This document shows, piece after piece, positions 1 through 64,000 of a stretch of 64,000 nucleotides of DNA. Below the pieces are notes generated by a model. It was not told the origin of the DNA and did no database searches. It saw only the letters and a list, made by a program, of their open reading frames with translations. The translations under genes were made by a program, and so were the position numbers. The stretch is from Planctomycetales bacterium 10988. Its GTDB lineage: Bacteria; Planctomycetota; Planctomycetia; Pirellulales; Pb10988. The stretch is from positions 5,856,709 to 5,920,708 of the forward strand of contig CP043547.1 in the NCBI GenBank assembly GCA_009664345.1, read 5' to 3'. Within the stretch, counting starts at the first letter, position 1. Each line of letters begins with the position of its first letter.

Positions 1-60
1 TTTTCTTACTTTTTTAGATTCTTAGATAAGATAGCTGTTCTTAGCAGGGAATGCTAACAA

Positions 61-74
61 AAAAAGACCTTTTT
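61..74. repeat. AAAAAG-NN-CTTTTT palindrome, copy 1
   Basis: AAAAAGACCTTTTT lies 15 bases beyond the stop of the neighbouring histidine kinase gene. It has the A5G..CT5 layout of the other copies listed here. The halves meet with only two bases between them, so an RNA hairpin would have no proper loop. A protein site is more likely than a classical terminator. Confidence 0.5.
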
Positions 75-88
75 GTAAAATTTATTCA

Positions 89-1699
89 TCAAGTATCTAT
101 CTCGGCCTTACTTTCTTGCCGTAATTGGTCAAGGGTCGCGGATTGAAGCGGGATTTCGAAGGCCAAGACGGTGCCGTTGTCCGGTTCCGATTCGATCATG
201 CAACTCCCGCCCAAAAATTCAGTGCGTTCCTGAATTCCTTGGACCCCGAACCCTCCTTGTTGTAATTGAGCGGGTTGAAAGCCGATGCCCTCATCGCGAA
301 TTTCCATTTCGAGATGATCCTGATGTTGAATCAGCTTCACGGAGACATGCTCGGATTGACTATGCCTTACGACGTTGTTGATCGCTTCTTGGATAATGCG
401 GAAGATGGTCAGCTCAAAAAATGGGAAAAAGCGTTCTTCTTTCAATTGATGTTCAAAATCGACATCCAACTCAAACTGGGTGCGAACAACTTCAAACAGG
501 GAACTTAAAGCCCCGACTAATCCGGCTTCCTTGAGCAGGGGCGGACGAACTCCCAAGATAATCCGGCGGGCTTCTTCGATCGCTTCCTTGAGAAAACGGT
601 TTACTTTGACTAGGTCTTCGTCCGTGGAGTTTTCCTCAAAGATAGGCGAAGACTGGAGGATCATCAGCGCCGCGGTGACCTGCTGAACGAGACCATCATG
701 AATCTCGTAGCCGATGAGCTTTCGATCACGTTCGTAGAGATAGAGAAGTTTGCGAAGAAGTTTCTGATCGTTGAGCAAAGCCTCTTCGGTAGTCCGGCGA
801 CGGTGTATTTCTTCTTCTAAGCGTTGGTTCGCGATTTCGAGATGAAAGGTTTGGACTCGGATTTCTCCCTGCATTTGCAAGACGTCCCGGCGAGCTTTCC
901 GTTCATATTGCCGCTTGTCCGTGACATCTATCAGCGTAACTACGATCCCTTCAAAGAAATCCTCCAATTTGAATAGCGGGGTGATCGAGCAGATCGTCCA
1001 AATAAGCGAGTCATTATTTCTTCGCCAACCGATGACATGTTGAGAAGGGGTCGGAAGGCCTTGCAAGGCAAGTTGCAAAGGGAACTCATTTACCAAATAA
1101 GGGTCCTCAGACTCCCGAATCGCCATGTGATGTAAATCGGAAAGGGAGCGATTCAGAAAATAACCTGCTGAGAAACGGAAGAGTGAACATGCCGCTGGAT
1201 TGACATAACGAATCTTCCCTGAAATATCGATTTTGATGATGCCCGCGACACAATGTTCGGTGACACACCGGTGAAACATCTCATTCTGAACAAGATTTGC
1301 TTCTGCTTTGCGGAGGGCTTTTTCATGCAGCAACTGCTGATCGAGCTGTTGAATAACGGTGGGAAGAAGAGAAAGAAAATTCCCCTGTTTCACTAAATAG
1401 TCGCGTGCTCCGAGCTTCATCATGCGAACGGCATCCAGCTCTGAACCTTGTCCGGTGAGAACAAGGAACGGCGGAGTCGTCCCGCGCTCATTGAGCATTT
1501 CAACCAATTCTCCCCCTGAACCGTCGGGAAGAGATAAATCCAGAATCATGAGATCTGGTTGATGTGAATCGAGCCAGCGATGGGCAGCCTGAAAGCTTTC
1601 CGCCAGGGAAACTTCGTAACCTTCTTCCTGTAGCATGGCGTCGAGTGCCGCTAACAGTGCCGGGTTATCTTCGACAACTAGAATGCGATGTATTTCCAT
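89..1699 (-). CDS. Hybrid response regulator receiver-PAS-histidine kinase (NarL-system type)
   Basis: Signal transduction protein of 536 residues, predicted cytoplasmic (no membrane segment). Residues 5-120 form a receiver domain with phosphoacceptor D54, T82 and K104. Residues about 140-260 resemble a PAS sensor, followed by a coiled-coil linker (265-315). The kinase core is of the HisKA_3 class: H334 in EIHDGLVQQ, N-box IQEAINNVVRHS (437-448), G1 box RDEGIGF (468-474) and G2 box GGFGVQGIQER. The layout suggests the receiver is phosphorylated by another kinase and tunes this kinase's activity towards a LuxR/NarL-type regulator. No such regulator is adjacent. It ends the T6SS-side gene block but is 448 bases from the Ser/Thr kinase gene, so a link to secretion is only inferred. 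The start at ATG 1699 opens directly on the receiver fold. Confidence 0.9.
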   Translation of the reverse strand: MEIHRILVVEDNPALLAALDAMLQEEGYEVSLAESFQAAHRWLDSHQPDLMILDLSLPDGSGGELVEMLNERGTTPPFLVLTGQGSELDAVRMMKLGARDYLVKQGNFLSLLPTVIQQLDQQLLHEKALRKAEANLVQNEMFHRCVTEHCVAGIIKIDISGKIRYVNPAACSLFRFSAGYFLNRSLSDLHHMAIRESEDPYLVNEFPLQLALQGLPTPSQHVIGWRRNNDSLIWTICSITPLFKLEDFFEGIVVTLIDVTDKRQYERKARRDVLQMQGEIRVQTFHLEIANQRLEEEIHRRRTTEEALLNDQKLLRKLLYLYERDRKLIGYEIHDGLVQQVTAALMILQSSPIFEENSTDEDLVKVNRFLKEAIEEARRIILGVRPPLLKEAGLVGALSSLFEVVRTQFELDVDFEHQLKEERFFPFFELTIFRIIQEAINNVVRHSQSEHVSVKLIQHQDHLEMEIRDEGIGFQPAQLQQGGFGVQGIQERTEFLGGSCMIESEPDNGTVLAFEIPLQSATLDQLRQESKAEIDT

Positions 1700-2147
1700 G
1701 CAAGTACGCCACCTAAGAAGCAGTCCGCACTATGCTTCGTTATCAATCGTCGAGAGTAAAATGAACTTCCAACTAGAGTTCAATGAATCCTTCAAAGCGA
1801 GGAGGTAGCAAAAACCAAGAACTTCTCTCATTCCCTGAGAAGCACACTTGATGAGTAGCGAGCGTTTTTTCTCTTCCTCGTGAAAGATGCATTAAGGAAG
1901 GGTCCCCAAAGCAGAAGGCCCTTCGATTCCAACTTCATTCCTAAAGACAAGTTCCATCGGGTTAAGGAGCGGTCTCAATCCCCCAAGTCATCGTAACAAT
2001 AATCGCTCAATATTATAGGGAAAGGGAGAGAGTAGAAAAGAGGATCTAAAAGTCCTTTTCTAATCCCCGCCGGGAGCTACGTGCGAAACTTGTAAACTTC
2101 AAGTGCTTCTCTATTGTCGAAACATAGAAGATAGGAGTTCAATTTTT
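1700..2147. other. Intergenic region, nothing recognised
   Basis: About 450 bases between the hybrid histidine kinase and the Ser/Thr kinase. Neither strand carries a convincing reading frame, RNA gene or repeat. It must hold the promoter of the histidine kinase, but no clear -35/-10 pair was seen. Confidence 0.5.
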
Positions 2148-3221
2148 TTATTTTTGGAGGATTAGGAAGACTCCAACGCCAATAAATACTCCGAGTACAA
2201 GCACTCCGAGGAGTGCAGCCCAGAGGGGGATGCCGGCAATTTGAGCAGCCGGCTGGGAAGAACCGGAGACGGGGGAAGGGCGAGAAGTCGAGGAAGAACC
2301 GCTACCCGTTTCTACTGGTGTCCGAGAAGACTCATTGGGATGAGTGACCGAGGCTCCAGGCTTTTCTTCAGGGATTTGCTCCCCTTTTAAAGCTGCGGCA
2401 AAAGCATCCGCGGTCGCAAATCGATCGCTAATCTTTTTGTTGAGGGATTTCATAATCGCCTTCCCGACTTCCGTACTTGCCAGCTCGTCGGGAAGCGGGG
2501 GAACTTCTGCATTATTATGCATCATCATCGTTTGCACGGGATTGGAATCTTCGAAGGGGACCGTTCCCGTGAGGCATTCATAGAGCACAATTCCCAAAGA
2601 ATAGATGTCGCTGGCGGGGCTGAGGTCTTGCCCTCGGCATTGTTCGGGACTCATATAAACCGGCGTGCCGACGGTTCCCCCAGTGACGGTCAGCTTGGTC
2701 GTTTCCTTGAGGGCACCTTGTCCCCCTCCGACAATTTTCGCAATCCCGAAGTCGAAGACTTTGACAAAATCCTTTTGCAGAGCGTTGTTGCAAAGGAAAA
2801 TATTGTCCGGCTTTAGATCGCGGTGGACAATTCCTTTGTCGTGAGCTTCCTGCAACGAGTGCAATGTTTGGAGGGCAATGTGTTTCACTCGCGAAGGGTT
2901 CATGGAAACTTCCTCTTTCAGGACGACATCTAAAGGAGCCCCTTCCAGATATTCCATGACAATATAAAGGTCGCCTTCGCTGGTTTCGCCGAAGTCGAAG
3001 ATATCAATGGTATGCTCATTCCGCAGAACACTGGCGAGCTTTGCCTCCCGGCGGAAGCGGTGCCGCATAGCTTGGTCGGCTTTGACCCAAGGCAGAAGGA
3101 CTTTCAAGGCGACGGTTCGATCAATCTGAACCTGCTTCGCTAAAAAAACGGTACCAAAAGACCCTTGGCCGATCTCTGATTCCAGTTGATACTTTTCGTC
3201 TACGATATCGCCAACATTCAT
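2148..3221 (-). CDS. Membrane-anchored Ser/Thr protein kinase (PknB/PpkA-like)
   Basis: Eukaryotic-type protein kinase of 357 residues. Visible motifs are the Gly-rich loop GQGSFGTVF (18-26), K40 in VALKVL, the catalytic loop HRDLKPDN with D135 and N140, DFG at 157-159 and an activation segment ending GTPVYMSPEQC. A Ser/Pro/Thr-rich linker leads to one C-terminal membrane helix (about 332-355), so the kinase domain should face the cytoplasm with almost nothing outside. ATG 3221 is chosen because the domain begins right after it; an upstream in-frame TTG at 3248 is less likely. Co-location with an FHA protein and T6SS genes recalls the PpkA/Fha1 threonine-phosphorylation switch of Pseudomonas T6SS. 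Substrate and role here are inferred from context. Confidence 0.93.
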   Translation of the reverse strand: MNVGDIVDEKYQLESEIGQGSFGTVFLAKQVQIDRTVALKVLLPWVKADQAMRHRFRREAKLASVLRNEHTIDIFDFGETSEGDLYIVMEYLEGAPLDVVLKEEVSMNPSRVKHIALQTLHSLQEAHDKGIVHRDLKPDNIFLCNNALQKDFVKVFDFGIAKIVGGGQGALKETTKLTVTGGTVGTPVYMSPEQCRGQDLSPASDIYSLGIVLYECLTGTVPFEDSNPVQTMMMHNNAEVPPLPDELASTEVGKAIMKSLNKKISDRFATADAFAAALKGEQIPEEKPGASVTHPNESSRTPVETGSGSSSTSRPSPVSGSSQPAAQIAGIPLWAALLGVLVLGVFIGVGVFLILQK

Positions 3222-3640
3222 GGACCGACCACCAGCGAAGCGAGGCAAGAGAGCAAAACCACTTGCGACTCAAGCACATCGCGTACAAAAGGTTCGAATG
3301 ATCATTAAATTAGACAATGGCTTCCTAGCAGGAAGATCGGAAATTCCCAATCTACGCGAGATAGGAGATTTACGACGATCTGGCGAGGGAAGTTTCGAGT
3401 GTGTGGACAAAATGAATTGGCTTGGCACCTTGGAAGAGGTGGTTTGCTGATCTTCTCAATCTTTGACCACGGTCACTTGATGGAATGCAAATTAGTCTGC
3501 CAACTTTAGAATGGAATTGCAACCCGGTTCCTAGGAGCTAGAGGAGCAAAGGGACTTGAAAAACTAAGGAATTCACAGATTTTGGGAAGAGTAATCCCTA
3601 TTTTGATGGTGAAGAACCAGTATTTTTCTCTCTGTTTTTC
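3222..3640. other. Intergenic region, nothing recognised
   Basis: About 420 bases between the Ser/Thr kinase start and the stop of the scramblase-like gene. No supported gene, hairpin or repeat was seen. It presumably carries the kinase promoter. Confidence 0.5.
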
Positions 3641-4231
3641 TTATTCTTTCAATACCAAATCAATACACATGACCGCGGCGAAAATCAACTGACGAGCAAC
3701 ATTATCCGGAGGGACATTTGCTTCGATTTTCAACACATAATTGTCCGCGGAAGTAAAAAGTTCTTTCCCAACGCCTGCCCATTTCTTCGTTACCGAGGCA
3801 AACTCGATCCCGTCAGGGGTTACAAAGCGAAAATTCCACCCCGTCCAACTCCCTTTCAAGCTACAAATCGGTTGATCCGCAGCATCCGAGAGCGTAAACG
3901 AACCGCCGATGGAGAAGATTTTCTGCTTAAAACCGCCGATTTTTTGATTGTTTTCATCTAAGACGGTGACGTGCGAAGTAAAAAACGTAACTCCTCGGGT
4001 GACGCGGAGAATCGGCTCTCCAGTCGGAAGCCGGATTTGCACATCAAAAGGGGTATTCCGTTTGAAGTCAGTACAGCGAAGGAACTTTGTCGCAAATCCA
4101 AGGGTCTCTTCACTGCATTGAAGGATCTGCTCTCCGGTTTCAGGATCAAGCACGTCGTATTGATTGGAAGTCTTGATTAAATGTGCTCGCTCTTTAACGA
4201 AGAAGAGGTTTCGGTTAAGAACCTCGTGCAT
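3641..4231 (-). CDS. LURP-one/phospholipid-scramblase-like (Tubby C-terminal-like) protein
   Basis: Protein of 196 residues without signal peptide. The order of strands resembles the LURP-one-related/scramblase superfamily: an N-terminal 'FFVKE...L..SNQYDVLDPETGE' start, a central 'V.DENNQKIGGFKQKIFSIGGSFTLSD' hairpin, 'LKGSWTGWNFRF' and a hydrophobic last helix (RQLIFAAVMCIDLVL) that packs in the barrel of such folds. These proteins are small membrane-associated or lipid-responsive proteins; the bacterial members have no settled function. It lies between the TssM-like gene and the Ser/Thr kinase on the same strand, about 80 bases beyond the TssM-like stop, so it may be part of the T6SS transcription unit. 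Family assignment is from strand pattern and length, not from catalytic residues. Confidence 0.65.
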   Translation of the reverse strand: MHEVLNRNLFFVKERAHLIKTSNQYDVLDPETGEQILQCSEETLGFATKFLRCTDFKRNTPFDVQIRLPTGEPILRVTRGVTFFTSHVTVLDENNQKIGGFKQKIFSIGGSFTLSDAADQPICSLKGSWTGWNFRFVTPDGIEFASVTKKWAGVGKELFTSADNYVLKIEANVPPDNVARQLIFAAVMCIDLVLKE

Positions 4232-4314
4232 GAGAGGATTTCCTTCCTAATGATTTCAGTTTTTTTCGGAGTTGAAATTCCAAAAAAAATTGATCAATGC
4301 AAAATAAAGTCTTG

Positions 4315-6216
4315 TCAAATAAATGCCAAAACAAGGGCAGTGATGATCCCGATTCCCAAAAGTAAATCAAGGAAGAAAAGAAAATAGCCAACGCGAAGCT
4401 GGTACTTTTCTTTCTCTCGTGTCTCCGGGGTCCATTCGACTTCTTCTTGTTGATCGATCAGTTTATCAATCACGCCCTTGACGAATGCCTGGCGATCCGC
4501 GGTCTCTCCGATGGCGGCAAAATAGCAACCACTAAAGAGCATCAAGCTCGGCGGGTCGCTGACCTGTCGCGGATCGTAGCCATATCCAACGGCCAAAATC
4601 TGAGCCAAGCGACTTTGCAGATGACGTCGAATCTGACAAAGTAAGGCATAAAGTTTGGTATTTCCGGTCTTGCTCAAAGCCCCTCGTTCTCGGAAGAGGG
4701 CATAGATCCAAGTTTCAAAGGAGATACAAGCGTGGGCACAGAGGGCTTCCAAGTCGGCAGCCGTTGGAGGAGCCCACAGATCGAACCCTTTGCCGAAACG
4801 TTGGGCGGCGGCTCGATCTTGACCGACACGGCGAACCAGTTCACGGAAGCCGCTTTCGCCTTCCATGCCGACCACAAGTGCCATGACCGGGCAGCGAACC
4901 TGGCAGTTATTAACGATGGTTTGCAAGTCGGTTTTGACGGCCTTTTGAATTTCGGTTCCTTCCCGAGGGCCACGGCGAATTAAACCAAAGGGCAACAGCG
5001 TAAGCACCCCATTGACGGGGCTTAACGGCTCGCGTTTCCGTTTGAGTAATTGGCAGAGATATTCCAAGCGGCGAACTTGCTCGCTGGCTTCTTGTGCGGT
5101 TAGCATCACCGCTCGACGCGACATTGAAGGCATCGAGAGTGCTGCGAAATCGACACCGGAAGCATTGCTAGAATGACGACTCGGGGGACCCGGAGCATTC
5201 CCCGGCAGGGCGGCTGGGCTTTGTCCTTCGGTCGCTCCTAGAACCAGGGTGCCTGATCGAGAGGGCGGTTTTTCACCTGGAGTAGGAACGTTCGAACCTG
5301 GCGGCGGAGCGTTGCCGGGCGGATTTTGCCCTTGGCCGCCGGGTTGATTCATTAAAGCCGCTAAGCCGCTTCCTTCGCCACCCATGCCAGGCAAAACCAT
5401 CGTTCCAGTATTTGGTTTTTTGGGACCATCTTTACCACCTGGACTTCCGCTGATTTGCGGGGTGGGGCCACCAATTTCTGGAGGGGGTGGCAAGGCTGTC
5501 TCTTTGGCCGACCATGCGGCTTGAGGAACTTGCGTAATGTTACTTTCTCCGCGAGCATTCCCCGGGATGGGTCCCATCGGGGTGGCTTCCATTTCGCCCC
5601 CGGCGTCGACTTGCTCATCCTCTTTATGGGAAAGTTTGCTCAAGCAACTCGATTCACTACAGACAATATAGATCGCGTCGGGGTTGGCATACCAATGAAG
5701 GGCGGCGGGGCCTTGCGGAACATTTTCCACCCGAAAGCTCAATTGTGAGGCTTTGAATAGCGACTCCTCAAACGGTTCTCCTCGTGAGCCGACGACTAAA
5801 AAGACGGGGATCTCTTGAATGTCAAGGCCGTTCTTTTTGAGTTCGGCCAGTCCGGCTTTCCAAGCGTAATCGATATCGGGATGCGGGGAGAGATCGCCTT
5901 CGAGCCACATGCGAATGCTGTAATAAACCAGCACGGGAATGACGATCACCAACACCGTCAAGACGGCAATCCGAGGCCAACTCAAGGCATGTTGCCAAGG
6001 CACTCGGTAGATATCGTACATAAAATAAAGATTGACGCCGACGATACACCCCAGTAAGACAAAGCCCATCAGCAATGCCGCAAAGAAGGGGATCGAACAG
6101 CCCATCTCGGAGCCAGGTCGGCGAAAGAGGAGACGAAAAGGCAGGGTCAAATAGAACCACAGCCGCTTCATTCCATGAGCGATGCTGTTATACATCGCAT
6201 CGAGCATACTAAACAT
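4315..6216 (-). CDS. tssM: TssM/IcmF-like inner-membrane protein, shortened, without P-loop
   Basis: 633 residues, about half a typical TssM (usually over 1100). Two membrane hairpin helices (about 42-68 and 83-101) and a third at the extreme C-terminus (about 608-632) frame a cytoplasmic domain. The region IPVFLVVGSRGEPFE (about 136-150) lines up with the TssM P-loop region, but the GxxxxGK[ST] lysine and Ser/Thr are missing. A Pro/Gly/Ser-rich linker (about 230-355) follows. The segment with SPVNGVLTLLPF and CPVMALVVGMEGESGFRELV matches the TssM 'PINGVL' and 'vvFTKcD..pGF' motifs, again without nucleotide-binding residues. The periplasmic IcmF domain that binds TssJ is absent. It sits 16 bases beyond tssL, as expected for a TssL-TssM pair. 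Identification rests on order, topology and these echoes. Confidence 0.75.
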   Translation of the reverse strand: MFSMLDAMYNSIAHGMKRLWFYLTLPFRLLFRRPGSEMGCSIPFFAALLMGFVLLGCIVGVNLYFMYDIYRVPWQHALSWPRIAVLTVLVIVIPVLVYYSIRMWLEGDLSPHPDIDYAWKAGLAELKKNGLDIQEIPVFLVVGSRGEPFEESLFKASQLSFRVENVPQGPAALHWYANPDAIYIVCSESSCLSKLSHKEDEQVDAGGEMEATPMGPIPGNARGESNITQVPQAAWSAKETALPPPPEIGGPTPQISGSPGGKDGPKKPNTGTMVLPGMGGEGSGLAALMNQPGGQGQNPPGNAPPPGSNVPTPGEKPPSRSGTLVLGATEGQSPAALPGNAPGPPSRHSSNASGVDFAALSMPSMSRRAVMLTAQEASEQVRRLEYLCQLLKRKREPLSPVNGVLTLLPFGLIRRGPREGTEIQKAVKTDLQTIVNNCQVRCPVMALVVGMEGESGFRELVRRVGQDRAAAQRFGKGFDLWAPPTAADLEALCAHACISFETWIYALFRERGALSKTGNTKLYALLCQIRRHLQSRLAQILAVGYGYDPRQVSDPPSLMLFSGCYFAAIGETADRQAFVKGVIDKLIDQQEEVEWTPETREKEKYQLRVGYFLFFLDLLLGIGIITALVLAFI

Positions 6217-6232
6217 AGAGTCCTACGCTCGT

Positions 6233-6874
6233 TTATGAGAGAAAGTAGATTGCACCTAGAATCGACGTTACTGTGCCTAGCATAATAAACACCAAGAAAG
6301 AGATCATCAGCACGGATTTGCCCTCTAGCGGAGGTGCACCTTCGCCGTCTTCCGCTCCTTCTCGTAAGTCAGGAAGCCCTTGTCCCAACCGAATCGTCCA
6401 GGCAATTTGACGCGCCCACGTCTCTAAATCATTCGGCAGCCCGCGTGGTCCAGCCAACAAGGAGGCCGCTTGTGGGTCTCGATAAAAACCGCGAAACCCG
6501 AGGACGACACAGACATAATAGACTTCCAAGGCATTCCGCGAAGAGAGCGTCGATGCCTCTTGAGCCTTTGTATAAAATAATTCGTTACAAAGCCGCGTGT
6601 TGAATAACTCGACTTCCAACACATTGTTATTCCACCAGTCACGGCCATGCCAAGGAGCCTCCAGCAGGACCTCATCGATCCAAGAGGTCAAGGCATATTT
6701 GGCTAGGTTCCATTCTTCACTCGCTCCGATGAAGGCTTCTCCTTGATCCAGATAGGCCCGGATACGAAGACGCTCTTCTTGCGGTGAAGGGTTTTCATCC
6801 TGGCTAATGCGTTCCAGGAGACCCAGCACGTGCAAAAATATAGGATCGACGGCTTTTGAAAACTGTGGGGTCAT
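6233..6874 (-). CDS. tssL: T6SS membrane-complex protein TssL (DotU family)
   Basis: 213 residues with a cytoplasmic DotU helical domain and one C-terminal membrane helix (about 188-212, VLMISFLVFIMLGTVTSILGA). Diagnostic stretches include 'A.EEWNLAKYALTSWIDEVLLEAPWHG' and 'LCNELFYTKAQEA', followed by the conserved 'ALEVYYVCVVLGFRG.YR'. TssL partners with TssM to anchor the baseplate to the inner membrane and contacts TssK. No C-terminal OmpA-like peptidoglycan-binding domain is fused, so anchoring to the wall is not provided by this protein. The start overlaps the tssK stop by four bases (ATGA), which implies translational coupling. Confidence 0.95.
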   Translation of the reverse strand: MTPQFSKAVDPIFLHVLGLLERISQDENPSPQEERLRIRAYLDQGEAFIGASEEWNLAKYALTSWIDEVLLEAPWHGRDWWNNNVLEVELFNTRLCNELFYTKAQEASTLSSRNALEVYYVCVVLGFRGFYRDPQAASLLAGPRGLPNDLETWARQIAWTIRLGQGLPDLREGAEDGEGAPPLEGKSVLMISFLVFIMLGTVTSILGAIYFLS

Positions 6875-8337
6875 CGGCGAACAGGCACGGCAAAGAGGGC
6901 AAATTGCAGGACAGCTTCTCGGTTACCAAAGACGACTTTCATATTTCGTTTCCCCTGGAGATCATTTCGATTCGTGATAAGGGAGTCACGCAATCGCATC
7001 GCTAGGGTTTCAGTCTCTTGAACATCGTTCCACACCGCATTGCCGCGACTGACCTTGAAATAGATCCAATCGGCACTGCGTGGAAGGGCTCGAGGGGCAT
7101 GGTCGAGCGGCATCAGCATCAAGCCTTCCGCCCGATGAGCAAAGAGAATTTCCACTTGGCGGCTACTTCCCAGCTTCCAGTCCAAATGTCCTGGAGAAAG
7201 AAGTTGCCGACATTCTTGTTCGCTTAGTTCCCCGGAGTGAACCCCGACATACCATTCCCAGTCGGAGTTGAACCACTTGGATTCCAATTTGACTTGCATC
7301 CCCAGCCCGACGCCGACGAAGTAGCGTTGCTCGAATTCGTAATCTTGGACCGAGCCGATCAGTTTCTCGATCAGGGCTTTGACCAAGAGGAAGACCGAAG
7401 CCAGGTCGTCGTGATCGTAACGCGGCAAGTCCGGCGTGCGGCGTTCGTCGCCAAAGATGGAAAGCTGGCCGACAATGCGGCAGAGCTCTTCATAGACCCA
7501 GAAGGGATGAACGCCAGGGGCAAAGGCCAAGACAGACAGCACCGAATAAGCTTGATTGAGTTGGGTCAGCATCAAGATCCGGTCGAAGTCGCCTGGCTCT
7601 TGGCTGTAGAGCGTCATGCCACGGTTGATGACCTGTTGGGAAAGGACCTCGATTTTCTTTCCGATAATGTCGTAAATCGCCCGAACGATGTCTCGCCCGA
7701 GAGGCGGCCAAGCATCCGCGGCGAGCATGGGCGGGATATATTTAACATCTAGTCGCGGAACCGATTCCCCTTCGCTGGCCCGTTCGATTTGAGCAATGGG
7801 GAGAATCTCATATCCGGTGGTATCTTCGGTGCTGAGAAGAATCCGCACTTGGAGGTCTTTGAAGTTGATCAGTTGGTCGTTGCCGCCTTGGCTTTCGTCT
7901 TGGACTTCGCGTTCGGTTTCCGAAAAGCGTTCGTGGCGGGCATCGCCATTGAGGGCCACATTAGGGCTTCCGAGGCGAAGTTTGGGAACCCCGAGATAAA
8001 GACGAATCATCTTTTGATCGGCGAAACCAGCTTCGAGATCGACCTTTACCGGTTCCCCGCGAAGGAGCGAATCTTTCAATTCCACGCGATCCGGCTCTTG
8101 GCCGGCTTCCAAAGAAATCAGCGTACCATCTTTCAGGCGGGCATGGAGAAGATGAATTTCAAACTGATGGTTCTCGAGGGCTTCCCGACTGAACTCGATC
8201 GCGCGGATCCCATAATGATAGGGATGATCCCAATTCTGGGAGGTCGTCATTTGTTCTTGCCAATAGCGATCCGCTGCTTGGAAATGTTGAGGACGCAAGA
8301 ACATCCCTTCCGACCAGTGAACTGGCATATTCCGCAT
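6871..8337 (-). CDS. tssK: T6SS baseplate protein TssK
   Basis: 488 residues. The N-terminus carries the family hallmark 'HWSEGMFLRPQHFQ', and the middle shows 'EVRIL'-type strands and the 'LCRIVGQLSIFGDERRTPDLPRYDHDDL' segment (written here in two parts of the family pattern), with a C-terminal globular domain that in other systems contacts TssL/TssM. TssK connects the phage-like baseplate to the membrane complex. Starts at codon 1 or 4 (both ATG) are possible. The stop overlaps tssL by four bases. Upstream lie about 480 bases without a gene and then the beta-barrel gene on the same strand, so tssK-tssL-tssM may be a separate transcript. Confidence 0.95.
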   Translation of the reverse strand: MRNMPVHWSEGMFLRPQHFQAADRYWQEQMTTSQNWDHPYHYGIRAIEFSREALENHQFEIHLLHARLKDGTLISLEAGQEPDRVELKDSLLRGEPVKVDLEAGFADQKMIRLYLGVPKLRLGSPNVALNGDARHERFSETEREVQDESQGGNDQLINFKDLQVRILLSTEDTTGYEILPIAQIERASEGESVPRLDVKYIPPMLAADAWPPLGRDIVRAIYDIIGKKIEVLSQQVINRGMTLYSQEPGDFDRILMLTQLNQAYSVLSVLAFAPGVHPFWVYEELCRIVGQLSIFGDERRTPDLPRYDHDDLASVFLLVKALIEKLIGSVQDYEFEQRYFVGVGLGMQVKLESKWFNSDWEWYVGVHSGELSEQECRQLLSPGHLDWKLGSSRQVEILFAHRAEGLMLMPLDHAPRALPRSADWIYFKVSRGNAVWNDVQETETLAMRLRDSLITNRNDLQGKRNMKVVFGNREAVLQFALFAVPVRR

Positions 8338-8815
8338 AATCAGCGATCCTCGTTGGTTCGACGTCTGCGAACCTCTGTTGGCTAAAGTTCTTTGATTTCG
8401 TACGTGCGAGCCACATTTCTTGGCTTCGGGCGTACCTCTTCGGTTTCTCTATCTTAATAGACAGAAGCGTTTTTCGAAAAGGAGGATCCAAAAAACGGTG
8501 GCACTTTGTCGGTCAATCTAGCATTCCAGTCAAGGATTGCAAGCCACGGACCGCGATCTCCCTTGGAAAAACAGCAGCAAATTCCCGCAGAGGTCCGCAT
8601 ATCAAGTGTATCCTCTCCAACCTGGGGCGACTGGAGTGGAAACGAGCGATCCACTGCTCTGCCCACCACGGACCGAGTGGAGAAATTATCATTGCCGCCA
8701 TCTTTCAGGGAAAAAGAAGAATGGCGAAAGTGACAGCAAGCGCAGTTGGATCTGCCAAAGAACCGATGCAGGTACGGAGAAAGGCCGGTTTGGAAGGTTG
8801 AAGAGATTCGCTTGC
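8338..8815. other. Intergenic region upstream of tssK
   Basis: About 480 bases. Several short frames exist on both strands, but they are basic, Cys/Arg/Ser-rich and look like random translation; no lipoprotein signal that could represent TssJ is seen. A promoter for tssK-tssL-tssM is expected here but was not identified. Confidence 0.5.
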
Positions 8816-10474
8816 TTAGAAGATCAAGCGATATTGCAGGCGGGCAATGGTTTCGTACCAGGTGTTGCTGGTGATGGCAAAGCCGCCTTGAATCCCGATC
8901 TCGGATTTTTCCGAAACAAGGATTCGCATGCCGGGATAGACATTGAGAATGCCTTCGGGATCGATCGCGACGAGATTCCCGAAAGGATCGGTTTGCTGCC
9001 CGTCGAAGACGCTCCAACCGACAACTTCAAAGGTAGGAATGATGGCGAAGTTGTCACATGGACGCTCATATAACAGATGTGAATAGCCAATTCCGTATTG
9101 GAAGACCGTTCCGGCGAAAAGCGGGTCCCCGGCAATCGAGTACCACCACCGCATATCGACATGCAGGTAGGAAATACAACTCAGCTCGTAAGTCGCAAGG
9201 AGTCCTTGTTCCATCGAAACATGTTGCGTTCCCAGTCCTCGCATTCCGAAGCCGGTCGGAATGTAGGTTTTCATCAGGTGAGCGACTTGCAAAGGATACT
9301 GATCCCACACAATCAACTTTGTGCCGACTACCATATCCCCGAAGCCGGTGGTATTGCTATTCACTTCCGGATCGAGGGCACGCAGCTTGACTTCGGTATG
9401 GGCGGAGAATTTTCCCCGACCTGTTTCGAAGCGGAATTTGTAATGTTGAAAATCAACCGCCGTTTCCGGATTTGCAGGACCGAGCGTGCCAATCCGTGGC
9501 CAAAAATATTCCGTACGATCGGGATAGGGTTGATTCCAGGCCGATTCCATCGTCAGTTCGATCCGGCCTTGAGGGCGAGCACATTCCATTTCAAAAGGAG
9601 CGTAAGGAACCCGCGTGGCTCCGATGCCTAAATCATAAGGACTTGGCTTCTTGAGCAATCCCCCTTCCGGCTGGCAAGTGGTGCAAGCCGGGCCGGTACA
9701 TGGAACAGGCCCATTCATTTCATCCACCCAACCTTGTGGAGGCGGAGGACCATCATAAATCGGGGCAGCAGGCATCGGCTCCCAGATCGGCCCGAGCGGC
9801 GGAACGGGACCATCCGGAACAAGGTAAGTTCCCGGACCCGGGTAAGGGCCTGGTCCTGGATACGGACCTTCTGTGTAATACGGTCCCGGCTCGTAATACG
9901 GTTGTGTTGTCACCGCACTCGAAGGAGCAGCCTCTGGAAATCGCCGCGTGCTTGGATTCGGAGCGGGTAAGGTTTCAATGACCGGTGCGGAAGACCGCTC
10001 GGCTACGGGAACGGAACCCGTTGTCGGAGCAGGCATCGATTGCGGTAAGGAAGAACCTGATCGAGAATATTGCGGAGCAGGGATCGTTCCGGGAGTCGAA
10101 AATATTTGAGGGCTGCGGTTTTGCTCGCAGGGACATTGCACTTGATGCAGTTGATCGCCAGGGACTTGAGTCGAGGTGATCACTGGTTGTGTTGGCTTGA
10201 CTTCTGAAGAAATAATTGCAGGTCGAACTTCGGTTCTTCGGTCGGCAATCTGGACACCCAGCGGACCAAAGGACTCCGAAGGGGGTAAAGAAGGTGCCGT
10301 CTGATAACGGTTCACACTTTCCCAGGTCGGCGAGCTAGGCAAAGAGGGCGCTGCGGAAGGATTTGCCGGCAAAGCAAACGCTTCGTATTGAGCAAGCAGC
10401 GGGCTTTCCATTGCTCCCATCAATAAAGAGCAAAGTAAAAGTCCTCTTCGAATTAACCGTGATCGGCCTTGCAC
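8816..10474 (-). CDS. Secreted protein with Pro/Gly-rich N-half and predicted outer-membrane beta-barrel
   Basis: About 552 residues from the GTG at 10474, chosen because AGGTGAG lies nine bases upstream and a signal peptide follows at once (RRGLLLCSLLMGAMESPLLA). An ATG at 10588 would give 590 residues but buries the signal. Next comes a long low-complexity Pro/Ser/Gly region with PYPGPGPYPGPG-type repeats and a four-cysteine cluster (PCTGPACTTC). The C-terminal ~260 residues alternate hydrophobic and polar residues with Gly/aromatic turns (TGFGDMVVGTKLIVWD, MKTYIPTGFGMRG) and end in ...LQYRLIF, an outer-membrane barrel signature reminiscent of the MetA-pathway phenol-degradation barrel family. 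Same strand as tssK and inside the T6SS locus; whether it serves the machine is unknown. Confidence 0.7.
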   Translation of the reverse strand: MQGRSRLIRRGLLLCSLLMGAMESPLLAQYEAFALPANPSAAPSLPSSPTWESVNRYQTAPSLPPSESFGPLGVQIADRRTEVRPAIISSEVKPTQPVITSTQVPGDQLHQVQCPCEQNRSPQIFSTPGTIPAPQYSRSGSSLPQSMPAPTTGSVPVAERSSAPVIETLPAPNPSTRRFPEAAPSSAVTTQPYYEPGPYYTEGPYPGPGPYPGPGTYLVPDGPVPPLGPIWEPMPAAPIYDGPPPPQGWVDEMNGPVPCTGPACTTCQPEGGLLKKPSPYDLGIGATRVPYAPFEMECARPQGRIELTMESAWNQPYPDRTEYFWPRIGTLGPANPETAVDFQHYKFRFETGRGKFSAHTEVKLRALDPEVNSNTTGFGDMVVGTKLIVWDQYPLQVAHLMKTYIPTGFGMRGLGTQHVSMEQGLLATYELSCISYLHVDMRWWYSIAGDPLFAGTVFQYGIGYSHLLYERPCDNFAIIPTFEVVGWSVFDGQQTDPFGNLVAIDPEGILNVYPGMRILVSEKSEIGIQGGFAITSNTWYETIARLQYRLIF

Positions 10475-10829
10475 GTGGGCCACCTCACCTGACAATGCGG
10501 CACTAGGGTCGAGTGACAGCAACAGAAATCGACATGGGATCGGCACGAAGCGCGGTCTGAGAATCACCGCATGACATGAGCCTCCCATCGGTTCTATCGG
10601 CGTTTCCGAATGTCGAGTCGAGGAGAGTTCGCAGAATTTTTCGGATTTTGCCAGAAAAGTGAGCCTTGCTTACCTAGACTGGGCGAATTTCTCAACTTTT
10701 TGAAAGAATCGAACAATTGAAAGAATAACGTTCTCTCGTTTTGGAACTTGGAAGCGTTTATAGTAAAAGTACAAAACGGATCTCGAGCTGATTCTTTTCC
10801 CTACAATACAAAACCTTGGAGGTTCGAAG

Positions 10830-11213
10830 ATGCCACCTGCAGCCCGCTTGGGGGATTACATGCTGCAACTCAGCCCCCATTGTCACGCGACGATTCATCC
10901 TCCGGCACCGACCCCGACCCCGGTGCCCCATCCACCGATCCCTTTGGCCATTATCAAAGGTTCCGGCACGGTGATGATTGGAAACAAACCTGCAGCGCGT
11001 CTGACGGATACAAGTTCGCCTTGTAGCCTCCCTGCCTGTGTTCCCGCAGGCCCCGGCATGGTCATCATGGGTTCGACGACCGTACTGATTGATTACTTGC
11101 CTGCGGCACGCATGGGCGATCAAACCGTGCATTCCAGCTGTGTGGCTCCGATTCCGGGGCCTACCGGAAAGATCATCCCTCCCTGTGAGCCGACCGTGAT
11201 GATTGGTGGTTAA
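10830..11213 (+). CDS. PAAR-repeat spike-tip protein
   Basis: 127 residues with three PAAR-type segments: 'PPAARLGD' at the N-terminus, 'GNKPAARLTD' in the middle and 'YLPAARMGD' near residue 87-95, each followed by a Gly/Ile-rich strand (VMIGN, VLIDY, VMIGG). Conserved His and Cys residues (CH, SPCSLPAC, HSSC, PPCEP) suit the zinc site at the cone apex. PAAR proteins sharpen the VgrG spike and carry effectors. This one has no C-terminal effector extension. GGAGG lies seven bases before ATG 10830. It is transcribed away from the beta-barrel gene and followed 18 bases later by the methyltransferase, so the three plus-strand genes form a small operon. Confidence 0.95.
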   Translation: MPPAARLGDYMLQLSPHCHATIHPPAPTPTPVPHPPIPLAIIKGSGTVMIGNKPAARLTDTSSPCSLPACVPAGPGMVIMGSTTVLIDYLPAARMGDQTVHSSCVAPIPGPTGKIIPPCEPTVMIGG

Positions 11214-11231
11214 GTCTTTAGCTTTGCGACT

Positions 11232-12359
11232 TTGAAGAAAACGAGCCTGCTCTTGAAACGATCCCACCTTGAACACTTCCGACCCATTTGCCCTTGGTGC
11301 CGATCACAGCGGGACGAGGCGTATCTGCTTGTTCTTGCACAGCAAATCGTTGCCAATGAAGAGGAGGTTTGGGAGGGAACACTTCATTGTTCGAATCCCG
11401 CCTGTCAAAAAGAATACCCGATCCTGGATGGCATCCCCATCTTGATCGAATCCACCAGGGCGTTTGTCTCGGAGAATCTCCATTTCTTCACTATGCGGGA
11501 CGACCTTTCCGAGACAATGGAGAGTATCCTCGGCGATTGTTGCGGTCCCGGTTCCAGTTATGATTCTCGACGGAACTACGTCGGCAATTACGCCTGGGAT
11601 CACTGGGGAGAATTTGATCCGGTCGAACGCCTTCCCAAAACCCAGCCTGGTTCGATCGTCCGGCTTTTTGAAGAACTGTGGCACCGTGGGCAACCGCTTT
11701 TGCGAGAAACTCCTATCCACGCTCTGGAGATCGGTTGTTCGGTAGGACGTGGAACCTGGGAGCTGGCCAAGAAGACCAAGCAACCCGTTTTGGGGATCGA
11801 TCTTCATTTTGGTATGTTGCAGCTTGCCCAACGGCTGTTGAAAACGGGCAAAGTCCGCTATTCCTTGCGAAAAACAGGCGTCGTCTACGAACGTTGTGAA
11901 TATGAAGTTCCGATCCAGGCGGAGGCCCCTTTGCTCGACTTCTGGCTGGCCGATGCCCTTTCGCTGCCGTTTCTCGATCTTTCGCTTGATTGGATTACCA
12001 GCATCAATGTGCTGGATTGCGTGCAACAACCCTATTTAAAGTTACAACAAATGGCCCAACGTTTGCGCCCTGGCGGCCTGGCGGCCTTTTGCACGCCTTT
12101 CGATTGGAGTCCGAATGCTACGCCGATGGAAGGTTGGATCGGGGGGCATTCGCAACGCTCCCCCAGCGGTGGGCGTTCGGAAGCGAAACTCCGCGAGGTC
12201 CTTTCGCCGGGGCAATCCGGCAATTCCTTGGGGAATCTGCAACTCGTCGATGAGGAACAATCCTTCCCTTGGAAAGTTCGGGTCAATGATCGTAGTGCCG
12301 TCGAGTACTCCGCCTATATCGCTTGGGCCAAACGGCTGGCGGACCCACGACCTTCGTAA
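11232..12359 (+). CDS. SAM-dependent methyltransferase with Trm112-type zinc-ribbon N-terminus
   Basis: 375 residues from a TTG start at 11232 (a second TTG at 11253 is also possible); no ATG precedes the conserved zinc ribbon. Residues about 17-65 show CPWC and CSNPAC pairs and the typical Trm112 ending 'EYPILDGIPILI'. A class I Rossmann methyltransferase follows, with motif I ALEIGCSVGRGTWELA, an acidic motif II (LGIDLHFGM), motif IV-like 'DFWLADALSLPFLDLSLDWI' and post-motif 'LRPGGLAAF'. The substrate is unknown. It lies between a PAAR gene and a radical SAM gene on the same strand, so the pair may modify a common substrate. Confidence 0.85.
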   Translation: MKKTSLLLKRSHLEHFRPICPWCRSQRDEAYLLVLAQQIVANEEEVWEGTLHCSNPACQKEYPILDGIPILIESTRAFVSENLHFFTMRDDLSETMESILGDCCGPGSSYDSRRNYVGNYAWDHWGEFDPVERLPKTQPGSIVRLFEELWHRGQPLLRETPIHALEIGCSVGRGTWELAKKTKQPVLGIDLHFGMLQLAQRLLKTGKVRYSLRKTGVVYERCEYEVPIQAEAPLLDFWLADALSLPFLDLSLDWITSINVLDCVQQPYLKLQQMAQRLRPGGLAAFCTPFDWSPNATPMEGWIGGHSQRSPSGGRSEAKLREVLSPGQSGNSLGNLQLVDEEQSFPWKVRVNDRSAVEYSAYIAWAKRLADPRPS

Positions 12360-12387
12360 AACCCTTACCTTCACCTTCGGAGCAGCC

Positions 12388-13740
12388 ATGAGTAGTACGA
12401 TTTTGTTTCTGGAAATCGACACCGAAAGTGAATGGGCGGTTGCCTCCATCGGTCCTGCTTACTTGGCAGCTTACCTTCGACAACACGGCCACCTCGTCGA
12501 AGGTATTCGCATTCCCGTTCATGAAGGATTTCCCTTTCTCCAAGCGGAAATCGAAGCTCGAAAACCGGACCTCTTGGCCCTTTCGCTGACCTCCCGGCAG
12601 TGGCATCGTGGCAAGCAACTGATGAATGCCCTTCGCGATGTCTGCACAATTCCGGTGATCGCCGGCGGATTGCATCCTACTTTTTCCCCGGAAGAAGTTT
12701 TGGCCGAGCCGGGTTTTGACTTCATCTGCCTCGGCGAAGGGGAGGAAGCGCTCTTAGAGCTTGTGGAAGCTTTGCAGAGCGGCGTTTCTCCACTTCCGCC
12801 CATTCGGAATATCTGGGCCAAAGGAAAAGAACGCCCCGAGCTTCGCCCTAGTTTTGAACAGGTCGATGAGCTTCCTTTCGCCGCGCGAGACTTGCTCGAC
12901 GAGCCGAATGGGGTCGCTCACATTTCCACGCAACGCGGATGTCCTTTTCCCTGCACGTATTGTGCGGCCCGACAGTTTCACGAACTCTACGGTGGTTTGG
13001 GAAATCTCGGCAACTACGGTCGGCGGCGTTCGCATGAAAATGTTTTCGCCGAACTGGAGGACATTCGCAAAAAGCTGTCTTTGCATTACGTGATCTTTCT
13101 CGACGACACTTTTACGATTCGCCAAGGCTGGGTGAAGAAGTTTTGCCAAGAATACAAGGAACGGTTCCGAGTTCCGTTTAGTCTCCACGCCCGGGCGGAT
13201 ACCGTGACCGAATCGTTGCTGCAAGATTTGGCCGGGGCGGGATGTGCCCAGATCACTTATGGCATCGAAAGTGGTAGTCCGAGGCTTCGCCGGGAAGTGA
13301 TGAAACGGGCCATGACCGATGAAACGATGATCGAAGCGGTTACCTTAACGAAAAAATGCGGGATTCGTGCTACGACGAATTTCATGCTCGGACTGCCGGA
13401 CGAAACCGCCGAGGATATGGAATTGACCTTCGAACTTTTGGAGAAGCTAAAGCCGGATGATTTTTACTTCTTTATCTTTTATCCTTTCCCCGGCACGCAT
13501 CTCTATCAATATTGCCTAGAGAAAAATTATCTCCCTGAGAATTATTTAGAACTCCCTGTCAATCATCATCAGTCCATTCTCACCATGCCGCAACTCAGTA
13601 AGGAAGCGATTGAAGCGGCTTACGAACGCTTTATCCAAGTTCGCGAAAAGCACTTTTTGAATCGTTTTCACAAACAGCTCTCCAGCGATCAACTCGAAGA
13701 AGTCAAACATTCCCTCCGTAAAACGGCAATGCTAGGATGA
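12388..13740 (+). CDS. B12-binding radical SAM enzyme
   Basis: 450 residues from ATG 12388, with CGGAGC seven bases upstream; the frame is open further upstream but that part overlaps the methyltransferase. Residues 1-140 form a cobalamin-binding-like Rossmann domain (IGPAYLAAYLRQHGH, IPVIAGGLHPTFSPEE, DFICLGEGEEALLEL). The radical SAM core has the cluster motif C185-x3-C189-x2-C192 in RGCPFPCTYC, then 'FLDDTFT' and 'QITYGIESGS'. The end 'FYFFIFYPFPGTHLYQY' is typical of class B methyltransferases and related P-methylases/cyclases. The reaction (methylation of an unactivated carbon or another radical rearrangement) cannot be told. Only 28 bases separate it from the methyltransferase stop. Confidence 0.92.
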   Translation: MSSTILFLEIDTESEWAVASIGPAYLAAYLRQHGHLVEGIRIPVHEGFPFLQAEIEARKPDLLALSLTSRQWHRGKQLMNALRDVCTIPVIAGGLHPTFSPEEVLAEPGFDFICLGEGEEALLELVEALQSGVSPLPPIRNIWAKGKERPELRPSFEQVDELPFAARDLLDEPNGVAHISTQRGCPFPCTYCAARQFHELYGGLGNLGNYGRRRSHENVFAELEDIRKKLSLHYVIFLDDTFTIRQGWVKKFCQEYKERFRVPFSLHARADTVTESLLQDLAGAGCAQITYGIESGSPRLRREVMKRAMTDETMIEAVTLTKKCGIRATTNFMLGLPDETAEDMELTFELLEKLKPDDFYFFIFYPFPGTHLYQYCLEKNYLPENYLELPVNHHQSILTMPQLSKEAIEAAYERFIQVREKHFLNRFHKQLSSDQLEEVKHSLRKTAMLG

Positions 13741-13744
13741 TTTG

Positions 13745-13758
13745 AAAAAGTACTTTTT
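13745..13758. repeat. AAAAAG-NN-CTTTTT palindrome, copy 2
   Basis: AAAAAGTACTTTTT is a perfect 14-base palindrome, four bases after the radical SAM stop and just before the convergent FHA gene stop. Confidence 0.6.
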
Positions 13759-13764
13759 GATGTT

Positions 13765-14415
13765 TTATAAGTCTAGCTCTTCTTGGTCTGGGGGTGTTTT
13801 GCCGAGGTAGCGTTGCATTTGGTCTTCTTCTTCGAGTTCGGTGGCGAGTTCGCGCAGCGGGGCGGCTTCTTCTTTGCGGTTTTGCTGGTCGAGGATATCG
13901 GCAAGCCCTTTGAGCATCATCATGTAGCCGAAACGAATCTCGACCATGTGCGACTTGGGCCCGCCTTGCTCTTCCATCAGGACCATCGATTCACGATAAG
14001 CCTGTTCGGCTTCGACAAGCCCGGGATCAATGGCACCTTCTGCCGTAGTATCCGCTGGTTTTTCTGCTACTTGCGGAGCTTTCTGGTCGGATTCGGCTTG
14101 CTCTGGGCGTGGCTGTGCCCCTTCGATGACGACGGCGAAGAGCGTTTGGCCGGCTCCGATATTATCGCCGTGGTCGAGGTGGCGGGCTTCGTGCGGTTCG
14201 CCATTGATCACGACGCCGAGGCCGCCGCTGAGGTCTTGCATATGGCACTGAAAACCATCGCAATGCAGGGAAAAATGCACTTCGGCGAGATGGGGATCAT
14301 CGGCAATCGAGAAATCCACCCACTCACTCCGCCCGACTTCAATCATTTGACCGCTGCCCAGCCAGGCTTTTTTCCCGGTTTGATTACCTTGAATCACTTG
14401 GAGAATCACCCGCAC
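13765..14415 (-). CDS. FHA-domain protein (T6SS Fha-like)
   Basis: 216 residues from GTG 14415, preceded by GGGAGG five bases upstream. A TTG at 14454 would add 13 residues but lacks such a site. Residues about 1-100 form a forkhead-associated fold (IEVGRSEWVDFSIADD, EVHFSLHCDGFQCHMQDL, GVVINGEP, LDHGDNIGAGQTLFAV), which binds phosphothreonine; the usual GR.....I..S..H pattern is partly relaxed (VHF replaces SRxH). A Pro/Glu-rich linker and a helical tail (about 135-200) follow. In T6SS, FHA proteins relay kinase signals to ClpV or TssL. This gene lies 127 bases past clpV on the same strand, and a Ser/Thr kinase is encoded in the locus, which supports that role by context. Confidence 0.8.
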   Translation of the reverse strand: MRVILQVIQGNQTGKKAWLGSGQMIEVGRSEWVDFSIADDPHLAEVHFSLHCDGFQCHMQDLSGGLGVVINGEPHEARHLDHGDNIGAGQTLFAVVIEGAQPRPEQAESDQKAPQVAEKPADTTAEGAIDPGLVEAEQAYRESMVLMEEQGGPKSHMVEIRFGYMMMLKGLADILDQQNRKEEAAPLRELATELEEEDQMQRYLGKTPPDQEELDL

Positions 14416-14452
14416 GCTACCCTCCCGAAGCCTTGCCTCGAAGCTATCATTC

Positions 14453-14465
14453 AAAAAGCACTTTT
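14453..14465. repeat. AAAAAG-NN-CTTTT palindrome, copy 3
   Basis: AAAAAGCACTTTT in the gap between the clpV stop and the FHA start, one T shorter than the full form. Confidence 0.5.
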
Positions 14466-14542
14466 GGAAAGCAATCAGGCGACACGCAATGTTGCCGCCT
14501 GATGCTCAATTCTTCTCTTCAAATCGATCCCGAACAAGGGAA

Positions 14543-17236
<2,694 letters not shown>

Positions 17237-17319
17237 AGGGCTTCTCTCATTTTTTCATCAAACAAAAGGATAAAACGCAAGTGTTTTGGTTTGAAATTTA
17301 GTAGGTTTTGTCCGAGCCT

Positions 17320-17883
17320 CTAAAATCCCCAGCGTCGTCCGGGGTCGCTATTTTGAAGATAATCTTTCAACGCATGATGATAACGTTTCTTCAGAATATC
17401 AACGATGATCGGGGCCACTGCGGCAAAATCTGGCTCTTCATAATCCAGCGTAATTTCGTGGGGGAAGACTTTTTGCTCATCTTCTTCGACTTGAACAACA
17501 TAGTTGCCGTCGATCTTTTTGAAACGCAAGGCGACCGCGGCGTTTTCGTGGGGAAGGGCATAAGGGTCGTCCCAAAGTCGAATCACCACGCCGCAATGCC
17601 AGAAGGTATCATCGCCCAGCACAACCGCGCCAGCGGGTCCGGTGAAGGAGCGGCCTTGCATATGTCCTTCGGTAGCATAGAAGCTAACGGTCTCCTCATC
17701 CGTCACGCAGAGGTATTGCTTGAGGGCTTGCAAAATGCAGGCAGCGAGGACGTAACTTTCTTCCTTATACTGCTCGAATTGCCGTTTGACTTGAACGTAT
17801 TCGTGGCGGAGTTCTTCAAACGGATTGGGAAAATTCGTATTTCCATCGCCATTTTCGGACATAACTTTCTTTCCTTCCATCAT
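17320..17883 (-). CDS. Unknown protein encoded between tssG and clpV
   Basis: 187 residues (180 if ATG at codon 8 is used). Not recognised. The N-terminal third is helical and charged (FEELRHEYVQVKRQFEQYKEE), the middle is beta-rich with Gly turns and many aromatic residues (FTGPAGAVVLGDDTFWHCGVVIRLWDD), and the C-terminus is helical and basic. No signal peptide or membrane segment. It is acidic overall, like its neighbours. Same strand and tight spacing (83 bases before clpV, 86 after tssG) make it a candidate T6SS accessory protein, perhaps a chaperone or baseplate adaptor, but this is a guess from position only. Confidence 0.75.
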   Translation of the reverse strand: MMEGKKVMSENGDGNTNFPNPFEELRHEYVQVKRQFEQYKEESYVLAACILQALKQYLCVTDEETVSFYATEGHMQGRSFTGPAGAVVLGDDTFWHCGVVIRLWDDPYALPHENAAVALRFKKIDGNYVVQVEEDEQKVFPHEITLDYEEPDFAAVAPIIVDILKKRYHHALKDYLQNSDPGRRWGF

Positions 17884-17969
17884 TTTGCTTATTCCTGGAA
17901 TGTCTTGAGTTTCTGAAGCTATCGAGGACCTGTCCTTGGACTATTGTTGAAAGCTTTCAACCAGCCGAT

Positions 17970-19271
17970 TTATAGGTGGACCACTTCATTTCCATCAAAA
18001 ACGGCGTCCTCGACATCATGCTCGGGGGCTTTGCTGAGTAACCAAGTATTCCAACCGAGATGCGGTCCTAGGCCCGGATCGTTGACCAGTTGGCACTGGG
18101 GGACTTCCTTCGCTTTGAGTAATAATTGCAAATCGAAATCGAATTCAGGGCCAAGATAGAGTCGAGCCAAGTGAACGAAGAGGAAGAATTTCTTTCGTTT
18201 CTCTTGGCGAGTTTTGTCGGGGAAATATTCGGTAAATTCTTTGTAGTTGAGCGGTCCCATCCGCAGGCGGACTTTACTTTGGATGTCCCACACCCGCGAA
18301 CCGAGGATCATTGATTCGCCCAAGACGCTATTTCCACTGGCAAGCCCTAAGCGGGATTGATGTTCCTCGTCGAGGGAGAGCCATTGCCCTTGGAACTGGA
18401 GAACTTCGACCTCTTGCCGAAAGTAATCGGTCATCAGGTTTTGCAAGCCGATCGCGGAACGCCGCCGCGAACTCAAGAGACCTGCATAGTAAAACAGTTC
18501 GACATCATGAATACTTGCGAGTTTCCGCTCGGGCTCTTCCAAATCTTCTGGCTGAGGAATGGCAATGCGAAGACGTTTGCGAACGCGTGGAGTGCCGAGC
18601 CCCATCAAGCTATAGACCGCTTGGGAAAAAGGGTCCGGGTCTTCATGGTCGTATTCATCGCGTTCGTAAAGCAGATCGAAGCGATATTTTTCCCAGGAAC
18701 GATAGAAGAGAGAAATCATCCGATGCGAGAAAAGGTCCAGCCAATCCCGCAAGGCATATCGTTCCTCAGTCCGCGAGTCCCGGATTTGATCCATGACCGC
18801 TTCGGTATAATGTTGCGGCAACACGCCATTGGGGCCGACCATCCCCATGAAGTTGACTTCCATCCTCGGCATTTCTAGATGAATGGACGGATCGGAGGTT
18901 GGGCCTTTCCCTTTCTTTTTCAAGGATTGAAGCGTACTCGCGGGAAAATCGAGTGAGAGATGGCACATGAAGCGAACCGCTTCTTCATCCGGTGGCGTCG
19001 AAAAACCGATCGGACGCCGCGAGGTCTCCCAGCGTTGCAAGAGACGAATTGCCTGGAAAAAGTCAAATGTGAAGGGTTCTTGGAAGAGAATTTTGTGGAG
19101 TGGGGTGCTATCCGGTAGTCGCGTCGTTTTCTGGACACGCAAGTAGCTGGGAACCTTGGCTTTGGCCGAGGCTGCCTTCGTCGCTTTCTTAGACGGTTTG
19201 GATTTCTCTGCTTTGCGATTCTCTTCCGAGGAGTTTACAGAAGAGGACGGTCGGCGACCCGAGGTGGCCAT
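17970..19271 (-). CDS. tssG: T6SS baseplate protein TssG
   Basis: 433 residues. After a Lys/Ser/Ala-rich extension of about 60 residues comes the TssG fold: 'EPFTFDFFQAIRLLQRW' at about 70-86, 'EAVRFMCHLSLDFPASTL', 'VNFMGMVGPNGVLPQHYTE', 'LRDWLDLFSHRMISLFYRSWEKYR' with the invariant DWLDLFSHR element, and the C-terminal Gly/Leu-rich barrel part. TssG forms the wedge with TssF and TssE around the spike. The extension makes it longer than the usual 330-360 residues. Its start overlaps the tssF stop region by 37 bases in another frame. Confidence 0.95.
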   Translation of the reverse strand: MATSGRRPSSSVNSSEENRKAEKSKPSKKATKAASAKAKVPSYLRVQKTTRLPDSTPLHKILFQEPFTFDFFQAIRLLQRWETSRRPIGFSTPPDEEAVRFMCHLSLDFPASTLQSLKKKGKGPTSDPSIHLEMPRMEVNFMGMVGPNGVLPQHYTEAVMDQIRDSRTEERYALRDWLDLFSHRMISLFYRSWEKYRFDLLYERDEYDHEDPDPFSQAVYSLMGLGTPRVRKRLRIAIPQPEDLEEPERKLASIHDVELFYYAGLLSSRRRSAIGLQNLMTDYFRQEVEVLQFQGQWLSLDEEHQSRLGLASGNSVLGESMILGSRVWDIQSKVRLRMGPLNYKEFTEYFPDKTRQEKRKKFFLFVHLARLYLGPEFDFDLQLLLKAKEVPQCQLVNDPGLGPHLGWNTWLLSKAPEHDVEDAVFDGNEVVHL

Positions 19272-21097
19272 TTTTTGAGTGTTCCTTCCCGTTGACGTGT
19301 TTTCGCCACGAGTTGAGTGAATGAATTGATCGAAGCGTAGAGTCCGAGAAATCGCTCTAATACGCTGGCAAAGAGGAAGACTCCGGTACCGATATATTTC
19401 TCTTCATCGAACATCATGCTGACTTCTACCCCGCGACAGAATCCGGCCGGAGTCCCCCCGGTACGCCCAACAACTCGTCGGCTTTCCACTTCCAAAATTC
19501 CTTCGACCAGCTGACGGTTCACTTCGGACATTTGCCCTTGGCCCGCTTCCGGATCGGAAAAATCGTAGAGACGGAGAATTTCTTGGAAAGCCTCGCGACC
19601 TTCGGCCGGATCGGTGATGGAAAGATGATTTAGAAGCAAATGCGAAACTAACCCCCAATGCGAACCACGTTTCACCGGGGGATGCAGCGGCGGACTCGGT
19701 GTTACCAGGCAGCGGACTCCTGTAATCGGAGCGGCTCCGGCATAATCAAAGCGGAGGTTTTGACCGGCCCGGCGAAGCTGCGTCGGGAGGTTACGATTGG
19801 TACACGTCGTCTGCACCACTAAAGTATGATCGGCAGGCAGCTTCAAGTCGAGATTACGATCAACCAGCCGGATGGAAACCTCTGTGCCAAAGTCATTGGC
19901 CCGGTTGCTCGGTTCTCGCGAGGCATGCCAAAAGACTTCCTTCCCCTGCCGGGGTTTGGCCGAACGGAAAGAGTAAAAGGGTTCGTAAACGGTTGTCTTG
20001 TCTGAATCGGCGTTGATACTGCGAACATCCTCAATCGAATAGACCTCCATCCCCATCCGACGATTGACATCGGGAATGACCGGGTATTCGAACTTGCGTT
20101 GCGTTAAGCGAATCGGCTCCGCGACTTGGCGAAAGAGATTGATGATTGGCGTGCAGCCCAATTGAAAGGTGTCTTCGTCCAACCACTCTTCCAGACTGGA
20201 AGCATGACGATTCAGGAAGAAGACCACCTCGACCGAACGACCGTAATTTCCGCTCTTACAAACTTTCTGCCAGCAACCGAGATCGGCAAAGAGGAATTTC
20301 TCGGGAAAGGCAAAGAACTCTGTCAGTAAGCGATACCCCGGCAAGGTCCGCCGATCGTACGGCAAGAGACTTTGGTCCAGATCGAAGCCCACCTGCGAAA
20401 GACATTCTTTCGGAGAGAACCGTATATTATGAGCGCTCTTTCCTTCTCCGGGAACACGGAAAAGGACTTCGGTGCAATGATTGAAGATCAGTTCGTAAAG
20501 TTCCGCCGTGGCGAACCCGCTGCCAAAGAGGAACATCCGCAAGGTTTCCAGCTCTAGCTCTTCCAAAGAGACTTGCGAACGGCACCCGATTTCGAGGCGA
20601 ATGGCCGATTCGGTACGCCGGGGAGCCCGAAAGTCCGTTGGATAAGGAGGGGCCTGCAAACGTGCCTTCCGAATTTCCAGAGGCCAGAGCTTCGTCGGGT
20701 AAACCGTTCGATATCGGCAGGCGACATCCCCGACACGTGGCGAGCGAAGTTCACTTTTCGGAGGGATATCAAACCCTTCTGGCAACGCCCCGCGGCTGGG
20801 ATCAATCACAAATTGAGCAATCGCCATCGAAGGAATCGGCCGCAGATAATGCGGGGCAATGACGGACAGCAAGGCATCGGTCAGCTCGGGAAACTCATCA
20901 TCCAGCTTATGCCGCACGCGACCAGCCAAAAAGGCAAACGATTCAATCAGGCGTTCGATATGAGGATCGCTACTCCGATTCGCTTCAATCATCAGCCGAC
21001 CGGCGGCGGCCGGATACTTTTGGGCAAACTCCTGGGCGATCTGCCGAATGTAAATCAGCTCTCGTTCGTAGTACGGAAAGAGCGCTTCAGTGCCCAT
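19235..21097 (-). CDS. tssF: T6SS baseplate protein TssF
   Basis: 620 residues, normal for TssF/VasA. The N-terminus 'LFPYYERELIYIRQIAQEFAQKYP' and 'IERLIESFAFLAGRVRHKLDDEFPELTDALL' are diagnostic, followed by 'LYPHYLRPIPSMA'-like text (here VIAPHYLRPIPSMAIAQF) and the C-terminal 'FCRGVEVSMMFDEEKYIGTGVFLFASVLERFLGLYASINSF'-type segment. TssF pairs with two TssG-like chains in each baseplate wedge. Only two bases separate its start from the tssE stop. Confidence 0.97.
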   Translation of the reverse strand: MGTEALFPYYERELIYIRQIAQEFAQKYPAAAGRLMIEANRSSDPHIERLIESFAFLAGRVRHKLDDEFPELTDALLSVIAPHYLRPIPSMAIAQFVIDPSRGALPEGFDIPPKSELRSPRVGDVACRYRTVYPTKLWPLEIRKARLQAPPYPTDFRAPRRTESAIRLEIGCRSQVSLEELELETLRMFLFGSGFATAELYELIFNHCTEVLFRVPGEGKSAHNIRFSPKECLSQVGFDLDQSLLPYDRRTLPGYRLLTEFFAFPEKFLFADLGCWQKVCKSGNYGRSVEVVFFLNRHASSLEEWLDEDTFQLGCTPIINLFRQVAEPIRLTQRKFEYPVIPDVNRRMGMEVYSIEDVRSINADSDKTTVYEPFYSFRSAKPRQGKEVFWHASREPSNRANDFGTEVSIRLVDRNLDLKLPADHTLVVQTTCTNRNLPTQLRRAGQNLRFDYAGAAPITGVRCLVTPSPPLHPPVKRGSHWGLVSHLLLNHLSITDPAEGREAFQEILRLYDFSDPEAGQGQMSEVNRQLVEGILEVESRRVVGRTGGTPAGFCRGVEVSMMFDEEKYIGTGVFLFASVLERFLGLYASINSFTQLVAKTRQREGTLKKWPPRVADRPLL

Positions 21098-21099
21098 GC

Positions 21100-21585
21100 T
21101 TACTTGATTCCTTTGACCGAAGTATGTCCGGTCGTCAGTTCGAGAACTGTTTCAAAAGCGACTTCCGGAGCCGGATCGACTGCCAAGGTCGCCTCGATAT
21201 GATAGCGTACACGCAATAACTTACTGAGTTCGTGGTCGAGTTCCGGGATGGCCCGCACCTTTCGCAATCGTGGCTCGAACTTCATTACCTGATCCGCGAT
21301 CAATTGGCCAAGATCGCGTTGTTCTTTCAGAGTAGAAGCAGAGATCGAACCAAAGTCCGGCAGCCCGAACGTCAAGAGCGTATTGTGCAACTCGGGATAA
21401 TCGTCTTTGAGATCACGGAAACATTGTCGGGTATTGAGCAACTTTTCCAAGTCCCTGCGAACCACATCCATCATCTGCTTCAGTGTATAGCCCGGCATGG
21501 CGGAAGTTCCGCCGGAGTCCGGATCGGTCAACCGATCGAACATCGAAGGCATCAATCCGGCACTGACTCGCATATCGCTGGACAT
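21100..21585 (-). CDS. tssE: T6SS baseplate protein TssE (gp25-like)
   Basis: 161 residues. gp25-like wedge protein: 'SMFDRLTD' near the N-terminus, 'VRRDLEKLLNTRQ' (about 42-54, containing the invariant RDLExLLNTR that nucleates the sheath), 'LLTFGLPDF' and a C-terminal 'LRVRYHIEATL' strand. TssE docks the first sheath ring on the baseplate. It is encoded directly before tssF with no gap, as in most T6SS. Confidence 0.97.
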   Translation of the reverse strand: MSSDMRVSAGLMPSMFDRLTDPDSGGTSAMPGYTLKQMMDVVRRDLEKLLNTRQCFRDLKDDYPELHNTLLTFGLPDFGSISASTLKEQRDLGQLIADQVMKFEPRLRKVRAIPELDHELSKLLRVRYHIEATLAVDPAPEVAFETVLELTTGHTSVKGIK

Positions 21586-21641
21586 TTCGAACCTTGACTT
21601 TCCCCAAGGGAATAAGCAACTCGATCAAGCTCACAGATTTC

Positions 21642-21655
21642 AAAAAGTGCTTTTT
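21642..21655. repeat. AAAAAG-NN-CTTTTT palindrome, copy 4
   Basis: AAAAAGTGCTTTTT in the 105-base gap between the tagJ stop and the tssE start. Confidence 0.6.
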
Positions 21656-21690
21656 AGCAAGAAACAGTCTCAGGCAGCGACCGCATGTTC

Positions 21691-22530
21691 TTATTCGCTT
21701 TCTGTTTCCGCTTCTTCTTCCATATCCTCTTCAAAGACGATCTCACGCACGTCCAAAACGGAACAAGCCTCATCCCCGATCAACCAAAGGTGAGCCCCGA
21801 TCCCTAAGATCGGACGATTCGGCTCTTCGATCCAGTTTGTTAATCGCCCGAGGCGTACTTGGTCATCTTCGTCGTTTTGCGAACCTGGATAAATCGTGGG
21901 CAGGAAGATTTCTCCACTGGGTCCATTTTTGACATCCAAGCGAGTCGGCATCCACAGCAAGTCACGAGGATAGCGGGGCGGGTTACTCATTAGCATGTCA
22001 ACCTGTTCCCAACCCATCCAGTAGTAACCCCCTTGTGCAGTCATAAATTCGACAATTCCCGCAAAGAAATCATCACAATCCCGAAAACCGGTAAAGGGAA
22101 TCGGATCGCTGTCTTGAATTTTGAACTCTCCGGTCAACTCGGGAATGGCTTCGTTCGCCTCTTCGATCAACGCGAGACCTTCTTGATCTTTTCCGGCTTT
22201 CAATAATTGCCAAGCTGCGAAGCGTTTCTTCACATGCTCCGAAGGTTCCAGCAAAGAGCTTGGCTCGGCAGTCCCGGCAAAAACCTTTTCCCTCTGAACA
22301 GCGGCTGCGAGGAGATTTTTGTACTTTTCCAAGGCCGCCGCGAGTTCTAGATCATCATAGTTGAGCACATCCAAATGTTTCTTCGCGCGTTCCCAATCCC
22401 CTTGGAACGAGAGTAACTCAAAGAGAAACAACCGCAAGGCATCATCCGCCGGTTTTTTCTTGACTGCGGCGATCTGGGCTTCGATGGCTTCATCGAGATT
22501 TCCTGCATGAAAGAGGTCGCTGGCGGTCAT
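21691..22530 (-). CDS. tagJ: T6SS accessory protein TagJ/ImpE (sheath-ClpV adaptor family)
   Basis: 279 residues. The N-terminal TPR-like helices 'LFHAGNLDEAIEAQIAAVKKKPAD' and 'LFELLSFQGDWERAKKHLDVL' are the ImpE signature. The C-terminal half has 'WIGWEQV'-type text (here YYWMGWEQVDMLMSNPPRYPRDLLW), 'IFLPTIYPGS' and 'RLGRLTNW', also as in the family, and ends in an acidic tail. TagJ binds TssB and helps recycle or assemble sheaths in the systems that have it. It lies between hcp and tssE on the same strand. Confidence 0.93.
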   Translation of the reverse strand: MTASDLFHAGNLDEAIEAQIAAVKKKPADDALRLFLFELLSFQGDWERAKKHLDVLNYDDLELAAALEKYKNLLAAAVQREKVFAGTAEPSSLLEPSEHVKKRFAAWQLLKAGKDQEGLALIEEANEAIPELTGEFKIQDSDPIPFTGFRDCDDFFAGIVEFMTAQGGYYWMGWEQVDMLMSNPPRYPRDLLWMPTRLDVKNGPSGEIFLPTIYPGSQNDEDDQVRLGRLTNWIEEPNRPILGIGAHLWLIGDEACSVLDVREIVFEEDMEEEAETESE

Positions 22531-22615
22531 GAAACTATTCCTTTGATCAAAGGGGTAGGAAGCGATGAATTTTTGGCAAAAGCGTAGAAGGTCGAGTAAG
22601 TGCTAGGCTAGAACT

Positions 22616-22629
22616 AAAAAACGCTTTTT
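22616..22629. repeat. AAAAA-CGC-TTTTT palindrome, copy 5
   Basis: AAAAAACGCTTTTT, in the gap between the long Hcp gene and tagJ. It is the exact reverse complement of the copy at 27757. Confidence 0.55.
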
Positions 22630-22702
22630 GAGGTTGAATTGGATCGGGTTCGAATTTATCAAAACTATTTTTTATATTCAGCAAGAGCGGTCGATAAAAC
22701 GC

Positions 22703-23485
22703 CTACCCTCCCAAGGGTTCGTTGGTTTGGAAATCCCAGCCGCGTGAGATGAGAGGGTCCGCCACGCCGCGTTCGGTTTGTGGCCAGTAAGTCATGGTGC
22801 AGGAGAGAAAACTAAAGGTAATAGTTTCGCTGGGTAAAATGGAATCTGCTTCCGTGTGCAGTTCATACCCACGAATCTTACATTCTTTGAAATCATATTG
22901 CAGAAAGATGCCGATTCCCCCCAGCTCTCGGAAGAAGAGCTTCACTTCCCCGAAAGTTTCGACTTTATTTTGCTCTTGCATCGAGGTGCTGCAATAAGCG
23001 TGAAACAGCGGGGGCGAAGAAAGATCGAGTTTCTTGTCAATTCTAAAGATATAGCTCTTCTTTCGTTCCTCCGGCGGCTTCTTCGCATGGTTTCGTCGTT
23101 GGACTTTTCGCTGTTCTCGCAATCTGCCGGCAATATCTTTGTAGCGGGCATCTTTGCCGAGTTCATCGCGAACCATCTGCTCCTGATCGCGGAGGCTCCC
23201 ATGTTTTGCGGTCCGCAGTTTGGAGAGCAAACCACTTGATCCGCCTTTATTTTTCTCGGAGAAGAATTTCAATTCGTCCATAACATTATCGAAGCTTTTC
23301 TTATTGGACGAACGTTCTTTGTCGGCATCCTCATAGGCCGCTTCCGCCAAGTTCCCTTGATCGCCAAATTCGAAAGAGAGAATTTCGATCGCTTTTTTCT
23401 CTTTAAATTCTTTATCAATCGTTTCCCCTTCGACCACGGGATCAAGGATTTGCATAAAGGCGTCGATTGTTCCTGAGCCAGCCAT
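22703..23485 (-). CDS. hcp: Hcp-family tube protein with charged insertion
   Basis: 260 residues from ATG 23485; an in-frame extension to 23710 overlaps the next Hcp gene and is rejected. The start MAGSGTIDAFMQILDPVVEG and 'KAIEILSFEFGD' match the Hcp beta-barrel opening, and the end (FHAYCSTSMQEQNKVETFGEVKLFFRELG, ETITFSFLSCTMTYWPQT) matches its closing strands. Between them lies a Lys/Arg/Glu-rich insertion of roughly 90 residues (about 45-140), absent from typical 160-180-residue Hcp. Hcp rings stack into the inner tube and carry small effectors; an insertion this size would protrude from the ring or fill its lumen. Third of three consecutive Hcp genes on the strand. Confidence 0.85.
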   Translation of the reverse strand: MAGSGTIDAFMQILDPVVEGETIDKEFKEKKAIEILSFEFGDQGNLAEAAYEDADKERSSNKKSFDNVMDELKFFSEKNKGGSSGLLSKLRTAKHGSLRDQEQMVRDELGKDARYKDIAGRLREQRKVQRRNHAKKPPEERKKSYIFRIDKKLDLSSPPLFHAYCSTSMQEQNKVETFGEVKLFFRELGGIGIFLQYDFKECKIRGYELHTEADSILPSETITFSFLSCTMTYWPQTERGVADPLISRGWDFQTNEPLGG

Positions 23486-23583
23486 GATGAACCTAAAATA
23501 GAAGTTGAGGAGGAATGAAGTATAAAGGAGAAACTTGCGGATAAGGGCCACTATCGAATGTGATTGATTTTGAACTGCGATGC

Positions 23584-24159
23584 CTAGGCGAATTTCCAAA
23601 TCCGTGCCAACGGGGAGCCCGCTCCGTCGGCGGTTTCCGGGACATACTCGAACGTGCAAGTTCGGAAATAGAAATCGATATCTTCTTCCGGTCGTTCCAC
23701 GCCAGTACACCGAATCGAATAGCTCAGCACCGAAACATCTTCAAATTCAAACGTTACGAAAGTATAAGGGGTTTTCGTCCCTTCCATCCGTCGCAAGATC
23801 ACCTTAGCTTTGGAAAAAGAGATCATCTGGGCAGGGTCGCTACTGCTGCAATAGGCTTGAAAAAGGGCGGGAGACGATTTATCCAAGTCCTTGGTGATGC
23901 TGAAAATGCGGACATCCTTCACCGAATCGCGGCCCATGCCCTCCACATCCGTACCCAGAAGATGGCCGGTTCCCCACTGTTCTTCCGCGTCGGTTCCTTC
24001 ATTTTCTACACGGAATTCTTCTTCCAGATCGGTCGAACAACCGAGGTCGAAATGTTCGATTTCGATGGCCCCTTCTTCCACGGCGGTTGCTTTCGTTTCG
24101 CCGGAAACTTGCTGTCCTCCCGTGAGAACCAAAAAACCTTCAAAGGTATAATCCGCCAT
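23584..24159 (-). CDS. hcp: Hcp-family T6SS tube protein
   Basis: 191 residues. Opens 'MADYTFEGFLVLTGGQQVSGETKATAVEEGAIEIEHFDLG' in two recognisable Hcp strands (Gly-E-[ST] turn then the acidic loop and 'IE...FDLG') and ends 'EDIDFYFRTCTFEYVPET', the Hcp closing hairpin. The middle 'FSITKDLDKSSPALFQAYCSS' is the usual helix region. Hcp is both tube subunit and secreted product. Paralogous to the genes on each side; the protein sequences differ clearly, so the copies are not a recent duplication. Confidence 0.93.
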   Translation of the reverse strand: MADYTFEGFLVLTGGQQVSGETKATAVEEGAIEIEHFDLGCSTDLEEEFRVENEGTDAEEQWGTGHLLGTDVEGMGRDSVKDVRIFSITKDLDKSSPALFQAYCSSSDPAQMISFSKAKVILRRMEGTKTPYTFVTFEFEDVSVLSYSIRCTGVERPEEDIDFYFRTCTFEYVPETADGAGSPLARIWKFA

Positions 24160-24368
24160 GTTTACGATCCTTCAACTGTGAGAGAAACCAAGGTAGCAAG
24201 GAGCCTCTCGACAATGAATGCATGTCAAAAGATGAGCCGAAACGTTGAAACCATTGAGGGCCAATAAACCTCCGAAAGTGAGGTTAGGGCTAAAAAAAAG
24301 GGCACACCGGAATGTGCCCCCATTTTTGACTCCCCACCTCGATCAGGACGATGGCCTTCGCTCCGCGA

Positions 24369-24911
24369 TTAACGCACGTCTTGCGTTTGGGCGTTTTTGA
24401 CCACGCTCCACATCGCGGGAATCGGGGCCAACAAGTTCCCGACGTCATCTTGCGGTTTGTACATCATTTTGATGGAACCGTATTCGAAGACCACGTTTTC
24501 GGTCGGGACATCGTCGCCCGAGGAACCGGCCCATTCGATACTTTTGACAGCGACCATCTTGAATTGATAGGCCAAGTAGCTGTCTTCTTCCAAGTTGGTG
24601 AACGTCCCGGTGGTCCCGGTTTTACGCAAGTAAAGGTCAACCGTTTCATAGTGACCACCGAGGCAGCAGCAAAGCACGAGCTTCGGCGAGGCACTATCAG
24701 TTTGTTTGGTGACATTGAATTCTTTGAATTCGGCCTTTCCAGCACCGGCACCACCCGACTTCGAGGTGATGTTCAAGGTGTTTTCCACTCCGAAGGAGAA
24801 TTCGCTGATTTCCAAACAACCAGTAGCGGTGGCGTCTTTGGTTTCACCTTCGATGTCCAACGAAGCACTGGTACCACTAGTAGTAAATTTCATAAACGCG
24901 TCGAATGCCAT
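24369..24911 (-). CDS. hcp: Hcp-family T6SS tube protein
   Basis: 180 residues, the standard size. Starts 'MAFDAFMKFTTSGTSASLDIEGETKD', continues 'CLEISEFSFGVENTL', has the helix region 'FNVTKQTDSASPKLVLCCCLGGHYETVDLYLRK' and ends 'ENVVFEYGSIKMMYKPQD', all in Hcp order. It is the first of three Hcp genes after tssC and so probably the main tube subunit. A run CCC at about residue 97-99 is unusual for Hcp. Confidence 0.93.
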   Translation of the reverse strand: MAFDAFMKFTTSGTSASLDIEGETKDATATGCLEISEFSFGVENTLNITSKSGGAGAGKAEFKEFNVTKQTDSASPKLVLCCCLGGHYETVDLYLRKTGTTGTFTNLEEDSYLAYQFKMVAVKSIEWAGSSGDDVPTENVVFEYGSIKMMYKPQDDVGNLLAPIPAMWSVVKNAQTQDVR

Positions 24912-25186
24912 GACTTGTCCCTCTCATAAAATGACTAGGATGAATTCGTGAAGAGCCGTCCTCCGACAGGTAGACCGAAGGAACTAAACGTCTCTTCCCA
25001 AAACGCAACAAACCGAGTGCGAGGCTGGGGTGATCAAGAAGAATAGACGTACTCTTTTCGATCAGGTGCCTTTCGCTCCACCACAGGCAAGCAGCACCAG
25101 CACGCATAGATAAATTTATTACGCAAGATGTTGTACCAAAGTAACGGGTTGGATTTCGAAGATCGAGCCGCACCGTTGCTTGGAAA

Positions 25187-26665
25187 TTAACCTTTTTGAG
25201 GTACTTCCGCGACGAGTCGCATCGAGGTCGATAAGGTTTCCAATTGGAAGTGCGGACGCAAGTAAGCGACCGCTTCGTACCAACCGGGTTTCCCTTCGAC
25301 TTCACGGACATCCACTCGGGCATCGGCCAAAGGACGTTGTGCCTTCAACTCATCCGGGGCCCCATTGGGATTGATCACATAATTGGAAATCCACTTGTTC
25401 AACCAATCCGAGCAGTCATTGACTTCCATGAAGGAGCCAATCTTGTCGCGAGCCATTACCTTTAGGTAGTGAGCAAATCGCGAAGTGCAAAGCAAGAGGT
25501 TGAATTTCGCGGAAAGTTCCGCATTCGCATTGGCATCGGGTTCGAAGTAAGTCTTCGGCTTTTGGCAGCTTTGCGTTCCCATGAAGACCGCAAAGTCATT
25601 CCCTTTACTATGAATCAAGGGAAGGAAGCCAAGGTTCGAAAGTTCGAACTCACGACGATCGCTAATGGCGATTTCGGTCGGGCATTTCATGGCGACATCG
25701 CCGTCATCGGTCGGGAAGGTATGCACGGGCAAGCCTTCGACTTTTCCGCCCCCTTCGACACCACGAGTACGGGCGAACCAGCCATCTTTGGCGAAGGCGT
25801 CCGTGACGCGAGCGGCGTAGGACCAAGCAGCACTCGTCCAAAGGTAATTTTCGTGCATCGTTCCATCGGCATCTTCTTCAAAGTTGAACTCTTCAACCGG
25901 ATTGAAGTTTTCCCCATAGGGAAGACGCCCGAGGGTACGCGGCAGGGTCAATGCGACATAGCGGGAATCTTCCGATTCGCGGAACGATTTCCAAGCGGCA
26001 TATTCGACGCTATCGAAGATTTTGGCCAAGTCACGCGGCTTACCGAGTTCAGTATAACTGTCCATACCGAAAATTTTCGGAGATGCCGAAGCACAAAGCG
26101 GGGCATGGCAAGAAGCGGCCAGACCCGACATATGTTTCAGTAAGCTGATGTCTTGAGCATTTCGTCCGAATTCGAAGTCGGTGACAAGAAGACCATAAGG
26201 TTGACCACCAAGCTGGCCGTATTCTTCTTCGTAGAACTTTTTGAAGCAGGCGGATTGATCGAATTCAACAGCCTTTTCAAAGTCCTTGACGAGTTCTTTT
26301 TTCTTGACATTCAAGACGCGAATCTTGAGTGCTTCACCGGTTTCCGTTTGATGAACGAAGTAATGGAAACCTCGCCAAGTCGATTCCAGCTGTTGGAAGT
26401 CTTCATTGTGAATAACTTCGTTGAGTTGGTCGGAGACCTTTTTATCGATTTGAGAAATCCAATATTTGATCGAGGCTTCGACGTCTTTGGAAACGGTCGA
26501 AGTCGACGACATAATTTGGTTGACAAACTCACCGAAGTATTCTTTATTCCGGTTTGCTTCGTCTTCACTCTGGGGCCGCGTCGCAGCAATGATTTCATCG
26601 AGGAAATCAGTGGATTCTTCTGCTGCTTGAGATTGCGGGGCAGAGGATTCTTCGGCACTCGCCAT
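25187..26665 (-). CDS. tssC: T6SS sheath large subunit TssC
   Basis: 492 residues, standard length. Hallmarks are 'ISQIDKKVSDQLNEVIHNEDFQQLESTWRGFHYFV' (about 70-105), 'GGQPYGLLVTDFEFGR', 'APLCASASPKIFGMDSY', 'LTLPRTLGRLPYGENFNPVEEFNFEE' and the C-terminal 'KPGWYEAVAYLRPHFQLETLS' segment. TssC interlocks with TssB to form the contractile sheath. Same strand as tssB (145 bases upstream) and the three Hcp genes. Confidence 0.98.
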   Translation of the reverse strand: MASAEESSAPQSQAAEESTDFLDEIIAATRPQSEDEANRNKEYFGEFVNQIMSSTSTVSKDVEASIKYWISQIDKKVSDQLNEVIHNEDFQQLESTWRGFHYFVHQTETGEALKIRVLNVKKKELVKDFEKAVEFDQSACFKKFYEEEYGQLGGQPYGLLVTDFEFGRNAQDISLLKHMSGLAASCHAPLCASASPKIFGMDSYTELGKPRDLAKIFDSVEYAAWKSFRESEDSRYVALTLPRTLGRLPYGENFNPVEEFNFEEDADGTMHENYLWTSAAWSYAARVTDAFAKDGWFARTRGVEGGGKVEGLPVHTFPTDDGDVAMKCPTEIAISDRREFELSNLGFLPLIHSKGNDFAVFMGTQSCQKPKTYFEPDANANAELSAKFNLLLCTSRFAHYLKVMARDKIGSFMEVNDCSDWLNKWISNYVINPNGAPDELKAQRPLADARVDVREVEGKPGWYEAVAYLRPHFQLETLSTSMRLVAEVPQKG

Positions 26666-26717
26666 AATATCACTCCTAAGAAGATGGGGAAATTCGATTG
26701 ATCAGCATTGAAATTCT

Positions 26718-26730
26718 AAAAGCACTTTTT
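26718..26730. repeat. AAAAG-CA-CTTTTT palindrome, copy 6
   Basis: AAAAGCACTTTTT between tssC and tssB, fifty bases from the next copy. Confidence 0.5.
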
Positions 26731-26767
26731 CGATTGCTTGGCACAAAGGTCATCAATGATGCCCAAG

Positions 26768-26780
26768 AAAAAAGCGTTTT
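26768..26780. repeat. AAAAAAGCG-TTTT palindrome, copy 7
   Basis: AAAAAAGCGTTTT, second copy in the tssB-tssC gap. Confidence 0.5.
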
Positions 26781-26809
26781 AGGGGAAGTAATCTTCTCAT
26801 CGGCGGAGA

Positions 26810-27343
26810 TTATTCGTCTGAATCTTCGCTTTCCGCAGCTGCGGCTTTGGGTTCAACGCCGAGGCTTTTGGCCAAGGTTTCTCGTTTTTCGGTGTTGTTC
26901 ATGATTTCGCCCAGCATCTCTTCCAGCTCGTCGTTGCCTTCCATTTTGCTGAGGAGTTGATTGAGGCGATCTCGCATGTCAAGCAATTCCTTGAGCGGTT
27001 TGACTTGGCGGGCGACATTGGCCGGCTCGAAGTCATCCATACTCTTGAAATTGAGTTCCACATTCATGCGAGTGTCGTCATCGGTCAACTTATTATCAAC
27101 CTTGAAAGCGACACGCGGCGCCGATTTTTCCAACACGGCGTTGAAATTGTCGCGATCGATCGGGACGACCTTACGATCCTTCATAGGTTTGAGTTTGTCT
27201 TTCGGACTTCCGGACAGGTCGGCAAGTACCCCGACGACGAAAGGAAGTTCGACTTTTCGCATCGCCCCCCCTGTCTCAACATCGTAGGTAACCTGTACAC
27301 GTGGTCTTCGAACGCGGTCTAACTTGTGCTGCATGGAGGACAT
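26810..27343 (-). CDS. tssB: T6SS sheath small subunit TssB
   Basis: 177 residues from ATG 27343 (MSSMQHKLDRVRRPRVQVTY); the open frame extends upstream but that part has no homology to TssB. The family core is complete: 'KVELPFVVGVLADLSGSP' at about 27-44, 'LKPMKDRKVVPIDRDNFNAVLEK', 'LNFKSMDDFEPANVARQV' and a C-terminal acidic tail. TssB partners TssC in the sheath and presents the ClpV-binding helix. It follows a sigma-70-like promoter and leads the tssB-tssC-hcp operon. Confidence 0.97.
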   Translation of the reverse strand: MSSMQHKLDRVRRPRVQVTYDVETGGAMRKVELPFVVGVLADLSGSPKDKLKPMKDRKVVPIDRDNFNAVLEKSAPRVAFKVDNKLTDDDTRMNVELNFKSMDDFEPANVARQVKPLKELLDMRDRLNQLLSKMEGNDELEEMLGEIMNNTEKRETLAKSLGVEPKAAAAESEDSDE

Positions 27344-27494
27344 CCAGAATCTCCTGTCCAGAGAGCGACCAAAAAGAAAGTGTCTAACGTGATACTCGAA
27401 ACGTGCCTCTTGCGGGCGGAAACAATTTTCCAAATGCCGATAAGTCTTTCACGGCTAGTAAGTTGGAAAAAGTGTCTGTAGGGGAATGAGGTTG

Positions 27495-27524
27495 ATTATA
27501 GCCCACGGGGAAAGTTGCATTCAA
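27495..27524 (-). promoter_or_regulatory. Candidate sigma-70 promoter for tssB
   Basis: On the minus strand a perfect TATAAT (27495-27500) lies 18 bases downstream of TTGAAT (27519-27524), about 150 bases before the tssB start. The -35 matches four of six consensus positions. Confidence 0.4.
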
Positions 27525-27756
27525 CTAGCGGGAATAAAAAAAGCCTGTTAAAAGGTGATCTTTTCCATCCTCATCCATTTAATCCGTCCAGAGTGACGTT
27601 CCGGAGGGTGAACAAGCCATTTCAAAGGATTCTTTGAAACATGCCTGCTCTTGTTGCTGTTACTATTGTGGCAATCTTTCAGCAGAAATCAAAATATTTA
27701 TCGAAAGCTTTTTTAGTTCTCGAAAATAACAAAACCTGTCTACTTTGCCATCCTTC

Positions 27757-27770
27757 AAAAAGCGTTTTTT
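27757..27770. repeat. AAAAAGCG-TTTTTT palindrome, copy 8
   Basis: AAAAAGCGTTTTTT, 65 bases past the stop of the TssB/TssC/TssA-like fusion gene and within the 490-base gap before tssB, which otherwise holds only the candidate promoter. Confidence 0.55.
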
Positions 27771-27834
27771 CGTTCTTGCCAAGGTACCTTCCCGAAAGGC
27801 TGTTGGGAAGGACTTGCTTGCATATTACACAATG

Positions 27835-30800
27835 TTAGTCGTCATCTTCATCGTCGTCATCTTGAATGCCGATTTCACGCCACATCTCTTCGATGACGCT
27901 GCCGTCGCGAATGAGTCGTTTCATCAATTTCGGGAAGGGCATTCGGCCAAGTTCGACGGCTTTGAGCAAAAGATAAGGAATCGGGCTATGAGGTTCCAGC
28001 TTTTGCAGGGCCGTTGCCGCTTTATGGAGCTGGTTGTAGATGTCTTCCCGGGTCGCTCCGACTTGTTGTCGTTGAATCACCGAAGCGGCTTGGGCCGGAG
28101 AGAGCATTTGTGCCGGCATGCCGACGCCTTGTTCGCTCATCGGTTGCATCTCGGTTCCTCCAGCTTCAGCGGCTTCTTCCTCTTCATCAGGTCCCAGCTT
28201 CTGCTCGATTTGTAGTAACAATCCGCGGCAATCGTTCAACGCAGGCCCCAACGCGGTGAAGCCTGGTGCTTCGTACATTAACTTTGCTTCCATCACCGTT
28301 TTTAGGAGTTGCAACTCTTTCACGGCATTAGTCGCATCGGCAATATTGTTTTTGAGATATTGTCGAGGGGTGTTGAAGACGGCTTGTTCGAACTCTTCGG
28401 AAGAGACATGGCCTTTCCCTTCCTGGCCGTTTCTCCAGTCTTGCCAGCTATAGGTCGTGCCATCCGGCAGCATCAGCACAGGAACGGAGTGAATCGTGAT
28501 CGGGAAAAGAGCCCCTTTGCTTTCATCGTCCAGCCAATTGTAAGGACCGGATCGCATATCGAGGTCTTCCTCTTCGTCTTCCATTTCCGGACGAAGGCGA
28601 TCCCAGCATTTTTCAAAAAGCAGTCGGCTGAGATGGAAGCCATCGCGAAGACCAGCGAAGCCATGGGCTTTGGTGAGGGCCTCCATCAAGCGGACCACGA
28701 TATTCAGGTCTTTCGTCGTCTCGGTGAGGGTCTCAATACAAAGCGTTTCAATCCCTTCCCAATCCGCCTTCTTCGGCTCTTTCGGACGGCGAGGATCATC
28801 GGCATCATAGAGTTCCGGATTGACCTCCTTCCGCATCTCGTCCAGATTTTCGCGGACATCAAAGGGGATCATGTCCCCAGAGGGGTCCTCTCCAGGGATC
28901 GGTTTCAAAAGGGTATTGAAGTCGAGAATCGGATCGCTTCCCCCTTCGTAGGGCTGATAGTCGTCCCCTAAGTCTGCGGAGTCAGAAGCATCGGATGCCA
29001 TGATTTCACTTTCCTCGTCTTCTTGGCCTAGGTCATCGTCACTGGTTTCGAATGAATCGTCGTCATCGTCAGCATCATCGGTGTCGAGATCGAAGTCCGA
29101 GCTAGCAGCTAAGTCCTCGTCGGAGTCCTCTTCATTACTTACCTCGTCATCCTCGTCGTCCGAATCGAAGCTGAAATCGTCGTCGCTCTCGTCGGAGTCG
29201 TCTGATTCTTCGTCGTCATCATCGGTATCAAAATTGAAATCGTCGTCGGACTCGTCGTCTTCCTCATCGCTGGAGGAATCTAGATCGAGGTTGAGATCCG
29301 AATCGCTCTCGTCATCATCATCGTCGTCATCATCTGTGTCGAAATTGAAGTCATCATCAGAGCTGTCGTCGTCATCGTCGTCGGTGTCGAAGTTGAAATC
29401 GTCGTCCGAGCCATCGTCGTCGTCATCGTCTCCGAAGCTGAAGGGATCGTCATCGTCGTCGTCATCATCGCCGAAGCTGAAGTCATCATCATCGTCGTCC
29501 CCGAAGCCGAAATCATCGTCATCGTCGTCGGAGTTGAGATCACTGTAGGCCATCCGATGGGCTAAGCCGCTATCGATTTCGCTCCGTTTGGAATACCGAG
29601 CCACGAGTTTATCGTACTCTTTTTCCTCTTCGTCGTCGGAGTCGTATTCGTCTTCTGGGGTGATTTCTCGAAAAGCCATGCGACGGGCGAGGCCGTCATC
29701 GACTTCCGGGTTCTTCGCATATTTCTTGGCAAGCGTCTTGATGTCCGGCGTTTCCTCTTCGTCCTCGTCGTCGTCATCATCGAAGCTGAAATCATCGTCA
29801 TCATCGTCGTCGTTCAGGTCGCTGTGGGCCATCCGATGAGCGAGACCTTCGTCGACTTCCTTGTCCTTGGAATAGTCTCGGACAAGCTGCTTCATCGAGG
29901 GTTTTGGTTTCTCTTCTGCATCGTCGTCCTCGTCATCATCGTCACCGAATCCGAAGTCATCATCGTCATCGTCTTCGTCGGCGTGCAGATCACTCCAGGC
30001 AAGGCGATGGGCGAGGCCGTCGTCGATCTCGCGGTCTTTGGTGTAATCGCGGACAAGTTGCTTCATGGAAGGCTTCGGCTTTTCTTCCTCTTCCTTGTCC
30101 TCGTCGTCGTCATCGTCATCGTCATCGTCGAACCCGAAACCGAAGTCATCGTCATCATCGTCGTCGTTCAGGTCGCTATGTGCCATCCGATGGGCGAGAC
30201 CTTCATCGACTTCAGAATCTTTGAGATACTTTTTCTTGAGGGTTTTAAGGTCTTTTTCCTCATCGTCATCGTCGTCATCGCCGAAGTCGTCGTCATCGTC
30301 ATGGGTGTCGCTGTAGGCCATGCGGTGGGCAAGGCCAGCCTCGACTTCCGGGTTTTGAGAATAGCGTTTGACGAGGTCTTCGTAACTTTCCTTCGGTTCT
30401 TCCGGTTCGTCGTCCTCGTCATCATCATCGGAATCAAAGCTGAAGTCATCGTCGCTGCTGTCCGAGTCGTCCTCGTCGTCTGAGTCGAAGCTGAAATCGT
30501 CATCGCTATCATCGTCGGAGCTACTTAGGTCGTCGTCATCGTCATCGAAACTAAAGGAGTCGGAGCTGCCATCCTCAGAGTCATCCCCGTCATCGGAACT
30601 GCCGACATCCAGATCGAAGTCACTCCCGGAATCGTCGTCGCTGTCTGCATCGTCATCATCATCGGAATCGAAGTTGAAGTCGTCGTCGCTGGCATCGTCA
30701 TCGTCGTCCGTTCCTAAATCCATATCCAGGTCGGAACTACTATCGTCATCGTCATCGCTGTCGAAATTGAAATCGTCGTCCGAACTATCGTCATCGTCGT

Positions 30801-32388
30801 CGGTATCGAGGTCCATATCACTCGACGAATCATCATCGTCATCATCCAGGTCCATGTCGCTGGAGGAATCGTCGTCATCGTTGCTATCGAAGGAGTCATC
30901 TTCAAGCGGTTCGTTTTCGGATTCCCATTTGCCTTCCAGGCCGGGTTGTTTTTCCGAGAGCGAGCCGATGGTGCTGAGTTCGATCGCTTGTTCGCCCCGG
31001 ACTCCCAAGATCGGCATGAAGCCCAGGGCGGAGGTTTCTTTCGCTTGTTTGGTCGTGATTCGCTGTTCGACGGAAAGCCCAACGAGTTCATCCTCTTCAT
31101 TGCGATAAACTGTCTGGGGCATTTCCGCGAGATGCTTCAGGCCGTTCGGTTTGAAGTCCCAGCGGCTGTTGGCATATTGCATCCCCAGCAGGGCCGCACA
31201 GGCGAAGCTACCCGAGGCCCAGAGAAAAGAACGGCTCAGGTCCGAGGATTGGCATTCTTCAAAGGAAAAAAGTTCACTCGGTTCGAAGTTTTCGCCGTAA
31301 GAGGGTCGGATCAAGAAACGGGGAGAAACCAGGCCGAGATAGGCCGATTCGGGCAACTCTCGGAGTTGGTCCCAAGCTTCGCCGACTTCGCCTTCCCATT
31401 CAAATCCGCTGGCTAAAACCCGAGGGTGCATGCCTGCGAGGAATGGAGCATTGACCGATTGAGCGATCTTGGCCATTCGCCCCAGCAAGGCGGCATGGGC
31501 CGGGAACGTATCGAATTGATACGCCGAGACCAGCATTGCCCAAGGCTGCCCATCCACCGAATTGACCGCTTTTTCGACCAAAAGCTTATAGACGCCGGTT
31601 TCTTCGAGGCTTTCGTGGCGAGCCAGGTCAGCAGCGAACTCCGCCGCGCTGAGATCAATGGCGATGACCTCGACCTTTTCCGCTTTGATGATTCGCCGTG
31701 TCAGCCAATCAATGGATCGCCAAGCGGCTTCGACACTGGCAAAGTCCGGGTGGTGCAGCACCTGCCGAATGAGTTGTTGGATGCCCAAAGAACAGGCAGT
31801 GACGAGGGCTTCATCATCGGCATCTGGGGGAACAAAAGGACCGATCGCTCTAGCCATCAAGGTCGAAAGTCCGACTTCATCCGCATCGGGATCGAGAGCG
31901 GGTTTCGCCTCGTAACTTGCGAGTTCTTCCCATTCTTGAGCCGCTGGAATCCAATCTCCGCGTGACTGCAAAAGCGGGGGGAATTCGCTATGTTCTTCTC
32001 GCCAAGAACGGACGCGATCTTGCCAGTCGGAGTTTCCCCCTTGCAGGCGATCATGGAGGGCGAAGAGTTCGTCAAAGAGTTCGACTTCTTTGAACAGCCG
32101 ATCCGGATGGAATTCCTCCATCTCTTCGAACGTCAACTCTTCTTGGGCACCTCCTAAAAGTGGTATTTGGATGGTGACTTCGAGTTCTTCTAAGGCTTCG
32201 TCGATTTCATGGGGAAGAAAACGAAAGAGTTTCATCCCGGCGATTTCATCGGAGTCGGCAAAGACGCCACGGCTGGACCGACCGGAGAAATCCCCCAGCA
32301 CCGCGACGCGAAAAGGTCCTTCCGGGTCGCCTTGACCGCGAAAGGCTGCTCCTGACTCCATTTTGCCGAAAGAAAGATCGAGCCCCAT
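27835..32388 (-). CDS. TssB-like/TssC-like/TssA fusion with giant Asp/Ser-rich linker
   Basis: 1517 residues. Residues about 25-115 resemble the TssB/VipA core (FRVAVLGDFSGR, then EEMEEFHPDRLF). Residues about 185-480 resemble TssC: 'IQQLIRQVLHHPDFASVEAAWRSIDWL', 'GQPWAMLVSAYQFD', 'APFLAGMHPRVLAS', 'SPRFLIRPSYGENFEPSELFSFEE'. Residues about 494-1130 are dominated by Asp and Ser and contain six helical repeats around GLAHRMA. From about 1148 the ImpA/TssA domain appears (LLKPIPGEDPSGD, DWEGIETLCIETLTETTKDLNIVVRLMEALTKAHGF-type helices), with no other tssA in the window. TssA normally primes and caps the growing tail; the fusion would tether sheath-like domains to the cap. It is first in the minus-strand gene series, divergent from a methyltransferase. 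Domain calls are firm for TssA and TssC-like, weaker for TssB-like. Confidence 0.88.
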   Translation of the reverse strand: MGLDLSFGKMESGAAFRGQGDPEGPFRVAVLGDFSGRSSRGVFADSDEIAGMKLFRFLPHEIDEALEELEVTIQIPLLGGAQEELTFEEMEEFHPDRLFKEVELFDELFALHDRLQGGNSDWQDRVRSWREEHSEFPPLLQSRGDWIPAAQEWEELASYEAKPALDPDADEVGLSTLMARAIGPFVPPDADDEALVTACSLGIQQLIRQVLHHPDFASVEAAWRSIDWLTRRIIKAEKVEVIAIDLSAAEFAADLARHESLEETGVYKLLVEKAVNSVDGQPWAMLVSAYQFDTFPAHAALLGRMAKIAQSVNAPFLAGMHPRVLASGFEWEGEVGEAWDQLRELPESAYLGLVSPRFLIRPSYGENFEPSELFSFEECQSSDLSRSFLWASGSFACAALLGMQYANSRWDFKPNGLKHLAEMPQTVYRNEEDELVGLSVEQRITTKQAKETSALGFMPILGVRGEQAIELSTIGSLSEKQPGLEGKWESENEPLEDDSFDSNDDDDSSSDMDLDDDDDDSSSDMDLDTDDDDDSSDDDFNFDSDDDDDSSSDLDMDLGTDDDDDASDDDFNFDSDDDDDADSDDDSGSDFDLDVGSSDDGDDSEDGSSDSFSFDDDDDDLSSSDDDSDDDFSFDSDDEDDSDSSDDDFSFDSDDDDEDDEPEEPKESYEDLVKRYSQNPEVEAGLAHRMAYSDTHDDDDDFGDDDDDDEEKDLKTLKKKYLKDSEVDEGLAHRMAHSDLNDDDDDDDFGFGFDDDDDDDDDEDKEEEEKPKPSMKQLVRDYTKDREIDDGLAHRLAWSDLHADEDDDDDDFGFGDDDDEDDDAEEKPKPSMKQLVRDYSKDKEVDEGLAHRMAHSDLNDDDDDDDFSFDDDDDEDEEETPDIKTLAKKYAKNPEVDDGLARRMAFREITPEDEYDSDDEEEKEYDKLVARYSKRSEIDSGLAHRMAYSDLNSDDDDDDFGFGDDDDDDFSFGDDDDDDDDPFSFGDDDDDDGSDDDFNFDTDDDDDDSSDDDFNFDTDDDDDDDDESDSDLNLDLDSSSDEEDDESDDDFNFDTDDDDEESDDSDESDDDFSFDSDDEDDEVSNEEDSDEDLAASSDFDLDTDDADDDDDSFETSDDDLGQEDEESEIMASDASDSADLGDDYQPYEGGSDPILDFNTLLKPIPGEDPSGDMIPFDVRENLDEMRKEVNPELYDADDPRRPKEPKKADWEGIETLCIETLTETTKDLNIVVRLMEALTKAHGFAGLRDGFHLSRLLFEKCWDRLRPEMEDEEEDLDMRSGPYNWLDDESKGALFPITIHSVPVLMLPDGTTYSWQDWRNGQEGKGHVSSEEFEQAVFNTPRQYLKNNIADATNAVKELQLLKTVMEAKLMYEAPGFTALGPALNDCRGLLLQIEQKLGPDEEEEAAEAGGTEMQPMSEQGVGMPAQMLSPAQAASVIQRQQVGATREDIYNQLHKAATALQKLEPHSPIPYLLLKAVELGRMPFPKLMKRLIRDGSVIEEMWREIGIQDDDDEDDD
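29000..30905 (-). repeat. Asp/Ser-rich coding repeat tract
   Basis: Nearly 1.9 kb of GAC/GAT/TCG-type triplets encoding the acidic linker of the fusion protein. Six imperfect ~50-75-residue units lie between 29543 and 30396, each a helix ending in GLAHRMA-[YHW]-SDL followed by a D4-D9 run and often F-G-F-G or F-S-F. Outside them the units are short DDDDxSSxDFNFDSD blocks. Confidence 0.9.
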
Positions 32389-32794
32389 TGATTATGCTCA
32401 AAGATTCCCAGTGAAGGTATTGATTGGGTAAGTTTCACTCAGCGAGCGTTGTCTCTCGGTGATTGCTGAGTCAGATCACTCGGTTGCTGCCTGCAGGTAC
32501 TTTACCAAAAGCTTTCCTCCCGTTCCATCCGCCGGGGATTTTCTCTTCGAGGAAGCGGAATGAAAAACTTGTTTTTGACTCTACAGGTCGGAGTATATCG
32601 ACCAATTCAGCCTCTGACTATCAGCGGGGATAATTTTTCCGAAAGGGACGTGCAATAAATGCGGTAGTTGGTATGGTGGCAAGAAGAAGTCTTTCCCAAT
32701 CGAGTTTTCCGTACCTCGTCAAGGTACCTCTTTTTGGCTGCTGGATTCGACCAAGCTTCGACAACCTTTTCTCCTGTGGAATGTGGTAACCCTT
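32389..32794. other. Divergent intergenic region
   Basis: About 400 bases between the TssA-fusion gene (minus) and the methyltransferase (plus). It must contain both promoters; no clear consensus pair, repeat or RNA was recognised. Confidence 0.5.
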
Positions 32795-34441
32795 ATGATG
32801 GACCCAGCTACGAGTGTTTCGAACCCTACTGTTGATTCGACGGCGACCTCCCAGGAGGATCGTGCTTTGTTTACTCCGCTCAACCCTGACTATCCCGACT
32901 TGGTGAAGTTGAGAGATGTCCTCGACTCCCACAATTTCAATGTGGAAGGAATCGAGCGTACCTATCAGATTCCGCTGCCGGTCCTCTTAAGCGAGCCGTT
33001 TTATCAAGTTCTCTGGCGAACGCGGGAAGAAACATCGCTGGACCTGTTGGTACGACTTTTTCTTGAAGGCGAGCGAATTTCCCTGGCGAAATTCGAAACA
33101 ATCGTCGAAGCGACCGGCTTAGAGCCTTGGGTTGAATGTGGGCTGGTGCGGGTGGATGGAAGTTCTGTCTCGGCGGTTGTCGAGCTATTTCCTTTCCGCG
33201 GGTTGTGGATGACGTTTGACTTCAAGCCGCATTACACCCAACCACTCAGTAATTATTATGTCATGGGCGTGGCGAGTAGTACCAAAACTCTCTCCGAGAT
33301 CACCATCCGACAACCTTATGAAAAGGTGCTTGATTTAGGATGTGGCAGCGGCTTGCAGGCCTTGCTTTGTTCAAATCATAGCGAATTCGCCATTGGCATC
33401 GATCAGAACCCCCGAGCGATCAACCTAGCGAAGTTCAATGCCGCTCTCAATGGAATTACGAATGTGGAGTTCCGACAGGGGGACCTCTTTCAACCCGTCG
33501 AAGGGGAAAAGTTCGATCTGATTGTTTCCAATCCACCTTATGTTGTCTCGCCGCCTTCGGATTGGATTTTCCGTGATGGAAACCGGAAGGATTCGGAGCG
33601 TGAAGGGGATGCTTTCTGTCAGATGGTTGTCAAAGAAGGGGCAAAGTATCTCAACGAGGGTGGTTACTTGGAGATGCTCGCGAACTGGGTTCATCCCCGC
33701 GAAGAGAATTGGAAAGTGCGACTCCGCGGCTGGTTTGATGACACGGAATGCGATGCCTGGGTGATGCAAGCTGGGGAGCAATCAAGCCCGAACTATGCGA
33801 ACTTATGGATCAAAGACACCACCAGCGAGGCCAACCGAAAGGCGACATTCGATCAATGGATGGAATATTATGAATCGCTGAAAGTCGATCGAATCAGCGC
33901 CGGCTGCATCGTTATGCGAAAGCGTTCTAGAGCGGACAATTACTTCTGTCTGGAAAAGATGCCTGATAAATGGGCCAAGAATGCAGGCAATACCATCCAA
34001 CGTGCGTTTCTTTTTCTTGACATGTTGGCAAAAACATCGGATGAAGAGCTTCTCGATACCGCATTCTGTCGATCTCCAAATATCCGTCTGACACAGTACC
34101 TTGAGCCACAAGAAAACAGCTGGGGCTTAGTGCAAAATCAAATCCGCGTGATGGACCCGCTTCCTTCCCGAGCGGATATGGATTCCGTCGCGATGGCCTT
34201 ACTGACTCAATGTAATGGCGATCTTCCAGTTCGAACAATTCTGGAAGGGATTTGTGAAGGGTTGAAAGCGGAGTGGGAAGAAGTCCTCCCCGCTGGGCTA
34301 GCGATGACCAAAGGCTTCTTGCAACGAGGGCTGATTTGGCCTCCCGAACATCAAGAAGCACCTTCGGAAATTGCCGAGAAGGGCTTCGGCGCTTCTGGTT
34401 CCGAAGAGCCAGATATGAAACAGCAACGAGACACGCTCTAA
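32795..34441 (+). CDS. Class I SAM methyltransferase with NPPY motif (HemK/RlmG-like)
   Basis: 548 residues from ATG 32795 (an upstream GTG at 32783 is possible). An N-terminal ~150-residue helical domain precedes a Rossmann methyltransferase: motif I VLDLGCGSGLQALL at about 180-193, acidic GIDQNPRAINLAKFNAALNG, and motif IV DLIVSNPPYVVSPP, which marks enzymes that methylate amide or exocyclic amino nitrogens (HemK, RsmC, RlmG families). The C-terminal ~180 residues are an extra helical domain. The overall arrangement resembles the long actinobacterial 'DUF7059 plus methyltransferase' proteins. Substrate unknown. It is divergent from the T6SS fusion gene and convergent with the ANTAR regulator (13 bases apart). 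Confidence 0.88.
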   Translation: MMDPATSVSNPTVDSTATSQEDRALFTPLNPDYPDLVKLRDVLDSHNFNVEGIERTYQIPLPVLLSEPFYQVLWRTREETSLDLLVRLFLEGERISLAKFETIVEATGLEPWVECGLVRVDGSSVSAVVELFPFRGLWMTFDFKPHYTQPLSNYYVMGVASSTKTLSEITIRQPYEKVLDLGCGSGLQALLCSNHSEFAIGIDQNPRAINLAKFNAALNGITNVEFRQGDLFQPVEGEKFDLIVSNPPYVVSPPSDWIFRDGNRKDSEREGDAFCQMVVKEGAKYLNEGGYLEMLANWVHPREENWKVRLRGWFDDTECDAWVMQAGEQSSPNYANLWIKDTTSEANRKATFDQWMEYYESLKVDRISAGCIVMRKRSRADNYFCLEKMPDKWAKNAGNTIQRAFLFLDMLAKTSDEELLDTAFCRSPNIRLTQYLEPQENSWGLVQNQIRVMDPLPSRADMDSVAMALLTQCNGDLPVRTILEGICEGLKAEWEEVLPAGLAMTKGFLQRGLIWPPEHQEAPSEIAEKGFGASGSEEPDMKQQRDTL

Positions 34442-34454
34442 GAAGAAGGAGCGG

Positions 34455-35057
34455 TTACGACTCCTGCTGACTTTGGCGAACGAGGTCTTCCGCGGCAACC
34501 AAGGTCTTTGCGATCGAAGCGAGTTTCTCGTTTTTGTCGCGAGCCATCTGTTGTAAGCGGCGGAAGGCCGTCTCTTCATCTAGTTGAGATCGCTTCATCA
34601 AGATCCCTTTGGCCCGTTCAATCAGCTTGCGATCGGACAGGGCTTGCCAAAGATCGCGGGCTTCTTTGCGGAGAGATTGAAACTGTTCGAAGCGGAGCAT
34701 CGCCACCGAGATCGCCGGTTCGAGGTCCTTCTTTTTCACCGGCTTCACCAGGTAGCCAAAGATGTATTCCGAGCTTGCCCGCTGGATCGATTCGGAATCA
34801 CTATGCGCGGAGATCACGATGACAGGAACAGGTTCTTGCCGACAGATTTGAGCCACCGCATCGAGACCGTCAATTTCCGGCATCCAAATATCAGTAAGAA
34901 TAAGGTCCGGATGGTGGCGTTGAGCCTGCTCGATAAGTTGTTTCCCATCGGTTGCCGTCGCAACGACTTGATGCCCAAGCGGGGGGAGCATCACTTGCAG
35001 ATAGTCCAACATTCGCGGTTTATCATCCGCGATCAGGATTCTTAATGACTTTTTCAT
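34455..35057 (-). CDS. ANTAR-type response regulator (AmiR/NasT family)
   Basis: 200 residues from ATG 35057, preceded by GGGAA; an upstream ATG at 35084 is possible. Receiver domain 1-120 with the acidic pair DD at 11-12, phosphoacceptor Asp in 'PDLILTDIWMPEIDG' and Lys in 'YLVKPVKKKD'. The C-terminal ANTAR three-helix domain reads 'LSDRKLIERAKGILMKRSQLDEETAFRRLQQMARDKN' in the family order. ANTAR regulators bind paired hexaloop RNA hairpins to prevent transcription termination. No partner kinase is adjacent; its RNA targets are unknown. Confidence 0.95.
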   Translation of the reverse strand: MKKSLRILIADDKPRMLDYLQVMLPPLGHQVVATATDGKQLIEQAQRHHPDLILTDIWMPEIDGLDAVAQICRQEPVPVIVISAHSDSESIQRASSEYIFGYLVKPVKKKDLEPAISVAMLRFEQFQSLRKEARDLWQALSDRKLIERAKGILMKRSQLDEETAFRRLQQMARDKNEKLASIAKTLVAAEDLVRQSQQES

Positions 35058-35529
35058 TTCCCAAATGCCGTCTAGAACCGCCATCCACTAGCAGTTGTTA
35101 AGTGATTGTAACGATCTCCGACTATTGTTTATGTAATAAACTCAAGCACTCTACGAAAGAGATCGCCCAAAAGTTCACAAGATTGTCTTGATCTTTGTGT
35201 AGATCTTCTTCCATGTGCTGCGATCGAGAGACGACCTCTTCAATCTACCGCAAAAGTTTCTGACCTGACCGGGGTTGGTGCCAAACGTTGCAATCGTTTT
35301 TGACACTCTGCATCTCATTCACTTATGAAGGAGTCAGCGCACCATACTTCACTTGTTCTCCGCGGCAACAGCCATGCAATAAATAGAATATAATGCAGGT
35401 GGGATTCACTTGACGAGAAATCGATGAAGCTGGTAGCAGACTCCTTTACCAATTTGGGTAGAGAGGTTATATAGGGTACTTTTAAGGTCTGTTAGGATTT
35501 TTAAAGCTTCATGCCTAGGAGAAGCACCT
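35058..35529. other. Divergent intergenic region upstream of the ELWxxDGT protein
   Basis: About 470 bases. Contains the promoters of both neighbours. AT-rich stretches near 35105-35150 and 35465-35485 could hold -10 elements, but no convincing pair was found. Confidence 0.45.
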
Positions 35530-38500
35530 ATGGATTGGTTCTCTCGTTTTTCTTGCGGCGATCATCATCAATCCACAAAAGCTTCACCCTCTAGAGATAC
35601 TCCTCTCGATGTCGAGACTCTGGAAAAACGCTGCCTTCTGGCGGCGGACCCAATGTTCATTGATATCAATCTATTTAGTGCCTCCTCATCGCCCAATTTG
35701 ATCACCGAGGTCAATGGCACGGCCTTCTTTTCTGCCACGGATGAAGTCAGTGGTGGCGAGCTTTGGATGAGCAACGGAGAAAGCGGGGGCACGCTTTTAG
35801 TCAAAGATATTGTTCCTGGGCTGGATGGCTCTGGTCCACAAAAGTTGATCAATGTTAGCGGGACTTTATTTTTCGCTGCCGATACTGCGTCCTCTGGCCA
35901 AGAACTTTGGAAAACCGATGGGACGTACGCGGGCACGCAACTCGTCAAGGATATCAATCCCGGCTCTGGTAGCGCGTATCTGGACTACTTCACGAATGTG
36001 AATGGGACGCTCTTTTTCAGAGCGGTGGTAGCGAGCTACGGCTATGAAATGTGGAGGTCCGATGGGACGAGCGCAGGCACGCAACTCGTCAAAGACCTTC
36101 GCCCTGGCACGAGTGGTTCGTATCCAAGAGTCCCCATCAACCTCAATGGAATGTTGTTATTTCGGGCCAATGACGGAACCTACGGGTATGAACTTTGGAC
36201 CTCGGATGGAACCAGCGCGGGAACATCCTTGGTCGCGGACCTCAATCCAAATGGAAATAGTTCGCCACTTGAAGTCACAAATGTCAATGGGACGGCTTTT
36301 TTCCAGGCGACAAATGGAGGGTCCGGGTTCGAGTTATTTAAAAGCGATGGGACTTGCGCGGGCCCGGAACTAGTTCGAGATATTAACCCTGGCTCAGGTA
36401 CTTCTTTTGTTCGAGAGCTAGCCAATATCAACGGCACTCTCTTTTTTAGAGCCTATCAATCGACTTACGGATATGAATTGTGGAAGAGCGACGGCACCAG
36501 CGGGGGGACGGTTCTGGTTTCGGACATCCGCACAGGGAGTGCAAGCTCGAATATTGATGATCTGACCGAAGTGAATGGCACGGCGTTTTTCACAGCCGTC
36601 CTAGGCACGACGGGCCGCGAACTTTGGATGAGCGATGGCACCAGCATGGGGACAGTGTTGGTCAAAGACCTCTTTTCAGGGGCCGGCAGCTCGGGAGTCA
36701 CGTCTTTGACCAATGTGAATGGGACCTTGTTCTTTACGACCAATGATGGAACTTACGGAACCGAGGTATGGAAAACAGACGGAACCAGCATGGGAACCGT
36801 TATGGTGAAGGACATTCGAAGCGGGGCATTGAGTTCGGTGCCAAACTCTCTTGCGAATGTGAATGGGACGCTCTTCTTCCGAGCCAATGATGGCTGCTAT
36901 GGCAGCGAACTTTGGAAGAGCAACGGTTACTCCGCCGGCACGGTTTTAGTGAGAGACATCAATCAAGGAACCCTCGATTCCGGTGCTGATGACTTTACCT
37001 ATTTAAAAGGGAAGACGATTTTCACCGCGAACGATGGTACCTACGGCACCGAATTATGGATCACCGATGGAACCACGATCGGAACGCAACTCTTGAAAGA
37101 TATCCGCCCTGGCTCCTATGGTTCTGAACCGGGGAACTTTGTCTATGTGAACGGGATTGTCTTCTTCACCGCTAACGATGGGAACTATGGAACCGAGCTA
37201 TGGAAGACCAATGGGACATATGCCGGGACTCAACTTGTGAAGGACATCCGGACTGGTACCGAGAGTTCTTCTCCCTCAGAATTAATTAATTTGAACGGCA
37301 CTCTCTTCTTCCGTGCATTTGAGGAGACCTATGGTTACGAGCTGTGGATGAGTGATGGGACTTCCGCAGGTACCCAGCTCGTCAAAGATATCCGAGTTGG
37401 CTCGAATAGCTCAAGCGTGCAAAAATTAACAAATGTGAACGGAACGCTTCTCTTCCAGGCCAATGGTGGGAGTTATGGGGCCGAACTATGGATGAGTAAT
37501 GGGACTTCCGCCGGTACGCAACTGGTCAAAGACATTCGAGTTGGCTCCAATGGTTCGAACCTAAATTACCTCATCAATGTGAATGGCACTCTTTTCTTCC
37601 ATGCAAATGATGGGACCTATGGATTCGAACTTTGGAAGAGTGACGGGACGTACGCGGGAACGCAACTCGTCAAGGATGTCGTGTCCGGCTCCGGCAATTT
37701 CGATTTGTCAGAATTAACGAATGTGAATGGCACTCTCTTCTTCCGAGGGTTTGAATCAACCTATGGATTCGAACTTTGGAAGAGTGACGGAACTTCGGCG
37801 GGAACCCAACTTGTTAAAGACATTTTGACTGGTTCCGGTTCGTCGATTCCAAGGTATCTAACGAATGTGAACGGAACGCTCTTCTTCCAAGCGAATACTT
37901 CAACTTACGGGAGAGAACTATGGAAGAGTGACGGAACTTCGGCGGGAACCCAGCTTGTCAAAGACATCCGAACTGGTTCCACGCATGCAGACCCAGAGTA
38001 CTTTACCAATGTGAACGGCACCCTCTTTTTCTCCGCTAACGACGGAACCTACGGGGTTGAACTGTGGATGACCGACGGGACGAGTATCGGGACCCAACTG
38101 GTGGAAGACATTCGTGTGGGCAGTGGTTTCGCCTTGCCATCTTCCTTGGCAAATGTCGAGAGAACCCTCTTCTTTAAGGCCAGGGATGGAATTCATGGAC
38201 ATGAACTTTGGTTCCTCTGCACGACTGAAGATGTGCCGCTCATCGTCACGGGAACGGATGCAAGCGAGCAAGGGACCGTGCGGGTCTTCGATGCGACCGG
38301 GACTGAGATTGATAGTTTTAATCCTTTTGGAACCTTCACAGGGGGCGTTCGCGTCGCGACCGGTGATATCAATGGCGACGGTATCCTCGACATCGTCGCT
38401 GCCGCCGGACCAGGAGGCGGCCCTCGAATCAGTGTTTATGATAGTGAAACGGGCGAACTGATCACCGGGAGTTTGGTGGATTTCTATGCCTTCGATCCCT

Positions 38501-39363
38501 TCTTCACAGGCGGAACCTATATCGCCGTGGGGGATGTGAACGATGATGGCTTCGATGATATCATCGCCGCCGCTGGTCCAACCGAGACTGCCGAACCCCA
38601 TGTGCGTGTCTTTAGCGGTTTGACCGGGGAGATCCTCACCGAGTTCTATGCCTATAGCCTTGACTTCCACGGTGGGGTTCGCGTCGCCGCTGGAGATATT
38701 GATGGAGACGGCGATGCAGAAGTGATTGTTGCTCCCGGCCCCGGTGGTGGACCGCATATTCGCGTCTTTGATGGACTGACCGGCCTGCAAATGACCGGGG
38801 CCGCTACGAATTTTTATGCGTATGCTTCTGATATCACCACCGGTTTTTATGTCGCTGCCGGCGATGTCGATAACGATGGCCTTGATGATATCATCACCTC
38901 CCCCGATGCCGGCGGTGGTCCTCATGTGAAGGTCTTTAGCTCCGCGGATGCCTCCGTTCTTCAAGAGTTCTATGCTTATGATCCTACCTTTATTGGCGGG
39001 GTTCGGGTTGCCTCGTTTGATTTGAATGCCGATGGGTTCGCCGATATCCTCACCGTACCGGGTTCGCCGGGTGGACCGCACACCAGAGCCTTTAGCGGGG
39101 TGGATTTGTCGGACCTCGCCAACTTCTATTCTGGCCCGTCGACGAACTTTGATGGTCTCTTCGTCGCTGGTGGGATTAGTAAAGTGCCTCTGGAAAATGC
39201 CGTGCCTGCAAGTTTCGAATTCAGCGTAAAAGAGCCTGACACTCCAGAAGACATCAATCCTCAAACCACTTCGTCGAAGAAATCCTGGTATGAGGATGTC
39301 GATGAATTTTTCCAATCCGCGGAAGAAATCAATAAGCTCTTTAGTGGATTAGGAATTAAATAG
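35530..39363 (+). CDS. Giant surface protein with 18 ELWxxDGT repeats and FG-GAP propeller
   Basis: 1277 residues from ATG 35530, with AGGAGAAG seven bases upstream. The N-terminus holds the planctomycete 'LEKRCLLAADP' motif (residues about 31-41), a variant of the LExRxLL element found at the start of many large secreted planctomycete proteins. Residues about 75-895 are 18 near-regular units of about 45 residues with the core ELW.SDGTSAGTQLVKDI, expected to form beta-propeller blades. Then come five FG-GAP/VCBS-type units (VRVATGDINGDGILDIV and similar) with DxNxDG calcium-binding loops. The C-terminus is short and helical. Probably a cell-surface adhesin or matrix protein. The repeat DNA (about 35755-38215) is prone to unit gain and loss. 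Confidence 0.92.
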   Translation: MDWFSRFSCGDHHQSTKASPSRDTPLDVETLEKRCLLAADPMFIDINLFSASSSPNLITEVNGTAFFSATDEVSGGELWMSNGESGGTLLVKDIVPGLDGSGPQKLINVSGTLFFAADTASSGQELWKTDGTYAGTQLVKDINPGSGSAYLDYFTNVNGTLFFRAVVASYGYEMWRSDGTSAGTQLVKDLRPGTSGSYPRVPINLNGMLLFRANDGTYGYELWTSDGTSAGTSLVADLNPNGNSSPLEVTNVNGTAFFQATNGGSGFELFKSDGTCAGPELVRDINPGSGTSFVRELANINGTLFFRAYQSTYGYELWKSDGTSGGTVLVSDIRTGSASSNIDDLTEVNGTAFFTAVLGTTGRELWMSDGTSMGTVLVKDLFSGAGSSGVTSLTNVNGTLFFTTNDGTYGTEVWKTDGTSMGTVMVKDIRSGALSSVPNSLANVNGTLFFRANDGCYGSELWKSNGYSAGTVLVRDINQGTLDSGADDFTYLKGKTIFTANDGTYGTELWITDGTTIGTQLLKDIRPGSYGSEPGNFVYVNGIVFFTANDGNYGTELWKTNGTYAGTQLVKDIRTGTESSSPSELINLNGTLFFRAFEETYGYELWMSDGTSAGTQLVKDIRVGSNSSSVQKLTNVNGTLLFQANGGSYGAELWMSNGTSAGTQLVKDIRVGSNGSNLNYLINVNGTLFFHANDGTYGFELWKSDGTYAGTQLVKDVVSGSGNFDLSELTNVNGTLFFRGFESTYGFELWKSDGTSAGTQLVKDILTGSGSSIPRYLTNVNGTLFFQANTSTYGRELWKSDGTSAGTQLVKDIRTGSTHADPEYFTNVNGTLFFSANDGTYGVELWMTDGTSIGTQLVEDIRVGSGFALPSSLANVERTLFFKARDGIHGHELWFLCTTEDVPLIVTGTDASEQGTVRVFDATGTEIDSFNPFGTFTGGVRVATGDINGDGILDIVAAAGPGGGPRISVYDSETGELITGSLVDFYAFDPFFTGGTYIAVGDVNDDGFDDIIAAAGPTETAEPHVRVFSGLTGEILTEFYAYSLDFHGGVRVAAGDIDGDGDAEVIVAPGPGGGPHIRVFDGLTGLQMTGAATNFYAYASDITTGFYVAAGDVDNDGLDDIITSPDAGGGPHVKVFSSADASVLQEFYAYDPTFIGGVRVASFDLNADGFADILTVPGSPGGPHTRAFSGVDLSDLANFYSGPSTNFDGLFVAGGISKVPLENAVPASFEFSVKEPDTPEDINPQTTSSKKSWYEDVDEFFQSAEEINKLFSGLGIK

Positions 39364-39415
39364 TCTTTTCGTTAAGTCTCGAATCTGACTTTCACACTTT
39401 TGTGGAAAGAACGAT

Positions 39416-40060
39416 CTACAACTGTAGTAATAGCCAGTGCCAGCTCGCCAAGGTGCTCGCCAGACGTTCGTAGTCGCGGGCCAGGCGACGGGAACGCCCT
39501 AGCCAAGCAAACGTCCGCTCCACCCAACGGCGAGGCAACAGCAGGAAGCCACGTTTGGCTTCGGGGTGCCGCACGATCTGCAGTTCGATCCCGTGCTCGT
39601 TGGCCGCAGTAATCTTCAATGCCAGCAAATTTCCCAACGTATCCTTGGCAAGATGGACCTTCTACCCCTTTTTCTTCTTGTGTCCATCGTAGCCACTTCG
39701 CGGGCCGCTCTCCGGCGTCGATTGCAGCATGCGACCGTCGAGCACCGCCGCCGAAGGGTCCGCGTTTCGCTGACTCGCCAACCGCAAGAGCACCCGCAAG
39801 TCATGGCAAATCGTCTCGAACACCCCGGCCTGCACCCAGCGACGGGCCTGCTGATAGACGGCTGTCCAAGGCGGAAAATCATGCGGCAAGAGCAGCCACT
39901 GGCAGCCCGTTCGCACGACATAACGCAGGCCGATGAACAGCTCGAGCAAGGGATACTCCCGCTGCGGAACGGCGTCGCGAAGGAGGGTGAGATAGGAGAC
40001 GAGAAACTCCCATTGCTCGTCGGAAACATCACTGGGATAGGGTTGGCGTGTGGTATTCAT
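39416..40060 (-). pseudogene. Decayed IS5-family transposase
   Basis: Starts MNTTRQPYPSDVSDEQW and runs through '.GCQWLLLPHDFPPWTAVYQQ' and 'AVLDGRMLQSTPE.GPRSGYDGHKKKKG' to an in-frame TAG at 39662-39664, then continues in the same frame with [22 protein letters not shown] directly joined to EHGIELQIV and the C-terminal [20 protein letters not shown]. Intact relatives have a Ser codon where TAG stands (probably TCG to TAG) and about 50 more residues between the two joined parts, containing the second catalytic Asp. The element is therefore dead by nonsense mutation and internal deletion. The IS3 remnant adjoins it directly. Confidence 0.85.
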
Positions 40061-40063
40061 CCC

Positions 40064-40593
40064 TTAACTTGAACGGAGAGAAGGACATAAGTCAATAACT
40101 GGGTCTAGGGAACTTCTTTGGAATTCACCAACAAAGGCAACCCTGAAGAAGCCTTCTTTGCCGCCATTGCAGTCGCCTTGGATGGTGAGCGACACGACCA
40201 AAGCGAAGCTTCGGTGCCCTGGCTCCGACGAAGGCAAACGATTTCTGGTCTCATTTTCTTCCCGCCGAGTCCGTTCAAATGCCAACTGACTCAGATACCC
40301 CAACGACGAATGACGCCGCTTGCGATGGTAAAATCGATCGATGTACTCGCTCATCGCCTGGGTTGCTTCCTCGTGGGTGGCGTACTGCTGCCAGGTGACC
40401 TCTTCCGCCTTGTAGTCGCGATACAAACTCTCCATCAGGGCGTTTAGCAGCTTCCCCGGCGGCTCATGCTCTGCACCAGCCCATGCCGAGCCAATCGATT
40501 CTGAAACGCCAAGCTCGCGAACTGACTGCCACGGTCGCTATGCACAATCAGTCCGGGCGAGGGACTTCGCAAGTTGATTGCCTGCTACAATGC
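40064..40593 (-). pseudogene. IS3-family OrfB remnant (3' part)
   Basis: The minus strand between 40593 and about 40200 encodes the C-terminal third of an IS3 OrfB integrase: '[22 protein letters not shown]' in the usual place, 'SMSRRGSC', then after a small deletion that shifts the frame 'ALMESLYRDYKAEEVTW' and 'YHRKRRHSSLGYLS'. A TAG interrupts the start (AL*QA). The first two catalytic blocks are missing. The last ORF (40064-40435) runs past the normal end into flanking DNA. Confidence 0.85.
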
Positions 40594-40683
40594 AAAAAGT
40601 GCTTTTTCTAAAATATATTGAAAACTGCTTTTTAGATTCTATCCTAAAATCACTTTTTGCTTTCATCTTAAAAAGTACTATTT
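40594..40683. repeat. Four-copy array of the AAAAAG-NN-CTTTTT motif
   Basis: AAAAAGTGCTTTTT (40594), AAAACTGCTTTTT (40621), AAAATCACTTTTT (40646) and AAAAAGTACTATTT (40670), spaced 24-27 bases, AT-rich spacers. The array begins exactly where the OrfB remnant ends and lies between it and the OrfA remnant. Confidence 0.65.
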
Positions 40684-40922
40684 GAAGAGTTGGCTTTGCG
40701 GCTGCTCGCCAAACCGACGCCGAACGGCCGATAGAACACCAACAGCAAAGCCGGCGGCTGTTGCACCACACCTTCCACGAAAAACGTTTGCTTCCAGGAA
40801 TGCAGCAAACTCTCCGCGACACCAAGGTCCCGAGTGACCTTCGTTACAGCCAGTCCTTGTTCGATGATTTTCTTCACCGCCGCCAGCTTAAATTCACGGC
40901 TAAGTTTTCGACGTGCTTTCAT
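40668..40922 (-). pseudogene. IS3-family OrfA remnant
   Basis: From ATG 40922 the minus strand encodes MKARRKLSREFKLAAVKK and the helix-turn-helix continuation (ESLLHSWKQTF), the classical IS3 OrfA start. After about residue 47 the similarity is lost and the frame runs through unrelated sequence to a stop at 40668. The leucine-zipper end of OrfA and the start of OrfB are gone. Confidence 0.8.
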
Positions 40923-41249
40923 GATCCAATCCTTCTTCAATAGAGAGGATGAAAGTTCGCTCGAATTTTTCACGAACGGCCATTTATTAAAGCTTTTTCC
41001 TTACTAAAAGTAAGTCAGAGATCGATCGCGTCAATCGATCAAGAGAGAGAAGGCGGGAGTGGTGGCTTGGCCTTTTTGGCTAGTCATCTTAACAGATGTC
41101 AGATTGGCATTCCCTTCCTTTCAAAAAATTGGTTATAAATTGAATCAACACCTCTTTCTATTCAACTCTCAACCGCAACTCTCTCGCTAAGGGCTTTCCA
41201 CGAATTCGTGGTTGGAGGGCGTTGCTGCATCAAAATCTTGGGTCGTCTT

Positions 41250-43967
41250 ATGGGATTTGTCGTCAGGTTCTATCGTCAGCTAAGTGATTTCCTGGTCAGT
41301 ATTTGCAATCAGGATCGCCGAGCGAACGGAAAGGAACCAACAGCTTCGGAAGGGATACGCAATCTGCATTCCAATCCTCAGCCTTCCTCGTTCGTGGAGG
41401 AAACAGAACTTCCAGAGGCTCGAGTCTTGGGCGGGGAGGAAGAGGCATTGTCACCCTTTTATCTGATTCTTCCCCTGACGAAGAACTCGACGAAAAATTT
41501 TCAGGCGGTTGCCAAGAGTTTAATGAGGCAGGAATACCCTCACTGGTCGTTGTCGATTCTTTATGACGAATCACTTGAAGCGGAGCTTGTTGAATCGCTC
41601 ATCGAGCTGACCGATCGAGACTCAAGAATCCAAGCGATCGAAGTCAAAGCACCCCAGACCATTCAAGGTTCGCTCCATTTGCCTCGGGATCAGGAAAAGG
41701 ATGGATTCGTTGGAGTGATCCTTGACGAAAAGACCTTTTCGGTTGATGCCTTGTCGCGTGCGGCCGAGGCCATTCAAGCCCAGCCTGAGATCGAGGAGAT
41801 CTTTTTCGATCCTGAATCGAATCAGATTGGGCTTCATCTTTCGGATGGAAATCCCACCGCTCATCGATTGCTAGGATATGACTACTCCGAAAATTTTGCA
41901 CTGGTGCGGGTCTCGCTACTTCGTGAAGTCGGTGGCTTCCGTCCACGGTTAGAAGATCAGATTTTTATCCCGGAGCCGCTTCCTAGTGTAAATTGGTTTG
42001 ATGACGGGGAGATTTCCGAGCAGCTCGATGCGTGGGGACTTTCCTGGGAATTGCCCAAGTCTACCTTCGAGAAGCAACCTAAGAGCGAGTTGGAAGCGAC
42101 ACGATTCATTCTTTCGATCTTGCGGGAGTATGAAGACCTAAGAGCACGCTTCCCTCTGGCACTGTCCGAAGGCAAAAGCGGGGCCTTTTGTACTTGGTTG
42201 TGCGGAGAAGGCTTGTCACGCTTTGGCTTGCCCGACGAGGCTAGGCAGACCATCAGGGAGGTCTTCGTTCAGTATCCGGGAGGCACGGTTCGCCAAGTGA
42301 TGACCTTCCGCAAAGATGTTCGAACCGCGTATCCGACCGCACTACTTCCGACAGGCTTGAGGTCGTTTCTGCAATGGTTGCTGAAATGGGGAAAGGCGGA
42401 GTACTCGTTCTCGGATGAGGCCATCTGGTGGTTTTGTTTGGAGGCCGCGGAAGACCCCCTTCGAGAGATTACGTACAGCTATCAAATCAACCCTCAATGG
42501 CAAGAGGCCTTTCCGGCTGCCTTATCGGCCATCGGTCAAGAACCTTTCTTGCAATGGTTAAAGACGAAACACAGGCTCAATGATCCATTGCTGCAAGCGA
42601 TTCGGAAACGCACTCAACCCCTTAGCTTGGATGACCTCCGCATTGCTTATTGGTCGCTTCCTCATTGGCAATCCAAATTCCCCCGAGCGTTTCAAAGTGA
42701 GTTCGAAACGCAAGAGTTGATGGCTTGGGTTGCTTCCCACACGGCGGAACGTTCGGATTCAGGCTACTCTGCCTTTCCTAAAATTCACCAAAACCCTTCG
42801 AATCAGCTGGGCCTCAACTTGATCGGGCACTTTTGCTATGCCTCAGGCTTACAGCAATCCGCACGCTCGATCGTCCATGCTTTGCAACGAGTCAACGTCC
42901 CGGTAGGGCTTCGCGATGCACCGGTCCATCACTTTATCGACCATCCCAAACGTCGGGATTATTTAGCCTTTGAACCCCACCAGGCAACCTTGATTCATGT
43001 TCAGCCTGTGTTGCACAAGGATCATGAGTATTGTCAGGCCATCTATTCGTCGGCCGGACTCATTCCCCGGCCGGACCTTTACCGGATTGGATACTGGTAC
43101 TGGGAATTGGAGAGAGTCCCGGAGCCTTGGAAGTCCGCCGCGAAAACAGTGGATGAACTATGGGCACCGACGACCTTCGTGGCCGATGCCATGCGAAATT
43201 CCTTGCCCAATCTGGTTACGCCGATGCTCCCAGGCATTGAGTTGGGAGAGGTGGAATTGATCGACCGTGAAGAACTGGGCATCGAAGCGGATCAATACTT
43301 TTTCCTCTTCATGTTTGATATGAAGAGTGTCATGGAACGCAAGAATCCTCTCGGTTTAATCGAGGCATATCGAAAGGCGTTCGCTCCCGATGATCGGGTG
43401 ACGCTGCTGATCAAGGTCTCCTCAGGCGACTTCAACCCGCCGGAACTGGCCCGTCTGAAGCAGGCCGCGAAGGAAGCCGGCGTCCGTATTTGGGATAAAG
43501 TCCTGGATCGGAAGCGATCGTATGGGCTTATTCAGGCTTGCGACTGTTATATTTCATTGCACCGCTCGGAAGGGTTTGGCCTGACGATGGCTGAAGCGAT
43601 GCTCTTGGCCAAACCCGTCATTGCCACCAATTACTCGGGAAACCGGGACTTTATGGATGGTTCTTCGTCCATGTTGGCGGATTATCGGTTGCAAGATCTT
43701 GCCGGGAATTGTCCAGAGTACGTCTATTCCGTTTATTCGCCGGAGAACTCGTGGGCCTTGCCCGATGTCGAGCATGCCGCCTATTGGATGCGGTGGGCCT
43801 ATCAACATCAAGAAGAAGCAAAAAGCCTCGGTCTCCGTGGGCAAGCCCATGCCCGCCAAGTCCTTTCTCCCGACAAAGCCGGCGAGCGCTTGAAGTCCCG
43901 TCTCCAAGCCATTTACCATTCTTTGAAAGAGAAAGACTATAACACTCCCCAACGACGAGCGAGCTAG
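41250..43967 (+). CDS. Large glycosyltransferase with C-terminal GT4-type domain
   Basis: 905 residues from ATG 41250; a GTG at 41208 would add 14. No good Shine-Dalgarno fits either start. The N-terminal region (about 60-260) resembles GT2-like text (KNFQAVAKSLMRQEYPHWSLSILYD) but lacks an obvious DxD. A helical middle (about 280-500) follows. From about 520 the GT4 fold is clear: 'GLNLIGHFCYASGLQQSARSIVHAL', 'GYWYWELERVPEPW', 'DELWAPTTFVADAM', and the catalytic 'HRSEGFGLTMAEAMLLAKPVIAT', whose Glu residues form the GT4 E-x7-E motif. It probably builds surface polysaccharide. An IS5 element is inserted at its stop codon without altering the protein end. Confidence 0.85.
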   Translation: MGFVVRFYRQLSDFLVSICNQDRRANGKEPTASEGIRNLHSNPQPSSFVEETELPEARVLGGEEEALSPFYLILPLTKNSTKNFQAVAKSLMRQEYPHWSLSILYDESLEAELVESLIELTDRDSRIQAIEVKAPQTIQGSLHLPRDQEKDGFVGVILDEKTFSVDALSRAAEAIQAQPEIEEIFFDPESNQIGLHLSDGNPTAHRLLGYDYSENFALVRVSLLREVGGFRPRLEDQIFIPEPLPSVNWFDDGEISEQLDAWGLSWELPKSTFEKQPKSELEATRFILSILREYEDLRARFPLALSEGKSGAFCTWLCGEGLSRFGLPDEARQTIREVFVQYPGGTVRQVMTFRKDVRTAYPTALLPTGLRSFLQWLLKWGKAEYSFSDEAIWWFCLEAAEDPLREITYSYQINPQWQEAFPAALSAIGQEPFLQWLKTKHRLNDPLLQAIRKRTQPLSLDDLRIAYWSLPHWQSKFPRAFQSEFETQELMAWVASHTAERSDSGYSAFPKIHQNPSNQLGLNLIGHFCYASGLQQSARSIVHALQRVNVPVGLRDAPVHHFIDHPKRRDYLAFEPHQATLIHVQPVLHKDHEYCQAIYSSAGLIPRPDLYRIGYWYWELERVPEPWKSAAKTVDELWAPTTFVADAMRNSLPNLVTPMLPGIELGEVELIDREELGIEADQYFFLFMFDMKSVMERKNPLGLIEAYRKAFAPDDRVTLLIKVSSGDFNPPELARLKQAAKEAGVRIWDKVLDRKRSYGLIQACDCYISLHRSEGFGLTMAEAMLLAKPVIATNYSGNRDFMDGSSSMLADYRLQDLAGNCPEYVYSVYSPENSWALPDVEHAAYWMRWAYQHQEEAKSLGLRGQAHARQVLSPDKAGERLKSRLQAIYHSLKEKDYNTPQRRAS

Positions 43968-44905
43968 GCTTTGTCTGAAAAGGTACTTGCATCTCTGTTC
44001 GCACTTTCTCAGACTGGAAGGAACTCGTTTCTTTCGCCAAGGAGGTTCTTATGCCACGCCATCAACTGACCGACGATCAGTGGGAATGTATCCACGATCT
44101 GTTCCCCCAACCCCAACCAACTGGGCGGCCGCCGAAGGATCGACGTCAGGTGATCAACGCCATTTTGTGGGTCTTGCGGACCGGGTCTCCTTGGCGAGAC
44201 CTCCCCGCGGAGTACGGCCCGTGGCAGACGATTTATCACCGCTTCAATGCCTGGAATGCCGACGGGACACTTGATCAAATCCTCGATCGGTTGCGAGCGG
44301 CCTACCTCGATACCGGGGCGATCGAGAGCGAACTGTGGTGCGTCGACGGGACCTCCGTCCGAGCCCATCGTTGTGCGGCAGGCGGCGGCAAAAAAGCGAC
44401 CCGCACGAGCCAAGCGACCACGCCTTAGGCCGTTCTCGCGGGGGTTTTTCCACGAAAATTCACCTCCTGTGCGACGGGCAGGGACATCCGCTGGCCTTCC
44501 ATCTCACTGCCGGACAAGCCCATGAGAGCACCGCGCTGGAGCCGTTGCTCGAACGTGCCGAGGAGGAGTTGATCGACCCGTGCGGCCAACCGCTGGCCCG
44601 GCCGATGCGGCTAGCGGGCGATAAAGCCTACCGAGCAGATTGGATCGACGAGCTCCTGGAGTCGCTGGAAATCACTCCGGTGATCCCCTCCAAGTCGAGC
44701 GAGCGAAACCGGCGAGCGGCCGAGTTCGATCAAGACCAATACCGCCGCCGCAACATCATCGAGCGCGTCATCGGCTGGCTGAAAGAATGCCGTCGCGTCT
44801 TCGCACGCTTTGAGAAAACCGCCCTCAACGATGCCGGCATGCTCAAACTGGCGATCATTCAACGCTACTTGAAATTAATCATCGCCTAACCTTTTCAGAC
44901 AGTGC
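43968..44905 (+). mobile_element. IS5-family insertion sequence (IS427-like), complete
   Basis: 938 bases. The inverted ends match over most of their length: GCTTTGTCTGAAAAGG at the left and CCTTTTCAGACAGTGC at the right. It is flanked by a CTAG direct repeat (43964-43967 and 44906-44909), the target duplication. The transposase is read by a -1 frameshift. All parts look intact, so it may be a recent, possibly active insertion. Confidence 0.92.
44051..44889 (+). CDS. IS5-family transposase made by -1 programmed frameshift
   Basis: The first frame (44051-44428) carries MPRHQLTDDQWECIHDLFP, 'GSPWRDLPAEYGPWQTIYHRF' and the first catalytic Asp in WCVDGTSVRAH. The run of six A at 44390-44395 (GGCAAAAAAGCG) allows a -1 slip into the second frame, which continues 'QKSDPHEPSDHALGRSRGGFSTKIHLLCDG', the second Asp in MRLAGDKAYRAD and the Glu in NIIERVIGWLKECRRVF, ending at 44889. 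DDE is complete. Confidence 0.92.
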
Positions 44906-44966
44906 CTAGTCAAGTTCTGCCCTTGCCTGTCTAATTTTGAAGCAAGAACATTTTGCGGTGTGTTCC

Positions 44967-46136
44967 TCAATCCACCACGCTTGGTCGATGGAGGTCGACC
45001 ACAAACGGCACGTTCTTTCGATCGAAGGCTCGCATCAGAGCGGGGATTCCTTCCTTCAATTCTAAATCACGTTCCTCGGTATAGAGCGGAACCACACGAT
45101 AAAGTTGCACTTGCTTTTGATCACTTCGCACAAAAGATTTTTCAGCAAACAACATCAAGCAAGTAAAAGGAATCTTGGGTGCAAGTTTCTGCGGAGGTTC
45201 GTCATTGGCAATGATGGTCAAGGCCCCTCCTAACCACGTATCGTTCTCATGCGGATATTGGGCGATTTGAAAAAGCCAGTCGAGCGGCCAGGACCAGTGG
45301 ATATCATTTGTTTTTTCGAGCTGCCAATCTGAAGGGAGTTGAATAAACAACTCGGCGTAAGCATAATCCTCTTCACCGGGCGGAGTGTTCATCGCTTGGG
45401 AAGAGAGACCAGTTGTGAAGAGTGTCAAATAATCACGATCCTCAGCGGGGGGAATCGTATGAATCGCAATAGGAAATGTCGAGGGGATCGTTTCCGTGAT
45501 TGCCTGAGATTCGACACCTCCGATTTTATTGTGAAAGAAAGTAATGACCTCTTGAAGAAGCGATTTCTCCTGCTTGATGCTTTCGCCGATGGATAGACTA
45601 GGTTGGGCTTTTAGTTCGGCAGCGGTCTTTGCCCCTTTTTCCCGAAGATAGTCAACAATCTCAGGGTCGTTGGCCCAATCTAAAACGGTGAACTGATTAT
45701 TGGAATCACCGTAGAGATCGTAAAGTCGGTTTACGTCGGCTCCATGCTCGACCAATAACTTGACGTATTTAAAACGTTTCTCTAACGTATTGCAATTCAA
45801 AGTCCCGATTAACGGACGACCTATGTTGGGATTCGCCCCTCGGGTAAGAAGTAGCTCAATAATCTCGTCCTGATCGTAGTTAATAGAATAACCTAGAGGA
45901 GTAGTCTTTTCTGGAAGCCTAAGAGGATCAATATAAAATCCATGATCCAACATCGCCTCAATGATTTTAGGATTTCCCTTCGTCACTGCCTCACTCAGAA
46001 GAGGCTTATCCTTTCCCTCTCGCTCTTCAGCTAAAAAAGGATATTTAGAGCAAGCTTCAATAACTTTATCTAGATCGTTCTTAATAATTGCGACATAAAG
46101 CATACCTTCGGGTTTCATCTTACACTCTCTAGCCAT
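44967..46136 (-). CDS. Ankyrin-repeat protein with C-terminal suppressor-of-fused (SUFU) domain
   Basis: 389 residues. Residues about 10-170 form ankyrin repeats (LLSEAVTKGNPKIIEAMLDHGF, TPLGYSINYDQDEIIELLLTRGANPNIGRP, YVKLLVEHGADVNRLYD). From about 215 a SUFU-type domain is seen: 'AEDRDYLTLFTTGLSSQAM', 'YAELFIQLPSDW', 'WPLDWLFQIAQYPHEN' and 'YRVVPLYTEERDLEL'. In bacteria SUFU domains are typical immunity proteins of polymorphic toxin systems, and ankyrin proteins occur in the same loci; that role is inferred. No toxin is seen nearby. Its N-terminal 65 codons overlap a duplicated copy of its neighbour's C-terminus (direct repeats below), and it overlaps the upstream gene by eight bases. Confidence 0.85.
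   Translation of the reverse strand: MARECKMKPEGMLYVAIIKNDLDKVIEACSKYPFLAEEREGKDKPLLSEAVTKGNPKIIEAMLDHGFYIDPLRLPEKTTPLGYSINYDQDEIIELLLTRGANPNIGRPLIGTLNCNTLEKRFKYVKLLVEHGADVNRLYDLYGDSNNQFTVLDWANDPEIVDYLREKGAKTAAELKAQPSLSIGESIKQEKSLLQEVITFFHNKIGGVESQAITETIPSTFPIAIHTIPPAEDRDYLTLFTTGLSSQAMNTPPGEEDYAYAELFIQLPSDWQLEKTNDIHWSWPLDWLFQIAQYPHENDTWLGGALTIIANDEPPQKLAPKIPFTCLMLFAEKSFVRSDQKQVQLYRVVPLYTEERDLELKEGIPALMRAFDRKNVPFVVDLHRPSVVD
45610..45859. repeat. Direct repeat A of tandem ankyrin duplication
   Basis: 250 bases nearly identical to 46142-46391 (offset 532), ending at the same base position in both genes. Encodes the last ankyrin repeats and the DPEIVDYLREKGAKTAAELK segment. Confidence 0.85.
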
Positions 46137-46686
46137 TGGCCTTTAGTTCGGCAGCGGTCTTTGCCCCTTTTTCTCGAAGATAGTCAACAATCTCAGGGTC
46201 GTTGGCCCAATCTAAAACGGTGAACTGATTGTTGGAATCACCGTAGAGATCGTAAAGACGGTTTACATCGGCTCCATGTTCGACCAATAACTTGACATAT
46301 TTAAAACGTTTCTCTAACGTATTGCAATTCAAAGCCCCGATTAACGGACGACCTATGTTGGGATTGGCTCCTCGGGTAAGAAGTAGCTCAACTGCCTCGT
46401 CGTGGTTAAAGCTGACAGCAGATATCAATGGAGTAGATCTATAAGGCATTTCCAAAGGGTCAATATTGAATCCATGATCCAGCATGACAGAGAGAACTTT
46501 TGTGTTTCCTCTATCAGCGGCAAATCCGAGCCATGTTTTCTTTCCTTTATTGTCAATATAATCTCGGATCAAAGACGGATCATTTCTACAGGCTTCGTCT
46601 ACCTTGGCAGCATCTCCATTAAAGATCCCATGATAGAGAACGTTATCCCAAGCTGAAGGATCCATCGCATCCCTTTGAACGATCAC
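46129..46686 (-). CDS. Ankyrin-repeat protein, paralogue without SUFU domain
   Basis: 185 residues of ankyrin repeats only (FAADRGNTKVLSVMLDHGF, PLISAVSFNHDEAVELLLTRGANPNIGRP, KYVKLLVEHGADVNRLYD). Its last ~85 residues match those of the downstream gene almost exactly, while the first 100 are diverged, so a segment was homogenised or duplicated. It ends ...AELKANG and its stop overlaps the next gene's start, which suggests coupled translation. Function unknown; perhaps regulates or complements the SUFU partner. Confidence 0.85.
   Translation of the reverse strand: MIVQRDAMDPSAWDNVLYHGIFNGDAAKVDEACRNDPSLIRDYIDNKGKKTWLGFAADRGNTKVLSVMLDHGFNIDPLEMPYRSTPLISAVSFNHDEAVELLLTRGANPNIGRPLIGALNCNTLEKRFKYVKLLVEHGADVNRLYDLYGDSNNQFTVLDWANDPEIVDYLREKGAKTAAELKANG
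46142..46391. repeat. Direct repeat B of tandem ankyrin duplication
   Basis: Second copy of the 250-base repeat, differing from copy A at only a few bases. Confidence 0.85.
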
Positions 46687-46730
46687 CAGAGAAATAGAAT
46701 TAAAGTTGAATCTTGCTACTTTATTCTACT

Positions 46731-48599
46731 TCACTTTGCCAGGTCCGTGGAGGTGGAAAGCGTGGTGAGGTCCGATTCGTTGATGGTGAGATGGAGGATT
46801 CTGCGCCAGCGGTGGGGGACGATGAGGTGGATTTTTCCTTTGTCGGTGAAGAGGTCGATGTACGAACATTGATAATTCGAGTTGGCATCCGGGAGGGTCT
46901 CGGCCAGGGCATTGGCAAAGAGAAAACGGGGTTGGCTCCAGCTTTGGCCGCCATCTTTCGAGAGCGAGAACCAGACCTCCGCCCGGCTGACCCAGTCTTG
47001 GGCCGAGTGCCGATAGCGATTTCGCAACTCGATTTCCTCGCGGGTAGGCGTCGGCATTTGGAGCCACTTCGAATGAATCGGTTCATGGACCGACCGCATG
47101 ACCGCGCGGTTGTGATGCAAGGCGATGAGCGTCTTTTGATCCGAAAGTTGAAAGACCATCGGGGGGGCGTCGGGATGCGTTAGTGGCGTCGGCGTCGGCT
47201 CTCCCCAGGTGCGGCCATCGTCGGAACTTCGCCGCTGCCAGATTTCGCCGGCACAAGTGCGAGCCATCGCGACGACGTTCGGTCCCTTTAGCCCGACGAC
47301 CCTTAATTCATCGAGGAAATAAAGACTTCCCGGCGGATTGGCTGGTTTCTTCGGTTCGATCTTCGTCCAGTGCCGCTGATCGTCTTGCAGTTCCCCTCTC
47401 AGCATTCGCGAATGATGGAAGCCGACCATCCAGGTTCCAGCAGTGGTTTCCGTCATTTGAATAACGCCGGTTCCTCCGAAGAGGCGGTTGTCTTGATCTT
47501 GAATGAGTTTCACCGAAGACCAGTGATGACCGTCGTTGTCCGAGTAGCGAAAGCCGAAGGCCCGATCATTCTTGGCCGGTCGAGAGAGCGAACCTCTTTG
47601 CGTTTCGAAGAGATAAATGCGATCGCTTCCCTTGGGAATCAAGGGGAGAATACCGTGGTGCTTCGACTTTTCGGGGAACGGCTCGAAGGGACCGGTCCAG
47701 GTCTTGCCTTGATCACTGGAGCGATACGCGAGCAAGACATTTGCATCTTCTTGAGGAGCATTCGCGTGCTTGCCGTCGGGAATCATCACCAGATAGTCGC
47801 CTCGTGGGGTAACAACCGCCCGCGTTTCGTAAAGCGTGCCGACCTTCGATTGAGCACGATGAAGAACCCGCCCATCCATTGCTTTTGGCAGTAGAATTCC
47901 TAGTTCGGAAGAAAACTGATATCCCTGCGGCGGAGAACTCAGGGTATAGAAGAGATTGCGATGGATACAGAGGGAATCGGCGAGCCGCTCTTGATTCACT
48001 TCTTCCACCGGAACGCTTGAAAGGACGAAACGCCCTGGCTCAGCACGATCCAAGTCGGGGAGCGTTGCCAAGCGGCGGAGGTCATTTTCCTTCAATCGAA
48101 ATTCCACCGCCGGACTGTTTTCGAGATGCAAGGTGAAACTTAGTGCTCTTCCACTGGCTCGCCGGACCTCTAATTTCCTGATTCGTTCGGAAGGTTCGAC
48201 AAGCGAGGCCATGAACCTCGGCTCGCTCCACGACTCGCCCCCATCTTTCGAATAGGTGCTCCATAGACTCTGAAGGCCCTCCGTTTCCGTGGCATTGTCG
48301 GGGTGAATCATTCGCACAAGGACCCTGAACTGATTCCCTTCCTCATAAAGCGGATAGGCGAGGCCGTTTTCAGCAATTGGCTGCTGTAGCCGGGAAAGGC
48401 CCGGTGCCTCAGGATTCCAACGCCGCGCGATAATGGTCTCATCGACCGTTAATCCAAGATCCCGATAAGTTTTGAGGCCGAAAGGAGGCGTTTGCGGATC
48501 GAAACGTGGTAGCGCAACTCCAAGGTCCCCGAGCGCCGGCAGCGGAGAACTACTGTAAATCACACAGCACAGGAACAGGGTCAGCAGCTTGCATTTCAT
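46731..48599 (-). CDS. Secreted sialidase/BNR-fold protein
   Basis: 622 residues with signal peptide (KLLTLFLCCVIYSSSPLPA). At least five Asp-box (S-x-D-x-G-x-T/S-W) turns are visible: YSKDGGESW, SSDQGKTW, DNDGHHW, SSDDGRTW, LSKDGGQSW, spread along a six-bladed propeller. Family members are exo-sialidases or related glycosidases, but the canonical sialidase FRIP arginine motif is not seen, so the substrate could be another sugar. It follows another such gene by four bases on the same strand. Confidence 0.85.
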   Translation of the reverse strand: MKCKLLTLFLCCVIYSSSPLPALGDLGVALPRFDPQTPPFGLKTYRDLGLTVDETIIARRWNPEAPGLSRLQQPIAENGLAYPLYEEGNQFRVLVRMIHPDNATETEGLQSLWSTYSKDGGESWSEPRFMASLVEPSERIRKLEVRRASGRALSFTLHLENSPAVEFRLKENDLRRLATLPDLDRAEPGRFVLSSVPVEEVNQERLADSLCIHRNLFYTLSSPPQGYQFSSELGILLPKAMDGRVLHRAQSKVGTLYETRAVVTPRGDYLVMIPDGKHANAPQEDANVLLAYRSSDQGKTWTGPFEPFPEKSKHHGILPLIPKGSDRIYLFETQRGSLSRPAKNDRAFGFRYSDNDGHHWSSVKLIQDQDNRLFGGTGVIQMTETTAGTWMVGFHHSRMLRGELQDDQRHWTKIEPKKPANPPGSLYFLDELRVVGLKGPNVVAMARTCAGEIWQRRSSDDGRTWGEPTPTPLTHPDAPPMVFQLSDQKTLIALHHNRAVMRSVHEPIHSKWLQMPTPTREEIELRNRYRHSAQDWVSRAEVWFSLSKDGGQSWSQPRFLFANALAETLPDANSNYQCSYIDLFTDKGKIHLIVPHRWRRILHLTINESDLTTLSTSTDLAK

Positions 48600-48603
48600 A
48601 CGA

Positions 48604-49914
48604 CTATCTTCCTAACTGATCTTGGAGTTCCGGTTCGGTGGGGAGTTTGTCTAGGTCCGATTCCGGCAGCGTCAGGTGCAGGACCTGCTGCCAGCGATGC
48701 GGGAGAAAGAGGTGCATCGTTCCGTCTTTGGTGAACGTGTCGAGATAAGAACACTGAAAGTTGAACGCCCCCACCGCGTGCAAAGGCTGCACGGCATTGG
48801 CCAACACGAAGCGGGGTTCGCTCCAAGTCCGGCCTTCGTCGTCCGACAGGGAGACCCAAAGTTCGGAACGGACCTTCATATTTTCCAGCTTGGCATCGCG
48901 ATCATTGCCGACTTCGCGGGGGACTTTGTTGTGATGAAACGCGGCAAGCGTCTTTCCATCAGAAAGCGGAAAGAGCATCGGCGGGGCATTCGGATGGACC
49001 AAGGAACTCGGGGTGGGCTCCGTCCAGGTCTTACCATCGTCTTCGCTCCAAGCCGTGAAGAGGTGCCCCGCTGGAGTTCGCGTCATGAACAACACGCGGC
49101 CCTTGCCAAGTTTCAAAGGACGCCCTTCATCCATCCGATTGAAGCCCCCAACACTCCAACCATCCGGACGTTTTCCCGGCAGAACTTGCCATGTCTTGCC
49201 TTGATCTTCGGAACGTAAAAGGTATTGCTTGGTGGTAAAGGGCTTGAGGGACCAATCTGCTTCATGCGAACCGAGGAGCCAAGTCCCGGCATCGGTCTCC
49301 GTCATTCGCATCACGGACATGCCTCGGAAATCAGGATCGTTCACCGGTTCGATCAACTCCACTTTCGACCAAGTATGCCCATCGTCGTCTGACCAACGAT
49401 AGCCGATGGGAGCGTTCTCACGCAGTCCATCTTTCCAGGTCCATTTGCCAGGAATGGGCTGCGTTCCGAAAGCATAAAGCCGATCCGAACCACGCGGGCG
49501 GAACGGAATAAAACCATGCTGGCTGTAAGGGATGTCGAAGGCGATGGCTGGGCCTTGCCAAGTGCGGCCTTGATCGGAAGAACGATACGCGAGCATCTCG
49601 TTCATCTTCTCGCCTTTGCTCTTTGCGTAATGATCTCCTTCCGGAAACATCAGCAGAAAATCGCCGCTCGGAGTGATGGTCGCCCGCGTTTCGAGAATCC
49701 GCGTTGAGGTCCGATGGACGACCTGCCCGGTCAATTCCTTGGCCATAATCAAGCCTATTCGATCCTCGGCGGTGAGCCCTGCGGGGGGATGCTCCGTCGA
49801 AATTTCAAGAGCGCCGATCTTGACCGACTCGGCAAGTGGCAGTGGCTCGAACTCGCCCGCGATTACGAATCGAAAGGCCCCGAAGCATATAAGAATCGCT
49901 GTGAATGGTTTCAT
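48604..49914 (-). CDS. Secreted sialidase/BNR-fold protein
   Basis: 436 residues from ATG 49914 (an upstream ATG at 49935 is unlikely since the signal peptide MKPFTAILICFGAFRFVIAG starts here). Asp boxes include SSDQGRTW, SDDDGHTW, SEDQGKTW, SEDDGKTW and LSDDEGRTW. Related to the following gene (shared RAxxTPSGDFLLMFPEG-like and WMPTRxxFxFQC-like text), so the pair is an old duplication. Probable role: removal of a terminal acidic sugar from an exported polysaccharide. No FRIP arginine motif was found. Confidence 0.87.
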   Translation of the reverse strand: MKPFTAILICFGAFRFVIAGEFEPLPLAESVKIGALEISTEHPPAGLTAEDRIGLIMAKELTGQVVHRTSTRILETRATITPSGDFLLMFPEGDHYAKSKGEKMNEMLAYRSSDQGRTWQGPAIAFDIPYSQHGFIPFRPRGSDRLYAFGTQPIPGKWTWKDGLRENAPIGYRWSDDDGHTWSKVELIEPVNDPDFRGMSVMRMTETDAGTWLLGSHEADWSLKPFTTKQYLLRSEDQGKTWQVLPGKRPDGWSVGGFNRMDEGRPLKLGKGRVLFMTRTPAGHLFTAWSEDDGKTWTEPTPSSLVHPNAPPMLFPLSDGKTLAAFHHNKVPREVGNDRDAKLENMKVRSELWVSLSDDEGRTWSEPRFVLANAVQPLHAVGAFNFQCSYLDTFTKDGTMHLFLPHRWQQVLHLTLPESDLDKLPTEPELQDQLGR

Positions 49915-50084
49915 GATGGTGCCGCCTATGAGCAAACCAGGAAATCAAGGGAACGTCATCAACCAACCACCATACCGAATTATATTTTTCATTAAACGGA
50001 AATATATCTGGTAATCAAGAATTTTTTCTGTTATGAAGAATCATTCGAGACGATTCGTAGAGAGCAGAAAGAAAGTAGAAAGTA

Positions 50085-51158
50085 ATGGCCGTTTCTGAAG
50101 GCATCGTTGATCTGGCTGAGCAGATCGAGAGTGACATTCGAGCGAGGGCATTGGCCGTGGGCAGCCCTTACGACACGACAGCGGAGACAGCCCGGCGTTT
50201 CGCGGTGAATACGAGCAAGGCGAATCGGGCGTTGCAACTGCTTGCCAATCGTGGGGTGATTGTCCGGCGTCAGCGATCCGGCACAGTCGTAGGTAGAATC
50301 GATCAAGGGCGAACGCAGCAGACCCTTAGTCGGTTGCATGTGATCGTCGATGAGTCGGCGGTACGTACGGAACGGCTTCTTGATGATGGGATTCTCATCG
50401 GCTTGCAAGGGCAGCTGCCGAAGACTCGTTTACAACAACATTTCATCCCCGGCCTTGATCGTCGCCAATTCATACAAGAAATCGTCGGCGATGCTCTGAA
50501 GTCGAATGGGAAAGATGGCTTTGTCCTCATACGGTCCCCGGTTGAAATTCAGCGGGTGCTTGCTGATTCTGGTTTGCCGACAGTCGTCTACGGGGGGCTT
50601 CATCCATCGGTAGAAGGGGTGGCTTCCCTCGATCGCGATCAGCGGCAGATCGGAATTGAGTTGGCGAAGTATGCCTTGCAAAAGAAATGCTCGAAGTTCG
50701 TCTGTTTGTTACGGAGTGAGATCGGTCCGGGAGATCGGTACTTTGCCCGAGGGCTAATTGAGACACTGGAATACGCGAAAGTTTCCATCAACGATCTGAG
50801 CTGGGAGTGGTTGACTTCGGATGACGCGCTCGTGCGTGCTGTCGTCGAGGAACACTTGGCTGATCGCAGGAAGCTCGCTTTCCTCTGTCGAAATGAATAT
50901 CTTGCGAGCCAGACGCAGGCCGCCATCGATGGCAGTGCGAAACGTCGCAGCAGACCCGTTGTCGTGATGGCAGATTGCTATCGTGTTCGGCGGGAGGAGG
51001 CACGGTTTCCTATCCCTTGGCCGGCTTGGACAGCTCAGGAAGTCGGGACCGAACTCGGACGCTTGCTCCTTGCCCAAACGCAAAAAGAATCGCTCGACCG
51101 TTCGAATGCTGAGTCTTTGATTCCCGTTTTACCGATTCTTGAACGATCCCTACGTTGA
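50085..51158 (+). CDS. GntR-type regulator with LacI-like sensor domain
   Basis: 357 residues. Residues 1-75 form the GntR winged helix (LAEQIESDIRARALAVGSPYDTTAETARRFAVNTSKANRALQLLANRGVIVRRQRSG-type pattern, with the recognition helix at NTSKANRALQLL). The remaining ~270 residues look like a periplasmic-binding fold (VVYGGLHPSVEGVASLDRDQRQIGIELAKYALQ), as in AraR-type sugar regulators. It is divergent from two sialidase-like genes and directly precedes a third, so it probably senses a sugar released by them. Confidence 0.9.
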   Translation: MAVSEGIVDLAEQIESDIRARALAVGSPYDTTAETARRFAVNTSKANRALQLLANRGVIVRRQRSGTVVGRIDQGRTQQTLSRLHVIVDESAVRTERLLDDGILIGLQGQLPKTRLQQHFIPGLDRRQFIQEIVGDALKSNGKDGFVLIRSPVEIQRVLADSGLPTVVYGGLHPSVEGVASLDRDQRQIGIELAKYALQKKCSKFVCLLRSEIGPGDRYFARGLIETLEYAKVSINDLSWEWLTSDDALVRAVVEEHLADRRKLAFLCRNEYLASQTQAAIDGSAKRRSRPVVVMADCYRVRREEARFPIPWPAWTAQEVGTELGRLLLAQTQKESLDRSNAESLIPVLPILERSLR

Positions 51159-51209
51159 TTGGTCCGACCTCGTTCCTCCCCCAGTTTCCAGCATAAAAGG
51201 AGCTCTCTC

Positions 51210-52391
51210 ATGTATGACTACGAAAAAATTCAGCAACCTTCCTGGAGTAAGTGGATAGCAGGTTTGCTGGCGATCGTGTGTTTTTTGAGTGTCCAGAGTG
51301 GCACGAGTTCTGCCCAGGATCACGAGTATCAGGGCGATGTTTATGATGTGGCGACGATCGACACGCTCGATCCCGACGGTCCGTATAATAAGATTTGGGA
51401 ACCGTACATTGCCAAGTGGGGGAAGAAACATTTCGTCGCGGCATACGGGCTTCAGGTGACGGGCAAAGGGGACATGGGCGATATCGTCTGTTCCATTTCC
51501 AAGGATGCCGGCAAGACTTGGGGACATCGAGTGATGATCTTCGACCACCGGGATCGCAACGGAACCGTTCAATATGCTTACAACAATGCGGTGTTGTTTC
51601 AGCCGGAAAATCAGGATGTCCTGTGGCTGTTTGCCATGCGAGCCCCGATGCACTACCGCAATAGTGAAAATGCCGACTTGGTCGCAGCCTACACGGCGGA
51701 TGGCGGCTACTCTTGGCATCATGTAGAACTCGCACTCGACTACCAAAGCTCGTTGATCATCGTTGCAGGCATCGAAACCATCCAGCGAGATGGAGTCACA
51801 CACTATCTGCTGCCAGCACACCGGAACTCGCTTCGACATGATCCACAGGGAGATCGTCGCCAGTTTGTCCTTGAAAGCACAAGCCTGTTGCATTGGGAAC
51901 TCGCCGGATATATTCCGTATGACGAAGCGAACCCGGTCTTTTTGCATGAAGGGGGAATCGCTCCCGGTGCGAAAGAAGGGGAGGTCAAGATCGTGATGCG
52001 AACCGCGACCATGGATCGCGAAAAGCCGATCGATCCGCCGGTTGCTTATTCTTCCGTCAGCAAGGATGGGGGAAAGACTTGGTCCCTTGCTCAGCCTGAA
52101 CCGGAGCTGCCGAACTACCGCTCGAAAAGTTTCTACGGGCAAAACAGCAACGGTCACTACATTTGTGTGTATGGAGACAGTGCGGATCGTCGTGGCCTCT
52201 ATTACAAAACCAGATCAAAAGATGGCAAGTGGTCCGAGCAACGGGAATTCTATGTGGCCAATGATCGCAACAGTTATCCAACTCTGATCGAGGACAAGCC
52301 GGGGCAGTGGTTGGCGGTATGGGATAGTTCAGACTCTCCGGATAAAAAGCGGACCGCGATTCGATTTGGCCGTTTAAAAGTTGCGCAATGA
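51210..52391 (+). CDS. Secreted sialidase/BNR-fold protein (exo-alpha-sialidase family)
   Basis: 393 residues from ATG 51210, preceded by AAAAGGAGCTCTCTC. N-terminal signal/membrane segment (WSKWIAGLLAIVCFLSVQSGTSSA) and Asp boxes ISKDAGKTW, SVSKDGGKTW and SKDGKW. It is 51 bases after the GntR-type regulator, likely co-transcribed. The two genes precede a perfect bidirectional hairpin. Confidence 0.88.
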   Translation: MYDYEKIQQPSWSKWIAGLLAIVCFLSVQSGTSSAQDHEYQGDVYDVATIDTLDPDGPYNKIWEPYIAKWGKKHFVAAYGLQVTGKGDMGDIVCSISKDAGKTWGHRVMIFDHRDRNGTVQYAYNNAVLFQPENQDVLWLFAMRAPMHYRNSENADLVAAYTADGGYSWHHVELALDYQSSLIIVAGIETIQRDGVTHYLLPAHRNSLRHDPQGDRRQFVLESTSLLHWELAGYIPYDEANPVFLHEGGIAPGAKEGEVKIVMRTATMDREKPIDPPVAYSSVSKDGGKTWSLAQPEPELPNYRSKSFYGQNSNGHYICVYGDSADRRGLYYKTRSKDGKWSEQREFYVANDRNSYPTLIEDKPGQWLAVWDSSDSPDKKRTAIRFGRLKVAQ

Positions 52392-52396
52392 TTTTT

Positions 52397-52410
52397 AAAA
52401 AGTGCTTTTT
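52397..52410. repeat. AAAAAG-NN-CTTTTT palindrome, copy 9
   Basis: AAAAAGTGCTTTTT, six bases past the sialidase stop and eleven bases before the hairpin at 52422. Confidence 0.6.
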
Positions 52411-52421
52411 GCATTTAATTA

Positions 52422-52460
52422 AAAAACCATTTTTTGGGTTCGTTCCAAAAAATGGTTTTT
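52422..52460. terminator. Perfect bidirectional hairpin between convergent genes
   Basis: AAAAACCATTTTTTGG and its exact complement CCAAAAAATGGTTTTT enclose the seven-base loop GTTCGTT (52422-52460). The arms are AT-rich with T runs in both directions, so it may terminate both the sialidase and the sulfatase transcripts. Confidence 0.6.
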
Positions 52461-52486
52461 GTTTTGCATATGACTACGAACAGCGG

Positions 52487-53956
52487 CTAATCGTCCTTCG
52501 TCTTGAGACGGTTTGCCAGAGGAACATAACCCGCAGAATAGTTAAGCTGTTCGGTCATGAGAAACTTGCGAAGACGTTCACGCATCGCCTGGGCATCTTC
52601 GATATATTCTTGGGAGTTGATCAGGTTCTTCATTTCGAAAGGGTCCGCTTCCAGGTCGAAGAGATATTCTCTCCCCGCTTCGATAAACCATTTGAACCGG
52701 TCTGACCTCACCATGTAGTTGAAGTGGCCGCTGTTGCTGATCTCACAAAAGGCAGCGTCCCGGATTTCTGCGGAAGGTTCTTGGAGTATCGGCAGGAGCG
52801 ACCGACCTGAAACATGAGGGGAAACTTCACCACCAGCGGCTTCCACAAGCGTAGGATGTAGATCAATCAGTTGGCACAAGGCCTCTGTTTCCTCACCTGC
52901 ATCGGTGAGACCTGGGAATCGAATGAGCAGCGGCACACGAGCGACTTCTTCCCAAAATTTCCCTTTGGAAATATTCCGATGCTCACCGATCGTCATGCCA
53001 TGATCGGCGGTGAAAACAAAGATCGTATTATCCAAAAGGTTCTGATCACGAAGCGTATCGATTACCCTGCCGGCGAGTTCGTCCAAGAGGCTGATCTTCC
53101 CCAGGTAGGCGGCTTTCGTCTTTCGTACTTCGGCAAGCGTGTAATCGGTTCCGTACTTTTGAAACGGCGTGACATTCTCCCGCAAGGTCAAAGATTCGGG
53201 ATCGTACATCTCCGCGAAACGCCCGGCAGGATCAAAGGGAGAGTGCGGATTGGAATAGCCAACCATCAAAAAGAACGGGCGGTCAGCCTGAGCATTTCGA
53301 AGATAATCGACGGCGATATCCGTCATCATCCAGTCGCAGGTTTCCTCTGGTTCGAGCAAGCTCGGTCGCGCGACATACTGGTTGGTTTTGAGACGATTAG
53401 TAAGGTCTTGAGATTGGGCTTGGAACTTTCCGATTTCACGAAGATAGTCTTGATATTCGCCTCGACCTTGGCGGCTTCCAAAAGTGGTCACGATTTCCCG
53501 AATGAAATCGATCTTGGTTCCTTGATGAAAATACTCTTCCACACTGTTGAATTCCCGGCGGTAGCCCCTGCCCGAAAACCAGTGCGTCTTGCCGATCATC
53601 GCCGTGGCGTACCCGACTTCTGCAGCCCCTCGAAACATCGAGGTCAGCTCCGGATTGACGAAGAGATCGCTGGCATTTCCCCAACATCCGGTGCTATGCG
53701 GAAACAACCCGGTGACCAAACTGGTCCGTGCCGGCATGCAGACAGGACTCGCCGTGTAACAGTTTTTGAAGACCAGACTTTCTTTCGCCAGAGCATCGAG
53801 CCGTGGCGTTTGGGCGTCGGGATCACCAGCGAACCCTGTATAAAACGGATTGAAATCGTCGCATAACAGCACGACGATGTTCGGCCGTTCCACCGAGAAC
53901 GCTACAGAGGACGAGAGAAAAACTATCGTCACAAAGAGATAGAGCAGCTTTTTCAT
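52487..53956 (-). CDS. Secreted sulfatase
   Basis: 489 residues with a signal peptide (LLYLFVTIVFLSSSVAFS). Sulfatase fold with metal site DD at about 33-34 (VVLLCDDFNPFYTG), nucleophile C73 in the VCMPARTSLVTG sulfatase signature (C-x-P-x-R, converted to formylglycine), and metal/His motifs 'FTADHGMTIGEH'. It hydrolyses sulfate esters of polysaccharides outside the cell or in the periplasm. The stop of the next gene overlaps its start by four bases. Confidence 0.93.
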   Translation of the reverse strand: MKKLLYLFVTIVFLSSSVAFSVERPNIVVLLCDDFNPFYTGFAGDPDAQTPRLDALAKESLVFKNCYTASPVCMPARTSLVTGLFPHSTGCWGNASDLFVNPELTSMFRGAAEVGYATAMIGKTHWFSGRGYRREFNSVEEYFHQGTKIDFIREIVTTFGSRQGRGEYQDYLREIGKFQAQSQDLTNRLKTNQYVARPSLLEPEETCDWMMTDIAVDYLRNAQADRPFFLMVGYSNPHSPFDPAGRFAEMYDPESLTLRENVTPFQKYGTDYTLAEVRKTKAAYLGKISLLDELAGRVIDTLRDQNLLDNTIFVFTADHGMTIGEHRNISKGKFWEEVARVPLLIRFPGLTDAGEETEALCQLIDLHPTLVEAAGGEVSPHVSGRSLLPILQEPSAEIRDAAFCEISNSGHFNYMVRSDRFKWFIEAGREYLFDLEADPFEMKNLINSQEYIEDAQAMRERLRKFLMTEQLNYSAGYVPLANRLKTKDD

Positions 53957-55611
53957 AAGGGGAGACTCACATCGAGATAACGAAGCCGGACGCGAATGCC
54001 TGCTTTTACCAGAATCTCAATCTGGTTCGAGCCTTGTCGGGCGAGGCCGGCGGGGAAGCGGAAACATTGGACTTCTTCGGGCTTGGCGAGCCAGGTATTT
54101 CCATAGGGATGCGGAAGCGGCTTTTGCACAAAGCCCGTCGCTTCGAGGGTGGTACCGTTGGCGCGGACCTCGATTTCGCGATCGCTGATCTCTTCGTCGG
54201 AACGAAGTCGGAAATACCCGTCCTTGCGATGCCGAGGCGTGGGCGACATTTCAAGCGATACCGTGAAGGGCTCGTTCCGTTTAACGATCGCCGGGAGCGG
54301 ATGCTCACCAAGCACCCGATCGTTGCGACCGGCAGTCAGAAAATACCACTGCGGCTGATTGGCAAGGAACGCTTCGTCCTTTAAATGCGGGAGAACATGA
54401 AAGGGAGGGTCATGGAAAGGGCCGATCGTATCGGTAACGTGATAGCGGTAGTAAGGGAAGTTGAACAGGCTCACGCCACGGGCACCTTGCTGATGAGCCA
54501 AGCGGGCGGTCGTGTAAAACTGCTGATCCGTGGTGCGCAGGAACGGCTGTGTGCCGCTGCCTGCGGTCGCCTTTCCCGTCATCGTGCAATGCGTCATCTC
54601 GGCGTAGACCGCCACGCGATCGTCGCCGATCTCCTCACAAGCTTGCCGAACGCTATCGTCTTGCATCGTGAAATAGCTGTAGGAAAGGTTCACCATATCG
54701 ACTCCGGCTTTTGCCAAAGTTGCCAAGTCGATTCCTTGATCCGGCCGCACGGCTTGTTTGGCGGGAACGCGGACACAGAGGGAACGCCGAGGGAGTCCCC
54801 GTTGCACAGCGGTGCGGTCCAGCATCGCGCGGATTCGACGAACGAACTCGGTCGTGATTTCATGTCGCTCCTCTGGAGGAGTTTCCGGGCCGAAACGCAC
54901 CCAATGCCGAAGGAAATCGAGTTCCAAACCTGCCAGATCATAGTTGGCACAAGCTTCTTCGATCAAAGCAAACTTGTAGTCACGCACTTCGGGGATGGAC
55001 CAGTCGAAGACCCCTTGATCCCAATCTCTTGTGTCTTCGCCGAGACGATACTTGATGTAGTTTTCCCAGTAATGGCGTGCCATGTTGGGGGTGGGCTTGC
55101 CGCGATCCAAAGCATGGGCGAGCTCGCGAACATGATGCCCATCGTTAAGCCGGAAGCTGAGGAAAGGGGCCACATTCAGCGTCTTGCAAGTTTCGACCAA
55201 GGTCGCAAGCATGTCGCCGCCGCGGAGAAGATAGCGATCGATTTTCCGCACGCCCCCGACATTGTGCTTCTCTTGAAGCCAAGCATAGTGGTCTTCGACC
55301 GAATAGATGTTCGACTTCCACCAAGGAATCCAACCAAGGCCGGGTTGAAGGAAATGGGCGTCTACCCCTTTCGCTTCGGTGATCGAAGCCCGAAGAAGGT
55401 CATCGGTGAAGTCCTTCGTGCGTGACTCGGGTCGCTGACAAGAAAGGATATTGGTCGTGTCGTTGCTGTAGATCACCCGGTACGAGGACGGAGCGGTTTC
55501 ACGTGCCCCTTGCAAAAGTAGGGGACTAATCGCCACTGCCGCGCTACCAACAGCGGCTTGCTGGAGAAAATGTCGGCGGTGAATGGGGGCGGACTGGGTA
55601 TCAAAATTCAT
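53953..55611 (-). CDS. TAT-exported family-10-like glycoside hydrolase
   Basis: 552 residues from ATG 55611; the open frame upstream to 55764 lacks homology. A twin-arginine signal is clear (HRRHFLQQAAVGSAAVAIS at residues about 13-31). The (beta/alpha)8 domain resembles the glycosyl hydrolase-like 10 family: 'VAPFLSFRLNDGHH', 'DWSIPEVRDYKFALIEEACANYDLAGLELDFLRHW' with the GLELDF strand as likely catalytic Asp/Glu, and 'VYAEMTHC'. A C-terminal beta domain follows. Substrate unknown. Four-base overlap with the sulfatase implies coupled expression. Confidence 0.78.
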   Translation of the reverse strand: MNFDTQSAPIHRRHFLQQAAVGSAAVAISPLLLQGARETAPSSYRVIYSNDTTNILSCQRPESRTKDFTDDLLRASITEAKGVDAHFLQPGLGWIPWWKSNIYSVEDHYAWLQEKHNVGGVRKIDRYLLRGGDMLATLVETCKTLNVAPFLSFRLNDGHHVRELAHALDRGKPTPNMARHYWENYIKYRLGEDTRDWDQGVFDWSIPEVRDYKFALIEEACANYDLAGLELDFLRHWVRFGPETPPEERHEITTEFVRRIRAMLDRTAVQRGLPRRSLCVRVPAKQAVRPDQGIDLATLAKAGVDMVNLSYSYFTMQDDSVRQACEEIGDDRVAVYAEMTHCTMTGKATAGSGTQPFLRTTDQQFYTTARLAHQQGARGVSLFNFPYYRYHVTDTIGPFHDPPFHVLPHLKDEAFLANQPQWYFLTAGRNDRVLGEHPLPAIVKRNEPFTVSLEMSPTPRHRKDGYFRLRSDEEISDREIEVRANGTTLEATGFVQKPLPHPYGNTWLAKPEEVQCFRFPAGLARQGSNQIEILVKAGIRVRLRYLDVSLPL

Positions 55612-55753
55612 CGCATCTCTCAATCCGTCGTTTGGAATTTTTTTGTGTGATTGGCTATCGATTGAAAACGTCTTGTTCCTGCTTCGGGAAATGGATAACA
55701 ATAGAGTTCGAAAACCCTCCATTCTAGCTCGTACCTCCAACGAATGAACCAAC

Positions 55754-56704
55754 ATGAAAACCAATCTTCAGACGATCCTTTCCATGGTAATTCTTGCTCT
55801 GCTTTCTGCGGCCACTCTGGCAGCGGAACCAGTACGAAAGCCCCGTATCCCTTCCGATTTGAATATCATTGAAAGCATCGTCTTCAAGGAAGTTGGCGAT
55901 ACGAAACTTGACCTCATGTTCTTTCAGCCGACGGTGAAAAAGTTCGAGGCGGCTCCGTTGGTGGTTTACATTCATGGTGGTGGTTGGGGGAAAGGGGACA
56001 AATATAAGGCGTTCCGACCCGATATTATCGGCGTCATTCGTGAACTGAATCGGCATGGAATCGCTTGTGCCAGTATCGAGTACCGCCTCGCCGACGGGGG
56101 TGATTCCACTGCTTACGATAGCGTAGCCGATTGCAAAGATGCCCTCCGCTATCTTGCTGCTCATGCGAATGAATACAAGCTCGATCCGGCACTCTTCGCG
56201 GTCATGGGGTCCTCGGCAGGTGCTCATCTCGCTTTGGTCACTGCTTTGGGAGACGATCAAGATTTTCCGGTCGAAATCAATCACAAGCAAGCAGGACCGC
56301 CCGTTCGTTGTGCAGCGGCTTATTATGGTCTTGTCTCATTTGTTCATCCAGAGTTGCTCAAGGGGAGCAATTTCGAACGCCCGCAACGCATGCTTCCTAT
56401 CTTGGGTGGATTGCTGGAAGACAAACGCGAACTTGCCGAAAAGATGAGCCCTTTGCTGTTACTGGATAAAAATAGCCCTCCTCTGTTTCTGGCTCACGGG
56501 GATAACGACGTCGTCCTTTCTCACCGAAACTCCTTGGCAATGCGAGACGCCGCGATCAAGCTGGGGGTTCCGGTCGAATGCGTGATCTCTAAAGGGGCGA
56601 AGCACGGTTTCGGTCGCAAAAAGATTGACCCGCCGATTTCCGAAATCAACCGCCGTACGGTAGACTTCTTCGTTAAATACCTTGTGGATCAGCCCGCACA
56701 ATAA
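55754..56704 (+). CDS. Secreted alpha/beta hydrolase (BD-FAE/esterase type)
   Basis: 316 residues with a signal peptide (MKTNLQTILSMVILALLSAATLA). Motifs of the HSL/BD-FAE esterase branch are HGGGW (74-78, oxyanion), GSSAG with nucleophile S154, an acid in HGDNDVV and the final His in KGAKHGF. It probably removes acetyl or feruloyl-type esters from polysaccharides. Divergent from the glycosidase gene and convergent with the sulfatase fusion gene, which carries a similar domain. Confidence 0.9.
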   Translation: MKTNLQTILSMVILALLSAATLAAEPVRKPRIPSDLNIIESIVFKEVGDTKLDLMFFQPTVKKFEAAPLVVYIHGGGWGKGDKYKAFRPDIIGVIRELNRHGIACASIEYRLADGGDSTAYDSVADCKDALRYLAAHANEYKLDPALFAVMGSSAGAHLALVTALGDDQDFPVEINHKQAGPPVRCAAAYYGLVSFVHPELLKGSNFERPQRMLPILGGLLEDKRELAEKMSPLLLLDKNSPPLFLAHGDNDVVLSHRNSLAMRDAAIKLGVPVECVISKGAKHGFGRKKIDPPISEINRRTVDFFVKYLVDQPAQ

Positions 56705-56717
56705 ACGTCTGGCTTTC

Positions 56718-59700
56718 TCAATCAGTCCCTACTTCAAGAGGCTTCGGTTGCCAAGAAGGCTCAGGAAGTTCCGCCGCCCACGCTTCCCATAAGCGGCGTA
56801 ACTCCTCGGCTTTCTCAGGATTCTTTGCGGTTAGGTCATTCTCTTCGCCGATATCTTCGTCAAGATTGAAGAGCCTTACCGGCCCGGTGTTGGCAATTTG
56901 AATGGTTCCGCCACTTGCTTCGCGGGCTTGAAGAAGTTTCCAATCTTGACTGCGGACGGCCCATTGAGTTCCGAACCGCCAGAAGAGCACCTCGTGGGGA
57001 TCGCCTTGCCGCTCTCCGGTGAGATAAGGCAGAATGTTCACGCCATCAAGCTCCCAGTTCGGATCGATCTTTCCGCCTGCGGCTGCGATGGAAGTGGGCA
57101 GGATATCGAGAGAGCTAATCATCCCGTCGAACTCCGTTCCTGGTTGTAGTTTCCCTTTCCATTGCACCAAAAACGGCGTGCGAATGCCCCCTTCCCAAGT
57201 GTTTCCCTTTCTCCCTTCGAGCGGTTTGTTGGAACTCCCCTTCGTGCCACCGTTGTCGCTTAAAAAGATGACCATCGTGTTCTCTTCAAGGCCAGTCTCT
57301 TGCAGTGCCGCGAGGACTTTCCCAACGCCATCATCCATCGCGGATAGCATCGCCAGATAAGTCTTTCGCTCTGGATCGCTCACATTCGGGAACCGAGAGA
57401 GATAATGTTCTGGGGCGACATGCGGAGTATGCACCGCGAAGTGGGCGAGATAAAGAAAGAACGGCTCTTGCCGATGATCGTGAATAAACTCCACGGCGCG
57501 ACGGCTGAAATCGTCGGTCGTGTAGTAACCCTCCGTGCGAATCTTCTTCCCTTTCCTGCCCTGGCGGGAATCGTACAGCACAGGCTCGTAATGCCCACTC
57601 TGACCCAACGTTCCATAAAATTCGTCAAAGCCCCGCTCGGTAGGAAAGAACGGTTCCTCTTTGCCGAGATGCCATTTCCCCACGCAACCCGTTGCATAAC
57701 CCAACCTGTTCATCTGATAGGCGATGGTGGTCTCACCGGGATCGAGCCCTACTTGTTTTCCCGGCAAGACGATCGAATCATCATTGACCAAAAACTCAAA
57801 GCCGAAGCGGTTTTGATATCGACCCGTAAGCAGACCGGCCCGACTTGGAGAACAGACGGGTGCGGTGACATAGGCACTTGTGCAACGGACTCCGTTGGTG
57901 GCGAGCGAATCGATGAAAGGCGTTTTCGCATCCGGTGAGCCTTGCACGCCGAGGTCTTCGTAGCCGAGGTCGTCTGCAAAGATTACAATGATATTGGGTT
58001 GATCCGACCTCTTGAAATGACTGGACTGCTTTTGTCCTTTCAGTTCTTGAGCGGCAAGCCATGCCCTGGCGGTCGGCTCTCCGGAGAGATAGCCGAGCGA
58101 GACAAGGAAGCGATCGAGGGCTTCCGTGGTTTCTAAAAAGTACTTTTTGTTTTTTTCCCGATCGAGCCCCTGTTTACTGCGATCCAATCGAAAGAAGCCA
58201 TGGACTTGATCCGGATAGATCAAGAGTTCGCAACGATTGCCGTTTTCCTGCATTCGCTGCTGATAGAGTTTCGCCCGATCCACAGGGAACACCCCATCTC
58301 GATCGCCAAGGAAGATGATGGTCGGCGGAACCTTTCCTTCCAGATTTTCCATCGGCGAGATCGAAGGAAACTCATCCTTCACCCGATCGTATCCATACCC
58401 TTCCGGGCTGTTGTCGCAAGCGGGATTGTAAAGCAGCAAGGCGTTGGGAACCGGGGAAACAGAAAGGTCATCGTCAGGGCTGTTGTACTTGTCCAAGGTA
58501 GCCGTTGCCGCAGCGACATGACCACCAGCGGAGCCACCGCCAACCGCAAGCTTGTTGGGATCGATACCATACTTCGCGGCATGTTTCCGCACATAACGCA
58601 CGGCTGATTTTGCATCTTCGACGCATTCGGTCGGCGTCGCCCCACCACTGGAAGCCGTTCTATATTGGGCACAGATCGCGACCATGCCACGGGTCGTCAG
58701 GTATTCTGACTGAGGATAAAATTGCCTCGTATCGCCGTTCCGCCAACCACCTCCGAAGAAAAACAAGGCAGCGGGCCGCGAGTCATCTTGCTTCCAGCCT
58801 TGCGGATAGAAGACATCGAGCTTGAGAGCAAGGCCACCGGCTTGCTTGAATAGATCCACTTGGTCAGGCTCGAAGCCGCCACCTTTGCGAAAGATTTCAG
58901 GCACCGAAGCTGGATCATCTTGAAGGGTGAGTTCTGATGAATCGGGGGTTTTCTCCTCGGGAACTTCGCGAAGCGGCGTCCGCTTGCGGTGATGTTCGAG
59001 CTTATTCGCTAGCCGTGTTTCGATCTTTGCGTACTCCTTCTGACCGGACAGATTCATCATTTCGCCGGGGTCTTTGAGGTGATCGTAAAGTTGGCGAGAG
59101 CCATCCGGCCATTCGGCGTATCCCCACCGCCGCGTTCTCACCGAATATCCCAGCGTGTCGTTGTGTTCCTTCCGAAGAACCATGCTAAATACTTCGGATT
59201 TTTCACGCTCGGAAGCGGGGTCTTTGAAGAATGGAACAAGGCTTTCCCCTTCCACTCCCTCTTGAGGCGGCAATCCACAGGCTTCGGTCAAAGTCGGGAA
59301 CAGATCGATCAATCCCACCGACTCTCGCGTTGCTTCACCTGCGGCCCCCCCGGGGAGATACATCAGCAACGGCACCTTGATCGCCTCTTCCATCAAGCTC
59401 GTTTTGTTCCAAAAACCACCATGTTCGCCAAGATGGACCCCGTGATCACTAAACAACACAACAATGGTGTTCTCCCAAAGGTTGTTCCGATCAAGCGCAT
59501 CCAAGAGCAGGCCCACTTGGTCGTCGATGAAAGTCGAAGTCACATGATAAGCATGGAGCGTGCTGCGGATTTTCTCTTCAGGATAGTTCGGTTCGAACTT
59601 CGGCGGATAGGCAATCTCCGGAATGCCCGGGGTGATCTTGCCAGCTTCGGGAAGCGGAAACTTTTCTGGATCGATCTGGTCCCAATATTTCCCCGGAGCT

Positions 59701-60344
59701 GCACGCGGAGCGTGAGGCCGATGAAACCCCACCGCAAGAAAGAGCGGCTTATCACGTTCTTCTTCAAGATACTTCACCGCCAGCCGCGCGCTGATGCCAT
59801 CGGGATGTTGCTCAGGTGGCCAGGCTCGGGTCTCTTTCGCATTCTCGGCGGACTTGAATACATCTTCCGGTTGCCACTGAGGGTCTCGATAAAAATCCCA
59901 AGTGATCGTATCAAGGTGTTCCGGCGTGTGGAGAAGTTTCCCCAACCCCACGGTGAAATAACCATGCTCTCGAAAGTATTCCGGGAGAAATGAATAGTCC
60001 TCACCAAGCACCTGGCGAGGGTCTTCTCCATTTCGCAAAACGCCGGTCGTCGTTGGATAGCGACCACTTAGAAACGACGTTCTGGAAGCTCCGCAGACGG
60101 GAAAATTACAATAGGCACGTTCGAATCGAACCCCGCGTGCGGCGAGCCGATCGAGGTGAGGGGTTACCGCAAGTTCATTTCCATAACAGCCAAGCCGCCA
60201 GTTCATATCATCAACAGCGATAAACAAAACGTTCGGTGGCTTCGCCAGCAAAGCAGCATGGTGAGCAAAAACAAGGAGGAGAACACCAATAAAAAAGAGT
60301 GGAAGTCGTAGCGGCGAAGATCGGTAGATTCTAAATGTCATCAT
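56718..60344 (-). CDS. Sulfatase-alpha/beta hydrolase-sulfatase triple fusion
   Basis: 1208 residues with a signal peptide (LPLFFIGVLLLVFAHHAALLA). Residues about 36-470 are an iduronate-2-sulfatase-like domain with C84 in CGASR and 'FSDHGVHLGEHGGF'. Residues about 500-760 are a BD-FAE-type hydrolase (FFFGGGWRNGD, GGGSAGGH, GDRDGVF, DQVHGF). Residues about 775-1208 are a second sulfatase with C831 in CSPSR and 'FLSDNGGTKGSS'. All catalytic motifs are intact, so one chain could remove sulfate and ester groups. In other organisms these would be separate genes. The middle-to-second-sulfatase joint (QELKGQKQSSHFKRSDQPN) is short. No sign of frameshift or stop between domains. Confidence 0.92.
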   Translation of the reverse strand: MMTFRIYRSSPLRLPLFFIGVLLLVFAHHAALLAKPPNVLFIAVDDMNWRLGCYGNELAVTPHLDRLAARGVRFERAYCNFPVCGASRTSFLSGRYPTTTGVLRNGEDPRQVLGEDYSFLPEYFREHGYFTVGLGKLLHTPEHLDTITWDFYRDPQWQPEDVFKSAENAKETRAWPPEQHPDGISARLAVKYLEEERDKPLFLAVGFHRPHAPRAAPGKYWDQIDPEKFPLPEAGKITPGIPEIAYPPKFEPNYPEEKIRSTLHAYHVTSTFIDDQVGLLLDALDRNNLWENTIVVLFSDHGVHLGEHGGFWNKTSLMEEAIKVPLLMYLPGGAAGEATRESVGLIDLFPTLTEACGLPPQEGVEGESLVPFFKDPASEREKSEVFSMVLRKEHNDTLGYSVRTRRWGYAEWPDGSRQLYDHLKDPGEMMNLSGQKEYAKIETRLANKLEHHRKRTPLREVPEEKTPDSSELTLQDDPASVPEIFRKGGGFEPDQVDLFKQAGGLALKLDVFYPQGWKQDDSRPAALFFFGGGWRNGDTRQFYPQSEYLTTRGMVAICAQYRTASSGGATPTECVEDAKSAVRYVRKHAAKYGIDPNKLAVGGGSAGGHVAAATATLDKYNSPDDDLSVSPVPNALLLYNPACDNSPEGYGYDRVKDEFPSISPMENLEGKVPPTIIFLGDRDGVFPVDRAKLYQQRMQENGNRCELLIYPDQVHGFFRLDRSKQGLDREKNKKYFLETTEALDRFLVSLGYLSGEPTARAWLAAQELKGQKQSSHFKRSDQPNIIVIFADDLGYEDLGVQGSPDAKTPFIDSLATNGVRCTSAYVTAPVCSPSRAGLLTGRYQNRFGFEFLVNDDSIVLPGKQVGLDPGETTIAYQMNRLGYATGCVGKWHLGKEEPFFPTERGFDEFYGTLGQSGHYEPVLYDSRQGRKGKKIRTEGYYTTDDFSRRAVEFIHDHRQEPFFLYLAHFAVHTPHVAPEHYLSRFPNVSDPERKTYLAMLSAMDDGVGKVLAALQETGLEENTMVIFLSDNGGTKGSSNKPLEGRKGNTWEGGIRTPFLVQWKGKLQPGTEFDGMISSLDILPTSIAAAGGKIDPNWELDGVNILPYLTGERQGDPHEVLFWRFGTQWAVRSQDWKLLQAREASGGTIQIANTGPVRLFNLDEDIGEENDLTAKNPEKAEELRRLWEAWAAELPEPSWQPKPLEVGTD
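58135..58148. repeat. AAAAAG-NN-CTTTTT palindrome inside a gene, copy 10
   Basis: AAAAAGTACTTTTT, identical to the copy at 13745, here read through as K-K-Y-F-L in the hydrolase part of the triple fusion. Confidence 0.5.
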
Positions 60345-60428
60345 GGGGTTTCACATCTTTTCGGAAGGATTAGTTGACCGTTGGGGATCGAAGGAAAGCC
60401 AATTGCGGATCCGCTCGTTTCTCGCACG

Positions 60429-61871
60429 TCATTCTCGGCTTGCCTTCTCGGTCTCAGGGGGATGAAAACGTTGTTCGCCAGTGTAGGCAAAAGCAGGTTC
60501 CGCCATTTCGTAATTCAGGCGACTCCACTCCGCCGCCAAATCTTCAAGGATCTCCGGGTGCTTTTTGGCAAGATTCTTCGTTTCGCCAGGGTCCTCATCC
60601 AGATTAATGAGCCAAGTCCGTTTCCTCGGATTGAGGGCATGATACTTCAAAAGGCGACTACCTTGGGCATTCTCAAGCTCTCTCGCTGCGACAAGTTTCC
60701 AAGGGCCTTTGCGTAAAGCAAATTGATCTCCAAAACGCCAATATAAAACAGAGTGAGGCTCCCCGCTTTTCTTTCCCTGTAAATAAGGCAATAGATTGAC
60801 ACCATCAATTTGGTCTGATTCTGTTGGATTCCCGCTAGCCGCTTCAGGATGGGGCAAAGGATACCCTGCCGCCGCCAGTGCAGTCGGAAGAATGTCCATT
60901 TCGGAAACAGGTCGATCGTAAGTCGCTCCCGCTTCGAGCTTTCCCGGCCATCGAATGAAAAACGGAACGCGGATTCCTCCTTCTAAAGTAGAAGTTTTAT
61001 GCCCCCGGTAGGGCGTGTTCTCTGCTCCAGTATTGGAAGCTCCACCATTGTCGCTCAGAAAAAAGATCAGCGTATTCTCGTCCTGTCCCGTTTCTTTCAG
61101 GGCAGCAAGCAATTGGCCAATCCCATCGTCTTCCATCAGGAGGCTCGCCAAATACTCCCGGCGTTTTTTGTCCGTCACGGACTCAGGAACCCGCTGACGG
61201 TAATCTTCGGTGGCCGCAATGATCACATGTAAGGTATGCGGAGCATAATAAAGAAACCAAGGCTGATCCTGATTCCGGCGAATAAACCCGGCCCCATCCG
61301 CTGCCATTCCCAAGGTTGCATGTTGCTTGGCAGTTTGGACATCTCCGTTGCGATCAATTTTAAACGGAGGAAGCTTCTTGCGACCTTTTTCATAATCAAA
61401 CCACTCATGAAAACCCTGTTGCGTCGGATGAAAGGCCGGATTATCAGGGCTTCCCAAATGCCATTTCCCCACCCAACCCGTATGGTAACCAAGTCGCTGA
61501 AGGCGTTCCCCCATCGTATGAATTTCAGGTCGCAAGCCCGTATAGAAACTGGCCGCATGCCCGCTTCTGCCCGGATTAAAGTCATTTCCGAACCGTTGCT
61601 GATACATCCCGGTGAGCAACGCCGCGCGACTCGGCCCGCAGATCGGATTGGCATAACCCTGGGTACAACTTATCCCTTCCTCAGCGAGGCGGTCCATATT
61701 CGGCGTGGAGACCGAGGTTAAACCATGCACTCCGATATCCGCATATCCTTGATCATCCGTAAGAATGACGAGAATGTTCGGTTTCTCCGCTGAATTTGCT
61801 TCCAACCACAAAGAGCCGAGTATCAAGAAATTGAGAAGTAGGAGTGGTGTAGAAGTTAAGTTTCTATTCAT
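60429..61871 (-). CDS. Secreted sulfatase
   Basis: 480 residues from ATG 61871; the upstream in-frame ATG 61931 precedes no signal. A signal peptide (LLLLNFLILGSLWLEANSA) is followed by 'PNILVILTDDQGYADIG', nucleophile C78 in CGPSRAALLTG, 'FLSDNGGASNTG' and the C-terminal 'DEDPGETKNLAKKHPEIL' helix. The C-x-P-S-R signature fits formylglycine conversion. Similar to the second sulfatase of the neighbouring fusion, consistent with an older duplication. Confidence 0.93.
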   Translation of the reverse strand: MNRNLTSTPLLLLNFLILGSLWLEANSAEKPNILVILTDDQGYADIGVHGLTSVSTPNMDRLAEEGISCTQGYANPICGPSRAALLTGMYQQRFGNDFNPGRSGHAASFYTGLRPEIHTMGERLQRLGYHTGWVGKWHLGSPDNPAFHPTQQGFHEWFDYEKGRKKLPPFKIDRNGDVQTAKQHATLGMAADGAGFIRRNQDQPWFLYYAPHTLHVIIAATEDYRQRVPESVTDKKRREYLASLLMEDDGIGQLLAALKETGQDENTLIFFLSDNGGASNTGAENTPYRGHKTSTLEGGIRVPFFIRWPGKLEAGATYDRPVSEMDILPTALAAAGYPLPHPEAASGNPTESDQIDGVNLLPYLQGKKSGEPHSVLYWRFGDQFALRKGPWKLVAARELENAQGSRLLKYHALNPRKRTWLINLDEDPGETKNLAKKHPEILEDLAAEWSRLNYEMAEPAFAYTGEQRFHPPETEKASRE

Positions 61872-62155
61872 TTCAGTCAACCTTTTTTTGAGAGAGTCCG
61901 CCTCGCCGTGGTGGCTGCCCGCCTGTTCCACTCTCTTTACGAGAATTTAAAGGCAGAGGATTTAGATTGCAACTAGTTTCGAAAATTTGCAGAAAAAATT
62001 GCAATACCTGTCCAAGAGGAATGGCTTCAAGTATGATGGGGTTGACCATTCAGGCGAAACATTGGGAGGCCTTCACCATGACGGTTCCTTGTCTGCGACA
62101 CCCTGAAGGTAGCCTTGGTTTGATGACTGCAAAAAGCTCGGAAGAGAAGAACACC

Positions 62156-63214
62156 ATGAGCGTGACTTTGAAACAGGTTGCTGATGCCTCGAAGGTTTCC
62201 GTAAGCACCGCGAGCCGGGCTTTGAGTGGACACCCAGGAATCAATACTAAGACAGCAACCCGCGTTCGCGAGACCGCACAGAAACTCCAATATAAATTTC
62301 GCAGTCCAGAAAGCAATTCTAGCCCTTTCGAAGGGATGGAAGTTGGAATCCTTTGTCTAGGCATGGCGAACTCTCTTACTGCCCTGCCAACAGTAGCTGC
62401 TGCGATCGGAGGAGCTGAAAGCATGCTCGCCGCCGAGGGAGCCCGCACCATCTATGCTTCCGTTCCAGACCTTCAAAATCCACCAGAGAGCCTGCTTTCG
62501 AAACTTCCGGATGCGTTGATTCTCAACAGTGCATTGCAAGGCAATGTGATCCAATCTGGATTGAAATATTTTATGCAAAATTTGCAGAGCCGTCCCACAG
62601 TTTGGTTGCTCGGAAAGCCTGTCAGAGGATGGGGAGATGTAGTCGGAACGAATGATTACGAAGTCGGTGCCATCGCCGCGAGAACCTTGCTTAAGGCAGG
62701 TCATCGACGCTTAGCCTTCATCAACCCTAAGCCGGATCATCAATTATTTCAACGAAGAGAGGATGGGTTCCGAGCGGCCGCCAAGCGTGGAGGGGCCGAG
62801 GTAGTGTTGAGTTTGTGCGACTCTTCGTCTACGGAGTGGGATTTCCCCTTGGAGGTTCCCGAGAATGTCGAACTCATCGACAGCTCGATTGATGCTTTGC
62901 TGAAAAGAAGAAATCGACCGACTGGGTTGTTCGCCGCAGCTGATAGTGTTGCCGTGTTGGTGTATCGAGCCTTGACAACACGAGGGCTGGTTGTAGGGAA
63001 AGACTTTAGCCTCGTCTCAGGAAACAATGACTCGACCTTAATCGCCGGACTGCATCCTACGCTCACTACCTGTGATGTCGAAGCGTTTGCGATCGGTCAG
63101 CATGCCGTGCGACAATTGGGGCTGCGTCTCCGAGTCGGCAACACGATGCCAGAAACAGAAACTTGGCTCCCTCCGAATTTGAAAGTAGGAGAGTCCGTCA
63201 CTTCCATCCAATGA
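62156..63214 (+). CDS. LacI-family transcription regulator
   Basis: 352 residues from ATG 62156, with GGAAGAG upstream; frames further upstream lack homology. HTH_LacI at 1-55 (MSVTLKQVADASKVSVSTASRALSG), hinge, then a periplasmic-binding-type effector domain (KAGHRRLAFINPKPDH, GLFAAADSVAVLVYRALTTRGLVVGKDFSLVSGNND). It is encoded between sulfatase genes and read divergently from the preceding one, so it probably controls them in response to a sugar. Confidence 0.92.
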   Translation: MSVTLKQVADASKVSVSTASRALSGHPGINTKTATRVRETAQKLQYKFRSPESNSSPFEGMEVGILCLGMANSLTALPTVAAAIGGAESMLAAEGARTIYASVPDLQNPPESLLSKLPDALILNSALQGNVIQSGLKYFMQNLQSRPTVWLLGKPVRGWGDVVGTNDYEVGAIAARTLLKAGHRRLAFINPKPDHQLFQRREDGFRAAAKRGGAEVVLSLCDSSSTEWDFPLEVPENVELIDSSIDALLKRRNRPTGLFAAADSVAVLVYRALTTRGLVVGKDFSLVSGNNDSTLIAGLHPTLTTCDVEAFAIGQHAVRQLGLRLRVGNTMPETETWLPPNLKVGESVTSIQ

Positions 63215-63332
63215 TCCGACGAAGTGAATCGAATCCTCAGAACCGAATGATCCATGGGAATTGATTTATGGATGGTTGGTAAAGATAATAGCATCGAAAC
63301 TGTCTCCTTCCCCCAACTAGAGAAAGATTCGC

Positions 63333-64000
63333 ATGCTTTCCATACCAGCCCTGTCAAACCTGCCGGCGATGGTCGGTCTACTACGAAAGAATCGTAACGC
63401 GAAATGGAACCACCTTTCGATCGTTCTTGGTTTCGTCTTCTGCTTTCCTTTCTGTTTACTGAGCTTTTCCCAATCTTTTGCCGAAGCAAAACGCCCCAAC
63501 ATTGTGCTGATCATGGCGGATGATATGGGTTTCTCGGACCTTGGGTGTTATGGCGGCGAGGTGGAAACCCCGAATTTGGACCGGTTGGCAAGCGAAGGCT
63601 TACGATTTCGAACCTTCTATAATAACGCCAAGTGCGAACACACGAGGGCTTCGCTGCTGACGGGCAGGTGGTGGCATCACGTTGGTGCTTCGGCTACCGT
63701 GCATTATCGCGGTCCGACCTTTGGCGAACGGATGCGGGAGGCCGGCTACCGAACCTTGATGGTGGGTAAGTGGCATGCCGGAGAAACGCCCTACCAGCGA
63801 GGTTTTGATCGTTATTATGGCTTGACCGATGGTTGTTGTAACTTTTGGAATCCCGGTCACGCCCGACCCGGGGAACCAGAACCGGCCAAGAAACGAATCC
63901 GACGTTGGGCCATTGATGAACAAGAATTCGAGCCTTTCACACCCGAAGAAAAAGACTTCTACACCACCGATGTCTTTACCGATTATGCCGTGAAATATCT
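63333..64000 (+). CDS. Sulfatase, cut by the window end
   Basis: At least 222 codons from ATG 63333 (or ATG 63369 in the same frame), open to the last base. Signal peptide (IVLGFVFCFPFCLLSFSQSFA), then 'PNIVLIMADDMGFSDLGCYGGE'-type metal site and the signature KCEHTRASLLTGRWWHH with C101 (counted from 63333). The signature has His at +2, where most sulfatases have Pro or Ala (C-x-[PA]-x-R), so efficiency of formylglycine formation is uncertain. The 118 bases after the LacI-type gene suggest possible co-transcription. Confidence 0.88.
   Translation, partial: MLSIPALSNLPAMVGLLRKNRNAKWNHLSIVLGFVFCFPFCLLSFSQSFAEAKRPNIVLIMADDMGFSDLGCYGGEVETPNLDRLASEGLRFRTFYNNAKCEHTRASLLTGRWWHHVGASATVHYRGPTFGERMREAGYRTLMVGKWHAGETPYQRGFDRYYGLTDGCCNFWNPGHARPGEPEPAKKRIRRWAIDEQEFEPFTPEEKDFYTTDVFTDYAVKY

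Follow-up and report, generated by a model that had tools for sequence, protein, structure and literature searches.

The described proteins closest to the one reported here are TssA proteins of type VI secretion systems (T6SSs), machines that inject toxins, and above all those of the TssA1-B type of Dix et al. (PMC6232143), which have an EP(H/Q)SP motif, form a 32-subunit ring, and have TssE, TssF, TssK, Hcp, VgrG, and TssC as partners. In P. aeruginosa, TssA1 is found at the site of sheath initiation and binds ClpV, and Schneider et al. concluded that it is needed for initiation only (PMC6745524). In the same work, class A TssA is distal and TagA (class B) is a stopper, unlike P. aeruginosa TssA1. 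TagA and the distal class A proteins have the ImpA_N domain in common with our protein, but their C-terminal domains and locations differ (PMC6745524), and the papers that we consulted describe no sheath domain in either.

We analyzed a window of 64,000 nucleotides from Planctomycetales bacterium 10988, in which a TssA is fused to sheath-like domains. The protein has the same complete TssA1 architecture as TssA1-B or class C (TsaB-like) proteins, with an ImpA_N region and an EPHSP-type C-terminal domain, but it adds about 1150 N-terminal residues, which make up a sheath-like module and an acidic, motif-bearing tether. Like TssB and TssC (VipA and VipB), the module has N-terminal sheath domains, one TssB-like and one TssC-like, with significant matches to sheaths in Pfam and the PDB; however, it has both in one chain, and it is without the N-terminal arm of TssB and the gp25-like domain of TssC.

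A sheath-like module, a tether, and a TssA in one frame

The fusion gene is a single open frame of 1517 codons with an ATG start. Its parts are as follows.

27835..32388, minus strand: fusion gene, with a TssB-like plus TssC-like module, an acidic motif-bearing linker, and a TssA1-type TssA (1517 aa)
32029..32388, minus strand: TssB-like part, aa 1-120 (Pfam T6SS_VipA at aa 23-116, model positions 25-121 of 155)
30925..31869, minus strand: TssC-like part, aa 174-488, tail-sheath N-terminal domain only (Pfam VipB at aa 202-466, model positions 10-289 of 301; Foldseek 5n8n_B, 4.5e-17)
28978..30924, minus strand: acidic Asp/Ser-rich tether, about aa 489-1137 (D+E = 50% over aa 491-1137)
28999..29001, minus strand: internal Met codon (aa 1130) just upstream of TssA
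27874..28923, minus strand: complete TssA, aa 1156-1505 (TIGR03363 positions 2-351 of 353, above the cut-off)
27982..27996, minus strand: EPHSP signature of a TssA1-B type C-terminal domain (from the sequence, with the motif as in PMC6232143 and a PDB match to 6h8f)

The first-pass annotation had described an uninterrupted frame of this length with sheath-like domains at the N terminus and a TssA/ImpA domain at the C terminus. The frame is confirmed, and Pfam and NCBIfam agree with both family assignments. The C-terminal 381 residues match ImpA_N (PF06812, 3.5e-26) and the NCBIfam equivalog for TssA, TIGR03363 (2e-59; 202 bits against a cut-off of 160.85), with nearly the whole model covered. 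This half also matches the TssA chains 6hs5 and 6h8f in the PDB (5.9e-6 for the C-terminal domain of 6h8f), and it contains LEPHSPIPYLL at aa 1464-1474. As described for TssA1-B (PMC6232143), the EP(H/Q)SP motif lies in a short C-terminal domain and there is no Nt2 domain; by these features, the window TssA is of the TssA1-B type. Its type would place it in class C (baseplate/initiation), by analogy to P. aeruginosa TssA1, for which that location was shown. The first-pass annotation had also imagined a cap equipped with sheath domains of its own, which presupposes a class A TssA, and the window TssA is not of that class.

Shortly before the TssA part, all five of the fusions that we found (see below) have a Met followed by A[ST], and in genomes G355 and G370 this Met is preceded, at a spacing of 6 nt, by a Shine-Dalgarno-like GAGGAG. 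The internal Met may be a relic of the old tssA start, or it may be a working internal start that yields free TssA.

The T6SS cluster of the window

The genome is a single contig of 6.65 Mb, and the fusion is its sole ImpA_N protein. The fusion gene is the first in a minus-strand T6SS cluster and in that sense is its leading gene, as had been proposed, but a gap of about 490 bp separates it from the ATG of tssB. Canonical tssB and tssC, whose presence had been noted earlier, are borne out by their Pfam matches. The cluster includes:

26810..27346, minus strand: canonical tssB (Pfam T6SS_VipA, 1.1e-58)
25187..26665, minus strand: canonical tssC with a gp25-like domain (VipB 5e-128, VipB_2 3e-43)
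24369..24911, minus strand: hcp
21691..22530, minus strand: tagJ/impE
17970..21585, minus strand: baseplate genes tssE, tssF, and tssG
14543..17236, minus strand: clpV
4315..8337, minus strand: tssK, tssL, and tssM

A second Hcp-like protein of 335 aa (22703-23710) has its Hcp domain at the C terminus, and two genes of this kind lie between hcp and tagJ in each of the genomes G356, G371, and G355. At the end of the cluster, after tssM, there is a scramblase-family gene (3641-4231) and a Ser/Thr kinase gene (2148-3248). A 590-aa protein (8816-10588) is without a Pfam family above the cut-off; its homologues are found in T6SS loci beside sheath-mimic genes (L035:11835-13670 and L085:5224-6564). 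Several planctomycete T6SS clusters (L033, L041, and L051) have a second TssC paralogue immediately 3' of tssC.

A sheath-like module without the interlocking parts

The gp25-like domain of TssC and the N-terminal arm of TssB are the parts of the sheath that interlock the protomers and touch the tube. The N-terminal 489 residues of the fusion match VipB (PF05943, the sheath N-terminal domain) at 4.8e-44 (151 bits, cut-off 27) and T6SS_VipA at 2.6e-7 (31 bits, cut-off 24), with the TssB-like part first and the TssC-like part second within residues 1-488. In this profile comparison, the sheath-like domains score far above chance. An AlphaFold2 model of the module (from 61 sequences) has a mean pLDDT of 89.8 and a pTM of 0.91, and it gives the TssB-like and TssC-like parts as one compact body. 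The top matches of the model in the PDB (by Foldseek) are TssC chains of T6SS sheaths (5n8n at 4.5e-17; 5urx and 3j9g), so the predicted structure of this end alone also agrees with the first-pass annotation. Together, the Pfam and PDB matches to sheaths rule out a chance resemblance. A search of viral folds gave distant phage sheaths only.

All 61 relatives of the module match both VipB and VipA (Pfam), and the gp25-like domain (VipB_2, PF18945) was found neither in the window module nor in any of these 61. The TssB-like part has “SFGKM...” in place of the canonical N-terminal arm; it aligns to positions 27-124 of 160 of the TssB profile TIGR03358, with 29 bits against a cut-off of 97, and is not a full-length TssB. 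More generally, the NCBIfam scores of the module are below the cut-offs of the sheath equivalogs, and a full-length tailed relative, L111, covers only positions 22-350 of 473 of TIGR03355. With the TssB arm and the gp25-like domain both absent, the module should not polymerize like a normal sheath subunit, and for this reason we ruled out that it is an ordinary extra one. It had been pointed out that the sheath-like part is additional to the canonical sheath genes, and this is correct, but the missing interlocking domain and the broad family of stand-alone proteins (see below) were overlooked.

Conserved motifs in the tether

The tether is acidic, as the first-pass annotation had it, but it also contains repeated motifs that had escaped notice. 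The motif E[VI][DE]xGLA[HR]R[ML]A occurs six times in the window tether and was not found in any of 2000 shuffles. The copies are:

30316..30348, minus strand: copy 1, EVEAGLAHRMA
30181..30213, minus strand: copy 2, EVDEGLAHRMA
29998..30030, minus strand: copy 3, EIDDGLAHRLA
29827..29859, minus strand: copy 4, EVDEGLAHRMA
29674..29706, minus strand: copy 5, EVDDGLARRMA
29548..29580, minus strand: copy 6, EIDSGLAHRMA

A DNA pattern search of the window genome for this motif gave seven sites, five of them inside the fusion. Overall, the linkers of the TssA fusions have 3-7 motif copies (related motifs in the other fusions are, for example, ELDPELAALL and DLDAMLASL). Their lengths range from 336 to 661 residues, and the linkers of TssB fusions (see below) vary far more in length. 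We disfavor the linker as a length ruler because its length is not conserved.

Stand-alone and TssB-fused proteins with tails share a C-terminal motif with the consensus MDPELAALLADL. A loose form of the MDPELAALLADL pattern is present in 64 of 69 tailed proteins (0.01 would be expected after shuffling), and three of its leucines are invariant in an alignment of 30 rows. A second motif, LD[DA]LLAGF, usually lies upstream of it. The tails are otherwise unalignable despite these conserved motifs. The conservation of a motif within a fast-changing acidic chain suggests that it is a binding site. In the AlphaFold model of L111, the motifs are short helices whose pLDDT is low to moderate (about 50-75), and the rest of the tail is disordered, which gives no support for back-docking of the tail onto the module.

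Recurrence and origin of the fusion

Among 147 sampled genomes of the same order, we found the fusion in one frame in four further genomes: G371 (1085 aa), G356 (1116 aa), G355 (1161 aa), and G370 (1225 aa). These belong to two families other than that of the window genome, or three families in all. In a tree of TssA, the five fused TssAs form one clade (support 97/97); in a tree of the sheath-like half, the five fusions group together (SH-aLRT of 81) with the same branching order. Since both trees agree, a single ancestral fusion event is likely. The first-pass annotation had raised the concern of an assembly artefact and had suggested a survey of relatives; the four further fusions, the matching trees, and the one-contig genome rule out an artefact of assembly or frame.

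The fusion is the sole TssA that we found in G356 and G371, and a second, distant TssA is present in G355 and G370. In all four, the main T6SS cluster begins at tssB, and the fusion gene is located apart from it. Each half also exists as a stand-alone protein in relatives. Within the order, many relatives that have a T6SS show a canonical TssC match only, with no match to the sheath mimic, and so, judging from these matches, the module is an accessory.

A wider family of sheath mimics

We define the sheath-mimic family by the presence of TssB-like and TssC-like parts in one chain, as in the window module. Stand-alone proteins of this kind are encoded in Planctomycetota, Thermodesulfobacteriota, Nitrospirota, Myxococcota, Gemmatimonadota, Verrucomicrobiota, and Pseudomonadota. 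The family tree splits into tailless proteins (about 500 aa) and tailed proteins, which have at least 40 extra C-terminal residues that are mostly acidic. The module of the window fusion lies inside the tailed clade (SH-aLRT of 99), and the fusion has the acidic tail and the repeated helical motif of that branch. Stand-alone tailed mimics such as those of Aporhodopirellula aestuarii (L120) and Frigidibacter (L127) are in the same clade as the N-terminal half of the fusion, but their acidic tails end at MDPELAALLADL and they carry no TssA. The window genome has a second copy of the module, a tailless, stand-alone paralogue encoded directly upstream of the genome’s only vgrG. In genome G305, a protein of 1326 aa (L043:6991-10971) has three tandem sheath-like units per chain.

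In Alphaproteobacteria (Ruegeria, Leisingera, Roseibium, and Rhizobium), a full-length TssB at the N terminus is followed by a long acidic linker and then by the module. These proteins share with the window protein the module, a similar motif-bearing acidic tether, and a covalent link to a core protein of the T6SS, but the order of the parts is reversed, and the partner is an additional full-length TssB rather than the sole TssA. A separate canonical TssB was present in all six of the genomes with a TssB fusion that we checked. RefSeq plasmid records label the TssB fusions as “type VI secretion system contractile sheath large subunit.”

Within the 700 bp that follow the gene, and on its strand, a vgrG is present for 33 of 33 TssB fusions, 17 of 32 tailed stand-alone genes, and 3 of 29 tailless genes, as compared to 0 of 51 and 0 of 18, respectively, for the clpV and tssC genes of these loci (these counts are drawn from related loci and genomes and are not independent). 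In G356, the TssA fusion is head-to-head with vgrG (divergent, 344 bp), and this is the only fusion genome in which we saw vgrG linkage of the fusion.

In a literature search that covered mainly open-access papers, we found no description of a TssB-TssC fusion or of a sheath-like accessory protein, and within this scope neither the TssA fusion nor the stand-alone family was described. The module family is apparently undescribed and, by sequence, separate from the sheath proteins, with members in several phyla that are mostly annotated as standard sheath proteins. The Tvp spike-accessory complexes (PMC13373197) are unrelated, as the protein families in their description set them apart.

Possible roles of the fusion

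Tentatively, we favor the reading that the fusion is a sheath mimic tethered at the baseplate or the first sheath ring, where it would aid sheath initiation. The TssA1 type, the linkage to vgrG, and the fusion of the module to two core proteins point to initiation at the baseplate, and by the Rosetta-stone argument, a module that is fused to both TssA and TssB should work at the sheath. That the fusion is the genome’s sole TssA and recurs in four other genomes also argues for initiation, as do the anatomy of the protein, the conserved motifs of the tails, and the position of the genome’s only vgrG beside the stand-alone paralogue. On the other side, linkage of the fusion itself to vgrG is confined to G356 among the fusion genomes, in none of the four other genomes does the fusion gene belong to the main cluster, the class C behavior is borrowed from P. 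aeruginosa TssA1, and the module is missing in many T6SS-bearing relatives, as expected of an accessory.

If the fusion acts at the baseplate during sheath initiation, then its TssA1-type subunits would encircle the nascent tube as a ring that binds the baseplate, the spike, and the sheath, and the fused mimic would provide this ring with a built-in, non-polymerizing sheath surface. The mimic might capture or position the first TssB/TssC protomers, or it might dock on the first sheath layer; nucleation would thereby be confined to the TssA site. Through the tether, many copies would come within reach of the sheath, and the helical motifs repeated along it could bind a common T6SS partner multivalently (candidates are the N-domain of ClpV and baseplate or spike proteins). 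Elsewhere, the mimic would either act in trans, often from a gene that neighbors vgrG, or be anchored to an additional TssB. Where it is fused, whether to TssA or to TssB, the association would be permanent.

The first-pass annotation had suggested a starter, a stopper, or a length control. A starter fits best, given the TssA1 type and the vgrG neighbors of the module’s relatives, and the case for length control is weak because the linkers range so widely in length. It is very unlikely that TssA rides the growing end of the sheath while the fused domains stop its growth or gauge its length. In principle, a sheath could be terminated by a protomer that has no interlocking domain, but this TssA differs in type from class A (VasJ-type), which is the one at the distal end, the linker length is unconserved (and even more variable in the TssB fusions), and the linkage to vgrG suggests the proximal end. 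The strong vgrG adjacency of the tailed and TssB-fused forms would also fit a mimic that serves the loading of VgrG or effectors and signals, via the tether, to TssA or TssB that the spike is loaded. The position of the genome’s only vgrG directly after the tailless paralogue and the head-to-head pair in G356 speak for this as well. However, tailless members are seldom beside vgrG, the fusions to TssA and TssB point to the sheath, and we know of no VgrG-binding role for the sheath fold, so we consider licensing of the spike to be unlikely.

The helical motifs of the tether might instead imitate the N-terminal ClpV-docking helix of TssC and either bring ClpV to the TssA-marked end or keep it away. 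Amphipathic helices of the LD[AD]LLA kind are common, the window genome’s own motif (EVDEGLAHRMA) is less similar to the TssC helix, and the module itself is without the ClpV helix of TssC. We view this role as quite improbable, even though LD[AD]LLA resembles LDEIIA of TssC (compared by eye), VipB binds ClpV via an LLDEII helix (PMC4239648), and ClpV is bound by P. aeruginosa TssA1 (PMC6745524). Or the fusion could be nearly neutral, with two separately working proteins that are translated as one and perhaps some free TssA from an internal start. The stand-alone versions of both halves in relatives, the internal Met in 5 of 5 fusions, and the Shine-Dalgarno-like GAGGAG in two of them are consistent with this. 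Still, near neutrality is hard to reconcile with the retention of the fusion across three families despite strong divergence of both halves, the expansion of the linker motif to 3-7 copies, and the fusion to TssB that arose in parallel in a different phylum, and we doubt it.

Implications

The new element is the joining of a TssA1-type TssA to a module from an apparently undescribed, sheath-related family. We think it quite possible, if short of probable, that the tailed TssBC-like proteins are an unrecognized component of the T6SS: a mimic of the sheath that does not polymerize and whose tether, with its multivalent motifs, couples the spike or baseplate to sheath nucleation. In this view, the mimic became covalently attached to TssA in Planctomycetota and, in a separate event, Alphaproteobacteria attached it to an extra TssB. 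This reading predicts a specific short motif with a T6SS partner. The RefSeq name “contractile sheath large subunit” includes a separate family. To our knowledge, how the T6SS sheath nucleates only at a finished baseplate is still poorly understood, and a widespread lookalike of the sheath subunits that is without the interlocking domain, and that has twice been tied covalently to a sheath-assembly protein, would offer a direct handle on nucleation.

Follow-up and report, generated by a model that had tools for sequence, protein, structure and literature searches.

A type VI secretion system (T6SS) component of new architecture is encoded within the 64,000-nucleotide stretch of Planctomycetales bacterium 10988 DNA analyzed here (the window). 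The minus-strand open reading frame at positions 27835-32388 specifies a protein of 1517 amino acids, in which a TssB-like domain and a domain resembling the N-terminal domain of TssC (together, TssBC-N) are followed by a 660-residue linker and then by TssA. With a probability that we place at roughly 0.55, this linker serves as a flexible multivalent docking array connecting TssA to a pseudo-sheath subunit that does not polymerise. The parts of the fusion, and the neighboring genes most relevant to its interpretation, are as follows:

14543..17236, minus strand: ClpV/TssH ATPase (TIGR03345, 1290 bits)
25187..26665, minus strand: canonical TssC (TIGR03355, 670.8 bits)
26810..27433, minus strand: canonical TssB, adjoining the fusion gene (TIGR03358, 198.4 bits)
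27835..28938, minus strand: TssA part of the fusion, residues 1151-1517 plus stop (ImpA_N domain and short-TssA C-terminal region)
28939..30918, minus strand: acidic disordered linker, residues 491-1150 (from composition and predicted disorder, pLDDT mostly 30-45)
30919..32388, minus strand: pseudo-sheath part, residues 1-490 (Pfam PF05591, 1e-06, and PF05943, 1e-42), with the TssB-like domain at residues 23-116 and the TssC N-terminal domain at residues 202-466

The pseudo-sheath part does not qualify as a sheath subunit by family models. It scores 127.4 bits against the NCBIfam TssC model TIGR03355 (cut-off 271.5) and 26.9 bits against the TssB model TIGR03358 (cut-off 97.25). PDB matches of the TssBC-N profile are nevertheless to TssB and TssC chains only, and when a stand-alone relative was modeled (mean pLDDT 80.8), its best structural match was TssC. 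A Pfam scan of the fusion found no PF18945 (VipB_2), the gp25-like C-terminal domain of TssC, which is present in the cluster's own TssC. This domain is the element that links true sheath subunits. Because it is absent, ordinary polymerisation would not be expected, judging from known sheath structures. The C-terminal part, by comparison with models of the same kind, is a TssA: it scores 198.2 bits against TIGR03363 (cut-off 160.85), the sole NCBIfam acceptance in the fusion, and carries an ImpA_N domain (PF06812, residues 1161-1287, 1.8e-24). In an AF2 model of residues 1-970 the pseudo-sheath part is ordered and the linker is disordered, showing only weak, low-confidence helices.

The fusion gene resides in a cluster that also encodes TssB, TssC, three Hcp proteins, TagJ/ImpE, TssE, TssF, TssG, ClpV, TssK, DotU/TssL, and a short IcmF. 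The N-domain of this ClpV matches 3zri/3zrj, 4uqw, and 4hh5/4hh6. The N-terminal helix of the canonical TssC, STDFLDEIIAATRPQ, is of the ClpV-binding LLDEII type when typed after PMC4239648, and the same report calls the combination of TagJ with such a TssC, as seen in this cluster, exceptional. The three Hcp-like genes, which differ from each other, lie in a row (22703-24911), and one is longer and carries an insert. Downstream of the cluster (2148-6216) are genes for a short IcmF-N protein, a scramblase-family protein (PF03803), and a Ser/Thr kinase. Elsewhere in the window, a 1277-residue open reading frame (35530-39363) contains 144-bp tandem repeats (37280-38031).

A first-pass annotation had described the middle of the fusion as an extremely acidic Asp/Ser-rich linker with six GLAHRMA-type repeats followed by Asp runs and FGFG or FSF patches, and all of these features are real. 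The 660 residues include 266 Asp (40%), 60 Glu, 80 Ser, and 39 Lys plus Arg, for a net charge of about -287. The Asp codons are a mixture of GAC (153) and GAT (113), and therefore the Asp stretches are not simple codon runs. A Ser-rich open reading frame of 182 residues on the plus strand (29000-29548) is only the antisense of the linker and does not count as evidence of a gene. The six units are located as follows:

30304..30387, minus strand: repeat 1, SYEDLVKRYSQNPEVEAGLAHRMAYSDT, with GLAHRMA at 30316-30336
30169..30252, minus strand: repeat 2, DLKTLKKKYLKDSEVDEGLAHRMAHSDL, with GLAHRMA at 30181-30201
29986..30069, minus strand: repeat 3, SMKQLVRDYTKDREIDDGLAHRLAWSDL, with GLAHRLA at 29998-30018
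29815..29898, minus strand: repeat 4, SMKQLVRDYSKDKEVDEGLAHRMAHSDL, with GLAHRMA at 29827-29847
29662..29745, minus strand: repeat 5, DIKTLAKKYAKNPEVDDGLARRMAFREI, with GLARRMA at 29674-29694
29536..29619, minus strand: repeat 6, EYDKLVARYSKRSEIDSGLAHRMAYSDL, with GLAHRMA at 29548-29568

The core of these units is under purifying selection. Successive units are spaced 42-61 residues apart, and the aligned 30-residue unit has eight invariant columns. Pairwise synonymous differences (pS) between units, computed over 28 codons, range from 0.57 to 0.83, while in the 11-codon core EVDEGLAHRMA the mean pS is 0.54 versus a pN of 0.13. Synonymous sites are thus nearly saturated and the core has been kept, and therefore the units are old and selected; these values rule out both chance and a recent expansion of a DNA repeat. 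The unit was not found in any other protein of the 6.65-Mb genome. A profile run over 392 genomes of the phylum gave convincing matches in the source genome only, with the others being short stretches at E values of 0.003-0.008, and so GLAHRMA is not a widespread motif.

Relatives of the fusion carry a different sequence at the homologous place. A search of 97 related genomes recovered, within the taxonomic order, four further fusions of TssBC-N, linker, and TssA, as well as several stand-alone TssBC-N proteins. The four fusions come from two families (G013/G030 and G015/G032), and their linkers contain, by pattern, 7-9 copies of LDPELAALLGD or LDLDAMLASLGDD. Stand-alone proteins usually end in 1-4 copies of DPELAALLADL or DLDALLASL, although a Singulisphaera protein has seven. 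Overall, the relatives share the motif [DE]L[DA]ALLA[SGD]L (for example, DLDALLASL or DPELAALLADL) in 1-9 copies, mostly at the protein end. Its positions are near-invariant across phyla, and in the stand-alone family the motif leucines and one alanine do not vary. The motif is constant while the acidity of the linker or tail varies, and among the fusions two linkers (L037 and L038) are rich in Pro, Ala, and Glu. In the model of a stand-alone relative the tail is disordered and the last motif is helical (block pLDDT ~58-72).

The window protein belongs to this clade of motif-tailed pseudo-sheath proteins. A tree built from 95 TssBC-N domains groups all 42 proteins with a motif-bearing tail or linker together (SH-aLRT 99) and places the five TssA fusions in one subclade (SH-aLRT 92), in which the window protein has the longest branch. 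Position and tree make homology of the linker well supported. Homology of each single GLAHRMA unit to the family motif is likely: MAFFT, unprompted, sets the units opposite the DPELAALL units, and a PEVD-like lead is common to both, but the motif matrix of the family gives low scores to five of the six, and the units are far diverged. The GLAHRMA units resemble a version of the family motif that has been changed and multiplied locally. The expectation that close relatives would conserve GLAHRMA thus failed for the letters themselves and held for a motif at the homologous position. The TssA fusion is confined to those Pirellulales among 396 genomes of the order and 396 of the class. Outside them, the closest TssA is a separate protein, once encoded near a motif-tailed TssBC-N gene (L236).

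Several other features of the wider family were observed. The source genome has a second, tailless TssBC-N (L048:9028-10860; G000 C1:5399384-5400853) beside Hcp and VgrG genes and away from the main cluster. The TssBC-N of Ruegeria conchae (L248:12357-15767) has an acidic N-terminal extension of ~530 residues with many DLDDLL/LSDLA-like units, and also a C-terminal DPELAALLADL. In several T6SS loci from different phyla, a gene for a voltage-gated-type ion channel adjoins the motif-tailed TssBC-N gene or lies close by (L041:774-1778, L042:10840-11787, L071:2658-3602, L073:8438-9781, L114:7092-8144, and L248:10769-11626). The assignment is based on PF00520 matches in L071 and L248 and on similarity for the rest; L071, L073, and L114 have TLESWS at the filter position.

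When every T6SS family in the loci was scanned with a matrix built from TssBC-N tails, clear enrichment was seen only in FHA (TagH) proteins or linkers (median 9.5 versus -0.3 in shuffled sequences) and in TssBC-N; TssC N-termini gave no match. Among plasmid records, the FHA motif (GDFLDDLLG) is present in five of five checked systems with TssBC-N and in none of 12 T6SS records without it, counts that are not phylogenetically independent because the five positives are all Rhodobacterales. One further plasmid record, lacking both TssC and TssBC-N, falls outside these counts. None of the 11 Planctomycete genomes tested has a T6SS FHA protein, which rules FHA out as a universal partner of the motif. 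The motif may resemble the CheY-binding N-terminus of FliM, a resemblance that we set aside.

The first candidate partner is ClpV. The N-terminal helices of TssC bind the N-domain of ClpV, with an affinity in the range of tens of micromolar (PMC5048182; see also PMC4239648), Fha1 is required for focal recruitment of ClpV1 in P. aeruginosa (PMC3953482), and in many loci the TssBC-N gene directly follows clpV. An initial identity count for the ClpV N-domain (0.39 versus 0.72) seemed a striking sign of coevolution; however, adding an outgroup showed that the whole lineage evolves fast. Branch lengths in the window lineage are 0.59 versus 0.34 for the ClpV N-domain and 0.19 versus 0.10 for TssC. 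Because TssC and other parts are fast as well, ClpV is not singled out by its rate.

We propose that the fusion operates in the following manner. The sheath look-alike part (TssB plus the TssC N-domain) would sit at the sheath end or baseplate without polymerising, because the gp25-like linking domain is missing. TssA proteins elsewhere form rings and dock on the sheath via their N-terminal domain (for TssA Nt1 on its cognate sheath, see PMC11106082), and the C-terminal part of the fusion may do likewise. Between these parts, six short helices, the GLAHRMA units diverged from [DE]L[DA]ALLA[SGD]L, would be carried by a disordered, acidic chain that would maintain their solubility, stretch them out, and space them. 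The helices would act in trans on a T6SS partner, with low affinity at each single site and a raised avidity together. For this partner the N-domain of ClpV, which also accepts a short helix of TssC, is the first candidate, and the interaction would keep ClpV on standby at the end of the sheath. We propose ClpV as the partner only tentatively, with the pseudo-sheath itself as the second candidate. It is rather unlikely that the full scheme holds, namely that these proteins are an undescribed class of T6SS adaptors (non-polymerising sheath mimics, fused to TssA in Pirellulales, with multivalent ClpV-docking helices) that couple sheath-end binding to ClpV-driven disassembly through a docking code shared with the FHA scaffold.

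Other explanations must be weighed against the docking array. ClpV is generally present in T6SSs, although the FHA motif is missing where TssBC-N is missing. Thus, the receptor may be particular to TssBC-N systems, and may possibly be TssBC-N itself. In one such arrangement, the motifs would bind the pseudo-sheath domains of neighboring copies; the protein, along with FHA in systems that have it, would then self-associate as a cluster or ring located at the end of the sheath. A TssBC-N receptor predicts the observed restriction of the FHA motif, and would be consistent with the strong divergence of both domain and motif in the window protein and with the very high motif copy number reached in Ruegeria. 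Nevertheless, tailless TssBC-N proteins are common, and the AF2 monomer of a stand-alone relative has no confident docking of the tail helix, and we regard self-association as unlikely. The same model and that of residues 1-970 of the fusion both lack confident docking of the motif within the chain, and intramolecular docking was rejected. Also considered was DUF6931 (PF22011), a small protein encoded beside VgrG in many motif-tailed loci (L037, L043, L071, L073, L087, L089, L092, L097, L103, L114, and L248). It is found in 10 of the 11 Planctomycete genomes tested and is missing only from the source genome, whose motif is diverged. As a universal partner, DUF6931 fits Planctomycetes but fails in Rhodospirillales and Burkholderiales, as canonical motifs occur without it in most Rhodospirillales/Acetobacteraceae systems and in those of Piscinibacter and Eleftheria; it is very improbable that it is the partner.

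The linker might instead require no specific receptor, being a charged spacer or entropic spring whose units act as stickers or phase-separation elements. The first-pass annotation had raised a spring, and the extreme acidity, the predicted disorder, and the freedom with which linker length and composition vary among relatives would suit one. However, the purifying selection on the core and the near-invariance of the motif across phyla point to specific contacts, and relatives reach the same layout without a high Asp content, all of which makes a mere spring decidedly improbable. It is very improbable that the Asp/Ser tract binds calcium, another early suggestion, or is a phosphorylation platform for the cluster's Ser/Thr kinases. 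By pattern, the linker has 55 sites of the form [ST]xx[DE] and numerous S[DE][DE] segments, and a Ser/Thr kinase gene is located at 2148-3248. In contrast, the 660 residues contain no RTX motif (GGxGxD nonapeptide pattern) and only two weak EF-like matches, within an Asp-rich stretch, and so the linker does not appear to be a calcium binder of the RTX or EF-hand kind. Moreover, the acidic composition gives way to Pro/Ala/Glu-rich linkers in relatives of the same architecture, which argues against cation binding as a general role. The docking-helix reading, also raised at first pass, is supported by the selection on the units and by the short helix-type motif kept at the same place in all clade relatives.

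These proteins merit attention for several reasons. The retention of ClpV near sheaths and the capping of sheath ends are still debated, and a widespread sheath-like protein with a tail motif shared with the FHA scaffold offers a concrete, testable docking code. Public databases annotate TssBC-N as "type VI secretion system contractile sheath large subunit," and surveys that count T6SS genes with TssC models can mistake TssBC-N for a second TssC. In the open-access literature searched, tssC duplications are mentioned in one plasmid survey, and neither the TssB-TssC-N fusion family nor its motif is described, which bears out the early remark that no T6SS component with this element had been reported.

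Comparison with known systems clarifies what is distinctive. The fusion shares with TssB/TssC (VipA/VipB) the folds of the TssB core and of the N-terminal domain of TssC, but it has both in one chain, falls far under the family cut-offs, lacks the gp25-like domain, and is encoded beside a canonical TssB and TssC. Its C-terminal part shares the ImpA_N domain and C-terminal region of short-type TssA (TIGR03363; class C, baseplate type, PMC6745524); unlike the TssA proteins described in the literature examined, it is joined to a pseudo-sheath part via a 660-residue motif-bearing linker. The repeats recall the ClpV-docking helix of TssC (LLDEII type, with its H1-type counterpart): in each case the helix is short and amphipathic, lies in a flexible part of a T6SS protein, and has an acidic lead as well as a pair of aliphatic residues one turn beyond the first. 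However, the six units are repeated and occur in another protein, the family motif matrix has no match in TssC N-termini, and binding of ClpV by the units is putative. Finally, TagJ/HsiE1 (ImpE) recruits ClpV via TssB, and in our preferred reading the fusion would act likewise as a sheath-bound ClpV recruiter. The two are unrelated in fold and sequence, as TagJ has a TPR/ImpE fold (PMC4239648), and an ImpE gene is present in the window alongside the fusion.
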